A stretch of 64,000 bases of DNA from Anadara kagoshimensis (lineage: Eukaryota > Mollusca > Bivalvia > Arcoida > Arcidae), in the NCBI GenBank assembly GCA_021292105.1, contig CM037870.1, positions 19,375,424-19,439,423 of the forward strand, in the 5' to 3' direction. Position numbers and translations under genes: made by a program. Positions 1-64,000 of this stretch are shown here, piece by piece. The notes below the pieces were generated by a model. It made no database searches and had not been told where the DNA came from. It saw nothing but the letters and a program-made list of their open reading frames with translations. Within the stretch, counting starts at the first letter, position 1; each line of letters opens with the position of its first letter.

Positions 1-1564
1 CTTTTGCTACACCATTGACAGTTACACCACTAACGTATTGGATGTAAAACTTGAATTGAGGCGTTATGGACTGTCAGGGACTTACTGGCAAGTGATGTGT
101 GTAAAGTGAATTCTTTTTCTAATCTTTCTTTGATGGCATGTCTTTCTATTTATACATTAAACATATGAAAATCATGTTACACAATTGAAATACAATAATT
201 TGTATTATCCCAACTGTACTTCTCTTTATGACATGTGTTCCATATGTTTAAATTTTGGCTGTTATTAACTTTGTTCAAAACAACAGGAAGTGATGTCATT
301 CTAGTCTGTGGAAAACCCAGACCTCTGCAACTGTATTTATAGAAATTGTTATCCGTTACACCATTGACCAACTTTTTTCATACATGGCTATCTCGGGTCG
401 TAAATTTTATTCACAAAGACTGATTTAAGTTTTTTAACTGAAAATATTTCATACTAAAGCAGGTGTTCAATTTTATTGACATGGCAAATATGCTGGTTTT
501 TTATCAAAACCGGGTGATTTTTTTTTCTAAAATACAATTATCTATGGTAGTTTTATATTGTATAATATAGCTGAGCTACTAAAACATGCAACAAGACTGG
601 GTTTGGTCTGAAATAACGTATTTACTGTCTACCACACACTACTGACACAAAGGGTTGCATTTTTTTTATAATAACCCATATGAATATTCCTAATGAAAGG
701 TCAAACAGACAGGTCAATGTTGTTTGCCTATACCCCGCTATTACAACTTAATAAAATTTTATAGTTGACCATCAAAAGATTTATTTTGAACAAAGATGCC
801 CAAGTATATGATTGCTGGAGTATGATTTTTGAGCATTACAAGCGGATAAAATAATTTTGCAAACCTTATTTTTTAAGTCAAGGAGTTCAAATGCACATTT
901 GAAATCTCTAGCAGTAGAAAGCGGACACATGGTTTCTGAGAAGTAAATATATGATGTTTTACTAAGTGCAGTATTTTATATTAATGCTGTTGCACGCCTT
1001 AGTTAAGATTGTTTCATCTGGGCGGTCAGTTTTTGGATGATGGAGGACACCAAAGAGTGAAGAGAAACCACTGACTTCCGCAAGCAAACTCACAAACGTC
1101 TTCGAACATTCTCTGCCCATGTGGTATTTGAAACTAGGCTGTGAGAGACATTGTGATCTATACGCACACAAGATCACTGGGCTACCAATGCCCTGATGTT
1201 TTATGAATAACATTCCAAATAAAATTCTTCTTGTCTCAATACATGCACTGCAAACAAAAGCCTTCTTAAGTAAGCAATTCTACATCGTCCAACCGTTACA
1301 CAAGAAAACAGAGTTAACTTGTTGGCTTCAAAGAAAAACACCTACAGTAGTGTTTGAAATATTTAGTGCATGATTTTAATACAATGAGCAAATACATTTA
1401 AACATTTAACAATAACAACCAACATTTGAAAATATAACAGATATTATATGCAATATATATCTGCAATGAATTACATGTATATCGTAAACGAACAGATTTA
1501 CGATTCAAACATTTGCACATTATATATGATATGTATTTGAAATAAGATCACCATTTAATAATAC
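1..1564. other. AT-rich stretch, no gene seen (copy A)
   Basis: Nothing supports a gene or known element. A minus-strand frame at 962-1213 is shortened to 31762-31953 in copy B and shows no conservation pattern. Confidence 0.5.
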
Positions 1565-1666
1565 AAGCTATGATGATAAAACGTGATGACTTCAATTTTT
1601 CTATTTTCAACTTACCTTTTGTATGTAACAATATATCTGCTTCTCCGGTTTATTGTATATTTATAG
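1565..1666 (+). mobile_element. RT coding relic (copy A)
   Basis: This fragment aligns with the RDDFNFSI block of the RT and continues to about the PAYGVFI block, with one frameshift. It is duplicated at 32322-32425. Confidence 0.55.
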
Positions 1667-1740
1667 TACATTATGGTTCAGGGATATTCCAAGCCTAGGG
1701 TTATCAAGATTTACAAAAAAATATGGTATTCTTGGAAATA

Positions 1741-1893
1741 TAGAGGATCTTAGACGAGTGGGGGTTTAATATGAAATTTATTAAATGAGTTTAATAATTA
1801 AATATGCCACGAGCCTTGGCGACTGGCATATTTAATTATTGAACGAGTTTAATAAATTTTATATTAAACCCTCGCGAGTCTAAGATTCTATAT
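1741..1893. repeat. Long inverted repeat (copy A)
   Basis: Arms of about 68 bp (TTTAATATGAAATTTATTAA, TTTAATAATTAAATATGCCA and complements) face each other across a short loop with GAGCCTTGGCGACT. It is probably a palindromic miniature element. Confidence 0.85.
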
Positions 1894-2369
1894 ATCACAT
1901 AACTCAAAATACCGAGGCATAATGACATGTACATATTATTTGATGTCATATAGAAACAGACGATTTCTATCTAGGTCAGACAAATCACCTCCAAATTAAC
2001 TGCGCAAGTAAGAATATAGTTCTATATTCTGGTTACAGTAAAAGTAAATTAATCACCTAGAAAAAAAGACATAATCAGTATGTAAGTTTAAATCATAATA
2101 TTTTTCCGAGTGCAACAAAATTATTTTCAAAGAATCGGAAAGTCTTCAAAAGTCTAAAAATAAACAACAGACTCACACAGTTTTCATATGACGTCATTAG
2201 GCACGACCACTACGTAAATCAGAAACGTGATAACTGATTACGTCACAATCAACTGATATTACATGGGTACCTGCGTAATACGAAAAATATTACACCGTTT
2301 AATTCCATCAATAAACAGGAGGGTTATGTGATATATATGATATCCTATACTTCCATGTCCCTTTCATTC

Positions 2370-2505
2370 TAATCTTTATTTCACACATGGCGGGTATAGG
2401 CCGAAAACAGGATGCGCTTACCCTTCTGGAGCACCCCACCTCATTTTCTTGGTGGAAGTTCGCGTGTTTTGTCTAAATTTTCAAATTTACTAAGTTTTTA
2501 CGTTT
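2370..2505 (+). mobile_element. RT-element 3' UTR relic (copy A)
   Basis: It carries the blocks ACACATGGCGGGTATAGG, CTTACCCTTCTGGAGCACC and CTTGGTGGAAGTTCGCGTG of the family 3' UTR, in plus orientation. The RT coding part is missing. Confidence 0.6.
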
Positions 2506-2689
2506 TTAATATGTTTTTTATTAATTTGTTTGTTTTTTGAATAATGAACTGAAAATTGATTGGTATGTTTATTTTTGATTAACATATATTATACAATAGC
2601 TCATTAGCCAATAAAGTGAAGAAAAAACAGCTAACATTTAAAATATTTACCACGCTTTACACATTGCATGTATAACTATATAATATACA

Positions 2690-3480
2690 CTAAAGTGTAA
2701 GCCGTGTTACAACACAAATGCAGAAACATTCGAAATATTTAACACATCATATATGAAGTCAATTGAGTTAAAACATAAAAAAATTACAGCTAGCATTCAT
2801 GATATACAATGGGTATTTTACAACTTTTGAGCAATAGCAATATTACTCTGATATTTATTCACATAATAAACATTGGATATTCAACACCCACACTACCTTA
2901 TATATAACAGCAATATTTACAATGGATGGTAAAGCATTTGAAGAAAAATACAACTACCATTATAAAAAATTAGCAGAATCTATACATTTAATCCTTAAAC
3001 ATTTCACAAAAATAAAACAATCATTTGGAACTTAAAAAATGGTGTACAGTAGATTGTAAACAAATACAGTAACATTAGAAATATTTAACACATCATATAT
3101 GAAGTCAATGGGGTTAACACAAATTAAATAGTAGCATTCGTGACATTCAGCACATGATATACAATTGGAAATTTACAATTTAACCAACAATGCAAGAGCA
3201 CTCATTAGTAATTAGTGAATCTTCAACACTCAAGTGTAAATACACTACCTCATGTATAATATACAATGAATGGTAAAACATTGGAAGAAACATACAGCTA
3301 CCATTATGAAAAATGAACATAAACTGTACGTTGTGAATAATAATAAATCAAACGCATTTTTTCAACAACGTTAACATTTTGAAATAATATAGAAACATAA
3401 TCTTTACATTTAATCCTTAAACATTTCACAAAAATAAAACCAGCATTTAGAACTGTAAAAAAATGATATATAATAGATAT
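2690..3480. repeat. Degenerate tandem duplication of about 345-420 bp (copy A)
   Basis: Phrases such as AACACATCATATATGAAGTC (2741, 3086), CTACCATTAT (2952, 3299) and CTTAAACATTTCACAAAAAT (2992, 3416) recur in order. No gene is seen; it is AT-rich. The same is found at 33440-34190. Confidence 0.6.
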
Positions 3481-3489
3481 TTAACCATA

Positions 3490-5065
3490 TAGCACAATAC
3501 ATCAACAGCTATGATTTGAATGATTGACACGTGATAAACAATGGCAATGGATGTCTAACACAGTTAGCCGTTTAAATATTTAACATATAATACATAATGA
3601 ATCTTTTCAGAGTTGACTGCCGATTTTGCCTGGTTTATTACTTGATAACCCGAGAGAAAAGACAGTCAATTCTTATATTTAAAATCAATATACGAATTTT
3701 TTATGTTTCCAAAAAGACATTTACGAATGATGTGATCTAGACATAAAACAGCCGAACAGTCATTGCCTAGATTTCAAATTTACTTCAAGCATCACTACAA
3801 ATATTTCACACATGGTATACACTAGATTTAAAGAATTTCACATCAATATAACAGATATTGGAAAACATTTACTTGAAAATATAACGTACAATTCACAACA
3901 TATGTGTAACTATCTTGAAAATCATCTGAAAACTTTAACACATAACACGGAATTGGTGGTTACTGTAAATGTATTTCATTTCGCGTGTATTTTTTTTCGC
4001 TGTATTGAATATTTAGACATTCGCGTAGTCGAATTTTCGCATTTTTAAATATGCTCTATAACATTATAAGTACAATATAATATTTGCTTTGTATTAATTT
4101 TCGCGCAAAATAAATGACAGCGAAATAAGTTTTACTTTCGCATATTAGATTTGCGATTTTAGAATGGATGAGTACGTTTGTGGTTCATTTTATGAGAAAC
4201 TTTCTGAAAAACGCATTAAAACGGAAAACGATCACGTGTAAAAGAATTTATAACACTTGATTTATTAAGGAACTGTGTTACTACCGTAACAAAAAACACG
4301 TAATTCTACAATAGATAAATCATCTAAAATGTTACTTTTCTTTAGATTTTTTCGACTCCAATGGACTCGAGTAATTCATATGAGTTTCAATATTTAAGTG
4401 CACTTATTCTCTCATAAGTTATATTAGTGTCTATAAGTTACCAAGTGAGAAGCAATTTATTTACTAGTATTATTTGGAAATGTATCACATTTTTGTTACG
4501 AAAAACGTTCAACGTCTCTTGTAATATTTCTAAATATTTTTAAATTGAGACTTTCAAAGATTTCAGTCGAAAACTGTCTAATCTTTTAGATCATGAAATG
4601 AAATTAAAGGTCATAATCGCAAAATATATATTGTAAAGCTATAACAAACTTATCGATGTTAATGAAAAGGAGATCTAACTCTACAAACGAAATCGTTCTT
4701 CGTTAACGCGTTTGATATCGTTATCAAGAATATTAATGAAATTATGTACATATACCAATAAAACGCTTTAGGACAAAATTTCGAGAAAAAGCTGCTATTT
4801 TGTAAATATAAATGGTTATTATAGTAACTTGATTTTAAAACATAGTACATGTATATCATATTATGTTGATGAAATCAGTTACAATTTAAAGGAAAAATAA
4901 AATCCCAAATTAGTTTTGATTAACATGTCGTAGGTTTACCTTAAGTAATCTGATTTCCCGAAATTGCTAGAAAAACAAAATCCCAAGTTAAGTTTTGATT
5001 TACACTTTTAGGCGTACCTTAAATTAATCGATTTCTCTTATTAGTAGTCAAAATTGCAAACCAAT
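3490..5065. other. AT-rich 3' flank of the receptor gene (copy A)
   Basis: No gene is recognised. The plus-strand frame at 3812-4048 (34492-34764 in copy B) reads through AT-rich sequence and does not keep its end between copies. The receptor poly(A) site should lie here on the minus strand but is not pinpointed. Confidence 0.4.
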
Positions 5066-6650
5066 TTAATTTTCACTGTCTATATTTGAATTTTGCTTTA
5101 CTTGGTTATGCCGAAAAAGAGAGTCAATTGTAGAAACAGTACTTAGGGTTTTGCTCTGTTTTAATACTTTAAATTTATATTTTACTTGTCTTGAAATGAG
5201 AAGAGATACACTAAACAAAAACCCATGAGAACCTGCCAAAAAAATAAATACAATTCGAAGTATATCTTGGTCTGTTGCCTCTGCAATTATTCCTAACAGC
5301 CATGACAAGCCCGAGAATAAACAAAATCTGATATATACTGGCCAATAAGAATGGGTTCCGATTTCTGCTGAATGACCTTCGATGCTTTGTTGCAATGTAT
5401 ATATTTTACATCCTGCAACGAGCAAAACAAACACATTGACAAGAATTGATATGGAAATAGGACCAATGAAAACCACAATATTTACTGGGAAAATAGACGG
5501 AAACAAACGTTAGTGCATATCCTATTTGATAGCTGTTGGTTATGTCTAAGATTGCAGATGGAATCACAATAATAAAGGGGATGCCATAACCTATAACGTA
5601 GTTATAAATGGGGACATGACTTGCCGACTGCATATTTGGATTTTGGTTAAGCTTCATCATTGCTTTTAAAAGTGTGATTGTATATGTGGTCATCCAAGTG
5701 AAACAACATAACCAAACATAATGAGATAAAATTCCCACAATGAGACAAACCATGTGATAATCATTGGCGCCAAAACCAAACATGAAAAACAGATGTGAAA
5801 AGAGCATACTTATCATAAAATGTTCGCACACTTTTCCAGCAACATTGTTTGACAAATTTAAACATTTATGAAGTATCAATGTAGCAAGGAGGAAAAGGGA
5901 GGAAAAGCCCATGGTAACAAAAGACAAAATAATTTGAATGTTTTGCAAGTCACCATTGTCTGTTTCTTTATAGAATCGCTTCCATACGGTTGTATTTACG
6001 GAATATGAAATACTTAAGAGTTTAAAACTGTTGATTTTATCTAGAGCATCACTTTCATTCTGTACAGAGGATGCAATTACTTCTAAGAAATCGGGTATTC
6101 TTTTTACTTTTGGTTTAACTTCTCTCAGTTCTTCCCGCACTTTGATTTCAAATTGTTTGGCTTTGATGATATATCGTATCTGCGAAAGACAATTTGTAAA
6201 TGTAACACTTGGTGGCCTCTGAACCAAGGTTGGGTCATATTTAAATGTTGTCATACTGTATTTCTGGGGGTCTGATTTATCTTTCTCAATGTAAGTCCAA
6301 TTCATACGTTTAAGATCTTGATAAAAAAGTGACAACTCCTGTAGAGATACAGTTTCGTTAATTGAGAAAAAGTAAACAAGATTTATAATATGACAAATAG
6401 ATGAATTCGAGCAAGGAAAAGATGTATTTGTATCGTAAATACGCTTATAGTGGCACTGCCCGTTAAAACCTGTGTCTCTGTGCTTCATAGCTTTGATCAA
6501 CTTCTCCCAAGGTATGAATAGATTAATAAGTACATTAGCCAAACCCATCACTCTGAACGATATATCGTTAATTAAAGAGGCATTCGTTAATAGCTTCAAA
6601 TTTACTTCTAGCTCACTATTTCCAATCACAGCATCAAAACTGCACGACCC
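5066..6650 (-). pseudogene. Somatomedin-B 7TM receptor, copy A, exon 2 (7TM), frameshifted
   Basis: This exon follows a polypyrimidine tract and TTGCAG acceptor at 6651 and joins exon 1 in phase 0. About 200 residues of extracellular linker (GSCSFDAV onward, two cysteine clusters) precede seven hydrophobic segments. Examples are TM1 IILSFVTMGFSSLFLLATLI, TM6 with GLSWLLGI, and TM7 with LAGSHGFLFSVS; the TM6-TM7 pattern is that of adhesion/secretin-type receptors. I see no canonical GPS cleavage motif. Compared with copy B, two single-base deletions around 5499-5516, at the start of TM5, shift the frame, so the protein as read would end shortly after TM4. The C-terminal part (TM5-TM7 and tail, stop at 5066) stays open in the other frame. 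This could be a young pseudogene or an assembly error. The intact product would be about 950 residues. Confidence 0.8.
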
Positions 6651-6999
6651 CTGCAAGAAAAAAAGAAAAGAAAATACTATCTGTTAATGCAATGAATTCT
6701 AAGTATATATATTTAAAGGATGTATCCTTCTTTGAAGTCCAAAATATCCCTGAATTTACCTTGATTCTCAACCTAAGTTTTGGAATGATATGACGATTAA
6801 AGAATGATTATAAAGAAAACCATATCGAAATATCTATTTTTTCACTAGTGATATGTAAATATAAACACAATTTTATAAAAGAGTTGTATAGTGGCGCAAA
6901 TGTAGTTTCCTCTCAGTATTGCAGTATTGATATCAATATCTTTTTTAGAAGTAAAACCCATGTCGAAACTATATTCTGGATAATTTTTGTAACAGAGAG

Positions 7000-7323
7000 T
7001 TGAGTTGAGTAATGGTGTTTAACGTCTCATGCAAGAATATTTCACTTATATCGAGACGTCGCCAACTGTAAGCGAAGGTGCAGAAATTTTGCCTGTGTGT
7101 TGCGCTGATGGCATTATACAGCAGGGTTCGTGCCAAGCCTACCAAGACACAGGACCTCGTTTATTTTAAGTTCCCATCCGAAAGAACTGTGACTTTAATT
7201 TCGTAATGCGAAGTGTTTGGAGGAAGAACAGTCACTACCGACTTTGGTCAGATCCGGTCGGGGTTCGAACCCACGACCTCCCACTTATGACGCGAGCACA
7301 TTATCAACTAAACCACCACAGTT
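7000..7323 (-). mobile_element. tRNA-derived SINE (copy A)
   Basis: On the minus strand it has a tRNA-like head with A box (TGGTTTAGTTGATAA, decayed) and B box (GGTTCGAACCC), then a conserved body and the tail with GAAATATTCTTG and GTTAAACACCATTAC. I take the tail type to be molluscan; the exact SINE family is not assigned. It sits in the receptor intron. Confidence 0.8.
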
Positions 7324-7512
7324 GTTTGTACATTATACTTCTTAACAATATTGTAGCCACGAGCATAAATTTTTTGAGGATCTTGTGTTTGTAGTCTTAT
7401 ATATACCTGAGTAACACTAGTATAATTGTGTACATTGCTTTGGCGGAAAAGGGAATAAGGGAAATGTCTTTTATAGAAGAATTCATAAACAAAAGATGAA
7501 CATGTATTTCTT

Positions 7513-7655
7513 GATAAGGAAGCTTACCCTTCCGGAGCACCGGCCTCACTTCCCTGGTGGAAGTTCAAGTGTCTAACCTAACTTGTCAGTTCCAAAGTTT
7601 TTACTTTGCTTCTGGATTGTGATTCGGAAATGGATTAGTATGTTTGTTTTTGATC
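7513..7655 (+). mobile_element. RT-element 3' UTR relic (copy A)
   Basis: It is a well-kept 3' UTR fragment from CTTACCCTTCCGGAGCACC to GTATGTTTGTTTTTGATC, the usual 3' end of the family, inside the receptor intron. Confidence 0.65.
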
Positions 7656-8421
7656 ATATAATCAAAACTTTAACAAACAGGTGTAAAGCGCAATAACTCC
7701 ATCGCTGTCGGAAAAGTCAATGCAATAGAAAACATAAAATTGTAATTAAAATGAAAATTCTTTGAAACTTAAAGTTTAATTGAAAGTGTTTGCTGTGAAA
7801 GTAGACCAAAAATCATAATAGATTATTTTACCAATTGACAAAAATCATTTAAGTATATCAGGGCTCTGCGTTTGTAAACCAATATGATGTTTAAGGATTA
7901 TTTATGATTTTTCCTTCTAAAATCTATTTCCCGCTGTTTTATCATTCTCTCATTTTCTGTGGACAAATTTTATAGGTTCGTAGTTTTATGTACCTATCAC
8001 TCTTCATTAATGTATTTTGAGAAGGCAAATACTTCAAAGAGAAAACAAGCAATGAATTGTCTATTTTGATCAAAGTTCATAATTGTTAAACAACGTAATT
8101 TTACGGATTGTGTTAATACAAACTAAAACACTGATAAATAAACAGATGTGAAACATTTAGTTTAGCTTAAACAATATTTATTTGAAAATCAAAAGGAATA
8201 ATGTAATGAAACAATTTTACAAATCAGGAACCTGGAACAATACAGGAGTAAAACTCATATTAACCAGTTTTCTGTGCATCTATAATACATGTATACCAAT
8301 TTATAAAACATGGCATTATATACAAACAATAAAGTAAAGTATTCAGTAGAACATTATGAGCATAAAACATTTATATATTTATCAATTAAACGTTCATCAT
8401 TATTACAAAATTAATTTTGCA

Positions 8422-8465
8422 GTACTAGACGACCTTTTCAGAATAGCATTCCTCATCAGTAGTGC
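8422..8465 (-). ncRNA. Degenerate hammerhead (copy A)
   Basis: On the minus strand this reads GCACTA, CTGATGA, stem II GGAAT/ATTCT with a GCT loop, GAAA, then AGGTC, GTC and TAGTAC. The stem III C is replaced by A, and stem I has one mismatch, so activity is doubtful. The family tail (TGCAAAATTAATTTTG) follows. A same-strand RT relic ends about 730 bp upstream (9195-9565). Confidence 0.65.
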
Positions 8466-8686
8466 TACGACAAATAAAAAGGGGAAGACCACATAGAGGA
8501 AAACGACCGAAAAGGAACGAAATGCCGCCGGATGAACCAGCTTGAACAAGGCAAAAACAGTCGCAAAAGGCATGGAAAGATAGCGTTACGGCCTTATGTG
8601 CCTTCTGGCGAGGAAAGCATTTTATTATACCTCATTAGAAAAATATGATACTATCTGTAATTTGATTGGATCGTTGGATCATGTGA

Positions 8687-9206
8687 TCAGGGTGGAGAAC
8701 ACATCGTGTATCCCTCTGAAAACATCATATCCCACCTCTTCGGAACACACCATGACGTCACAATGATATGACGTAATCGATCGAAAATCAGTGACGACGT
8801 TCTAGCGTTTGCCTCCGATGAGTTCCGATATGAGAAAAAACAATGAATCGGAAAAAGACTGGTGTTTTTGAGCTGTCTTTTTTTAATATTTTCTGTTTTT
8901 CTTATTACCATGGTTATCTTTCGGTAAAATAAACGCCCTCGGGAAATTTGACTTGTTGCGGGTGAACAAATGTTCATATCTCTCACACAAAGGCAATAAA
9001 TGTATAAAGGCTAAGGCTAAAGTGAGTGCTACGACAAATATTGTTGTAATCCAAGTTTTAAGATGTTTAAATGAGAAAAATAGAAGAAACAAACTTGATT
9101 GTAACAGTTCCACGTAAGGCAATACTTCGAACAATAAAATGTAACTAAAGTTCTTTGGGAAATTTAAATATTTAAAATGCTTATTATTTTTATTAATCAA
9201 AAACAA
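8687..9206 (-). other. Possible small membrane-protein reading frame, copy A (broken)
   Basis: An open frame from 9206 reads a hydrophobic stretch (SLFLLFFSFKHLKTW, then IFVVALTLALAFIHLLPL) followed by a charged tail. In copy A it closes near 8883 and continues in another frame to 8687, because about 7 bp present in copy B are missing. I recognise no family. It lies inside the receptor intron on the same strand, between an RT relic and a hammerhead, so it may be non-coding or part of a mobile element. Confidence 0.2.
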
Positions 9207-9565
9207 ATACTAATCCATGTCCGAATCACAATCCAGAAGCAAAGTAAACACTTTGGATCTGACAAGTTAGGTTAGACACTTGAACTTCCACCAGGGAAGT
9301 GAGGCCGGGTGCTCCGGAAGGGTAAGCACCTCCTGTTTAGCTAGCTAACCAGCCACGTGTGTAATCAAAATTGTGTGAAAGGAACATGGAACTATGACGT
9401 CAAATATGTCCAGGGCAATCTTGGACACAGAAACATCAAACTTATCAACAATACTGTGATGACGGCCATAAAACTTTTTGAGGGCCTTGATAAGCCTAGA
9501 CTTGCAATATCCCTGAGTCAACAATTTATTTGCAATCAGCCTACTTCGTTGTACAAAGTTAACAA
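9195..9565 (-). mobile_element. RT C-terminus and 3' UTR relic (copy A)
   Basis: On the minus strand it runs from the KLLANK block through the FYGRHH-like block and the stop to the 3' UTR end near 9195. A hammerhead lies downstream on the same strand at 8465-8422. Confidence 0.65.
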
Positions 9566-9824
9566 TGTTGATCTGACAATAAAACGTACTGCCTCTTGGG
9601 TCAATGAGTTCTTCGGAAATGCTTAGTCCACTAAAAGAAAAACCAGTCCAGCGGTTGTTATTATTAGTACATGTAAACTAAGCAATTAATTTCGTCTGGC
9701 GAATTCTGTGACAACGACTTAGAGTTATTGCGCTATAAACCTGTATTTTGACGGATATTTTGATTTTGACTATTGGAAACTGTTGTTTTAGTTTATTTGC
9801 ACGTTCGATAACTGAAACTTTTTG

Positions 9825-10232
9825 TCAATTAATACGCTATAGTATAGCTTGTTCCCATTACGGGGACTTTGTACAACGAAGGAGGCTGCTCGCAAATAAA
9901 TGTTGACTCAAGGACTTTGCAAGCCCATGCTTAGCAAGGCCCTCAAAAGGTTTTATGGCCGCCATCACAGTATTGTTGTTAGGTTTGATGTCTCTGTACC
10001 CAGTATTGCCCTGGACATATTTGACGTCCTAAAGGTCAATGTTCCTTTCCCACAATTTTGATTACACGTGGCGGGTGTAGCTAGCTAAACAAAATGTGCT
10101 TATGCTTCCCGAGCATCCGCCTCGCTTCTCTGGTGGAAGTTCACGTGTCTAACCTAACTTCAGTTCAGTTCAGTACCAAAGTTTTTACTTTGCTTCTGGA
10201 TTGTGATTCGGACAGATTAGTCTGTTTGGTTT
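9825..10232 (+). mobile_element. RT C-terminus and 3' UTR relic (copy A)
   Basis: In plus orientation it covers RYGxxCSHYGDFVQ through ALDIFDV and the 3' UTR. It is inverted relative to the neighbouring relic 9195-9565, so the two could fold back in RNA. The tandem hammerhead pair starts about 220 bp downstream. Confidence 0.65.
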
Positions 10233-10453
10233 AGATTTAACCACTGGACCGGTATCTCTGCTGGTGAACCAAACATCAACGAGAATATTATAGACTCAGT
10301 AGGCAATACTTTAACATTGTCAGAAATATACTACTGTGTTAATTTTCTGCTTGTTAAAATCTGAAAAATTACTAAGGTATATTCCCTAATGAAAATTATT
10401 TCGTTACATATATTCGGTTAAATATTTTTTTCTTGGTTTCACAATTTTCGTCC

Positions 10454-10500
10454 GAGAACTACTGATGAGGAATTGCATTCCATAAGGGTTGTCTAGCGCT
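10454..10500 (+). ncRNA. Degenerate hammerhead, first of a tandem pair (copy A)
   Basis: CTGATGA and stem II (GGAAT, TGC, ATTCC) are kept, but GAAAC has decayed to ATAAG. GTC with TAGCGC follows. The motif is followed by the family tail (TTTAAAATTAGCACTGG, TATAATAT). A second hammerhead 3' half lies 281 bp further on the same strand. It is about 220 bp downstream of the RT relic ending near 10232. Confidence 0.65.
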
Positions 10501-10763
10501 TTAAAATTAGCACTGGTATAATATGCAATTTTTCAGAATTTTTAAAAAATTAAGAATCAGACAAACTTAATAAATAATGTTCACGTTTTTTTTGACAATA
10601 TAATGTTTTGTGACCCTTTAACAATACTTAAACCACACCACTTAATACTATATAATATCCATCTATTGTTCTGAGCAATATTTTTTCGTTCTCCGGAAAA
10701 TAAAAATGCTGGCTTATCTTATCGTCACCGTTGCTTTAAATACCTAAATTTAATTTTGTTCAC

Positions 10764-10779
10764 AAACGGTCGTCTAGTG
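10764..10779 (+). ncRNA. Hammerhead 3' half, second of a tandem pair (copy A)
   Basis: AAAC, loop GGTC, GTC and TAGTG form the 3' half of the motif, followed by the family tail TGCAAAATTAC. The 5' half (CTGATGA, stem II) is not recognisable. Cleavage sites at 10493 and 10774 would bound a 281-nt monomer. Confidence 0.5.
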
Positions 10780-10811
10780 ATGCAAAATTACAACCGGTTT
10801 TGTAATAAGAA

Positions 10812-11220
10812 CAATCAAAAACAAACATACTAATCCATGTCTTAATCACAATCCAGAAGTAAAACCTTTGGAACTGAGAAGTCAGGTTAGACACGTGAAC
10901 TTTCACCAGGGAAGTGCGACCGGGTGCTCCGGAAGGGTAAGCATCTCCGGTTTAGCTAGCTACAACCGCCACATGTGTAATTAAAATTGTGTGAAAGGAA
11001 CATGGACCTATGGGACGTCAAATATATCCAGGGCAATCCTGGACACGGATACATCAAACATATCAACAATTCTGTGATGACGGCCATAAAACTTTTTGAG
11101 GGCCTTGATAAGCCTAAGCCTGCAATATCCTGGGTCAACAATTTATTTGCAAGCAGCATGCTTCGTTGTACAAATTCCCCGTAGTGGGAACAAGCTCTTC
11201 TATAGCGAATTATTGCGAAC
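10812..11220 (-). mobile_element. RT C-terminus and 3' UTR relic (copy A)
   Basis: It is a minus-strand relic that ends about 60 bp before the donor of receptor exon 1 and starts directly after the second half of the hammerhead pair. Confidence 0.65.
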
Positions 11221-11282
11221 GATTGTCAAACACAGCAAAAACATTAAAGCAGGTTTCGTAAATGTTTTGTAGTTGAACTTAC

Positions 11283-12560
11283 CTTTTGATTTTCATTGCA
11301 TTTGTCTCCACCTGTTTTTCTCGGTACATTAAAATTGAAGAGTGCTGACATACTATAAGCAGAAACTCTGGGGGAATCGTTCATAGGAGATGCGCAGGAC
11401 AAAATAACATCACTGTTACGTACACATGACGGATTTCTTACTAAAACGAATTTGTTACCTGAGTTTATGACAAAAGCTGGATTCTGGTATCGTAGACAAT
11501 CTGTGTCATTTTCAGCATCATTTTTTAAGCTCGCCTGTTGAGTATTCCAGCATACCCTTGGTCTTGGTAACATTTTGGGTGGAAAGACATCAAACATGCA
11601 TGATTTACTTTTTAACAGGTTTATTAAGTCATCGTAGAAGGTAACATTCAGTAAATCGTATAAGGAAATCTCACAGAAAAATTTATATTGGAGATCCCAT
11701 CTCATAAAATTCGTCACGCCATGACAGTTAGCGCAATACTCGTTCTTGTAAGCTATACCATCCTCACTGGTAACTGGAACACCATATTCTTTTATTTCTT
11801 TGTTCTCGCACTTATTTCTTATTGCTGTTGTCGTCTGATTTCGTGGACAAAAAGAAACAAGCATATATCCCCGGTCACTGCTTCCCAAATAATCTGGAAT
11901 TATGTTCAGAACACATGATGTGTAATTTAATTTTGACACAGATTTAGCTTCTTCGTTGCTCCTCAGACTGAAAGCGTCCTGGTTGTCATGGCAACAATCA
12001 TTGTAGATTCTGCAATTCAAATCGCAATAACAAACTGGGATGTCTTGATTCTTATTATTGATACATAACCCCTCTTTAAAACAGTCTTTAACATTTCGGC
12101 GTTTTCTGGAAATATTCCCATACATATTATTTGATATCGTTGGTGTTGCAGGTGATTTTCGTTTTGTTTCTTTAGCATGGAATTTGGTTTCATTATCGAT
12201 ACTAGTTGTAATGAATATATTTGGCGAATCGTTTTTGTGATATCTTCTCATTGAAGCATGATCATTTCTATTCATTATGTTGGAAGCCGCCATAAATGAC
12301 AAACGCCAAGTCTTGCCTACTTGTGCTCCCTGTTCTATATTTCCTTGCACGCCAGTATCTTTGTCCAAGCTATTGAGTGCATACTTGTCCTGATCTTGAT
12401 TAACTTTAGCCGGAGCCGAATAATATTCTGGATATGGTTTAAAAATAATCTCACTTGATGCGTTAAAATAACTCTGGTTTAGGTATTTATTTGAGATGCT
12501 AGTTTCCCCAGAGTTATGATATAAAATTAATAACTTTAAAATTAAGTAATGTAATTCCAT
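11283..12560 (-). CDS. Somatomedin-B 7TM receptor, copy A, exon 1 (ectodomain)
   Basis: This is the first coding exon of a class-B-like (adhesion/secretin-type) receptor and has exactly 426 codons. I place the start at 12560 because the in-frame ATG 60 bp upstream is not open in copy B, and because the residues after it (MELHYLILKLLILYH) look like a short signal peptide. Residues 20-150 are Asn/Ser-rich with several N-glycosylation sequons. RKRR at 152-155 is a furin-like site. A somatomedin B domain follows (C160 to C190, with the CYCD and DCC signatures), then a Cys-rich stretch with YCANCHGV at 275-282, a motif I associate with molluscan receptors of this kind. The exon ends in CAAAAG followed by the consensus donor GTAAGT (phase 0), and 7TM exon 2 starts at 6650. 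The ligand is unknown. The exon itself is open, but exon 2 of this copy is frameshifted. Confidence 0.85.
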
Positions 12561-13509
12561 GTTATCTGTCAGCGATTTCTGATTTCCAACAATATGTTTC
12601 CGGGTGTGTTTTCTGTTCAACTAGCGATGAGTGGTATTTAGTTTTTTCAGTAATGGCTTAAATATCATCAACATCTATAGTCATTCGCAGCGATTGGTCG
12701 AATCTCTGTTTTACTCTATACGAGGAACAGCCAATTAAAGATTAGAGCCTGAGCCCGTTATTCAATATCTTTACGTATATGGAAAAATACGATAAATTGA
12801 GATGTATTACTATAATATTTTAAACATTTGTTATCTTATTAACTTGATATAAAGTAATATAAGCATCACACATACACACTTGTTGTGCAGGAAAATAACT
12901 AACATCGCTGACTTTGTTGCTAATCATCTTTATTGCAAATACTGTTTGGCGGACAAACAGAGTAAGAACTACAAAATTACGGGAAATAACAAATAAATCA
13001 TACATAATATCAATATAATAGACAAATTCGACATCAGCTGAAAATGAGTATCAATTAGGCATTTACAATTATCACACATTACATAAATACCCAATATTTA
13101 CAACTGCATAAATAACAGCGCAAAAGTAAACATGAAATATACTGACTGAAAATTAAGTACAAATTAAACAGCGAATAATTCAAATCAACGAATAAACAAG
13201 CGTAAAAGCATATAATAAATAAGAACACATTAAAACATACCCTATGCGCACTTGTAATGTTCTATAATTCAAAGTTTCTGTGTATGAAATCTGTTTGATG
13301 AAAATTCCAACTTCAGCGTTCAGTAACTTTTTTCTAACAAGAAAACCCAGATGAAGAAAACTAAGTCACGAAGTTGGAAAACGAAACATCCCGGAAATAT
13401 GAAAGGATGCGCATAACACTTGTGAAATACACAACTAAAATTAAAAATAAGAAACAACATCAATATATCAAATGTTCAGATTATCGCCATACCTGTTTTA
13501 ATTTTACAA
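12561..13509 (-). promoter_or_regulatory. Upstream region of the receptor gene (copy A)
   Basis: This region would hold the promoter and 5' UTR. Two CCAAT-type boxes lie 130-175 bp upstream of the ATG, one in each orientation (12692-12698 as ATTGGTC, 12731-12735 as CCAAT); both are kept in copy B. No clear TATA box or Inr can be asserted. The rest, up to 13509, is AT-rich without features. Confidence 0.25.
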
Positions 13510-13551
13510 CACTAACAGTCGTTTTGGGATAAAATTTCTTATCTGTAGTAC
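13510..13551 (-). ncRNA. Strongly decayed hammerhead (copy A)
   Basis: On the minus strand, GTACTA, CAGATAA (for CTGATGA), a decayed stem II, AAAACGACTG and TTAGTG align with the family, followed by the tail TTGTAAAATTAAAACAGG. The core is mutated and should be inactive. A same-strand RT 3' UTR fragment ends about 190 bp upstream (13738-13820). Confidence 0.5.
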
Positions 13552-13737
13552 TCAGACCACACTTGTGGAAGTCCAAACATCCTTAAAATACCGAAACGAA
13601 CAAAAACGCATTTCACCAACCCCACCAACATATCAATAAATAGTTTTTAAAAGACAAACATATTTTTAGAATATGAAGAGTCTTATGTCTTCAGTTTTAG
13701 TAACTGTTCATTCACTCCATTTCAGATCGATTTGAAA

Positions 13738-13820
13738 AATCAAAAACAAAACATACTAATCTATGTCCGAATCACAATCCAGTAGCAAAGTAAAAACTTA
13801 GGAACTTACAAGTTAGGTTA
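13738..13820 (-). mobile_element. RT-element 3' end fragment (copy A)
   Basis: Only the last 80 bp of the 3' UTR remain, in minus orientation. A decayed hammerhead (13551-13510) follows on the same strand. Confidence 0.6.
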
Positions 13821-14085
13821 TCCAATGTCTGACTGATTCATAAAATTATGCTTGAAATAAGTGTCTGGCCAAGTATCTTTTTTATTTGACAGTTATATAC
13901 AGTCCTAGAAGAAGCAATTCAAGTACATAGCAGTCAATGTCTAAACCACCATCTCAAAGCAAAGAAAAATTGACAAATTAAGTTAAACGCAAGAGATTTC
14001 ACCAGGGAACATAAAAACTTCTTATTCAACATAGTTATGTGATATCGGTTTTCCTGTTATGGTTATTGGTTCGAAATGTAGGTTT

Positions 14086-14300
14086 TAATAAAAAAACAAA
14101 TATACTTATCCATGTTCGTCACAATTCAGAAGCAAAGTAAAAACTTGTGTTAGAGGAACATGGAACTATGGGACGTCAATTATATCCAGAATAATCCTTG
14201 ACACAGAGACCATCAAACTTATTAACAATACTGTGATGATGGCCATAAAACATTTTGAGGGCCTTGACAAGCCCTGGCTCAACAATTTATTTGCAAGCAG
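14086..14300 (-). mobile_element. RT C-terminus and 3' UTR relic with internal deletion (copy A)
   Basis: The 3' UTR middle (about 110 bp with the GGAGCACC and GCTAGCTA blocks) is missing compared with copy B, so the deletion happened after duplication or between haplotypes. Confidence 0.6.
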
Positions 14301-14553
14301 TCGAAAACTAAGGTTGATGTTCTATTTACTTATGTAGAATTCTCTATAATTATCAGAATAAAATTTAAAATGTGTACTTGTCTCCGATTTTATTACCTCT
14401 ACGTTTGAATAATATGTTACTTTCTTTCAAAATGTACTTACTCCCTCATGCAAAGTATTTCCTTAGCTTAAATTTAGTGAAATATATTTCGATCCTTTTG
14501 GGTAGCTTTTTAACATCTTCAAAATGCTTTTTGGTTTCATAATTTTGGTCCAA

Positions 14554-14597
14554 GCACTACTGATGAGGAATTGTATTCTGAAACGACCGTCTAGTGC
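14554..14597 (+). ncRNA. Type I hammerhead ribozyme, near-intact (copy A)
   Basis: This is the copy A partner of 45449-45492 and has the same layout: GCACTA/TAGTGC stem I, CTGATGA, stem II GGAAT/ATTCT, GAAAC, loop GACC, GTC. The base pair that closes stem II at the core is G-T here and G-C in copy B, which may weaken but need not abolish activity. Predicted cleavage falls between 14591 and 14592. Confidence 0.82.
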
Positions 14598-14955
14598 TGT
14601 AAATATAAAACTGGTATAATATCTTATTAGCCTTGTGAGTAGTTCATTTAAAACCAAACATCCATTTAAAAAGTATTTATTTCCTCAGAGATAAATATAA
14701 AATGTCCAAACATGCTTTTCCATTGACATCTTTGTAATTCAGTTCTAACGTGTTGATTTCAAGATGCCGGGATTTACTTGCAATATTGAACTTGTACTTA
14801 AAAGTTTTTTGTGAAACTTGTCTCTTTGTTCAAGAAATTTGAAGCTTGTTTGACTGCATCAGTAACTCTTGTTTTTATATATTCTTTATGTGTTTCTATT
14901 ATTTTTGAGCTACACAAAAATTATACTCATAATAAATGAATCTGTTTTAATTTTG

Positions 14956-15353
14956 CAGCATTAGACAAACATTATGAGTTGAGTTAAGTAATGGTGTTTA
15001 ACGTCCCAGTCAAGAATATTTCACTTATATCGAGACGTCGTCAGCTATAGGCAAAGGTGCAAAATTTTTGCCTGTGCGTTGCGCTGATGGCATTATACAG
15101 CAGGGTTCTTTAGCGTGCCAAGCCCACCGTGACACAGGACCTTGTTTATTTTAAGTTCCCATCCAAAAGAACCGTGATTTTCATTTCGTAATGCCGAGTG
15201 CTTGGCGAAAGAACAGTCACTACTGACTTTCAAGTCTTGGGTCAGACCCGGCCGGGGATCGAACCCACGATCTTCCACTTACGGAGCGAGCACTCTACCA
15301 ACTGAGCTACCGCAGTGGTTCAAACATTATGAAACAAAATTCCTCATCTGTAG
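14956..15353 (-). ncRNA. Decayed hammerhead split by a SINE (copy A)
   Basis: On the minus strand the 5' part (GCACTA, CAGATGA, GGAAT, 15353 down to about 15321) and the 3' part (TTTGTC, TAATGC, then TGCAAAATTAAAACAG, near 14966-14945) are separated by a 343-bp SINE. The repeated CAAACATTATGA at 14966-14977 and 15321-15332 is the SINE target-site duplication, so the ribozyme was whole before the insertion. The core already carries CAGATGA for CTGATGA. Confidence 0.55.
14978..15320 (-). mobile_element. tRNA-derived SINE inserted in a hammerhead (copy A)
   Basis: It is a full-length 343-bp element. On the minus strand the head reads CTGCGGTAGCTCAGTTGGTA with B box GGTTCGATCCC, and the tail ends in GTTAAACACCATTACTTAAC. 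It is bounded by a 12-bp target-site duplication, CAAACATTATGA. Confidence 0.88.
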
Positions 15354-15392
15354 TGCTCAGACCAAAATTATGGAAATTCAAATATATATAAA

Positions 15393-15683
15393 TACAGTCA
15401 AACCTGTCTACAAAGGCCATCCAATGGAACCAGTAAAAGTGGCCTTTATGGGCAGATGACTTTTATATACAGGTTTAAGTTATATGAATAAAGAGCAATT
15501 GGGATACAAATCTGTCTATAAAGGCCATCCAATGGAACCAGTAAAAATGATCTTTATGGGCAGGTGACTTTTATATACAGGTTTAAGTAATATGAATAAA
15601 GAGCAATTGGGATACGATTCTGTCGGCCTTTATCAAAAGGTCGTTCTTATATAGAGGCGGCTTTTAAGGTAGGTTGGACTGTA
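15393..15683 (+). mobile_element. TACAGTC-ended miniature element with internal duplication (copy A)
   Basis: The ends are TACAGTCAAACCTGTCT and its near complement AGGTTGGACTGTA, and TA is the likely target. About 112 bp of the interior is duplicated here, which makes it longer than its 183-bp relatives. Confidence 0.75.
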
Positions 15684-16057
15684 TGCTGAAATGAGAAGAA
15701 TAGAAGGATCGAAAATGTATTTTATTAAATCCAAATACAGCAATGCTTTGAACAATTAAGTTTAGCTTAGGTTTTTTGGTATTTTGAGGCAAATAATTTT
15801 ATAAACAATATTTATCTGCCAATACAATGCATTGCCGCGATATTGGGTAAACGATATCCGGGGGTTTCCTTAGTCCACGAGCAAAGATATATTTATAATT
15901 ACAATATCTGTCGACTTTAACATTTTTAGTAAAATTTTGATAATTTATGCAATCTTTGATGTATATCTTTGATTTCGAAAATTGAACGTAAATTTCCACC
16001 AGATTTGTTATGGTTTAGGTTCCCATGGTAACCGATATTTGTTTGAAAGTAGTTTTG

Positions 16058-16195
16058 AATGCTTACCCATCCGAAGCACCCGGCCTCACTTCCCTGGTGG
16101 ATGTTCATGAGTCTAACCTGACTTGTCAGTTCCAAAGTTTATACTATGCTTCTGGATTGTGATTCGGACATGAATAAGTATGTTTGTTTTTTTAT
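16058..16195 (+). mobile_element. RT-element 3' UTR relic (copy A)
   Basis: It is a plus-strand 3' UTR from the GAAGCACCCGGCCTCAC block to GTATGTTTGTTTTTTT. Confidence 0.6.
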
Positions 16196-16694
16196 TAAAC
16201 AATGTTTGTTTTTTATTAGTACATAATATATGTGATTTTATTTTATAATATTTTATAATAGCTAAAAAGTTGAAACAATGATCCAACTTTCAAGTAAAAA
16301 TATTATACATTTAGCCTACATACTAGTATATAGCGAGTAAAATGATTTTAGCATTTTACTGAAAAATATGAATTTGCTGCTTTATTCTGATGCAGTCTTT
16401 ACACTTAATTTTAATTTGCTCCTGGATACAGTTCTTTGTCGAACAGAATAAACATTTTAAAATTTATTTTTAAAAATCATGCAATTTATTAACATTTACT
16501 TTGTAAAACACTATGCCATGGTAACAGATATTTGACTTTTACATGCGTATTAGTGACGCATGATATATAAAAGTAAAGGGGTTGGTATTTACCACTTTTA
16601 GTCAAAATGGTGAACAATATGCCTTAAAATTTAGCCTATAAAAATAAAGTGCCTGTTTTGTAAAACGTCAAACAGTGTACTTGTTTAAGTTCAG

Positions 16695-17180
16695 TTTATA
16701 CGCTATTGTAAGTTTTGTTCCCATTACAGCAGTTTTATACAACGGAGAGAGCTGCTTACAAAGCAATTGTTCGCTCAGGAATATTGCAAGCCAAGGTTTC
16801 ATGACCGCTCAGGAATATTGCAAGCCAAGGTTTCATGACCGCTCAGGAATATTGCAAGCCAAGGTTTCATGACCGCTCAGGAATATTGCAAGCCAAGGTT
16901 TAATGACCGCTCAGGAATATTGCAAGCCAAGGTTTCATGACCGCCATCACAGTATTGTTGAAAAGTACCATGTCTTTGTAATTAATATTACCCTGAAATA
17001 TTTGACGTCTAATAGTTGTATCTCAATTTTGATTTTACATGTGGCATGTGTTACAAGCTATACAGGAGAGGCTTACTCTTCGGGTGTATTCGGTTTCATT
17101 TTATTGGTCAAATGTCACACATTTAACTTAATTTGTCAGTTTTTAGATTCTGCTAAGGATATGGACCGGTATTTTTTGTG
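16695..17180 (+). mobile_element. RT relic with internal 34-bp tandem array (copy A)
   Basis: It is a plus-strand C-terminal RT relic in which the stretch for LLTQGYCKPRxxK is amplified into five 34-bp units (16773-16942), followed by the HHSIVEKYHV block and the 3' UTR. Confidence 0.65.
16773..16942 (+). repeat. 34-bp tandem repeat, five units (copy A)
   Basis: Units of GCTCAGGAATATTGC plus AAGCCAAGGTTTCATGACC start at 16773, 16807, 16841, 16875 and 16909. The unit length is not a multiple of three, so the array is not selected for coding. Confidence 0.9.
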
Positions 17181-17719
17181 CAAGATCGTTGTGAAACACT
17201 TAGTTGTGTATCTCCTTACTTGTATTTTGGAGAGTTTTACATGAAATGCAAGGTTTTGTATAATTAAATCTCCTTTTAATAATTTATTTTTTTTTTGACA
17301 TTTAAATCTTTATCACTTTGAGATATTACATTCCTCTTTATATAATTGGCAAAACTTTTCTCTACAAAAAAACTTATATAAATAATATCAGCTATTTGAT
17401 TTCGTGTTCTCAAAAATATTTCATTTTTATTAATACAATTGTTGTTCAATTTGATTTATATATATTGACTTAATATAATACATAACTTTCGATGTAAAAA
17501 GCATTCATGTAGGCATTAAATGAAGCGCTTAAAATGAATTAATCAAGCATTTTGTTTTTTTGCACCTAAAAGTCTTTAAAGAAACAACAATAGAATGTTG
17601 ATTAGAAAAGCAAAACATAATAATACTTAGTAAGAGCTCTAAGTAAACAATCAATAGTTTGGGTGTGTTTTGTCATTATTCAAACATTTTGTTTGATTAA
17701 GTAGCGATAAAGATGATAC

Positions 17720-17903
17720 TAAAACCAAACAAAAACAAATCGGTTCATGTTCAAATCACAAACCCGCTACGAGTGAAATTAAAATTGAAAATGGAAAGAA
17801 CATGGAACTATGGGGCGTCATGTGTATCCAAAACTTGCAGTAACCCTGAGCCATCAATATATTTGTTAGAAGACTGCTTCGTTGTATAAAGTTCCTAGTA
17901 AAT
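17720..17903 (-). mobile_element. Decayed RT relic (copy A)
   Basis: This minus-strand relic is internally deleted. It keeps the 3' UTR end, the ATGGAACTATGGGGCGTC block and the block before KLLANK. Confidence 0.5.
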
Positions 17904-18424
17904 AAACATCGCCATGTGTTTTCTAAAGATAGAACTGCGAGATTCACCATCCAAATGCAACGCGCGATCTGATTGGTCAATGCAGATTAGTAATGTCTTC
18001 ACGATGCCAAGGTGGCAGAGAGCTGAAGAGACATTAGAATACCTTGTATTTCTACCAATATCGATGGATTTTAATTAAAAGTTAAGCATGGATGGGTAGA
18101 ATAATGTTTTAGGAAGTGTTCCATGTTGTCAGCAAGAGCGAGGTAAGGTAATACTTCAAGTTATCGACGCGTGTTTTTGTTTCTGCCGTTTTCGCCAGAA
18201 CTTTCAAGAATTCAATAATGGAAGCTGTCAGACCACAAACCTCCAACAAGTCAAAAATTAAAATGGGGGTTTAGTGGTCTGATTAGTCGGACTATAAAGT
18301 TCCAAATGCGAGAACAAGCTCTATTATTTCGAATTAATTGTGAAACAAATTTACTATTATTATCAATGGCAGGTATATCGCTGCATATATGGAGTCCGTT
18401 ATCAAAATTCCCAGTGTTAGTATA

Positions 18425-18849
18425 CAGGGTAAGTACAGGCCTGGAAAAGTCCTTAAATTTTTAGGTTTGCCCTAAAAAGACCCTAAAAACAAGTCTGACC
18501 CTAAAAAGCCCTTGAATTTATCCTGAAGGACCTAAAAAGCCCTTGAATTTGGCCAGTTGAGTGTCTATATTTTGATATTAAGTGGTTGCAAATAGACTGA
18601 TAAATATAAATTAATAAATTAATAAATAAATTATGTTGTAATGAGCAATTTAAAGGTACCTGGCCCACTCGAAAGCCTAACTTCAACCTCCACTACAAGT
18701 GTCGTTACTATGGACACGTAAGTAATTGTTTTATTGCCTTTGCACCAATATTTTTTTGCTAAAATTGTCCTGCTGATTGGGCCTTAAATTTCAAAATAAG
18801 ACACTAAAAAGTCCTTAAATTTGGAGTCCACATGTCTGTACGAACCCTG
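18425..18849. mobile_element. 425-bp DNA transposon with 5-bp target duplication (copy A only)
   Basis: Terminal inverted repeats begin CAGGGT...GTACAG at the left and CAGGGTTCGTACAG on the reverse strand at the right. GTATA at 18420-18424 and 18850-18854 is the target duplication; copy B shows the empty site with a single GTATA. The interior repeats CCTAAAAAGCCCTTGAATTT. The superfamily is not assigned. Confidence 0.85.
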
Positions 18850-19308
18850 GTATAATACTGCCACTTAAATTCTGATTCTGAATTGTACAAAAGGATTTTC
18901 AAGACATGCATAAGTGTTTTCACTTTTCACTTACAACACTGTTTAACTTGAGGTTAATTGATATCAAATACATTAAGGTAAATTGAAGATTTCATAATTA
19001 GCAACTAAAGGAAAGTTTCCATTGTTCAGCTTTACAAGTCTAGTAGCAGTCTTCCCTCTTGTTATCGTATGCATTTGGGCGCATTTAAGATTTTATAATT
19101 ACCAATTATACATACATATCTTCATCCATGCTTACAACACTTTCAACCTTTTCACTCGAATTCTGTAGAATGCACATGCAAGGGGTGGGGTGTATTGAAA
19201 TTTTGACAATGATCGACTACGATCGAATCTGAGATAAAAGCAATTTGGTTAACATTTGGTGGCAACATACCTGTTTCTCCTGCATATAATAATTTTGTTT
19301 TACATTTA

Positions 19309-19658
19309 ATGCGCTATGATAGATCACAACGGAAGCTTTATACACCAAGCAAGCTTCTAACAAATCAATTGCAACTATATCAGTGCCCCAACAGTATTAT
19401 GGTCGTCATCACAATATTGTTGATATGATGTTTCTGTTTCCAAGATTATCCTGGATATATTTGACGTTCTATAGCCCCATGTTCTTTTCATTTTCAATTT
19501 TGATTTTACAGGTGGTGGATTCAACTAGATAGACAGCAAGTGCATACCCATCCTGAGTACTCGGACCCCCTGACTTGTTGAAGTAAATTTGTCAGTTTTT
19601 ACTTTGCCTTTTGAGACTGTGATTTTAACATGGACCAGTATGTTTGTGTTTGATAATA
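19309..19658 (+). mobile_element. RT C-terminus and 3' UTR relic (copy A)
   Basis: In plus orientation it covers KLLTNQ..., the VVITILL-like shifted block, LDIFDV and the 3' UTR. In copy A the duplication ends before the hammerhead that follows in copy B. Confidence 0.6.
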
Positions 19659-20014
19659 AAAATTGTTTAACTCATAAAATGCATACAGCATTGAAATACA
19701 GTATATTTCCACAGGTAAAAATATACATGTATGTATTTTATTCCGATGTCTTTCGCGTGCCGTTTGTAGTTTTTGTTAACAGGCACCTCTTTCAGTTTTG
19801 CAAACAACAGTCCTTGCCACATTTGGGTGTTTCAGGTTTTTCCGTATTGCGCAATCTATTACAATAGTTATGTAAAATAAATTAAACAACTAAAGTGAAG
19901 AATAAATATGAAATTTATTTTGTCGAGTGAAGGTGAACATCTCGTTAAAAATATGTGAAAATATTGATTTTTCTCACTTCAACCGAGAAAATTCATATCC
20001 ACTATTAAATCTCT

Positions 20015-20020
<6 letters not shown>

Positions 20021-20081
<61 letters not shown>
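20021..20081. repeat. (CT)n microsatellite (copy A)
   Basis: It has about 30 CT units followed by CCGCGCGTGTGTG. The open frame running through it is a by-product of the repeat. Confidence 0.95.
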
Positions 20082-20083
<2 letters not shown>

Positions 20084-20489
20084 CGCGTGTGTGTGGCCTC
20101 GTTTCAAGAACATTACATTTACCAGTAAAAACTTCATTACATTGCTTTACTCCAAGTGATATAAATCAAAAACTTATCCCACAAAGTAAGATCGGTGCAA
20201 AACTGTATACCATTACCTACGATTTTAAAAACTATTCAAATTAAAATTCTTTCCTTTAACGTATATAAAGAAATCAGCTTTTTTCTCATTCCGATATTAA
20301 AATTTGATTAAAGTTCTTCACTAAAATCTGTATAAAACAAATGTTTTCTGATTCTGATATGAAATAAAAAGTTTAATTTAATGAAGTGACATTTTAAAAT
20401 GTTTAATATATCACGTTCACATTTTACTTCATGTAAATGTCTTGTTTCTAGCTCATCCTAAGAGAAAATGGCATATATGAACGATGTTC

Positions 20490-20800
20490 ATCATTAACAC
20501 ATTATGCAACTTCTTCTCTGAAACTACTGGACAGATTTCAATGACACTGTCTTGGTCAGAATAATAAATTTCCCGTTGTAATTTAGATTTTTCGTAGCAT
20601 TGTCATGTGTACCAAACTGTAGGTCAAGGGGATCCAGGCATACAAAGATCTTTACAAATCCTCTCCTGTGAGAAGAAATATGATATACAATATCTTATAT
20701 GGCTTCTCTAGGGTCTGTTTTTTTTCCTTGCTTTATTTAATAATTTGTAAAATGGCTTCAAATTGTTATAACTTGACTATTTGAATGGAAGATAACCTTC
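20490..20800. mobile_element. Fragment related to 54590-54920
   Basis: The reverse complement of 54585-54620 and of about 54890 recurs here (CAAATTGTTATAACTTGAC, GAAACTACTGGACAG). It is a solitary piece of the same mollusc-type element, without the 145-bp array. Confidence 0.55.
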
Positions 20801-21159
20801 CAATTTTGACATTTTCTTGATCATAATATGATATTCAACATTGGGTTAAATGCCAAGGTCAGGACTAGAGGTTTCTGCCTTTGTGTTATTACTACTGTTT
20901 TTGGTCAATGTCTTAATTTTTGTAATTTTGAAGAATTATTTTTTTTCCACGAAAATCCAAAAGCAGAGTTCAGGCTTATGCACTTTAATGAAATAGGTTT
21001 AAATGTGCCATATGTACAAGTGACCTTCAAATTGGCCTACGTTAAAATTCAACGCTCTAGCTATTATAGAAAGTTGACAACAACGTTTATTTCTTATTGT
21101 CACACTCCTTTATAAAAAGTTTACTAATTAATTAGATATGTTATTTAAGAAAGGAATGT

Positions 21160-21690
21160 AATCAAAAACAAACATACTAATTCATGTCCGAATCACAATC
21201 CAGAAACAAAGTAAAATTTTTGGAACTGACAAGTTAGGTTAGACACGCGAACTTCCACCAGGGAAGTGAGGCCGGGTGCTCCGGAAAGGTAAGGACCTCC
21301 TGTTTAGCTATCTACACCCGCCACGTGTGTAATCAAAATTGTGTGAAAAGAACATGGAACTATGAGATGTCAAATATATCCAAGGCAATCCTGGACACAG
21401 AGACATCAAACTTATATTATCAACAATATTGTGATGACGGCCATAAAACTTTTTGAGGGCCTTGATAAGGCTAGGCTTGCAATATCCCTGAGTCAAAAAT
21501 TTATTTGCAAGCAGCTTACTTTGTTGTACAAAGTCTCCGTAGTGGGAACAAACTCTACCATAACGTATTAATTGGGAAACAAATACACCATAAGCAGGAG
21601 AAGCAGGTATATTGTTGCATAAAAAAGAAAAGTTGACAATAGAAAAATTGAAGTCATCACGTTTGTCATAAAGTTTCAAATGTAGCCTTT
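21160..21690 (-). mobile_element. Reverse-transcriptase C-terminus and 3' UTR relic
   Basis: The minus-strand frame 21679-21308 encodes the C-terminal part of the RT: LYDKRDDFNFSIVNF, then PASPAYGVFVSQLIRY, then KLLANKFLTQGY and KKFYGRHHNIVD. It slips out of the ancestral frame after that. Related copies suggest the ancestral protein ended in a short LDIFDV-like tail. The 3' UTR follows down to 21160, with GCTAGCTA-like and GGAGCACCCGGCC blocks and ending TTGTTTTTGATTA. No hammerhead follows it on the minus strand. Confidence 0.75.
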
Positions 21691-22509
21691 CGTGTTAGAA
21701 AAGTTAGAAAAGTGATAATTATGTTGTCGACTTTCTAAAATAGCGAGAATAACGTTGGAGAATTAGGAAACTGATAATAGAAAATTGTCAATGGTAAGAT
21801 ACACTTCTCTTCCACAAGAAATTAATTAAGACGGCTGATATCGGTCATCGTAGTTTTGCGTTTCTTTCACATGTTTGAGGAAACCGGGTCTCCGGGTCTC
21901 CGGGTTAAACAATCGATCTTCGACAAAAAACGTATTTATTTTCTAAAATATTATACCCTGTTAGGATTTAAACATGGGCGTTAGTAAAAGCTCCGGTTAC
22001 CGTGTTGTGTAACTTGTGCGTAATGCAGATTATTTTTGTTAAGACCAAACTCGTTAAAAAAAGCAGTTCCTAATATCATAACATGATATATAAGACCTGT
22101 AGCATGTGATATATAGATATTTTGTATCTGCGATTTAAGATTCTTGAATAATCAGTAGAAAAACAAGAACAAGTACATTATTCATTTTTCTCTAGTTTTT
22201 CTCCTTCCATGTCGACTTTTATGAAATAAGAGTCTCAATTGTTCTTACAAGTCATATATTGTAATATAAAATTACTTGATAAATGGTATTGCATATCACT
22301 TTCCACATATTATGCAATTTTATGTTTGTTTTTTTACTTATCCTATATACGACACCAAAAATCAACTATTTCGGATTGAAATTAATTGTTTATGTTTTAG
22401 CTTAATTATTGAACTGCTTCAAATGGTTTTGTTCAAATCTTATAGACATAAAACTTATAAGTACATGAATCCTTCAAATCCAATTCAAAATTTTAAGTGA
22501 AGGAAAGTA

Positions 22510-22880
22510 TTTTTATGACTGAAACACATTTATCAAACTTATCAACTTATCAACAAAACTGTGATGACGGCCATATTTTTTTAATTGCACGTATGTTCCA
22601 TAGTATGTACACCTACTTTAATTACAATATTGTTGATAAGTATCATGTCTCTGAATCCAAAATTATCTTGGATATGTTTGACATTCCACAGTTTATTGTT
22701 CTTTTAACTTCTAATTAAAAGATTGCACGCGTGACGGATGTAGCTAGCTTAAGAGGAGGTGCTTATACCGCCGTAGAACCCGATCTCACTTTTACGTTAT
22801 TTACTTCATATGCCAGTTTCAAGTGTTTACTTTAATTTGGGATTGTTGTCTCGACATGAATTGATCTGTTTTTATACTCT
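22510..22880 (+). mobile_element. Rearranged RT relic
   Basis: 22510-22585 matches the family in minus orientation (AAACTTATCAACAAAACTGTG block). 22600-22880 matches it in plus orientation (NYNIVDKYHVSESKIILDMF, then a decayed 3' UTR). The two pieces form an inverted pair. Confidence 0.55.
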
Positions 22881-22967
22881 CGTAAATGTTGAGTGAATGA
22901 GTATCCCTTCGAGAGAATTTTTGTGTTTGAGCGCATGTTCTATATTATGTGAACCCCCTGTCATTTA

Positions 22968-23238
22968 TCCTGGGAACTCTATACAACGAAGCAAGCTGTT
23001 TTAAAATAAATTGATGTCCCAGGGATATTGCAAGCCAAGGCTTATTGCATCCATCAAAAATTGAGTTCAATATTTCAATATGATGGTTTCCAAATTATCC
23101 TGGATATATTTCGCGTTTCATGGTTCAATGTTTCTTCAACATGAGTTGCCAACCCATCAAGGGCAACCTACCTCACGTCCCTGGTATAAGTGCACGTTTG
23201 ATTTGGATATGGATTAACAAGTATGCTTGTTTTTAACT
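22968..23238 (+). mobile_element. Decayed RT relic
   Basis: It is a plus-strand relic with the block from ACAACGAAGCAAGCTG to GGATATATTT, and a much shortened 3' UTR. Confidence 0.5.
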
Positions 23239-23290
23239 ACTATACTTCCTGAACATTATAAGTTCTATAGGCCTATTTTTCTAATAAACA

Positions 23291-23437
23291 GAGTTGAGTA
23301 TGATGTTTAACGTCCCAGTCAAGAATATTTCACTTATATCGAGCCGTCGCCAGCTATAGGCGAAGGTGCAGAAATTTTGCCTGTGTGTTGCGCTGATGCG
23401 GCAGTGTCCTTAAACGTGTCGAACCCATTGTGACACG
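23291..23437 (-). mobile_element. 5'-truncated SINE
   Basis: Only the tail half of the SINE family is present (GTTTAACGTCCCAGTCAAG to the GACACGATG region). The tRNA head is missing. Confidence 0.7.
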
Positions 23438-23589
23438 ATGTATATAACATATGTTGATGTTTTGGTGGGTACGTTGTGGTGGTTACGTGGTATGGGTCCT
23501 TTTTAGGTAAAAACGTGTGTACGTTTTGTCCAAAAATGGGTACGTTCTGGTAGGGTACGTTTTGTCATGCACCCATCAGAAAGGTCAGA

Positions 23590-23850
23590 AAGGTTGTTCG
23601 GAAAGTATGTTTTAAAATGTATCCAAGCAATATCTCATAGCTGCTTTGAACGACTGTCATAAAATTTCAAATGAATAGTCTTCATCATCCAAAGGTGTGT
23701 CATGACCTTGAACTAAGGTCATCAGAAAGGTCAAGGTTGTTGGAAAAGCATGTTTTAAAATGTAATCAAGCAATATCTCATAGCTGCTTTTGACGATTGT
23801 CATAAAACTTAACATGATTAATCTTCATTGTATTGAGCACAGTGAAGGGC
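23590..23850 (+). repeat. Two-unit tandem repeat of about 128-140 bp, mollusc type
   Basis: Two units each contain GTATGTTTTAAAATGTA or GCATGTTTTAAAATGTA, CAAGCAATATCTCATAGC, a CGA(C/T)TGTCATAAAA block and an ATCTTCAT-like block. A related single unit is at 58440-58600. Confidence 0.7.
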
Positions 23851-24400
23851 TGTGGAGAGAAAGAGAAAAAGTTTAAGCAAATTAAATCATTATGTCCTTT
23901 TTAAAATGAATCTTTGTATCCCTATCTCCCCTTTAACCACTGCAGGGATTTTGATGAAACATAGAGAGTCTACATTTTGAGCTTGATCAAATTTCCAATT
24001 AGGCTGCTGGCAGTCCAATACATTTAAGATTTTAAGATTTTAAAAACTGACAGTTTGTTTGCCTGTCTGTTCTTAAACCAAAGCCGGTATTTTGATGAAA
24101 CTTTTATGACAGGATATGCATGTGAAGTAGTTTTGCATGCCAAAGTTTGAGCTAGATTTGATTTCTACTATAGCCACTGACAGCCATTTTAAAATATAAA
24201 TATTTAAAGTTTATATCTCTATCAGTTATCATCAAGATGATGTCAATATATGGGAATTGACCCAAGAGTTGAAGTTATTTTTGCTGAAGTTTTTTCCTTG
24301 CATCTCTTTGCTCATTATTTTGGCAAGTTAGGCATGTTTTGATAATGAAGGATCAATACTTTTCAGCTTGGTTGGTTCCCCAATGTCCTTGTTTATTTAA

Positions 24401-24508
24401 GAAATAAGGTAATTTTCTAATGTCTTTATGAAGTTGCAAAGTAAAATGGGCTGTCTCAAATTGCAAAAAAGACGAGTTCATAAAGACATTAGAAAATTAC
24501 CTTATTTC
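24401..24508. repeat. Hairpin with perfect 32-bp arms
   Basis: 24401-24432 and 24477-24508 are exact inverted copies (GAAATAAGGTAATTTTCTAA and onward), separated by 44 bp. It is probably a very young miniature inverted-repeat element or an end-pairing relic. Confidence 0.9.
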
Positions 24509-24540
24509 TTATATTTACAATATTTATAAAAACTAATTTT

Positions 24541-25350
24541 TTGCCGTCTCACATTTTCCGTGTTAATTTGAAAACAATTTTGAAATATAATGTTAGTGCG
24601 CCTTCACATAAAAATGGGTATTCTCCTGTCAGTCAACGAGAGCATTTGACATCTGATGTCAGCACGTGGAGCAATGTCTCAAGTAAAGTCAATGTCAAAT
24701 ACCTAATTGAAGCAAAGATATTGCAATTGTAAATATAAAAAATAAAAACTTTTTAATATTCTCTATTATTTTATTTTCACTACTTTTGTTTTAATTTTAG
24801 CCCCAGACCAAAAAAAATGTGAGCCTTGTAGTGACTAAAATGAACATTTGCCCGATGAAAATTTAGAAGATGACAGGGACACAGATGATCAAACTGTTGC
24901 CCAGGCTATAGGGTTTTCATTGTTACAAAAACAAAGACATCCAGAATTTGGAATCTTCCTGATACCAACCATTGTTATCTCATCAACTAAATTAAAAAAA
25001 TTTAATGTATGATGCTGAAAATGATATTCTTTACAGAAGCAGCAGCACTAATTTATTTTTAAAACCGCGGTCATTTGAAATACCAGAATCTTGCATCATT
25101 ATTCTTTGGATGGTATACACTACAGGATTTTTCCTCAGATTTGAAGAAAAATTATTTGAATATGGATCTAAACAGGTTGAAGTCTGGTTTTATAGATAAA
25201 ATACCATCAGAATGTGTTGAAATATATAAATCCAAGTTAACATCATGTGCTGCAGCATTTCCTAGAGTCACAGCGACTCATTATCATGAGGAAATTGTCG
25301 GTAGACGCGCCAATAAACGCCATTTGTTGGATTTTTGCATTGAAGCATAA
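24541..25350 (+). pseudogene. Degraded coding remnant of unknown family
   Basis: Peptide-like stretches in shifting frames read SAPSHKNGYSPVSQREHL (24600s), DTDDQTVAQAIGFSLLQKQR (about 24880), then MYDAENDILYRSSS (25005) and DKIPSECVEIYKSKLTSC with a stop at 25350. A TTTTAATTTTAG acceptor-like site precedes CCCCAGACC at 24801. At least two frameshifts separate the parts. I do not recognise the family; it could be a decayed gene or a transposon remnant. Confidence 0.3.
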
Positions 25351-25425
25351 TCACTGGCATCAAATTTAATCACATATTTCAGCTTATTTCATAAATTTAT
25401 GAATCACTATTGATCAACCTTCAAA

Positions 25426-26711
25426 TACAAGAGGAGGTCAAAAAAATCATAAAAACGGGTATATATTGCCGCAACAAACCATACATTTTATTATTATTTT
25501 TCAATATAGTCCTCATTTACCCCAATGCACTTAGCCCACTTTTCTTTCAGACTGTCTATATCTTTGAAATAGAAGTCTTCGGTTTGGTCCTGAAACCATG
25601 CCTCTGTGGCAGCCTTAAGTCCATCATCATCAAGAAATCTGATTCTGCGTAAATGGGATTTCAAATTTTTAGATAGGAAATAATCACTGGGTGCCAAATC
25701 GGGATTGTAGGGTGGGTGATTAAATTGTTCGAACTTGCATTCACAAATCACTACTTGTGCAATCCTTGACTTGTGCACAGGAGCATTGTCGTGTAGGAGC
25801 AATACCCCTCAGCTCAACTTTCCCCTCCTTTTTGATTTAATAGAAGCTTTCAGCTGCTTCATAAGATCAGCATAGTAAGCCCAAGTGATAGAGATTCCAG
25901 CAGGTTTATAATATCCTTAGAATCTCAAAACACAGGGCAATAAATTTGCCAGCTGATGGATGGATTTTGAATTTCTTTGGTGGGGGTGAGCCAGGGTGCT
26001 TCCATTGCATAGACTCTTTTGTGGTTTCTGGGTCTTAATGATGAATCCATGTTTCATCACCAGTTACTAAACGTAAATAGAAGCTTTCGGGGTTATCATT
26101 ATAAATGCCAAGAAGCTCATGACTTGACTGGAGTCTTTGAAAGCAATCCTGCACATTAAGGTTTCTGGGGACCCATCTTGCGGATACTTTTGACATCCCA
26201 AGATGCTCGTAGATAACTGTGTATACACTTCCATGTGAAATGTCACACTCTCTAGCTATGTCATCAATCCTAATTCGACGATCATGCATGATGAGGGTCT
26301 CTACAGACGTGACAATTTCCTATATGATGGCATCAGCTGGCCGACCTGACCGTGGGTCATCCTTCAGTGAGGTGCGCCCACGTTTAAATTCAGCTGACAA
26401 TTTTGCCACTGTGGAATAGGCAGGACCACTGTCACCGTACACCTCGGCCATTCGCCGGTGAATTTCTTTGGCATTTGATTCCTCTACTGTGAGGAACTTT
26501 ATTACTGTCCTAATCTCAACATTTTGATTTTCCATCATTGCTTGATGGTCACCAACTTTGAATGCTTTTGAGAATTACACAAAAATGTTATGACAATTAA
26601 ACTTGATATGTTTAAAATGACGGAATGTTGTGTTGTGTAAATAAGTAAAGAAAATGTGTGATACGTTTGGCTCAATACACTGTTCTATGAACTTTCTGAC
26701 TTCCCCTCGTA
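25426..26711 (-). mobile_element. mariner transposon, inactive
   Basis: This 1286-bp element is bounded by TA and imperfect terminal inverted repeats, TACGAGGGGAAGTCAGAAAG at the right (26711 inwards) and TACAAGAGGAGGTCAAAAAA at the left. Length, TA target and transposase all fit the mariner group with a D,D34D catalytic triad. Confidence 0.92.
25494..26538 (-). pseudogene. mariner transposase, broken
   Basis: The start at 26538 (MMENQNVEIRTVIKFLT) opens the N-terminal helix-turn-helix region, which reads to an in-frame TAG near 26320. The same frame continues (HDRRIRIDDIARECDISHGS) to GDETWIHH, where TAA replaces the usual tyrosine codon at 26035. After that the frame shifts, with stops, until LLHDNAPVHKS and NPDLAPSDYFL (25802-25494) in another frame. 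The catalytic acidic residues (DETW, HDNA, SDYF) can all still be seen, so decay is by stops and indels and not by loss of the active site. No promoter or host use is suggested. Confidence 0.9.
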
Positions 26712-27740
26712 TGGTGCTATTTTTGGATTCTGTAAAAGGTTTAAACCATCTTCATTGGTTGTGTTGCCTGCAAGAATTGTAATCGACTTATAGGTTACTA
26801 TTGTTAATTTTTTTATTATTATTAAAAATTGACCTCCACCTGCTAGTGTTGTATTTATTTTGCAGTCATCACATGCTAGTGTGAACTATACAACTATATG
26901 CAGTAAGTGAGGTATTATTAGTTACACAGTCTGTTGGTGACCTAATATGGTTTATACAGGGTCAGTAAATTCTATATCGTACGAGGGGGAAACCTGATAC
27001 CAGATATGGAATTTACTGACCCTGTATAAACCACATTAAGTCACCAACATACTGTGTAACGATTATATCCTACCGATCACCCTGAAGAACCACAGTAGAT
27101 ACCTGTAAACAAACATACACGGATACGGAGACGAGAGAGAAGTTCAGGATGAGACATTGCTGTATGTTTTAGTAACCTATAGCTGTCAAACTAACCCTTT
27201 ATATATCATATTATGTCACTAAAACACTGTGTAACGATTATATTATACCGATTACATCAATAAATCATTTCAAAAACCAATTTGAATGTATCCATACAGC
27301 GACATGTGAATTGTGACAGAGTTAGAAATACCGTCGTTTGGCATTCTGTCTGACAAAATATTGAAAATAATAATGAATTTGACTTACTAGCAACTTCAGT
27401 GAAAGAAATCAATTGCACTTTTATCTTTGGCGGGCGCCATTGACGTTAGTCAGGGGAAATAACTCTCATACTGACTAGATATGAAATGGCCTGACCCGAT
27501 ATGGCTTATATTAGGTCACCACGTGACCAGCATCGTCGAATGAAATTCACAGAAACTAGTGAGAGGTAGGATATACAACAATGTCTTTAACAAAATAAGT
27601 GTTTCTTTTTTCTAATTGCATTATCTTTTGCCAGGAATATGATGCCAGCTACAATTTTTGATTAGGAATCATCACCATTTCCTAGATAATCTCCTAAAAG
27701 TAAATTTATTTGTCAATTACCCTTTTCCTTTGCCTTTGTA
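26712..27740. other. Stretch between mariner and SINE
   Basis: Apart from the inverted repeat at 26921-27060 and fragments of its ends near 27216-27260 and 27480-27530, nothing is recognised. Confidence 0.45.
26921..27060. repeat. Inverted repeat of about 60-bp arms
   Basis: GTTACACAG, GTTGGTGAC and GGTTTATACAGGGTCAGTAA at the left are mirrored at the right, ending CTGTGTAAC at 27060. Diverged pieces of the same ends recur near 27216 and 27500. Confidence 0.85.
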
Positions 27741-28075
27741 ACCACTGCGGTAGCTCAGTTGGTGGAGTGCTTGCTCCATAAGTGGGAGGTTGTCGGTTCG
27801 AACCCTAACCGGGTCCATGACTTGAAAGTGGGTAGTGACTGTTCTGTTGCCAATCACTCATTACGAAATGAAAGTCACGGTTCTTTAAGATGGGAACTTA
27901 AAATAAACGAGGTTCCATGTCATGGTAGGCTTGGCACGATATAGAACCCTGCTGTCCAATGCCATCAGCGTAACCCACAGAAAAATTTCTGCACCTTCGC
28001 CTATAGCTAGTGAAGTCTAGGTATAAGTGAAATATTCTTGACTGGGATGTTAAACACCATTACTCACTCACTACC
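27741..28075 (+). mobile_element. tRNA-derived SINE
   Basis: It is a full-length plus-strand copy: head ACCACTGCGGTAGCTCAGTT, B box GGTTCGAACCC, and a tail ending GTTAAACACCATTACTCACT. CCTTTG flanks both ends as a likely target-site duplication. Confidence 0.85.
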
Positions 28076-28129
28076 TTTGCTGTTGTACTTATGAATCGAT
28101 CAACTGTTTGATTTTACCTACCTACCTAT

Positions 28130-28446
28130 CCTCTTTATCTCTGTTGGTACATAAGGCCATAACTAGTTCCCTCCACTTACCTTTGTCCTGTGCTATATGC
28201 TGGGCTTGACCTGGGCTGTATACCTGCTCTTGCAGTTCAGATACGATGGTTTCTCCAGGTGGTCAGAGGTCTGCCAGGTTTTCTCTTACCAGGTGGTGTC
28301 CAAGGTAGTGCTAATTTAGGAATGCGTTTTTGTGGCATCCTCAGTACATGTCCTAGCCATCTGAATCGTCTTCTTTTTAATTTTATTGCAATGGGCTGGC
28401 ATTTGCGTTTCTTCATCAGATCTTCATTTTGAATCTTTTGTGCCAA
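28130..28446 (-). pseudogene. Non-LTR retrotransposon RT C-terminal fragment
   Basis: The minus frame from 28446 contains KRRRFRWLGHVLRMPQKR and PPGKRKPGRPLTTWR, the typical C-terminal tail of LINE-encoded RT proteins. After a frameshift near 28245 it continues as WRELVMALC. No upstream RT core is present; this is a 5'-truncated relic. Confidence 0.75.
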
Positions 28447-28675
28447 AAAATTCCTTGTATTACTGTTTGATTTTAGGACAGCGTTAGATAATTTAAATCT
28501 CTAATGGTTCAAGGATTTTGATTGGTCAGACCTTGAATTAACTGATTGGCTCTTTCGTCTTGTTGCTATTGAAACATAAATATTTGTTTTACTTTGCCAT
28601 AACTATGGTAATTATATTTGTTCAATGGAAAAGCATCAAATGCACTGATTTGTTATTTTCAAAGAATGTAAATTG

Positions 28676-29100
28676 AATTATAAAAATTAGATTAATTTTG
28701 ATTTTTGTTACAGATAAATTAAAGAAATGACATTATGTATCTTTGTTAAATTTCTATAATAATAATGAAATGTTATTTTATTTTAAGAAATAAAATAAAT
28801 TTAGATTTTTGTTACAGACAATTTAAAGGTTGATAAATTTTACGTGCTTTTTTATTTTAATAATAAATAAAAATAAAAATGAATTACAATTTTTATTCTA
28901 ATAAATGAAATTAATTTTGATTTTTGTTACAGAAAAAGTAAAGAATTTCACATTTTTACGTTGTAAATTTAAAAATAATAATACAGTGAATTTTTATTCC
29001 AAGAAATGAAATTAATTTTGATTTTTTTGTAGAAACAATAAAGAAATTGACATTTTCACGTGTGTTGAATTTCAATAATTATTATACAGTTCTATTTTAT
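28676..29100. repeat. Four-unit AT-rich tandem repeat of about 100-115 bp
   Basis: TTTTGATTTTTGTTACAG-like blocks near 28698, 28802, 28917 and 29018 are each followed by an AAA(G)AAATTGACAT-like block. Each unit happens to look like a splice acceptor. Confidence 0.7.
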
Positions 29101-29656
29101 ATTATACCACAATGGTTTGATAGTAAAAAGTCAATTTGATACATAAATGTGCAGCGATAGATTATATTTTTGTAATTTAAAACAAGATTTTGCCTAGCAA
29201 TATTACACTTAATTGTAAAGCTGAAAAACATTTATAGCTCATACATAATTTTCAAGCTTATTGCATATTGTCGTTTATCTTAGCAGTTTCTTACACTGAC
29301 TGTTAAGATAAAAGTGAAAAACTAATGTAAATGATAAATCATGAGTTTAATATATTAGTGGTTTTGTTTGCTTAAAATTACAACCTTATACAGGTAGTTT
29401 CCCCTGGTGAAAAATGACTAAATTTTCCTAATTTCACCATTAAAATTCCAAAACAACACCGATATACTAGTAAATTAAATTTAGTTGTCCTTACCCACAA
29501 AATATTAGATGTTGAAACAACTTTACATCTTTGTATTTGGGATCCTAAGCTATTGCAAGCATGTCATAATGCAATTTGCTGTTTTTCCAGAACTTAAAAC
29601 TTTCAAATTTTAAAGGCGGGAGGTAGTTTTTTTTTTTTTAAAAATCACATTATATG

Positions 29657-29890
29657 TAATCAAAAACAAACATACTAATCCATGTCTGAATCACAATCCA
29701 GATGCAAAGTAAAAACTTTGGAACTGACAAGTTAGGTTAGACATGTGAACTTCCACCAGGGAAGTGAGGCCGGGTGCTCTGGAAGGGTAAGCACCTCCTG
29801 TTTAGCTAGCTACACCTGCCACGTGTGTAATCAAAATTGTATGAATGGAACATGGAACTATGAGACGTCAAATATATCCAGGACAATGCT
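29657..29890 (-). mobile_element. RT-element 3' UTR relic
   Basis: It is a minus-strand, well-kept 3' UTR ending in TTGTTTTTGATTAC at 29657. The RT coding part stops after the LDIF block. Confidence 0.65.
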
Positions 29891-30084
29891 TAGTCAATTT
29901 TAACATACGTAAAATTTAACCGAGTGATTTTATGTATCGCTAAAAGTTTGAAAATTTTAGATTTAATACTAAGTTTTTGTGTACAACGTAAAGCAATGTA
30001 TAACAAAAAGGATATTCAAACTTTTGCAAGCATTCCTTTCTTCTGATCCATGTCTTAAATGGGAAATCTAACATCTTAATGTTC

Positions 30085-30200
30085 TTTCCTAGTGGAAGTT
30101 TATGTTTTTAACTTGTTCTGTCAGTTTTCAAAGTTTAAACTTGGCTTTCGGGAATGTGATTAAAAAAAGGAAAGGTACGTTTGTGTTTTATTGTTGGTGA
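30085..30200 (+). mobile_element. RT-element 3' UTR fragment
   Basis: It is a plus-strand, decayed end of the 3' UTR (AGTGGAAGTTTATG to GTACGTTTGTGTTTTATTG), directly upstream of another relic in the same orientation. Confidence 0.45.
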
Positions 30201-30299
30201 GTTTGCTTTTCTCAAAATTGATAAAATTGTCATTAACTAGAAATTACATGGAAACTAATGAAACCAAAGATAGAACGTAATTTAACACTATATGTGCCA

Positions 30300-30640
30300 C
30301 AAGAAGGTATTGCTTGCAATAAATTGTTGACTCGGGTATATTGCAAGCTTAGGCTTAGCAAAACCCTGAAAAAGTTTTATGAGCGTCATCACAGTATTGT
30401 TGATAAGTTTGATGCCTCTGTGTTCAGGATTGCCCTGGATATATTTGACGTAACATAGTTCCATGTTCCTTTTACACACGTAACGGGTGTAGCTAGCTAA
30501 ACAGGAGGTGCTTACCCTTCCGCAGCACCCGACCTCATTTTACTGGTGGAAGTTCACGTATCTAACCCGAATTGTCAGTTCCAAAGTTTTTACTTTGCTT
30601 CTTGATTGTGATTCGGACATGGATTAGTATGTTCGTTTTT
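30300..30640 (+). mobile_element. RT C-terminus and 3' UTR relic
   Basis: The plus-strand frame keeps KTLKKFYERHHSIVDKFD and RIALDIFDV, then the 3' UTR with GCTAGCTAAACAGGAGG. It shows best where the RT ended. The left edge of duplication copy B follows 160 bp later. Confidence 0.65.
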
Positions 30641-30734
30641 TATTATGACAATCCTCTATTTAAGTAGCCTATATACTTGCATTCCAACGCTGTATAGTTT
30701 TATATAGACAATGATGAGTTCATCTTAAAGCTAT

Positions 30735-30770
30735 AATCGAAATTGTGAAAGGAACATGGAACTATGGAAT
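30735..30770 (-). mobile_element. Short RT-element fragment at the edge of copy B
   Basis: About 35 bp (AAATTGTGAAAGGAACATGG and following) match the family in minus orientation, 33 bp before copy B begins. Confidence 0.4.
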
Positions 30771-32321
30771 GTAACATTTTTCATCAGTGGTGTAACTTTT
30801 TCCTTTTGCTACACCATTGACAGTTACACCACTAACGTATTGGATGTAAAACTTGCATTGAGGCGTTATGGACTGTCAGGGACTTACTGGCAAGTGATGT
30901 GTGTAAAGTGAATTCTTTTTCTAATCTTTCTTTGATGGCATGTCTTTCTATTTATACATTAAACATATGAAAATCATGTTACACAATTGAAATACACTAA
31001 TTTGTATTATCCCAACTGTACTTCTCTTTATGACATGTGTTCCATATGTTTAAATTTTGGCTGTTATTAACTTTGTTCAAAACAACAGGAAGTGATGTCA
31101 TTCTAGTCTGTGGAAAACCCAGACCTCTGCAACTGTATTTATAGAAATTGTTATCCGTTACACCATTGACCAACTTTTTTCATACATGGCTATCTCGGGT
31201 CGTAAATTTTATTCACAAAGACTGATTTAAGTTTTTTAACTGAAAATATTTCATACTAAAGCAGGTGTTCAATTTTATTGACATGGTAAATATGCTGGTT
31301 TTTTATCAAAACCGGGTGATTTTTTTTCTAAAATACAATTATCTATGGAAGTTTTATATTGTATAATATAGCTGAGCTACTAAAACATGCAACAAGACTG
31401 GGTTTGGTCTGAAATAACGTATTTACTGTCTACCACACACTACTGACACAAAGGGTTGCATTTTTTTATAATGACCCATATGAATATTCCTAATGAAAGG
31501 TCAAACAGACAGGTCAATGTTGTTTGCCTATACCCCGCTTTTACAACTAAATAAAATTTTAAAGTTGACCATCAAAAGATTTACTTTGGACAAAGATGCC
31601 CAAGTATATGATTGCTGAAGTATGATTTTTGAGCATTACAAGCGGATAAAATAATTTTGCAAACCTTATTTTTTAAGTCAAGGAGTTCAAATGTACATTT
31701 GAAATCTCTAGCAGTACAAAGCGGACACATGGTTTCTGAGAAGTAAAAATATGATGTTTTACTAAGTGCAGTATTTTATATTAATGCTGTTGCACGCCTT
31801 AGTTAAGATTGTTTCACCTGGGCGGTCAGTTTTTGGATGAATGAGGACACCAAAGTGTGAAGAGAAACCACTGACTTCCGCAAGCAAACTCACATTATCT
31901 GCCCATGTGGTATTTGAAACTAGGCTGTGAGAGACATTGTGATCTATACGCACACAAGATCACTGGGTTACCAATGACGTTATGTTTTATGAATAACATT
32001 CCAAATAAAATTCTTCTTGTCTCAATACTTGCATTGCAAACAAATGCCTTCTTAAGTAAGCAATTCTACATTGTCCAAGTGTTGGTTTCAAAGAAAATTA
32101 ACCTTGTGTTTGAAATATTTACTACACTATTTTAATACTTACAATGAACAAATAAAATAAACATTTAACAATAACAGCCAACATTTGAAAATATAACAGA
32201 TATTATATGCAATATATATCTGCAATGAATTACATGTAATCGTAAACGAACAGATTTACGATTCAACCATTTGCACATTATATATGATATGTATTTGAAA
32301 TAAGATTACCATTTAATAATA

Positions 32322-32425
32322 CAAGCTATGATGATAAAACGTGATGACTTCAATTTTTCTATTTTCAACTTACTTTTGTATGTAACAATATATCTGCTTC
32401 TCCTTTATTGTATATTTATAGTACA
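32322..32425 (+). mobile_element. RT coding relic (copy B)
   Basis: This is the duplicate of 1565-1666, with further small deletions. Confidence 0.55.
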
Positions 32426-32490
32426 TTATGGTTCAGGGATATTCCAAGCCTAGGGTTCAAGATTACAAAAAATATGGTATTCTTGGAAAT

Positions 32491-32640
32491 ATAGAGGATC
32501 TTAGACGAGTGGGGTTTAATATGAAATTTATTAAATGAGTTTAATAATTAAATATGCCACGAGCCTTGGCTCTGGCATATTTAATTATTGAACGAGTTTA
32601 ATAAATTTCATATTAAACCCTTGCGAGTCTAAGATTCTAT
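32491..32640. repeat. Long inverted repeat (copy B)
   Basis: This is the duplicate of 1741-1893. Confidence 0.85.
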
Positions 32641-33107
32641 ATATCACATAACTCAAAATACCGAGGCATAATGACATGTACATATTATTTGATGCCATAT
32701 AGAAACAGACGATTTCTATCTAGGTCAGACAAATCACCTCCAAATTAACTGCGCAAGTAAGAATATAGTTCTATATTCTGGTTACAGTAAAAGTAAATTA
32801 ATCACCTAGAAAAAAAGACATAATCAGTATGTAAGTTTAAATCATAATATTTTTTCGAGTGCAACAAAATTATTTTTCAAAGAATCGGAAAGTCTTCAAA
32901 AGTCTAAAAATAAACAACAGACTCACACAGTTTTCATATGACGTCATTAGGCACGACCACTACGTAAATCAGAAACGTGATAACTGATTACGTCACAATC
33001 AACTGATATTACATGGGTACCTGCGTAGTACGAAAAATATTACACCGTTTTATTCCATCAATAAACAGGAGGGTTATGTGATATATATGATATCCTATAC
33101 TTCCATG

Positions 33108-33250
33108 TCCCTTTTATTCTAATTTTTATTTCACACATGGCGGGTATAGGCCAAAAACAGGATGCGCTTACCCTTCTGGAGCACCCCACCTCATTTTCTT
33201 GGTGGAAGTTCGCGTGTTTTGCCTAAATTTTCAAGTTTACAAAGTTTTTA
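33108..33250 (+). mobile_element. RT-element 3' UTR relic (copy B)
   Basis: This is the duplicate of 2370-2505. Confidence 0.6.
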
Positions 33251-33439
33251 CGTTTTTAATGTTTTTTTTTATTAATTTGTTTGTTTTTTGTTTTAATAAT
33301 GAACTGAAAATTGATTGTATGTTTATTTTTGATTAACATATATTATACAATAGATCATTAGCCAATAAAGTGAAGAAAAAACAGCTAACATTTAAAATAT
33401 TTACCACGCTTTACACATTGCATGTATAACTATATAATA

Positions 33440-34190
33440 TACACTAAAGTGTAAGCCGTGTTACAACACAAATGCAGAAACATTCGAAATATTTAACACA
33501 TCATATATGAAGTCAATTGAGTTAAAACATAAAAAAATACAGCTAGCATTCATGATATACAATGGGTATTTTACAACTTTTGAGCAATAGCAATATTACT
33601 CTGATATTTATTCACATAATAAACATTGGATATTCAACACCCACACTACCTTATATATAACAGCAATATTTACAATGGATGGTAAAGCATTTGAAGAAAA
33701 ATAACTACCATTATAAAAATTAGCAGAATCTATACATTTAATCCTTAAACATTTCACAAAAATAAAACAATCATTTGGAACTTAAAAAATGGTGTACAGT
33801 AGATTGTAAACAAATACAGTAACATTCGAAATATTTAACACATCATATATGAAGTCAATGGGGTTAACACAAATTAAATAGTAGCATTCGTGACATTCAG
33901 CACATGATATACAATTGGAAATTTACAACCTAACCAACAATGCAAGAGCACTCATTAGTAATTAGTGGATGTTCAACACTCAAGTGTAAATACACTACCT
34001 CATGTATAATATACAATGAATGGTAAAACATTGGAAGAAACATACAGCTACCATTATGAAAAATGAACATAAACTGTACGTTGTGAATAATAATAAATCA
34101 AACGCATTTTTTCAACAACGTTAACATTTTGAAATAATATAGAAACATAATCTTTACATTTAATCCTTAAACATTTCACAAAAATAAAAC
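33440..34190. repeat. Degenerate tandem duplication (copy B)
   Basis: This is the duplicate of 2690-3480. Confidence 0.6.
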
Positions 34191-35779
34191 CAGCATTTAG
34201 AACTGTAAAAAATGATATATAATAGATATTTAACCATATAGCACAATACATCAACAGCTATGATTTGAATAATTGACACGTGATAAACAATGGCAATGGA
34301 TGTCTAAAACAGTTAGCCGTTTAAATATTTAACATATAATACATAATGAATCTTTTCAGAGTTGACTGCCGATTTTGCCTGGTTTATTACTTGATAACCC
34401 GAGAGAAAAGACAGTCAATTCTTATATTTCAAATCGATATACGAATTTTTTATGTTTCCAAAAAGACATTTACGAATGATGTTATCTAGACATGAAACAG
34501 CCGAACAGTCATTGCCTAGATTTCAAATTTACTTCCAGCATCACTACAAATATTTCACACATGGTATACACTAGATTTAAAGAATTTCACATCAATATAA
34601 CAGATATTGGAAAACATTTACTTGAAAATATAACGTACAATTCACAACATATGTGTAACTATCTTGCAAATCATCTGAAAACTTTAACACATAACACGGA
34701 ATTGGTGGTTACTGTAAATGTATCTCATTTCGCGTGTATTTTTTTCGCTGTATTGAATATTTAGACATTCGCGTAGTCGAATTTTCGCATTTTTAAATAT
34801 GCTCTATAACATTATAAGTACAATATAATATTCGCTTTGTATTAATTTTCGCGCAAATGACAGCAAAATAAGTTTTACTTTCGCATATTAGATTTGCGAT
34901 TTTAGAATGGATTTTTAAACCTACGTTTGTGGTTGATTTTATGAGAAAATTTCTGAAAAACGCATTAAAACGGAAAACGATCACGTGTAAAAGAATTTAT
35001 AACACTTGATTTATTAAGGAACTACTGTTTTACTACTGTGTTACTACCGTAACAAAAAACACGTAATTATACAATAGATAAATCATCTAAAATGTCACTT
35101 TTCTTTAGATTTCTTCGACTCCAATGGACTCGAGTAATTCATATGAGTTTCAATATGTAAGTGCACTTATTCTCTCATAAGTTATATTAGTGTCTATAAG
35201 TTACCAAGTGAGAAGCAATTTATTATTACTAGTATTATTTGGTTCAAATGTATCACATTTTTGTTACGAAAAACGTTCAACGTTCCTTGCAATATTTCTA
35301 AATATTTTTAAATTGAGACTTTCAAAGATTTCAGTCGAAAACTGTCTAATCTTTTAGATCATGAAATGAAATTAAAGGTCATAATCGCAAAATATATATT
35401 GTAAAGATATAACAAACTTATCGATGTTAATGAAAAGGAGATCTAAATCTACAAACGAAATCGTTCTTCGTTAACGCGTTTATATCGTTATCAAGAATAT
35501 TAATGAAATTATGTACATATTACCAATAAAACGCTTGAGGACAAAATTTCGAGAAAAAGCAGCTATTTTGTAAATATAAATGGTTATTATAGTAAATTGA
35601 TTATAAAATAGTAAATGTATATCATATTATGTTGATGAAAGCAGTTACAATTTGATGGAATAATAAAATCCCAAAATTAGTTTTGATTAACATGTCGTAG
35701 GTTTACCTTAAGCAATCTGATTTCTCGAAATTGATAGAAAACAAAATCCCAAGTTTAGTTTTGCAAACCGATTTAATTT

Positions 35780-37371
35780 TCACTGTGTATCAGATAAATC
35801 TGTATTTGAATTTCGCTTTACTTGGTTATGCCGAAAAAGAGAGTCAATTGTAGAAACAGTACTTAGGGTTTTGCTCTGTTTTAATACTTTAAATTTATAT
35901 TTTACTTGTCTTGAAATGAGGAGAGATACGCTAAACAAAAACCCATGAGAACCTGCCAAGAAAATAAATACAATTCGAAGTATATCTTGGTCTGTTGCCT
36001 CTGCAATTATTCCTAACAGCCATGACAAGCCCGAGAATATACAAAATCTGATATATACTGGCCAATAAGAATGGGTTCCGATTTCTGCTGAATGACCTTC
36101 GATGCTTTGTTGAAATGTATATATTTTACATCCTGCAACGAGCAAAACAAAGACATTGACAAGGATTGATATGGAAATAGGACCAATGAAAACCACAATA
36201 TTTACTGGGAAAATAGACGGAAAACAAACGTTAGTAGCATATCCTATTTGATAGCTGTTGGTTATGTCTAAGATTGCAGATGGAATCACAATAATAAAGG
36301 GGATGCCATAACCTATAACGTAGTTATAAATGGGGACATGACTTGCCGACTGCATATTTGGATTTTTGTTAAGCTTCATCATTGCTTTTAAAAGTGTAAT
36401 TGTATATGTGGTCATCCAAGTAAAACAACATAACCAAACATAATGAGATAAAATTCCCACAATGAGACAAACCATGTGATAATCATTGGCGCCAAAACCA
36501 AACATGAAAAACAGATGTGAAAAGAGCATACTTATCATAAAATGTTCGCACACTTTTCCAGCAACATTGTTTGACAAATTTAAACATTTATGAAGTATCA
36601 ATGTAGCAAGGAGGAAAAGGGAGGAAAAGCCCATGGTAACAAAAGACAAAATAATTTGAATGTTTTGCAAGTCACCATTGTCTGTTTCTTTATAGAATCG
36701 CTTCCATACGGTTGTATTTACGGAATATGAAATACTTAAGAGTTTAAAACTGTTGATTTTATCTAGAGCATCACTTTCATTCTGTACAGAGGATGCAATT
36801 ACTTCTAAGAAATCGGGTATTCTTTTTACTTTTGGTTTAACTTCTCTCAGTTCTTCCCGCACTTTGATTTCAAATTGTTTGGCTTTGATGATATATCGTA
36901 TCTGCGAAAGACAATTTGTAAATGTAACACTTGGTGGCCTCTGAACCAAGGTTGGGTCATATTTAAATGTTGTCATACTGTATTTCTGGGGTCTGATTTA
37001 TCTTTCTCAATGTAAGTCCAATTCATACGTTTAAGATCTTGATAAAAAAGTGACAACTCCTGTAGAGATACAGTTTCGTTAATTGAGAAAAAGTAAACAA
37101 GATTTATAATATGACAAATAGATGAATTCGAGCAAGGAAAAGATGTATTTGTATCGTAAATACGCTTATAGTGGCACTGCCCGTTAAAACCTGTGTCTCT
37201 GTGCTTCATAGCTTTGATCAACTTCTCCCAAGGTATGAATAGATTAATAAGTACATTAGCCAAACCCATCACTCTGAACGATATATCGTTAATTAAAGAG
37301 GCATTCGTTAATAGCTTCAAATTTACTTCTAGCTCACTATTTCCAATCACAGCATCAAAACTGCACGACCC
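35780..37371 (-). pseudogene. Somatomedin-B 7TM receptor, copy B, exon 2 (7TM), one-base frameshift
   Basis: This is the duplicate of 5066-6650, behind the same TTGCAG acceptor. A run of five G in copy A (6266-6270) is four G here (36988-36991), which shifts the frame in the linker before TM1: the N-terminal part reads 37371 to about 36990, and the 7TM part is open in the next frame down to the stop at 35780. Where copy A is broken (TM4-TM5), this copy is in frame and reads GYATNVCFPSIF. All seven hydrophobic segments are present. The 7TM region differs from copy A by about 4 replacement and 7 silent changes. A homopolymer slip could be a real mutation or a sequencing error. Confidence 0.8.
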
Positions 37372-37718
37372 CTGCAAGAAAAAAAGAAAAGAAAATACTA
37401 TCTGTTAATGCAATGAATTCTAAGTAATATATTTAAAGGATGTATCCTTCTTTGAAGTCCAAAATATCCCTGAATTTACCTTGATTCTCAACCTAAGTTT
37501 TGGAATGATATGACGATTAAAGAATGATTATAAAAAAACCATATCGAAATATCTATTTTTTCACTAGTGATATGTAAATATAAACACAATTTTATAAAAG
37601 AGTTGTATAGTGGCGCAAATGTAGTTTCCTCTCAGTATTGCAGTATTGATATCAATATCTTTTTTAGAAGTAAAACCCATGTCGAAACTATATTCTGGAT
37701 AATTTTTGTAACAGAGAG

Positions 37719-38042
37719 TTGAGTTGAGTAATGGTGTTTAACGTCTCATGCAAGAATATTTCACTTATATCGAGACGTCGCCAACTGTAAGCGAAGGTGC
37801 AGAAATTTTGCCTGTGTGTTGCGCTGATGGCATTATACAGCAGGGTTCGTGCCAAGCCTACCAAGACACAGGACCTCGTTTATTTTAAGTTCCCATCCGA
37901 GAGAACTGTGACTTTAATTTCGTAATGCGAAGTGTTTGGAGGAAGAACAGTCACTACCGACTTTGGTCAGATCCGGTCGGGGTTCGAACCCACGACCTCC
38001 CACTTATGACGCGAGCACATTATCAACTAAACCACCACAGTT
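37719..38042 (-). mobile_element. tRNA-derived SINE (copy B)
   Basis: This is the duplicate of 7000-7323. Confidence 0.8.
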
Positions 38043-38231
38043 GTTTGTACATTATACTTCTTAACAATATTGTAGCCACGAGCATAAATTTTTTGAGGAT
38101 CTTGTGTTTGTAGTCTTATATATACCTGAGTAACACTAGTATAATTGTGTACATTGCTTTGGCGGAAAAGGGAATAAGGGAAATGTCTTTTATAGAAGAA
38201 TTCATAAACAAAAGATGAACATGTATTTCTT

Positions 38232-38375
38232 GATAAGGAAGCTTACCCTTCCGGAGCACCGGCCTCACTTCCCTGGTGGAAGTTCAAGTGTCTAACCTAA
38301 CTTGTCAGTTCCAAAGTTTTTACTTTGCTTCTGGATTGTGATTCGGAAATGGATTAGTATGTTTGTTTTTGATCA
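38232..38375 (+). mobile_element. RT-element 3' UTR relic (copy B)
   Basis: This is the duplicate of 7513-7655. Confidence 0.65.
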
Positions 38376-39139
38376 TATAATCAAAACTTTAACAAACAGG
38401 TGTAAAGCGCAATAACTCCATCGCTGTCGGAAAAGTCAATGCAATAGAAAACATAAAATTGTAATTAAAATGAAAATTCTTTGAAACTTAAAGTTTAATT
38501 GAAAGTGTTTGCTGTGAAAGTAGACCAAAAATCATAATAGATTATTTTACCAATTGACAAAATCATTTAAGTATATCAGGGCTCTGCGTTTGTAAACCAA
38601 TATGATGTTTAAGGATTATTTATGATTTTTCCTTCTAAAATCTATTTCCCGCTGTTTTATCATTCTCTCATTTTCTGTGGACAAATTTTATAGGTTCGTA
38701 GTTTTATGTACCTATCACTCTTCATTAATGTATTTTGAGAAGGCAAATACTTCAAAGAGAAAACAAGCAATGAATTGTCTATTTTGATCAAAGTTCATAA
38801 TTGTTAAACAACGTAATTTTACGGATTGTGTTAATACAAACTAAAACACTGATAAATAAACAGATGTGAAACATTTAGTTTAGCTTAAACAATATTTATT
38901 TGAAAATCAAAAGGAATAATGTAATGAAACAATTTTACAAATCAGGAACCTGGAACAATACAGGAGTAAAACTCATATTAACCAGTTTTCTGTGCATCTA
39001 TAATACATGTATACCAATTTATAAAACATGGCATTATATACAAACAATAAAGTAAAGTATTCAGTAGAACATTATGAGCATAAAACATTTATATATTTAT
39101 CAATTAAACGTTCATCATTATTACAAAATTAATTTTGCA

Positions 39140-39183
39140 GTACTAGACGACCTTTTCAGAATAGCATTCCTCATCAGTAGTGC
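39140..39183 (-). ncRNA. Degenerate hammerhead (copy B)
   Basis: This is the duplicate of 8422-8465 with the same sequence and the same stem III and stem I defects. Confidence 0.65.
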
Positions 39184-39404
39184 TACGACAAATAAAAAGG
39201 GGAAGACCACATAGAGGAAAACGACCGAAAAGGAACGAAATGCCGCCGGATGAACCAGCTTGAACAAGGCAAAAACAGTCGCAAAAGGCATGGAAAGATA
39301 GCGTTACGGCCTTATGTGCCTTCTGGCGAGGAAAGCATTTTATTATACCTCATTAGAAAAATATGATACTATCTGTAATTTGATTGGATCGTTGGATCAT
39401 GTGA

Positions 39405-39860
39405 TCAGGGTGGAGAACACATCGTGTATCCCTCTGAAAACATCATATCCCACCTCTTCGGAACACACCATGACGTCACAATGATATGACGTAATCGATC
39501 GAAAATCAGTGACGACGTTCTAGCGTTTGCCTCCGATGAGTTCCGATATGAGAAAAAACAATGAATCGGAAAAAGACTGGTGTTTTCGAGCTGTCTTTTT
39601 TTAACATTTTCTTCTTTTCTGTTTTTCTTATTACCATGGTTATCTTTCGGTAAAATAAACGCCCTCGGGAAATTTGACTTGTTGCGGGTGAACAAATGTT
39701 CATATCTCTCACACAAAGGCAATAAATGTATAAAGGCTAAGGCTAAAGTGAGTGCTACGACAAATATTGTTGTAATCCAAGTTTTAAGATGTTTAAATGA
39801 GAAAAATAGAAGAAACAAACTTGATTGTAACAGTTCCACGTGAGGCAATACTTCGAACAA
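39405..39860 (-). other. Possible small membrane-protein reading frame, copy B (151 codons, open)
   Basis: This is the duplicate of 8687-9206 and is open over 151 codons. It has an N-terminal hydrophobic region with one or two candidate membrane segments and a Lys/Arg-rich tail (NHGNKKNRKEENVKKRQ). There is no recognisable domain and no clear splice context. Its openness in only one copy argues against strong constraint. Confidence 0.25.
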
Positions 39861-39920
39861 TAAAATGTAACTAAAGTTCTATGGGAAATTTAAATATTTA
39901 AAATGCTTATTATTTTTATT

Positions 39921-40287
39921 AATCAAAAACAAGCATACTAATCCATGTCCGAATCACAATCCAGAAGCAAAGTAAACACTTTGGATCTGACAAGTTAGGT
40001 TAGACACTTGAACTTCCACCAGGGAAGTGAGGCCGGGTGCTCCGGAAGGGTAAGCACCTCCTGTTTAGCTAGCTACACCAGCCACGTGTGTAATCAAAAT
40101 TGTGTGAAAGGAACATGGAACTATGAGACGTCAAATATGTCCAGGGCAATCTTGGACACAGAAACATCAAACTTATCAACAATACTGTGATGATGGCCAT
40201 AAAACTTTTTGAGGGCCTTGATAAGCCTAGGCTTGCAATATCCCTGAGTCAACAATTTATTTGCAATCAGCCTACTTCGTTGTACAA
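39921..40287 (-). mobile_element. RT C-terminus and 3' UTR relic (copy B)
   Basis: This is the duplicate of 9195-9565. The same-strand hammerhead is at 39183-39140. Confidence 0.65.
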
Positions 40288-40552
40288 AGTTAACAATGTT
40301 GATCTGACAATAAAACGTACTGCCTCTTGGGTCAATGAGTTCTTCGGAAATGCTTAGTCCACTAAAAGAAAAACCAGTCCAGCGGTTGTTATTATTAGTA
40401 CATGTAAACTAAGCAATTAATTTCGTGTGGCGTATTCTGTGACAACGACTTAGAGTTATTGCGCTTTAAACCTGTATTTTGACGGATATTTTGATTTTGA
40501 CTATTGGAAATGTTGTTTTAGTTTATTTGCACGTTCGATAACTGAAACTTTT

Positions 40553-40965
40553 TGTCAATTAATACGCTATAGTATAGCTTGTTCCCATTACGGGGACTTT
40601 GTACAACGAAGGAGGCTGCTCGCAAATAAATGTTGACTCAAGGACTTTGCAAGCCCATGCTTAGCAAGGCCCTCAAAAGGTTTTATGGCCGCCATCACAG
40701 TATTGTTGTTAGGTTTGATGTCTCTGTACCCAGTATTGCCCTGGACATATTTGACGTCCTAAAGGTCAATGTTCCTTTCCCACAATTTTGATTACACACG
40801 TGGCGGGTGTAGCTAGCTAAACAAAATGTGCTTATGCTTCCCGAGCATCCTGCCTCACTTCTCTGGTGGAAGTTCACGTGTCTAACCTAACTTCAGTTCA
40901 GTTCAGTACCAAAGTTTTTACTTTGCTTCTGGATTGTGATTCGGACAGATTAGTCTGTTTGGTTT
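40553..40965 (+). mobile_element. RT C-terminus and 3' UTR relic (copy B)
   Basis: This is the duplicate of 9825-10232, inverted relative to 39921-40287. Confidence 0.65.
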
Positions 40966-41186
40966 AGATTTAACCACTGGACCGGTATCTCTGCTGGTGA
41001 ACCAAACATCAACGAGAATATTATAGACTCAGTAGGCAATACTTTAACATTGTCAGAAATATACTACTGTGTTAATTTTCTGCTTGTTAAAATCTGAAAA
41101 ATTACTAAGGTATATTCCCTAATGAAAATTATTTCGTTACATATATTCGGTTAAATATTTTTTTCTTGGTTTCACAATTTTCGTCC

Positions 41187-41230
41187 GAGAACTGATGAGG
41201 AATTGCATTCCATAAGGGTTGTCTAGCGCT
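41187..41230 (+). ncRNA. Degenerate hammerhead, first of a tandem pair (copy B)
   Basis: This is the duplicate of 10454-10500. It has lost three bases at the 5' side of stem I (GAGAACTGATGAGG instead of GAGAACTACTGATGAGG), and GAAAC is again ATAAG. The second half lies at 41490-41505, 277 bp further. Confidence 0.6.
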
Positions 41231-41489
41231 TTAAAATTAGCACTGGTATAATATGCAATTTTTCAGAATTTTTAAAAAATTAAGAATCAGACAAACTTAA
41301 TAAATAATGTTCACGTTTTTTTTTTTGACAATATAATGTTTTGTGACCCTTTAACAATACTTAAACCACACCACTATATAATATCCATCTATTGTTCTGA
41401 GCAATATTTTTTCGTTCTCCCGAAAATAAAAATGCTGGCTTATCTTATCGTCACCGTTGCTTTAAATACCTAAATTTAATTTTGTTCAC

Positions 41490-41505
41490 AAACGGTCGTC
41501 TAGTG
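41490..41505 (+). ncRNA. Hammerhead 3' half, second of a tandem pair (copy B)
   Basis: This is the duplicate of 10764-10779, with identical AAAC, GGTC, GTC and TAGTG. Confidence 0.5.
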
Positions 41506-41539
41506 ATGCAAAATTACAACCGGTTTTGTAATAAGAACA

Positions 41540-41948
41540 ATCGAAAACAAACATACTAATCCATGTCTTAATCACAATCCAGAAGTAAAACCTTTGGAAC
41601 TGAGAAGTCAGGTTAGACACGTGAACTTTCACCAGGGAAGTGAGACCGGGTGCTCCGGAAGGGTAAGCATCTCCGGTTTAGCTAGCTACAACCGCCACAT
41701 GTGTAATTAAAATTGTGTGAAAGGAACATGGACCTATGGGACGTCAAATATATCCAGGGCAATCCTGGACACGGATACATCAAACATATCAACAATTCTG
41801 TGATGACGGCCATAAAACTTTTTGAGGGCCTTGATAAGCCTAAGCCTGCAATATCCCTGGGTCAACAATTTATTTGCAAGCAGCATGCTTCGTTGTACAA
41901 ATTCCCCGTAGTGGGAACAAGCTCTTCTATAGCGAATTATTGCGAACG
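41540..41948 (-). mobile_element. RT C-terminus and 3' UTR relic (copy B)
   Basis: This is the duplicate of 10812-11220. Confidence 0.65.
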
Positions 41949-42009
41949 ATTGTCAAACACAGCAAAAACATTAAAGCAGGTTTCGTAAATGTTTTGTAGT
42001 TGAACTTAC

Positions 42010-43284
42010 CTTTTGATTTTCATTGCATTTGTCTCCACCTGTTTTTCTCGGTACATTAAAACTGAAGAGTGCTGACATACTATAAGCAGAAACTCTGGGG
42101 GAATCGTTCATAGGAGATGCGCAGGACAAAATAACATCACTGTTATGTACACATGACGGATTTCTTACTAAAACGAATTTGTCACCTGAGTTTATGACGA
42201 AAGCTGGATTCTGGTATCGTAGACAATCTGTGTTATTTTCAGCATCATTTTTTAAGCTCGCCTGTTGAGTATTCCAACATACCCTTGGTCTTGGTGAAAT
42301 TTTGGGTGGAAAGACATCAAACATGCATGATTTACTTTTTAACAGGTTTATTAAGTCATATAAGGTAACATTCAGTAAATCGTATAAGGAAATCTCACAG
42401 AAAAATTTATATTGGAGATCCCATCTCATAAAATTTGTCACGCCATGACAGTTAGCGCAATACTCGTTCTTGTAAGCTATACCATCCTCACTGGTAACTG
42501 GAACACCATATTCTTTTATTTCTTTGTTCTCGCAATTTTTTCTTATTGCTGTTGTCGTCTCATTTCGTGGACAAAAAGAAACAAGCATATATCCCCGGTC
42601 ACTGCTTCCCAAATAATCTGGAATTATGTTCAGAACACATGATGTGTAATTTAATTTTGACACAGATTTAGCTTCTTCGTTGCTCCTCAGACTCAAACCG
42701 TCCTGGTTGTCATGGCAACAATCATTGTAGATTCTGCAATTCAAATCGCAATAACAAACTGGGATGTCTTGATTCTTATTATTGATACATAACCCCTCTT
42801 TAAAACAGTCTTTAACATTTCGGCGTTTTCTGGAAATATTCCCATACATATAATTTGATATCGTTGGTGTTGCAGGTGATTTTCGTTTTGTTTCTTTAGC
42901 ATGGAATTTGGTTTCATTATCGATATTAGTTGTAATTGATATATTTGGCGAATCGTTTTTGTGATATCTTCTCATTGAAGCATGATCATTTCTATTCATT
43001 ATGTTGGAAGCCGCCATAAATGACAAACGCCAAGTCTTGCCTACTTGTGCTCCCTGTTCTATATTTCCTTGCACGCCAGTATCTTTGTCCAAGCTATTGA
43101 GTGCATACTTGTCCTGATTTTGATTAACTTTAGCCGGAGGCGAATAATATTCTGGATATGGTTTAAAAATAATCTCACTTGATGCGTTAAAATAACTCTG
43201 GTTTAGGTATTTATTTGAGATGCTAGTTTCCCCAGAGTTATGATATAAAATTAATAACTTTAAAATTAAGTAATGTAATTCCAT
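42010..43284 (-). CDS. Somatomedin-B 7TM receptor, copy B, exon 1 (ectodomain)
   Basis: This is the duplicate of 11283-12560, with 425 codons (one lost near 42358). It keeps the same signal peptide, RKRR furin-like site, somatomedin B cysteines, YCANCHGV motif and GTAAGT donor. The start at 43284 is the first ATG in frame. By hand alignment it differs from copy A by about 17 amino-acid-changing and 3 silent single-base changes plus a 3-bp indel; all cysteines of the somatomedin B domain are kept. The changes are spread over the ectodomain (for example Q-to-E, N-to-Y and A-to-P). No in-frame stop interrupts the exon, so any inactivation lies in exon 2. Confidence 0.85.
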
Positions 43285-44235
43285 GTTATCTGTCAGCGAT
43301 TTCTGATTTTCAACAATATGTTTCCGGGTGTGTTTTCTGTTAAACTAGCGATGAGTGGTATTTAGTTTTTTCAGTGATGGCTTAAATATCATCAACATCT
43401 ATAGTCATTCGCAGCGATTGGTCAAATCTCTGTTTTACTCTATACGAGGAACAGCCAATCAAAGATTAGAGCCTGAGCCCGTTATTCAATATCTTTACGT
43501 ATATGGAAAAATACGATAAATTGAGATGTATTACTATAATATTTTGAACCTTTGTTATCTTATTAACTTGATGTAAAGTAATATAAGCTTTACACATACA
43601 CACTTATTGTGCAGGAAAATAACTAACATCGCTGACTTTGTTGCTAATCATCTTTATTGCAAACACTGTTTGGCGGACAAACAGAGTAAGAACTACAAAA
43701 TTACGGGAAATAACAAATAAATCATACATAATATCAATATAATAGACAAATTCGACATCAGCTGAAAATGAGTATCAATTAGGCATTTAAAATTATCACA
43801 CATTACATAAATACCCAATATTTAAAACTGCATAAATAACAGCGCAAAAGTAAACATGAAATATACTGACTGAAAATTAAGTACAAATTAAACAGCGAAT
43901 AATTTAAATCAACGAATAAACAAGCGTAAAAGCATATAAAAACATAATAACACATTAAAACATACCCTATACGCACTTGTAATGTTCTATAATTCAAAGT
44001 TTCTGTGTATGAAATCTGTTTGATGAAAATTCCAACTTCAGCGTTTAGTAACTTTTTTTCTAACAAGAAAACCCAGATGAAGAAAACTAAGTCAAGAAGT
44101 TGGAAAACGAAACATCCCGGAAATATGAAAGGAGGCGCATAACACTTGTGAAATACACAACTAAAATTAAAAATAAAAAACAACATCAATATATCAAATG
44201 TTCAGATTATCGCCATACCTGTTTTAATTTTACAA

Positions 44236-44278
44236 CACTAAACAGCCGTTTTGGGATAAAATTTCTTATCTGTAGTAC
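44236..44278 (-). ncRNA. Strongly decayed hammerhead (copy B)
   Basis: This is the duplicate of 13510-13551, with the same CAGATAA core change and an additional base before the stem I 3' strand. Confidence 0.45.
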
Positions 44279-44489
44279 TCAGACCACACTTGTGGAAGTC
44301 CAAACATCGTTAAGATGCCGAAACGAACAAAAACGCATTTCACCAACCCCACCAACTGGCCCAATTCTCCACAAGGAGAGATGGACATAAGTCAAGTCAA
44401 AAAGACAAACATATTTTTAGAATATGAAGGGTCTCATGTCTTCAGTTTTAGTAACTGTCCATTCACTCCATTTCAGATCGATTTGAAAA

Positions 44490-44572
44490 ATCAAAAACAA
44501 AACATACTAATCTATGTCCGAATCACAATCCAGAAGCAAAGTAAAAACTTAGGAACTTACAAGTTAGGTTAT
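44490..44572 (-). mobile_element. RT-element 3' end fragment (copy B)
   Basis: This is the duplicate of 13738-13820; the decayed hammerhead is at 44278-44236. Confidence 0.6.
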
Positions 44573-44869
44573 CCAATGTCTGACTGATTCATAAAATTAT
44601 TCTTGAAATAAGTGTCTGGCCAAGTATCTTTTGTATTTGGCAGTTATATACAGTCCTAGAAGAACCATCTTTTATTATCTGAATTCTAACAATTCAAATA
44701 CATAGCAGCCAATGTCTAAACCACCATCTCAAAACAAAGAAAACAAATGACAAATTTAGTTAAACGCATGAGATTCCACCAGGGAACATAAAAACTTCTT
44801 TGTCAACATGGTATCTTGTGATATCGCTTTTCCTGTTATGGTTATTGGTTCGAAATGTCGGTTTTAATA

Positions 44870-45203
44870 AAAAAAAAAAACAAACAAATATACTTATCCA
44901 TGTTCGTCACAGTTCAGAAGCAAAGTAAAAACTTTGGAACTGACAAGTTAAGTTAAACATGTAAACTTCCACCAGGGAAGTGGGGCCGGGCACTCCGGAA
45001 AGGTAAGCACCTCCTGTTTAGCTAGCTACACGTGTATAATCAAAATTGTGTTAGAGGAACATGGAACTATGGACGTCAATTATATCCAGGACAATCCTGG
45101 ATACAGAGACCATCAAACTTATTAACAATACTGTGATGATGGCCATAAAACTTTTTAGGGTCTTGACAAGTCCTGGCTCACAAATTTATTTGCAAGCAGT
45201 CGA
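44870..45203 (-). mobile_element. RT C-terminus and 3' UTR relic (copy B, longer)
   Basis: This is the fuller version of 14086-14300, with the whole 3' UTR. Confidence 0.65.
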
Positions 45204-45448
45204 AAACTAAGGTTGATATTCTATTTACTTATATGTAGAATTATCTATAATTATCAGAATACAATTTAAAATGTGTCTCGGATTTTATTACCTCTACGTT
45301 TGAATAATATGTTACTTTCTTTCAAAACGTACTTACTCCCTCATGCAAAGTATTTCCTTAGCTTAATTTAGTAAAATATATTTTGGTCCTTTTGGGTAGC
45401 TTTTCAACATCTTCAACAATGCTTTTTGGTTTCATAATTTTGGTTCAA

Positions 45449-45492
45449 GCACTACTGATGAGGAATTGTATTCCGAAACGATCGTCTAGTGC
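45449..45492 (+). ncRNA. Type I hammerhead ribozyme, intact (copy B)
   Basis: This 44-nt motif has every part of a minimal type I hammerhead. The stem I strands GCACTA and TAGTGC pair perfectly. The core CTGATGA is present. Stem II is GGAAT, loop TGT, ATTCC. GAA plus the stem III strand AC, a GATC loop and GT follow. The cleavage triplet is GTC, so cutting is expected between 45486 and 45487. Stem III has only two base pairs, the minimal form known from Penelope-like elements and animal retrozymes. The sequence after it (TGCTGTAAATATAAAAC, GGTATAATAT) is shared with the other hammerhead loci. Self-cleavage is inferred from structure, not shown. Confidence 0.88.
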
Positions 45493-45886
45493 TGTAAATA
45501 TAAAACTGGTATAATATGTTATTAGTCTTGTGAGTAGTTCATTTAGAACCAAACATCCATTTAAAATGTATTTATTTCCTTAGAGATAAATATAAAATGT
45601 CCAAACATGCTTTTCTATTGACATCTTCGTAATTCAGTTCTAACGTGTTAATTTCAAGATGCCCTTTCAATTCAAAGGGTTTTACTTGCAATATTGAATT
45701 TGTACTTAAACTTTTTTTTGTGAAACGTGTCTCTTTGTTCAAGAAATTTGAAGCTTGTTTGACTGCATCAGTAACTCTTGTTTTTATATATTCTTTATGT
45801 GTTTCTTTTATTTTTGAGCTACACGAAAATTATACTCATAATTAATGAATATGTTTTAATTTTGCAGCATTAGACAAACATTATGA

Positions 45887-45998
45887 GTTGAGTTAAATAA
45901 TGGTGTTTAACGTCCCAGTCAAGAATATTTCACGTGCCAAGCCCACCATGATACGAGACCTCGTTTATTTTAAGTTCCCATCCGAAAAAACCGTGACT
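45887..45998 (-). mobile_element. Truncated SINE (copy B)
   Basis: It is the copy B remnant of 14978-15320. An internal deletion removes the middle, and a second one removes the tRNA head, the neighbouring half of the hammerhead and the start of the next element. Confidence 0.75.
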
Positions 45999-45999
45999 A

Positions 46000-46222
46000 T
46001 TATATACAGGTTTAAGTAATATGAATAAAGAGCTATTGGTATACAAATCTGTCTCTAAAGGCCATCCAATGGAACCAGTAAAAGTGGCCTTTATGGGCAG
46101 GTGACTTTTATATACTGGTTTAAGTTATATGAATAAAGAGCAATTGGGATACAATTCTGTCGGCCTTTATCAAAAGGTGGTTCTTATATAGAGGCGGCTT
46201 TTAAGGTAAATTGGACTGTATG
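46000..46222 (+). mobile_element. TACAGTC-ended miniature element, 5' truncated (copy B)
   Basis: It is the copy B counterpart of 15393-15683. The left terminal repeat was removed by the deletion that also took the SINE head. Confidence 0.7.
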
Positions 46223-46598
46223 CTAAAATGAGAAGAATGGAAGGATCGAAAATGTATTTTATAAATTCCAAATACAGCAATGCTTTGAACAATTAAGTTT
46301 AGCTTAGGTTTTTTGGTATTTTGAGGCAAATAATTTTATAAACATTATTTATCTGCCAATACAATGCATTGCCGCGATATTGGGTAAACGATATCCTGAG
46401 GTTTGCTTAGTCCACGAGCAAAGATATAGTAATAATTACAATATCTGTCGACTTTAACATTTTCAGTATAATTTTGATAATTTATGCAATCTTTGATGTA
46501 TATCTTTGATTTCAAAAATTGAACGTGAATTTCCAGCAGATTTGTTATGGTTTAGGTTCCCATGGTAACCGATATTTGTATGAAAGTAGTTTTGAATG

Positions 46599-46729
46599 TT
46601 TACCCTTCCGAAGCACCCGGCCTCACTTCCCTGGTGGAAGTTTATGCGTCTAACCTGACTTGTCAGTTCCAAAGTTTTTACTTTGCTTCTGGATTGTGAT
46701 TCGGACATGGATAAGTATGTTTGTTTTTT
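46599..46729 (+). mobile_element. RT-element 3' UTR relic (copy B)
   Basis: This is the duplicate of 16058-16195, better preserved. Confidence 0.6.
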
Positions 46730-47212
46730 ATTAGTACACACTATATGTGATTTTATTTTATAATATTTTATAAAAGCTAAAAAGTTGAAACAATGATCCG
46801 ACTTTAAAGTAAAAATATTATACATTTAGCCTACATACTAGTATATAGCGAGTAAAATGATTTTAGCATTTTACTGAAAAAATATGAATTTGCTGCTTTA
46901 TTCTGATGCAATCTTTACACTTAATTTTAATTTGCTCCCGGATGCAGTTCTTTGTCGAACAGAATAAACATTTTAAAATTTATTTTAAAAAATTATGCAA
47001 TTTATTAACATTTACTTTGTAAAACACTATGCCATGGTAACAGATATTTGACTTTTACATGCGAATTAGTGACGCGTGATATATATAAAAGTAAAGGGTT
47101 GGTATTTACCACTTTTAGTCAAAATGGTGAACAATATGCCTTAAAATTTAGCCTATAAAAATAAAGTGCCGGTTTTGTAAGACGTCAAACAGTGTACTTG
47201 TTTTAGCTCAGT

Positions 47213-47698
47213 TTATACGCTATTGTAAGCTTTGTTCCCATTACAGCAGTTTTATACAACGGAGAGAGCTGCTAACAAAGTAATTGTTCGCTCAGGAATA
47301 TTGCAAGCCAAGGTTTCATGACCGCTCAGGAATATTGCAAGCCAAGGTTTCATGGCCGCTCAGGAATATTGCAAGCCAAGGTTTCATGACCGCTCAGGAA
47401 TATTGCAAGCCAAGGTCTCATGACCGCTCAGGAATATTGCAAGCCAAGGTTTCATGACCGCCATCGCAGTATTGTTGAAAAGTACCATGTCTTTGTTATT
47501 AATATTACCCTGAAAATATTTGACGTCTAATAGTTGTATCTCAATTTTGATTTTACATGTGGCATGTGTTACAAGCTATACAGGAGAGGCTTACTCTTCG
47601 GGTGTATTCGGTCTCATTTTCTTGGTGGAATGTCACGCATTTAACTTAATTTGTCAGTTTTTAGATTGTGATAAGGATATGGACCGGTATATTTTTGT
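47213..47698 (+). mobile_element. RT relic with internal 34-bp tandem array (copy B)
   Basis: This is the duplicate of 16695-17180, also with five 34-bp units (47290-47459), so the array predates the duplication. Confidence 0.65.
47290..47459 (+). repeat. 34-bp tandem repeat, five units (copy B)
   Basis: It has the same units as 16773-16942, with private point changes in units two and four. Confidence 0.9.
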
Positions 47699-48243
47699 GC
47701 AAGATCGTTGTGAAACACTTAATTGTGTATCTCCTTACTTGTATTTTGGAGAGTTTTACATGAAATGCAAGGTTTTGTATAATAAAATCTCCTTTTATTA
47801 ATTTAATTTTTTGACATTTAAATCTTTATCACTTTGAGATATTACATTCCTCTTTATATAATTGGCAAAACTTTTCTCTACAAAAAAACTTATATAAATA
47901 ATATCAGCTATTTGATTTCGTGTTCTCAAAAATATTTCATTTGTATTGATACAATTGTTGTTCAATTTGATTTATATATATTGACTTAATACATGTATAA
48001 TACATAACTTTCGATGTAAAAAGCATTCGTGTAGGCATTAAATGAAGCGCTTAAAATGAATTAATGAAGCATTTTGTTTTTTTGCACCTAAAAGTCTTTA
48101 AAGAAACAACAATAGAATGTTGATTAGAAAAGCAAAACATAATAATACTTAGTAAGAGCTCTAAGTAAACAATCAATAGTTTGGGTGTGTTTTGTCATTA
48201 TTCAAACATTTTGTTTGATTAAGTAGCGATAAAGATGATACTA

Positions 48244-48427
48244 AAACCAAACAAAAACAAATCGGTTCATGTTCAAATCACAAACCCGCTACGAGTGAAA
48301 TTAAAATTGAAAATGGAAAGAAATGGAACTATGGGGCGTCATGTGTATCCAAAACTTGCAGTAACCCTGAGCCATCAATATATTTGTTAGAAGACTGCTT
48401 CGTTGTATAAAGTTCCTAGTAAATAAA
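48244..48427 (-). mobile_element. Decayed RT relic (copy B)
   Basis: This is the duplicate of 17720-17903. Confidence 0.5.
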
Positions 48428-48941
48428 CATCGCCATGTGTTTTCTAAAGATAGAACTGCGGGTTTCACCATCCAAATGCAACGCGCGATCTGATTGGTCA
48501 ATGCAGATTAGTAATGTCTTCACGATGCGAAAGTGACAGAGAGCTGAAGAAACATCAGAATACCTTGTATTTCTACCGATATCGATGGATTTTAATTAAA
48601 AGTTAAGCATGGATCGGTAGAATAATGTTTTAGGAAGTGTTCCATGTTGTCAGCAAGAGCGCGGTAAGGTAATACTGGAAGTTATCGACGCGTGTTTTCG
48701 TTTCTGATGTTTTCGCCAGAATTTTTAAGAATTCAATAATGGAAGCTGTCATACCACAAACCTCCAACAAGTCAAAAATTAAAATGGGGGTTTAGTGGTC
48801 TGATTAGTCGGACTATAAAGTTCCAAAAGCGAGAACAAGCTCTACCATTTCCAATTAATTGTGATACAAATTTACCATTATTATCAAAGGCAGGTATATC
48901 GCTGCATATATGAAGTCCGTTATCAAAATTCCCAGTGATAG

Positions 48942-49786
48942 CACAGGAACTTGTAATTAATGTTTAAAAACTATACTATCCTGACCTTCTATACTATCCA
49001 GCACCAAGAAAAATAACAAGAACAGACACTCGACCTACCCCCCACCCGCTTCAGACAAGTTTTTCACACAGTTTGGTCTCCCTTCCCAACTAAACCTGGT
49101 TTTTCTCAACTCAGAACATATTTTTCTTTCGTTTCGTGACCAATTTTTTCGAGCAACTGGTTTATTCAACGGAATTTCGGCCAAATTGCTGTATGAGGCG
49201 AGCATGGCAATCTCCCTCGGACACTTGACCCGGAAGTGACCCCGGAAGTTCTCGGATGTTTACCATCAGTAATTGAATGAACATTCGAGACGTCTTTGTC
49301 AGAGACGTTACTCGCGGCAATTTTGAAAACTTTGGGAAAGAAACTGTGGATAAAGTGATGAAATAGGATTATTTTTCAGTATCAAAGTAAGATATTTATT
49401 GTTTGTTTATGTTTTATTTAATAATTCTTGCATTTTAAAAGTTTTGCTCAACAATTAATCTAATGCCAAAAAATCACTTCCGGGTCAAGTGTCCGAGGAA
49501 GATTGACATGTTTGCCTCGTACGGCGATTTGGCTGAAATTTCGTTGAATACACAAGTTGTTTGAAATAATTTTGGTCACGAAACGATAGAAAAATATGTT
49601 TTGAGTTGAGAAAAACCAGGTTTAGTTGGGATGGGACACCAAACTGTGTGGAAAAACTCGTATGAAGCGGGCGGGGGGTAGATCGAGTGTCTGTCCTTGT
49701 TATTTTTCTTGGTCACCAAAATGGTGCTGGCTAGTATAGAAAGTCAGGATAGTATAGTTTTTAAACATTAATTACAAGTTCCTGTG
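48942..49786. mobile_element. 845-bp foldback DNA element (copy B only)
   Basis: Two arms of about 310 bp are nearly perfect inverted copies (ends CACAGGAACTTGTAATTA and its complement), around a centre of about 200 bp. The flanks GTGATAG (48935-48941) and GTGTTAG (49787-49793) are the likely 7-bp target duplication; copy A has one GTGTTAG. There is no coding capacity. Confidence 0.88.
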
Positions 49787-50246
49787 GTGTTAGTATAATA
49801 CTGCCACTTAAATTCTGATTCTGAATTGTACAAAAGGGTTTTCAAGACATGCATAAGTGTTTTCACTTTTCACTTACAACACTGTTTAACTTGAGGTCAA
49901 TTGCTATCGAATACATTAAGGTAAATTGAAGATTTCATAATTAGCAACTAAATAAAAGTTTCCATTGTTCAGCTTTACAAGTCTAGTAGGAGTCTTCCCG
50001 CTTGTTATCGTATGCATTTGGGCGCATTTAAGATTTTATAATTACCAATTATACATACATATCTTCATCCATGCTTACAACACTTTCAACCTTTTCAGTC
50101 GAATTCTGTAGAATGCACATGCAAGGGTGTGTTGAAATTTTGACAATGATCGACTACGATCGAATCTGAGATAGAAAAGCAATTTGGTTAACATCTGGTG
50201 GCAACATACCTGTTTCTCCTGCATATAATAATTTTGTTTTACATTT

Positions 50247-50598
50247 AATGCGCTATGATAGATCACAACGGAAGCTTTATACACCAAGCAAGCTTCTAAC
50301 AAATCAATTACAACTATATTAGTGCCCCGAACAGTATTATGGTCGTCATCACAATATTGTTGATATGATGTTTCTGTTTCCAAGATTATCCTGGATATAT
50401 TTGACGTTCTATAGCCCCATGTTCTTTTCATTTTCAATTTTGATTTTACAGGTGGTGGATTCAATTAGATAGACAGCAAGTACATAACCATCCTGAGTAC
50501 TCGGACCCCCTGACTTGTTGAAGTTAATTTGTCAGTTTTTACTTTGCCTTTTGAGACTGTGATTTTTACATGGACCAGTATGTTTGTGTTTGATAATA
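50247..50598 (+). mobile_element. RT C-terminus and 3' UTR relic (copy B)
   Basis: This is the duplicate of 19309-19658. The hammerhead 51041-51090 lies about 440 bp downstream on the same strand. Confidence 0.6.
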
Positions 50599-50931
50599 AA
50601 AATGTTTAACTGATAAAACGCACATAATAACAGCATTGAAATACATATATTTCCACAGGTAAAAATATACATGTATGTATTTTATTCCGATGTCTTTCGC
50701 GTGCCGTTTGTAGTTTTTGTTAACAGGCACCTCTTTCAGTTTTGCAAACAACAGTCCTTGCCACATTTGGGTGTTTCAGGTTTTTTCCGTATTGCGCAAT
50801 CTATTACAATAGTTATGTAAAATAACTTAAACAACTAAAGTGAAAAATAAATATGAAATTTATTTTGTCGAGTGAAATGAACATCTCGTTAAAAATATGT
50901 GAAAATTTTGATTTTTCTCACTTTTACCGAG

Positions 50932-50936
<5 letters not shown>

Positions 50937-50981
<45 letters not shown>
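50937..50981. repeat. (CT)n microsatellite (copy B)
   Basis: It has about 22 CT units, shorter than in copy A, followed by GCGAGTGTGTGTGTG. Confidence 0.95.
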
Positions 50982-50984
<3 letters not shown>

Positions 50985-51040
50985 GAGTGTGTGTGTGTGG
51001 CCTCGTTTCAAGAACATTACATTTACAAAAATTACCATAT

Positions 51041-51090
51041 GCACTACTGATGAGGAATTGTATTCCGAAACAGTCGTCTAAGACCAGTGT
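51041..51090 (+). ncRNA. Hammerhead ribozyme, intact core, altered stem I
   Basis: The motif has GCACTA, CTGATGA, stem II GGAAT/ATTCC with a TGT loop, GAAAC, loop AGTC and GTC (cleavage 51078/51079). The 3' strand of stem I carries about five extra bases (TAAGACCAGTG instead of TAGTGC), so stem I is weakened. It lies 13 bp outside the right edge of duplication copy B and about 440 bp downstream of a same-strand RT relic (50247-50598). Confidence 0.75.
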
Positions 51091-51167
51091 TGTAATATTA
51101 AAAACGGTATAATGTGTAAAACAAATGTTATAAAACCAGAAAAATATTTCATCAATCAGGATATGAA

Positions 51168-51331
51168 TACAGTCAAACCTGTCAACATAGTCACCCAATG
51201 GAACCAGTAAAGGGTAGCCTTTATATACAGGTTAAAATATCTCGAATAAAGAACAATTGGATACAATTCTACTGGCCTTTATAAGCAGATGGCCCTTATA
51301 TAGAGATGGTCTTTAAGGCAGGTTGGACTGT
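51168..51331 (+). mobile_element. TACAGTC-ended miniature element
   Basis: It is a shortened family member between TACAGTCAAACCTGTC and AGGTTGGACTGT, directly after the hammerhead at 51041. Confidence 0.75.
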
Positions 51332-51339
51332 GGTTTCAC

Positions 51340-52250
51340 AAACTCTAAGCGCATCCTTAAATTAATTCCATTGTAATATAACCCTCAAGTTTTTGTTGTT
51401 ATTTCATTTTAAAGAAGCATGATGTATTTTCAGAATAATCGGGAAACTCATAAGGAAATTAATTTAACACAGCCATCTAAATATTTCATTTTCATTGTTA
51501 ATCTAATCGAAATGATTCTCAAAATGATCAACAAAATCATTTTTTTCTGTGATAGATTGCTATAATCCTTTTCTCGATAGTTGTTTTTTGCCTGCCCAAT
51601 GTCACGTATGTTTGCATTTTGTCATGACATAAAATTTTAATATTTTTCAGAAAATTTAACGAATTTTAAATATTTTTAAAAATTAAAAATTTAACACCAA
51701 TATACAGTGAAGGCTGTCGAAAGTTTAACATTTAGCTTTGGAATAAGTGCCGAATTGAGCCTTCGTTAGCTATATTTTCGCAAGTGCTTTACATCTTACG
51801 GCATTTTTCGGTCACAAACGATTAAAACCTTGGACCTTCGGATTACGGTAACTACCTGAGCTTAATGTGAAACTTGAGACACGTCTGTACTTTGCATGTT
51901 TTTTTAACTATCACTTTCTGGTTTGAGCTCACCTGAGATTTAGTGGCTCTATAACAACTCACAATAAAGCCCGGACTTCATTAGGAGTTGCTACATTGCT
52001 CACTTGTGCCATTTGACTCTTTGTTATTCACCTGTCAGATTGACATGGCGAAAAGATGACATGTCACCACAACGTAAAACTCAAATGCGAAAAAATGTCA
52101 CGCGAAAAAGCTTGTAAAGCTGAAAATTTAAATGCCAAAATACGTTAAGGGAAAAATAAAAAAAAAACCAAGCTCCGAAACAGCGCCCACCTCCTAGCTC
52201 CGTATGTCGCAAGGTAAAAGAGATACGAATGTTGGCCGCGGGTCGGAACT
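51340..52250. other. No gene seen
   Basis: It is AT-rich. A fragment near 51700-51760 (GGCTGTCGAAAGTTTAACA) resembles the left end of the TIR elements at 56470 and 56880. No coding signal is visible. Confidence 0.4.
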
Positions 52251-52254
52251 TGAA

Positions 52255-55012
52255 AACAAGAGGCCCATGGGCCTGATACGCTCACCTGATAACTAATGGC
52301 TAGCTGATAGATTTAAAGAACACATAAATACTAAACCCCCAAGACTTTTTTCTTTACATCATGATAACCAGTGTATCAATACCTACAACATTCTAATATA
52401 CATGCCTATACAAAAAATTTATAGTATTCGAGATAATTAACCATTTTGGTATTGTTTTGCATCTGTGACCTTGACCTTTGAACCCATGACCTTTTTCTAT
52501 ACATCAAAATGATTGTTGTATCGATACCTACAACATTCTAATATACATGCCTATACAAAAAGTTTATAGTTTTCGAGATAATTAAACATTTCCGTATTGT
52601 TTCGCATATGTGACCTTGACCTTTAAACCCATGACCTTTTTCTATACATCAAAATGATCGTTGTATCAATACCTACAACATTCTAATATAAATGCCTATA
52701 CAAAAAGTTTATAGTTTTCGAGATAATTAACCATTTCGGTATTGTTTCGCATCTGTGACCTTGACCTTTGAACTCATGACCTTTTTTTATACATCAAAAT
52801 GATCGTTGTATCAATACCTACAACATTCTAATATATATGCCTATACAAAAAGTTTATAGTTTTTGAGATAATTAACCATTTTGGTATTGTTTCACATCTG
52901 TGACCTTGACCTTTGAACCCATGACCTTTTTCTATACATCAAAATGATCGTTGTATCAATACCTACAACATTCTAATATACATGCCTATACAAAAAGTTT
53001 ATAGTTTTTTAGATAATTAACCATTTCAGTATTGTTTCACATCTATGACCTTGACCTTTGAACCCATGCCCTTTTTCTATACAGCGAAATGATTGTTGTG
53101 TCCATACCTACAACATTCTAATATACATGCCTATACAAAAAGTTTATAGTTTTCGAGATAATTAACCATTTCGGTATTGTTTCGCATCTGTGACCTTGAC
53201 CTTTGAACCCATGACCTTTTTCTATACATCAAAATGATCGTTGTATCAATACCTACAACATTCTAATATACATGCCTATACAAAAAGTTTATAGTTTTTT
53301 AGATAATTAACCATTTCAGTATTGTTTCACATCTGTGACCTTGACCTTTGAACCCATGCCCTTTTTCTATACAGCGAAATGATTGTTGTGTCCATACCTA
53401 CAACATTCTAATATACATGCCTATACAAAATGTTTATACATGTAGTTTTCGAGATAATTAACCATTTCGGTATTGTTTCGCATCTGTGACCTTGACCTTT
53501 GAACCCATGACCTTTTTCTATACATCAAAATGATCGTTGTATCAATACCTACAACATTCTAATATACATGCCTATACAAAAAGTTTATAGTTTTTTAGAT
53601 AATTAACCATTTCAGTATTGTTTCACATCTGTGACCTTGACCTTTGAACCCATGCCCTTTTTCTATACATCGAAATGATTGTTGTGTCCATACCTACAAC
53701 ATTCTAATATACATGCCTATACAAAATGTTTATAGTTTTCGAGATAATTAACCATTTCGGTATTGTTTCGCATCTGTGACCTTGACCTTTGAACCCATGA
53801 CCTTTTTCTAGACATCAAAATGATCGTTGTATCGATACCTACAACATTCTAATATACATGCCTATACAAAATGTTTATAGCTTTCGAGATAATTAACCAT
53901 TTCGGTATTGTTTTGCATCTGTGACCTTGACCTTTGAACCCATGACCTTTTTCTATACATCAAAATGATCGTTGTATCAATACCTACAACATTCTAATGT
54001 ACATGCCTATACAAAAAGTTTATAGTTTTCAAGAAATTTAACCATTTCAGTATTGTTTCACATCCGTGACCTTGACCTTTGAACCTATGACCTTTTTCTA
54101 TACAACAAAATGATCATTGTATCAATACCTACAACATTCTAATATACATGCCTATACAAAAAGTTTATAGTTTTCGAGATAATTAACCATTTAGGTATTG
54201 TTTCACATCTGTGACCTTGACCTTTGAACACATGACCTTTTTCTATACATCAGAATGATCGTTGTATCAATACCTACAACATTCTAATATACATGCCTAT
54301 GCAAAATGTTTATAGTTTTCGAGATAATTAACCATTTTGGTATTGTTTCGCATCTGTGACCTTGACCTTTGAACCCATGACCTTTTTCTATACATCAAAA
54401 TGATCGTTGTATAGATATCTACAACATTCTAATATACATGCCTATACAAAAGTTTATAGTTTTCGAGATAATAATTATAATCAGAGGTAAAAAAAATTAG
54501 GTCACGACCTTCACAATCGACCTTGACCTCATTTTGAAGATACTAACAAGAAGATGTCAAAACTGAAAACCCCATGTCATTATCTGGTCAAATAGTCAAG
54601 TTATAACAATTTGAAGCTATTTTACGATTTTTTCAAAATTAAACGCAAAAACGCGTAACCTATTTTTTATCCGAATTTCACAAAATGAACAAACTATAGG
54701 CTTAAGACCCTAGAGAAGCCAAATATCACATCAGAATTTTTCTCCAATTAGTACTTTCCGAGAAGAAGATTTTTTAAGATTTTTGCACCCCTAGGTCACC
54801 TTGACCTAGTTATGGTAGCCATAGCAACGCCACGAACAAATCTGAATTGCACCGGCCCATATATACTTCTGACAAAGTTTCATCAAAAACTGTCCAGTAG
54901 TTTCAGAGGAGAAGTCGAAAATAGGTGTTAACGACGCACACACGCACACACGCACATACACACGCTGCGCTATGCCATAAGCTCACATGACCTTCGGTCA
55001 GGTGAGCTAAAA
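52255..55012 (-). mobile_element. Mollusc-type interspersed element with internal tandem array
   Basis: The block begins with AACAAGAGGCCCATGGGCC, GCTCACCTGA and ends with CCTTCGGTCAGGTGAGCTAA, so CTCACCTGA and TCAGGTGAG mirror each other at the two ends. I recognise this pairing of ends as widespread in mollusc genomes. Inside are the 145-bp array, a section with GACCTTGACC, and a section ending in a CA-rich tract. A reversed relative of the section 54590-54920 lies at 20490-20800. No transposase is seen. Confidence 0.65.
52345..54475. repeat. 145-bp tandem array, about fifteen units
   Basis: The anchor ACCTACAACATTCTAATAT recurs at 52381, 52526, 52671, 52816, 52961, 53106, 53251, 53396, 53547, 53692, 53837, 53982, 54127, 54272 and (as ATCTACAAC) 54417. 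Each unit contains GTGACCTTGACCTTTGAACC and ATGACCTTTTTCTATAC. Units at 53106, 53396 and 53692 share the variant TTGTGTCCATACC, so a two-unit block of about 290 bp was amplified. Confidence 0.95.
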
Positions 55013-55206
55013 ACCGTCGGTGTCACTCGTATTTCTGACAGTGCTCTATTGCGAGCGGATTAGTATCCCTTGTGATGCATTGTTTTATAAAATTTCAAAA
55101 GTAACACATGGCAAAAGTAACCATTAAACTCCTATATTTAATCTCAAACTGTCATCATTTCCAGTGCTTCATTCAGCACATTATCACAGTTACACATAGT
55201 ATGAAT

Positions 55207-55472
55207 TTAATCAGCGACACCAAACCTAGACTGCGCATTGTCTCCAAGAGTCTCAATATTTGGTTTCACATCATATAATTCACAAATAGATGCAGACAGA
55301 GCTGAATTTTTAATGAAATTAAAAGATAGGCAGTTTTGAGGGCCTCTTGAGGTACATATATTTGCGCAGTTGATTATACTTTTCGCTTGAGTGGTTTCTA
55401 TTGGCGTCTGTAGATGCTGTTTGTTTTTTGTCACGGTGTAGTGGTTTGAAATAAATCTGCTGTTGTTGTTAC
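55207..55472 (-). CDS. Chitin-binding/PAN secreted protein, exon 3 (PAN/apple-like), stop
   Basis: The exon starts at 55472 after a TTTTACTTTCAG acceptor. Its first two bases (GT) complete the Gly codon begun by exon 2. It encodes about 87 residues with a PAN/apple-like pattern: an ET(T) stretch, CANIC, then NCLSFNF, then ICELYDV, and ends GVAD before TAA at 55207. PAN modules bind proteins or sugars in secreted proteins, and pairing with CBM14 suggests a secreted chitin-associated binding protein. The cysteine count is on the low side for a full apple domain, so this may be a divergent or shortened PAN. Confidence 0.75.
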
Positions 55473-55878
55473 CTGAAAGTAAAAATTATAAATATATGGA
55501 AAATCCAGAGCCTCGAAAAAGCGTCATAATTCAACAGAAATTATATATAATTAACAAAAACGCGGCTGAGAATTTTAAGACAACGAAGTCGAAAATACCT
55601 TAAATAGGAAAAATTTTGCGTTTGTTACATTTTCGCGTACCTTTGCGAAAGTAGCAAAGACGCTAAAATAAAAATTTCGCGAATAATAAATAAATATATA
55701 TTAAACTAGCAACGAAAATAGAAATACGCGAATAACTCGAAATGGCTCTGGTTGTAAATCGCGAAAATTTCCCATTTTACAGTACACAAACAGTTTTAAA
55801 TAAATAAATAATAAACAAATAAAAAAAATAATAAAAGTAAGTATTTCAAAAAATCCCCAAAGCTTAAACCTCGGCAAA

Positions 55879-55962
55879 TGAGCTATTTACCCGCAAGTTT
55901 CTTTATGTCATTTGCCGAGGACAAATGACATTTATAAAGGAACTTGCGGGTAAATAGCTCGA
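55879..55962. repeat. Short hairpin element in intron 2
   Basis: GAGCTATTTACCCGCAAGTT at the left is mirrored by AACTTGCGGGTAAATAGCTC at the right, with AAATGACA/TGTCATTT inside. Confidence 0.85.
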
Positions 55963-56469
55963 TAGATAGTATACTCAACTAATATAATAAAGGTCGCGTA
56001 ACTATAGAAGGATGAAATAATTAATAAAAAATTAACGCTTATTGACAATGCATAACAATAAATTAAACTCATGTATAGAATTATATTTTCGATTATATAG
56101 GCAAACAACATTTACCTGTCCGCTTGACCTTTAATTTTATTTATCGTGATGGACCAGTTGATCTACTTATATGATATTAAATGCGTTTATTTCCTCTTTC
56201 ATTGGAAATATGCATTGTTTATGTATAAACTTGAATCCTAACACTACCCATTGGGCGGATCATCGTACATTTGAATATTCTTAACAAAATGTCAACCGGA
56301 CAGGTCAATGGTGTTTGCCTATGAAACTTTATCAATCTTATACTTGTTAAATGGTAATATAGGTATTACTCAAAATTAAATGACAAAAGACTGCGACAGC
56401 TGGTTTTTTTAATCAATCTTGAGAAGAGAGTAACATAGTACATGTATAACATACCATTGTCACCGCATG

Positions 56470-56865
56470 TCCTAATTATCGGACAGTAGGTTTACAGACC
56501 TGCCGAAAGTTGAACACTGAGCTAACAAAAAAGTGAGCTCGACAATCGAGTGGCCGAGATATGGATAGCAACTGACCGAGAGATAGATAGTGGCAACTGT
56601 CGTTCTACAGTCCAGCCTGCCTTAAAGGTCGCCTTTATATAAGGGTCATCTGCTTATAAAGGCCAGTAGAAATGTATTCCAATTGTTCTTTATTCATATG
56701 TTTGAACCTATATATAAAGGCCACCTGTCCATAATGGCCACTTTCACGGGTTCCCTTTGGGTGACCTTTATAGACAGGTTTGACTGTATAGCTAACTAGG
56801 GCTCGAAATGAGCTGTCGATCCTTAAATAATTAGTTACTCAGTGTTCATGTTTCGACAGTTCTGT
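56470..56865. mobile_element. TIR element carrying a nested miniature element
   Basis: The left end CCTAATTATCGGACAG, ACAGACCTGCCGAAAG, AACACTGAGCTAAC is answered by an inverted right end (GTTACTCAGTGTTC, TTTCGACAGTTCTGTG). The 183-bp element sits in the middle. Confidence 0.65.
56606..56788 (-). mobile_element. TACAGTC-ended miniature element, 183 bp
   Basis: It is a full-length member in reverse orientation (TACAGTCCAGCCTGCC at the left). It is nested in the TIR element at 56470-56865. Confidence 0.85.
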
Positions 56866-56879
56866 GCTGTGTCATTATC

Positions 56880-57300
56880 ACCACATTGTCCTAATTATCG
56901 GACAGTACGGTACATAGACCTGTCGAAAGTTTAACACTGAGCTAACGAAAAGTAATCACGATTCGGCTGTCGGGTGGTCGAAATATACCGAGAGAGAGAT
57001 AGCAGTTGACAAAAAGCTGTTGATATACAGTCAACCCTGTTTATAAAGGCTACCCAAGGGAACTGGTAAAAGTGGCCTTTATGAACAGGTGACCTTTATA
57101 TACAGGTCCAAATGATATGAATAAACAACAATCGGGATACAATTCTACTGGCCTTTATAAGCAGGTCGCCCTTATATAGAGGTGGCGTTTAAGACAGGTT
57201 GGACTGTATAGCTAAAGAGGGGACGAGTTGAACTACGGACCCGACACTAATATGTTAGCTTATTGGTAAACTTTTGTCAGGTCTGTACAGTATGTTAAAT
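56880..57300. mobile_element. Second TIR element carrying a nested miniature element
   Basis: It has the same left end as 56470-56865 (CCTAATTATCGGACAG, ACCTGTCGAAAG, AACACTGAGCTAAC) and a decayed inverted right end (GTTAGCTTATTGGTAAAC, GTCAGGTCTGTACAG). The nested element is in the other orientation. Confidence 0.65.
57026..57208 (+). mobile_element. TACAGTC-ended miniature element, 183 bp
   Basis: It is a full-length member in forward orientation, nested in the neighbouring TIR element at 56880-57300. Confidence 0.85.
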
Positions 57301-57477
57301 TAAGGTGAAATGCCAAATTCGTATACGCAGCATCATTAACCGTGGAACTTTACTTACAATGCGTTTCAAATGTTAATCCTAAGAGGTTAGGACAATGAAT
57401 AACCTTGTTATAAAGTTTAGCCAAAATTAGGCACCTTATTTCCGATGGCCATATATGTATTTATTTTAATACAAAAC

Positions 57478-57670
57478 ACAGGGACCAGTTTCATAATAAT
57501 TTAAAAAAAAAAAAAAACATAAGTATATAAAAAGAGTACTTTTATAGAACTGTAATGTGCTACTTTTGAATTTTTATAAATGTCATGTGCTACTTTTGAA
57601 TGCATTATTTCATAAAATTCAAAAGTAGCACATGGCGTAACTATAAGTTATTATGAAACTGGTTCCTGTG
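57478..57670. mobile_element. 193-bp TIR element with 8-bp target duplication
   Basis: The 23-bp inverted repeats CACAGGGACCAGTTTCATAA(TAA) and TTATTATGAAACTGG(TTCCTGTG) bound it. ATACAAAA and ATGCAAAA flank it, which fits an 8-bp target duplication as in hAT elements. An inner hairpin repeats GTGCTACTTTTGAAT and its complement. Confidence 0.8.
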
Positions 57671-58113
57671 ATGCAAAACGTTAAATAACAAAGTTAGGTT
57701 TTACAATCTTATAAATCATGTTTGAAGCCAAACATCAAAATGGAAGGGGGAAAAACAAACTCGATAAGCAATATTTTTGTATCGTCAGATATATACTACT
57801 TTCTAAATGGGTACTTAAGTCGAATAATGAATGTGGTCCCCGTCAGGCTGGCCAATCAAATTCATGTATTTGTCCAGATCGGTACATTTTTAGTGCACAA
57901 GGTTGCCATTTACGGATACGTTTTTATCGTTAAGTGTTTGATTTTGGTAAATTTTCATACAAATGTCCGAATTTTTAGTACTTTTAATTTAAAAAAAACG
58001 TCAAAATTGGACAAATATGTCTATTTTGACCTTTTCATTTCATCCGTCTCTTTATGCGTTTTTTATGAAACAAATCCGTCGAATTGGTAAGCCTGTTCTG
58101 TAATCCTCCTTAC

Positions 58114-58322
58114 CTGATGATGGTGTTGGTGGTACCTGTTCTATCTGTGGTGCACATGTGGTGGCGGCGTAGTTACAATTGACGAGAAGCTGGTCCCAGG
58201 TGGTACCCACTGGACAGGTGTAGTGAAAGGTACTTCCAAAAGTACAATGATAGTAGCTGGCACAATCTGTGGCATCCTCATGGTAACCATCTGTCTTATC
58301 CAAACAAAATTCACTGTTGAAG
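58114..58322 (-). CDS. Chitin-binding/PAN secreted protein, exon 2 (CBM14 domain)
   Basis: This 209-bp exon encodes one type-2 chitin-binding (peritrophin-A, CBM14) domain with six cysteines in the family spacing: FC, then DCASYYHC, then YTC, then NC and a final TTC, with the aromatic residues that usually flank the sugar-binding face. The acceptor is TTTTAG at 58323 and the donor is CATCATCAG followed by GTAAGG at 58113. A Pro/Thr/Ser linker (PPTPSSG) ends the exon in phase 1. Proteins of this type bind chitin in cuticle-like layers, shell matrix or mucus; which one applies here cannot be told. The domain is short, single and complete. Confidence 0.85.
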
Positions 58323-58439
58323 CTAAAATTGAAAATGTTTGCCGATTTGTTTTTTTTTACTCGTACCAAGCAGAATTTATGCAGAACATTGTTATACCTC
58401 CCCGCAAACTAGTTTCTGGGGGTTGTATAGGAATCGCCG

Positions 58440-58600
58440 TGTCTGTTTGATCGTGCCCGGGCCATATCTCATGATTGCTTTGAACGACTGTCATAAAACT
58501 TCACATGAATAATCTTCATGGTCTAAAGGTGTGGTATGGCCTTGAATCAAAGTCATATCGGAAAGGTCAAGGTCGCGGAAAAACATTAAACCCTTGTAGA
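58440..58600 (+). repeat. Single unit related to 23590-23850
   Basis: It shares TGCTTTGAACGACTGTC, AATAATCTTCATGGTC and GAAAGGTCAAGGTCG with the tandem pair at 23590-23850. Confidence 0.65.
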
Positions 58601-58608
58601 TTTTTGGG

Positions 58609-59330
58609 TTGGGGGTATTTTGCTCTCAAGAGACAGTTCTGGTTAAATCTAGAGTGAATACTGTAGCCAAATTATTCGAATCCACATACAGATATATAGA
58701 TGACGTTTTATTTCTCCATAGCCTAAAGGGAGACTATGTGACTGTAAATGCTATCTGTCCTTGTGAGCTTGAAATTAAAGATACGGCTGATTCTTCAAGT
58801 TCTGCTTTATATTTAAACTTATACCTAAATTATGACGCCAACGAAATGCTTCATTTGAAGCTGTATAGCACAGGTGATAACTTTAAATTTTCTATCGTCT
58901 TTTTTCTTTTTCTATGCAGCAATGTAACTGTTTTTTCTGTCTGTGGTGTATTTGTTTCACAATTAATTTACGCTATGGTATAGCTTGTTTCCGCTATGGG
59001 CACTTTACATAACAATGCAAGCTGCTTATAAATAATTTGTTGACGCAAAGCTATTGCAAGCCTAGGCATATCAAGGCCCTCGAAAAAAGGTTTATGGTCG
59101 TCATCACTATATTGTTGATAAGTATGATGTGCTTGTTTCCAGGCTTACCCTGGATATGTTTGACGTCCAATAGTTCCATGGTCCTTTCAATTTTGATTAC
59201 ACACATTGCGGTTGTAGCTAGCTAAACAAGAGATGCTTGCCTTTCCGAAACACTTGACCTCACATCGCTGGCGGAAATTCACAGGTTTAACTTATTTTGT
59301 CAGTTTCAAAATTTTTGAAACACAATGATA
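58609..59330 (+). mobile_element. Reverse-transcriptase relic with YIDD active site and 3' end
   Basis: This is the longest RT piece in the window and the only one that reaches the catalytic motif. An open frame from 58609 carries STYRYIDDVL (YIDD at 58693-58704), then a CELEIKDTADSS block and LHLKLYSTGDNFKFSIV, and closes near 58983. The homology continues in broken frames through a KxFMV...HHxIVDKY-like C-terminus to about 59170, followed by the family 3' UTR to about 59330. The RT is the last domain, with no endonuclease after it. I infer a Penelope-like element, possibly of the branch with the endonuclease before the RT, but a non-LTR element cannot be excluded. It lies antisense in intron 1 of the chitin-binding gene. 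Confidence 0.7.
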
Positions 59331-59382
59331 CAAAGAAAACATAAACAATCAGTCGTAATATAAAAACACATATTGAGACAAT

Positions 59383-60078
59383 CGGAGCCGTAACTACTAC
59401 AGAGGCAGACGAGGCAGTTGCCTCGTCCAGGATTTTCTTAAATTCTGGGTAATTAAATCCATTATATCCAAATAAATTACTGATAAAAACCTATGAGTTT
59501 GTTAATTTGTAAATCTTTGTTGAAGCTTTAACAGGTAAAAGGTTTTCTTTTTGCCCTCTATGAACTATCTTTCCAGATCTTTTTGTGTTTCGTTTGGAAT
59601 TTTATACACAAATTGCAACTTCCAGTTTGCACATCATTTGTGAAAATATGCGGCACTGCCAAAGCAATCTAAACTCGACAACTTCTTTACGAAACGCTCA
59701 GAACCTGCAACTACATGCACACTATCGGATTCTGCTAGTGGAAATATCAATTCTGAAGCTGTGATAGTTCCCACTTGCCAAACACAGCATAAAGAACGGG
59801 TTATATAGTTTTTGCTGCATCCGACTGTCTGTCTATCTCTCTACTTTACAGAATTATTCAGTATGAACCATAATAATTTCTGAAAGATTATCATTTCCTG
59901 TTTCCTTGGGGATTGTTAATCCAGTGAGTCACTAAATATATAAGAGCCAACGACGTAATCAAAATGTTGTACATTTTTCGAAGCATTTTCAGGGGGCATG
60001 CCCTCGGACCCCCTAGCTCGACGCGCTTTGACGCGTCCGGCTTGCCTCGCCCACAAATCAATCCTAGTTACGGCCCTG
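59383..60078. mobile_element. 696-bp DNA transposon derivative with 5-bp target duplication
   Basis: The terminal repeats are CGGAGCCGTAACTA at the left and, reversed, CAGGGCCGTAACTAGG at the right; ACAAT flanks both sides. A plus-strand stretch near 59650-59800 reads KQSKLDNFFTK, similar to the start of hAT-like transposases, so this may be an internally deleted transposon. Confidence 0.7.
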
Positions 60079-60908
60079 ACAATGAGTTAACATTTCAATG
60101 TTTTAAAATAGGAGATAATAAGATGTCCGACTGATTTGATATGCGATTTTCACTATTATTATTTAACCAAGATTTTCCTTTAATTGGGGAAATTGGGACC
60201 TGGCCTTACACTTACGTACATGTACAACATGAATTATATGTCCTGTGCTCAGTTTAAATATACCAAAAAAGGTTTCATTCAGAGGCAGTACTCAACGTTA
60301 AAAAATTGGCCCTCCTCCGAGAACAATTTTTCAAAGATAAAATTAAAAACCTCATTTTCATATTTTGACATTGGAAAACATAAAGATCGACTTTGTAAAA
60401 CAATCAATAAAATGTTACCTTTTTATAAGCCCAAATCTGAAAATTCGAATAAGCCATGATATTATTTTTTCATTTAAATACACGTTTGAACTTAAATGTT
60501 CAAATGCCGGGTATTTAGACATTTATTCTTCAGAAGTCAAAACGGTTCATTTAGGATAAAATCCTATCGCTCTTTACACCTATGCAAAATCACAAATATT
60601 CGTGGGTGTTATATTTCACTATTTTTCGTGGGTTATTAATTGCCACGAAATTGTCAACGAAAATGTTTAGCTGGCATGTATTTCGAAAATACGAAATAAC
60701 TATTGCTAATACACATAATAACTTTTTTTTATTCATGTCACCTTACTGGCTCGGTAATCATGACCTCTAAATGGGATTTATTTCCACAAAACACTTGGCG
60801 TTCTGTGAAAATTTTTGCTAATGGTTTTTATATATAAAATCACAAAACCACGAAATTTTAAACCATGAATATATGAATCACTACAGTAATTATATTTGAA
60901 TTACTTAC

Positions 60909-60991
60909 CATTTCCCGTAGTCTAACATAAAAATTATAAAAAATAAAACTCCTAGAAAAAACTTCTCAGCGTAAAATTCGGTCGAAGCCAT
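60909..60991 (-). CDS. Chitin-binding/PAN secreted protein, exon 1 (signal peptide)
   Basis: The ATG at 60991 opens 27 codons plus two bases. They start MASTEFYAEKFF and continue into a strongly hydrophobic run (LGVLFFIIFML), a signal peptide or signal anchor. The exon ends AAATG followed by the donor GTAAGTAA at 60908. The two leftover bases (TG) combine with the first base of exon 2 (C) to make a Cys codon, so the phases fit exactly. The three exons together give 558 coding bases, 185 residues plus stop. The exon is too short to be found as an open frame by length; the call rests on the ATG, the hydrophobic core, the consensus donor and the phase match. Confidence 0.7.
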
Positions 60992-61489
60992 ATCTTTCTT
61001 CAGTCGTATAAAAAACAGAATATGTTTTACACATTGTCTATGTCTATAGTAGTATTTTAAAGCAGTGAATACTTGCATGTGTACTAATATTTTTGACTTT
61101 AAAAAATAAATATTTACCTAACGGTAACTTACTTTCACATAATCGGGCCATAGATATAAATGTATTTTTTGCAAGAAACGGGCTAAGAAAAAGTTATTGT
61201 AAAGAAATCAATAGGTAATATACTTGTTTATTTGCTTTTATGTATATATATTATTTACCTTCGCTATATATATATACATATAAGTGCAGAAAAATGTTTT
61301 AAACATGCTTGTTCATTGGGTGAGGTTGAGAGGTCAATCCCTAAAACTGTATAGAAATGAGTTCAATTACCGTGCAAAGTAAACTGAATACCGCGCGCTT
61401 GCACTATAAACGCCATTTTTAGACAGTGAAGTTGTTATATTTGTATTTTCTTTGGGGGAAAAGTACATTTAAAACACTGCTGCTTTCCA
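60992..61489. promoter_or_regulatory. Upstream region of the chitin-binding/PAN gene
   Basis: This is the 500 bp between the signal-peptide ATG and the minisatellite. It is AT-rich and includes a TATATATATACATATA tract (61264 onward). The promoter should lie here, or further right in the minisatellite, if no non-coding exon precedes; nothing more specific can be supported. Confidence 0.2.
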
Positions 61490-64000
61490 ATACACTCACT
61501 GGTTAGGTTTAACTGTTCCTCCTTTTGGATAGGTTTAATTGTTCCTCCTTTTGGTTAGGTTTAACTGCTCCTCCTTTTGGTTAGGTTTAACTGTTCCTCC
61601 TTTTGGTTAGGTTTAACTGCTCCTCCTTTTGGTTAGGTTTAACTGTTCCTCCTTTTGGTTAGGTTTAACTGTTCCTCCTTTTGGTTAGGTTTAACTGTTC
61701 CTCCTTTTGGATAGGTTTAATTGTTCCTCCTTTTGGTTAGGTTTAACTGTTCCTCCTTTTGGTTAGGTTTAACTGTTCCTCCTTTTGGTTAGGTTTAACT
61801 GCTCCTCCTTTTGGTTAGGTTTAACTGTTCCTCCTTTTGGTTAGGTTTAACTGTTCCTCCTTTTGGTTAGGTTTAACTGCTCCTCCTGTTGGTTAGGTTT
61901 AACTGTTCCTCCTTTTGGTATTCCTTTCAGATAGGTTTAACTGTTCCTCCTTTTGGTCTTCCTTTCGGATAGGTTTAACTGTTCCTCCTTTCGGATAGGT
62001 TTAACTGTCCTCCTTTTGGTCTTCCTTTCGGATAGGTTTAACTGTTCCTCCTTTTGGTTAGGTTTAACTGTTCCTCCTTTTGGTTAGGTTTAACTGCTCC
62101 TCCTTTTGGTTAGGTTTAACTGCTCCTCTTTTTGGTTAGGTTTAACTGCTCCTCCTTTTGGTTAGGTTTAACTGTTCCTCCTTTTGGTTAGGTTTAACTG
62201 TTCCTCCTTTTGGTTAGGTTTAACTGTTCCTCCTTTTGGTTAGGTTTAACTGTTCCTCCTTTTGGTTAGGTTTAACTGCTCCTCCTTTTGGTTAGGTTTA
62301 ACTGTTCCTCCTTTTGGTTAGGTTTAACTGTTCCTCCTTTTGGTTAGGTTTAACTGTTCCTCCTTTTGGTTAGGTTCAACTGTTCCTCCTTTTGGTTAGG
62401 TTTAACTGCTGCTCCTTTTAGTTAGGTTTAACTGCTCCTCCTTTTGGTTAGGTTTAACTGTTCCTCCTTTTGGTAAGGTTTAACTGTTCCTCCTTTTGGT
62501 TAGGTTTAACTGTTCCTCCTTTTGGTTAGGTTTAACTGTTCCTCCTTTTGGTTAGGTTTAACTGTTCCTCCTTTTTGGTAGGTTTAATTGTTATTCTTTT
62601 TTAGTAGGTTGAACTGTTCCTCCTTTTGGTTAGGTTTAACCGTTTTTATTTTGGTTAGATTTAACTGTTTCTCATTTTGGTTAGATTTAACTGTTTCTCA
62701 TTTTGGTTAGGTTTAACTGTTCCTCCTTTTAATTAGGTTTAACTGTTTTTATTTTGGTTTGATTTAACTGTTTCTCATTTTGGTTAGATTTAACTGTTTC
62801 TCATTTTGGTTAGATTTAACTGTTTCTCATTTTGGTTAGGTTTAACTGTTCCTCCTTTTAATTAGGTTTAACTGTTTTTATTTTGGTTTGATTTAACTGT
62901 TTCTCATTTTGGTTAGATTTAACTGTTTCTCATTTTGGTTAGGTTTAACTGTTCCTCCTTTTGGGTAAGATTCACTGTTCACTCTTTTGAGAAGGTTGAA
63001 CTGCTTGTCCTTTTGGTAGGTTCCACTGTTCCTCCTTTTGGTGAGACTTAACTCTTCTTCTTTTTGAGTAGGTTGAACTGTTTCTGCTTTTGGGTAGGTT
63101 TGACTGTTTTTCGTCTTAGTTAGGTTTAACTGTTCCTCCTTTAGGTAAGCTTTAACTGTTCCTACTTTTTAGATAGGTTTAACTGTCCCTCCTTTTGTAA
63201 CTGCTACTCGTTTTGGTTAGGTTTAAATGTTCCTCCCTTTGGGTATTTTAGCTACTCCTACTTTTAGGTAAGTTTAACTGTTCCTCCCTTTGGGAAGGTT
63301 TTACTGTTCCTCCTTTTGGGTAGGTTTAACTGTTCCTACTTTTGGGTAGGTTTTAACTGTTCCTTCTTTTGGGTAGGTTTTAAGTGTTCCTACTTTTGGG
63401 TAGGTTTTAACTGTTCCTACCTTTTGGGTAGGTTTTAACTGTTCCTACTTTTGGTCTTCCTTTCGGATAGGTTTAACTGTTCCTCCTTTCGGATAGGTTT
63501 AACTGTCCTCCTTTTGGTCTTCCTTTCGGATAGGTTTAACTGTTCCTCCTTTCGGATAGGTTTAACTGTTCCTCCTTTTGGTTAGGTTTAACTGTTCCTC
63601 CTTTTGGTTAGGTTTAACTGCTCCTCCTTTTGGTTAGGTTTAACTGCTCCTCTTTTTGGTTAGGTTTAACTGCTCCTCCTTTTGGTTAGGTTTAACTGTT
63701 CCTCCTTTTGGTTAGGTTTAACTGTTCCTCCTTTTGGTTAGGTTTAACTGTTCCTCCTTTTGGTTAGGTTTAACTGTTCCTCCTTTTGGTTAGGTTTAAC
63801 TGCTCCTCCTTTTGGTTAGGTTTAACTGTTCCTCCTTTTGGTTAGGTTTAACTGTTCCTCCTTTTGGTTAGGTTTAACTGTTCCTCCTTTTGGTTAGGTT
63901 CAACTGTTCCTCCTTTTGGTTAGGTTTAACTGCTGCTCCTTTTAGTTAGGTTTAACTGCTCCTCCTTTTGGTTAGGTTTAACTGTTCCTCCTTTTGGTAA
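61490..64000. repeat. 26-bp minisatellite, runs off the right edge
   Basis: The unit TTAGGTTTAACTG plus TTCCTCCTTTTGG repeats with period 26 over about 2.5 kb. The centre (about 62570-63440) is diverged and includes TTTCTCATTTTGG variants. A block with GGTCTTCCTTTCGGATAGG starts at 61955 and again at 63453, and the rare variant CTGCTGCTCCTTTTAG lies at 62406 and 63930, so about 1.5 kb of the array is itself duplicated. The strand shown is strongly pyrimidine-rich. Confidence 0.95.

Follow-up and report, generated by a model that had tools for sequence, protein, structure and literature searches.

Why does a structurally complete hammerhead ribozyme persist in the Anadara kagoshimensis genome among relatives that have largely decayed? 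The ribozyme lies in a stretch of 64,000 nucleotides, referred to throughout as the window, which corresponds to C14:19375424-19439423 in a 1.115-Gb assembly of 36 contigs that was searched as a whole. A preliminary description of the locus proposed that such intactness reflects either recent activity of the surrounding element or continued selection. We find that the ribozyme is neither free-standing nor specially preserved, and that it forms the 3′ portion of one solitary retrozyme copy, which we call copy B.

The hammerhead of copy B spans 45448-45493 on the plus strand and can be read directly in the sequence as a complete type I ribozyme. Its letters run, in order, AGCACTA, CTGATGA, GGAAT, TGT, ATTCC, GAA, AC, GATC, GT, C and TAGTGCT. 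Stem I forms all seven of its seven pairs (AGCACTA/TAGTGCT, 45448-45454 with 45487-45493) and is followed by CTGATGA (45455-45461), a stem II of 5 bp (GGAAT/ATTCC) with the loop TGT, and GAA. Stem III consists of 2 bp, A-T at 45478/45485 and C-G at 45479/45484, capped by the tetraloop GATC at 45480-45483. C17 falls at 45486, which places the predicted cut between 45486 and 45487. Copy B carries every type I hallmark, namely CUGANGA, GAA, A15.1-U16.1, H17, three helices and an open end on helix I. Two features summarize the structure.

45448-45493, plus strand: type I hammerhead ribozyme of copy B, from the sequence, the RF00163 alignment and a structural scan
45478-45485, plus strand: ACGATCGT, a perfect 8-nt palindrome in copy B that could pair between two copies as an 8-bp helix III

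The preliminary description had claimed that all conserved core bases are present, and CTGATGA, GAA, the A-T pair and GTC are indeed read in the sequence. Its five of five pairs in stem II and its two-pair stem III with a four-base loop agree with our reading, and its stem I, given as six of six, is paired as described with one pair more. The term minimal suits copy B, which lacks an outer stem I helix, and does not suit a copy from the tandem array described below, in which folding of one array copy places an extra helix past an internal loop in stem I.

Sequences with this core are abundant in the genome. The core pattern CTGATGA..GAAAC..GTC has 9,398 genome matches (4,737 + 4,661), compared with 199 (77 + 122) when the pattern is reversed. 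Among the 100 places listed, CTGATGAGGAATTGTATTCCGAAACGGCCGTC is the most frequent core, and the GGCC loop of this majority core recurs in 5,072 cores across the genome. Five units stand in tandem at 339 bp at C1:310542-311928, and other pairs lie 325-378 bp apart. Two array monomers have a GC content of 34%, and stop-free stretches reach at most 54 codons in one monomer and 50 in the window copy. The 339-bp array monomer aligns by blastn to 45239-45523 and to the window's other hammerhead relics, which bears out the earlier suggestion that the intact type I hammerhead belongs to a mobile element. The family shows the arrangement that defines metazoan retrozymes, in which units of 150-450 bp are repeated in tandem and each bears a type I hammerhead, copy B itself being solitary. 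We assign the hammerhead of copy B to a non-autonomous retrozyme of the non-LTR type found in metazoans, with a probability of about 0.88.

Animal non-LTR retrozymes are described as repeats of 150-450 bp with a GC content below 45-50% and a type I hammerhead; those of mussel reach ~5,000 copies, with circles as intermediates and Penelope-like elements (PLEs) or LINEs as suspected partners (PMC7229834). The Anadara family resembles the retrozymes of Mytilus galloprovincialis, Acropora millepora and Ambystoma mexicanum in its unit of a few hundred base pairs, tandem or solitary, and in its low GC content (PMC7229834). It further shares with them the type I topology, thousands of copies, the lack of a long ORF, the presence of PLEs in the genome, and a 2-bp stem III with a tetraloop, a form described as similar to invertebrate hammerheads (PMC7229834). 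The family is likened to the retrozymes of PMC7229834 by description and not by sequence. Exact family motif patterns found no relatives in the viral and genome contig collections searched; a general hammerhead motif occurred in 22 viral contigs, with blast alignments to the repeat of only 11-16 nt (E 0.48 or worse). All transposon matches among the 20 ORFs scanned in the window are mariner-like, and no ORF offers a coding partner for the retrozyme.

Hammerheads of type I also accompany PLEs, and copy B could accordingly be read as the hammerhead of such an element, left as a solo pseudo-LTR, rather than of a retrozyme. PLE hammerheads with a very short stem III are known (PMC7761336, PMC6155905), and the genome has elements with reverse transcriptase (RT) and GIY-YIG domains. 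GIY-YIG matches occur at no fewer than 50 places, a count that comes from the 150 of 248 candidates scored, and three loci drawn from these (L111-L113) all have ORFs matching RT and GIY-YIG, the RT match being below the Pfam cut-off in two of their four PLE ORFs. L111 (C1:19414500-19420500) is an inverted PLE pair with an RT and GIY-YIG ORF in both copies, and L113 (C15:54984500-54992000) is an inverted pair with such an ORF in one copy, the other being shorter. At both of these loci, two of the three, a minimal hammerhead (CTGAAGA..GAAA, a four-base palindrome and TA) lies near the 3′ end, behind each of the two inverted copies; at L112 no such minimal hammerhead was found. The cut in L111 and L113 would fall approximately 64-79 nt before the end of the shared sequence, which runs out in AT repeats. 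Copy B resembles these PLE hammerheads in its type I topology, its short stem III and its position tens of nucleotides before the 3′ end of the element. It differs from them in sequence, since the L111 and L113 ribozymes are built on a CTGAAGA core, form no stem III pairing past A-U and are linked to RT and GIY-YIG ORFs, and do not carry CTGATGAGGAAT..GAAACGGCCGTC. Moreover, copy B matches a tandem 339-bp unit with a longest stop-free stretch of 54 codons, and no match to RT or GIY-YIG domains occurs in the 20 ORFs scanned in the window. A blast comparison of the unit with L112 and L113 yielded nothing above chance level, and the match at L111 is a separate retrozyme insertion. With three PLE loci viewed in their surroundings, a PLE origin of the copy B hammerhead is very unlikely. 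For a retrozyme, coexistence with PLEs agrees with published reports; the two have no hammerhead sequence in common, and PLEs are not proven to be the movers of the family.

The window holds seven clear insertions of the retrozyme family, five of which are present in both arms of a duplication. They are given below together with the hammerhead of copy A.

45239-45523, plus strand: retrozyme copy B, solitary and 5′-truncated, ~0.8 unit; 45305-45523 well conserved, 45239-45304 weakly (blastn of the 339-bp monomer, panel of genomic copies)
14387-14629, plus strand: retrozyme copy A, the same insertion as B (panel of genomic copies)
14553-14598, plus strand: hammerhead of copy A, with G-U at the inner stem II pair; RF00163 22.6 bits (duplication match, A/B comparison)
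10235-10532, plus strand: older copy of nearly one full unit with a decayed ribozyme; duplicate at 40968-41262 (blastn of the 339-bp monomer, copy panel)
51007-51124, plus strand: copy whose core is intact and whose stem I has 6 additional nt in its 3′ strand; RF00163 12.7 bits
8383-8494, minus strand: copy with a stem III mismatch; duplicate at 39101-39212
13489-13619, minus strand: decayed retrozyme copy; duplicate at 44215-44346
15308-15416, minus strand: relic ending inside the ribozyme, adjoining the tRNA-like repeat at 15249-15312
10750-10812, plus strand: 3′ remnant of a retrozyme; duplicate at 41476-41537

Weaker matches outside this count of seven lie at 9025-9189 (minus strand), at 15683-15890 with 46241-46427 (both minus strand), and at 57755-57808. 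The remaining copies in the window are damaged, in keeping with the earlier statement that most relics here are decayed.

Several other repeats and coding remnants share the window. A broken mariner-like transposase occupies 25497-26574 (minus strand), with Mos1 HTH and weak DDE matches in separate ORFs, and a CBM_14 match also occurs among the window ORFs. A SINE-like repeat of ~340 bp is present at 6997-7336, 14976-15330, 27740-28070 and 37716-38055; its tRNA-like head at 15249-15312 (minus strand) scores 25.8 bits with the Rfam tRNA model, below the cut-off, and one copy adjoins and cuts short a hammerhead relic. A dispersed repeat of ~370 bp (9194-9559, 21159-21534, 39920-40290, 40596-40970 and others) has many copies on both strands, some of which adjoin retrozyme relics. 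Tandem repeats are found at 52338-54472 (145 bp, ~14.7 copies) and at 61500-63998, where a 26-bp array with strong strand skew runs up to the window end.

The history of copy B can be followed through a direct duplication of ~20 kb in which 1-20122 matches 30803-51026. Within it, 1-14146 matches 30803-44934 at 97%, and further blocks reach 20122 and 51026. Substitutions between the arms are uneven by block (1.5-4.6%), and each arm has a 7tm_2 (secretin-type) receptor ORF and a cysteine-rich ORF without a Pfam match. One arm may be a haplotype that the assembly retained. Copies A and B go back to a single insertion, which the tandem duplication doubled. In the block that bears the hammerhead, A and B differ by 40 substitutions over 875 aligned positions (4.6%), and the hammerhead itself differs at 2 of 46 positions, 45474 and 45482 in B coordinates; these are the stem II closing pair and the loop base that the preliminary description had singled out. 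We set the polarity of the changes by the genome majority (ATTCC, GGCC). The derived change in copy A is C to T at the inner stem II pair (45474 in B), the derived change in copy B is C to T in the loop (45482), and a G to A change in the loop is common to both. A guess from the decayed window copies, in which loop T was ancestral and both changes were derived in A, gave way to the polarity set by the genome majority, which makes loop C ancestral. Each lineage has thus taken one substitution in 46 nt since the duplication, and the rest of the block predicts 1.03. The pace of change in copy B since the duplication is the one expected under neutrality, and because one change per lineage is what the block predicts, its intactness needs no selection.

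These comparisons bear on a second alternative, that copy B is a domesticated ribozyme held under selection, for example to cut a host transcript. In its favor, all core bases and pairs are intact in copy B and damaged in the other window copies, and both duplication arms have kept a hammerhead. Against this, the single substitution in 46 nt matches the 1.03 expected, and copy A weakened over the same period, to an RF00163 score of 22.6 bits. The 32-nt core of copy B is also not peculiar to this locus, as it occurs 26 times in the genome, including the window's own, among 78 cores with a GATC loop. None of the six stop-free ORFs of at least 75 aa in 43806-47798 has a Pfam match over the cut-off.

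Across 84 sampled copies, stems and flanks change at similar rates. Substitutions per site amount to 6-8% in the stems, 7-8% in the two flanks, 13.5% in the tetraloop, 11% on the 5′ side of the stem I internal loop and 5% in the stem II loop; the core rate of 1.9% is low largely because of how the copies were picked. With an alignment that allows indels and the internal loop counted with the flanks, the ratio of stems to flanks is 0.85 (95% 0.70-1.04, column permutation p 0.21). Constraint on the stems, which a fixed-offset count had indicated by stems changing at least twofold less than flanks, was rejected when the effect vanished in the indel-allowing alignment. Double changes at stem pairs are likewise not in excess, with 3 seen over 12 stem pairs and ~4.6 expected (86 cores, counted without indels). 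Domestication of copy B is extremely unlikely on these grounds, and the proposal of continued selection has no support either, A and B having one substitution each against 1.03 expected and stems decaying as fast as flanks. Recent activity, the other proposal, holds for the retrozyme family, whose five-unit array has modules 98-100% alike, and does not hold for the copy B insertion, which predates the duplication. Over 190 nt, copy B shares at most ~93% identity with any of the sampled copies.

Chance does not account for the hammerhead in copy B. A structural scan of both strands of the window, which demands the core and at least 4, 3 and 2 pairs in stems I, II and III, finds exactly two sites, 14553-14598 and 45448-45493. 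In 300 dinucleotide-preserving shuffles the mean is 0.0067 sites, and the best has 12 pairs, compared with 15 in copy B by the same count, which takes stem III as 3 pairs by allowing a 2-nt loop (2 by manual count). The looser motif CTGATGA..GAAAC..GTC has 3 matches in the window with 0.01 expected. RF00163 aligns to copy B over its full length with 27.0 bits (E 6.2e-05 in a 181-nt search). A chance resemblance without ribozyme ancestry, which could appeal to this score lying under the curated cut-off, is negligible in view of the 0.0067 matches per shuffle, the full-length alignment and the thousands of homologous copies with the same core, the repeat family by itself refuting it.

The preliminary description had expected a high covariance-model score and counted one below threshold against the ribozyme; by that rule the result is formally negative, as 27.0 bits falls short of the RF00163 gathering score of 34 bits. 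This value is a curated cut-off and not a structural feature. Whole-window Rfam scans list no hammerhead, either at the gathering level or by E-value, and ten complete loci scanned with E values up to 0.5 likewise gave none. All four copies tested singly score below 34, at 27.0 bits for copy B, 22.6 for copy A, 12.7 for the copy at 51007-51124 and 28.1 for a majority-core copy. Because even the majority-core copy reaches only 28.1 bits, the cut-off is a poor test for this family, and it does not tell intact from decayed members.

The short stem III and palindromic loop raise the question of whether these ribozymes act in pairs. In newt hammerheads, pairing of two copies through helix III has been proposed, and the Anadara family resembles the amphibian satellite and retrozyme hammerheads that cleave as dimers (newt, axolotl) in its weak stem III and palindromic tetraloop (PMC7229834, PMC6155905). 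Copy B has two stem III pairs, whereas the axolotl Amex1 type has a single one (PMC7229834, PMC6155905). RNA folding favors an alternative fold for the single copy, with the best structure at -13.7 and the hammerhead at -7.8 kcal/mol. For the dimer, the copy B energies are -30.4 for the hammerhead and -32.9 for the best fold. An 8-bp helix III between two copies is thus energetically allowed by the palindromic loop in these models, and dimer action is possible. Genome-wide, the loop is GGCC in 5,072 copies, GACC in 932, GGTC in 670 and GATC in 78. The palindrome-keeping double change to GATC is not in excess, as independence predicts ~123 (932 x 670 / 5,072), and selection for dimers was rejected on this count. 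Amphibian-style dimer use is possible for the Anadara family and unsupported by the sequence evolution of the loop. Published animal retrozyme circles are highly self-paired, a common though non-defining trait that two array monomers here do not share, their circular folds showing no gain in stability over shuffled sequences (z 0.15 and -1.4).

How copies such as B arise can be approached through their ends. Our sample comprises 84 loci, all on C1, that cover 98 of the 100 places listed. Alignment to a circular template yields 109 pieces, 87 of them with a hammerhead core; two loci yielded none. Units are numbered from the C of CTGATGA, so that the cut follows position 32. In 78 of the 87 core-bearing copies the 3′ end falls between unit positions 60 and 78, or 28-46 nt beyond the cut, a stretch of 19 out of ~307 possible end positions. 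The other nine end at 18, 50, 52 (three), 53 (two), 81 and 97. Of the coreless pieces, 10 of 22 end at 60-78 and 12 elsewhere. Among the 78 copies with the preferred 3′ end, 60 are at most one unit long and have 5′ starts scattered from 70 to 323. The 18 longer than one unit include seven whose starts cluster at 284-305, which may be a preferred full-length form or solo copies beside full units; L066-L068, three of these 18, appear to be duplicates of a single insertion.

Target-primed reverse transcription, as established for LINEs, characteristically leaves copies that have one fixed 3′ end and variable 5′ ends. The pattern of copy ends here suggests target-primed insertion from uncut or circular RNA, the cut linear monomer not having been the template because these copies span the cleavage site. 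A long target-site duplication is rare, with one of 22 bp (L036) among 49 copies, and short repeats of at least 7 nt flank 14 of the 49 compared with 10% in re-paired controls, a weak excess. In metazoan retrozymes, target-site duplications, when present, exceed 4 bp (PMC7229834). The preferred 3′ end and the 5′ truncation are measured here; the main text of PMC7229834 makes no mention of truncation, and the sections of it consulted here contain no statement on fixed ends.

Units within one insertion offer a further view of the template. Among 11 insertions with at least two ribozyme modules, they stand out as alike only in the L024 array (0-2% apart). In the ten others, units are 1.4 to 29% apart; those of L088 differ by 1.4% and are equally close to other copies, and those of L041 and L082 diverge as much as unrelated copies do, which may reflect nested insertions. 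A single circle as template is not proven, as unit likeness stands out only in L024.

A model of the insertion cycle can be drawn from these ends and from published relatives. Multimeric read-through RNA would be cut by type I hammerheads and the monomer closed into a circle, both steps as in those relatives. An RT from another retroelement, again by analogy with them, would copy the uncut or circular RNA into a new site, starting at a fixed point ~38 nt past the cut and often stopping early, and copy B would be a 5′-truncated insertion of such copying. Since it has only one hammerhead, copy B could at most cut a through-running transcript and cannot release a monomer. In its full form, the proposal is that copy ends record animal retrozyme insertion in which RT starts at one fixed site ~38 nt past the cut, on RNA uncut or re-closed at the hammerhead, is primed by the target, often stops early and sometimes continues beyond one unit, using the machinery of PLEs in the same genome, two loci of which have their own hammerhead at a comparable distance (~64-79 nt) from the 3′ end. 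We put this forward tentatively, at somewhat worse than even odds.

The mobilizing enzyme and the RNA form of animal retrozymes are suspected and, in the available text of PMC7229834 and PMC7761336, undemonstrated. With about nine thousand cores, a near-identical array and PLEs in one genome, retrozyme mobilization becomes testable from copy ends. Copy B itself matters little, and serves as an example that an intact genomic ribozyme need not be under selection.
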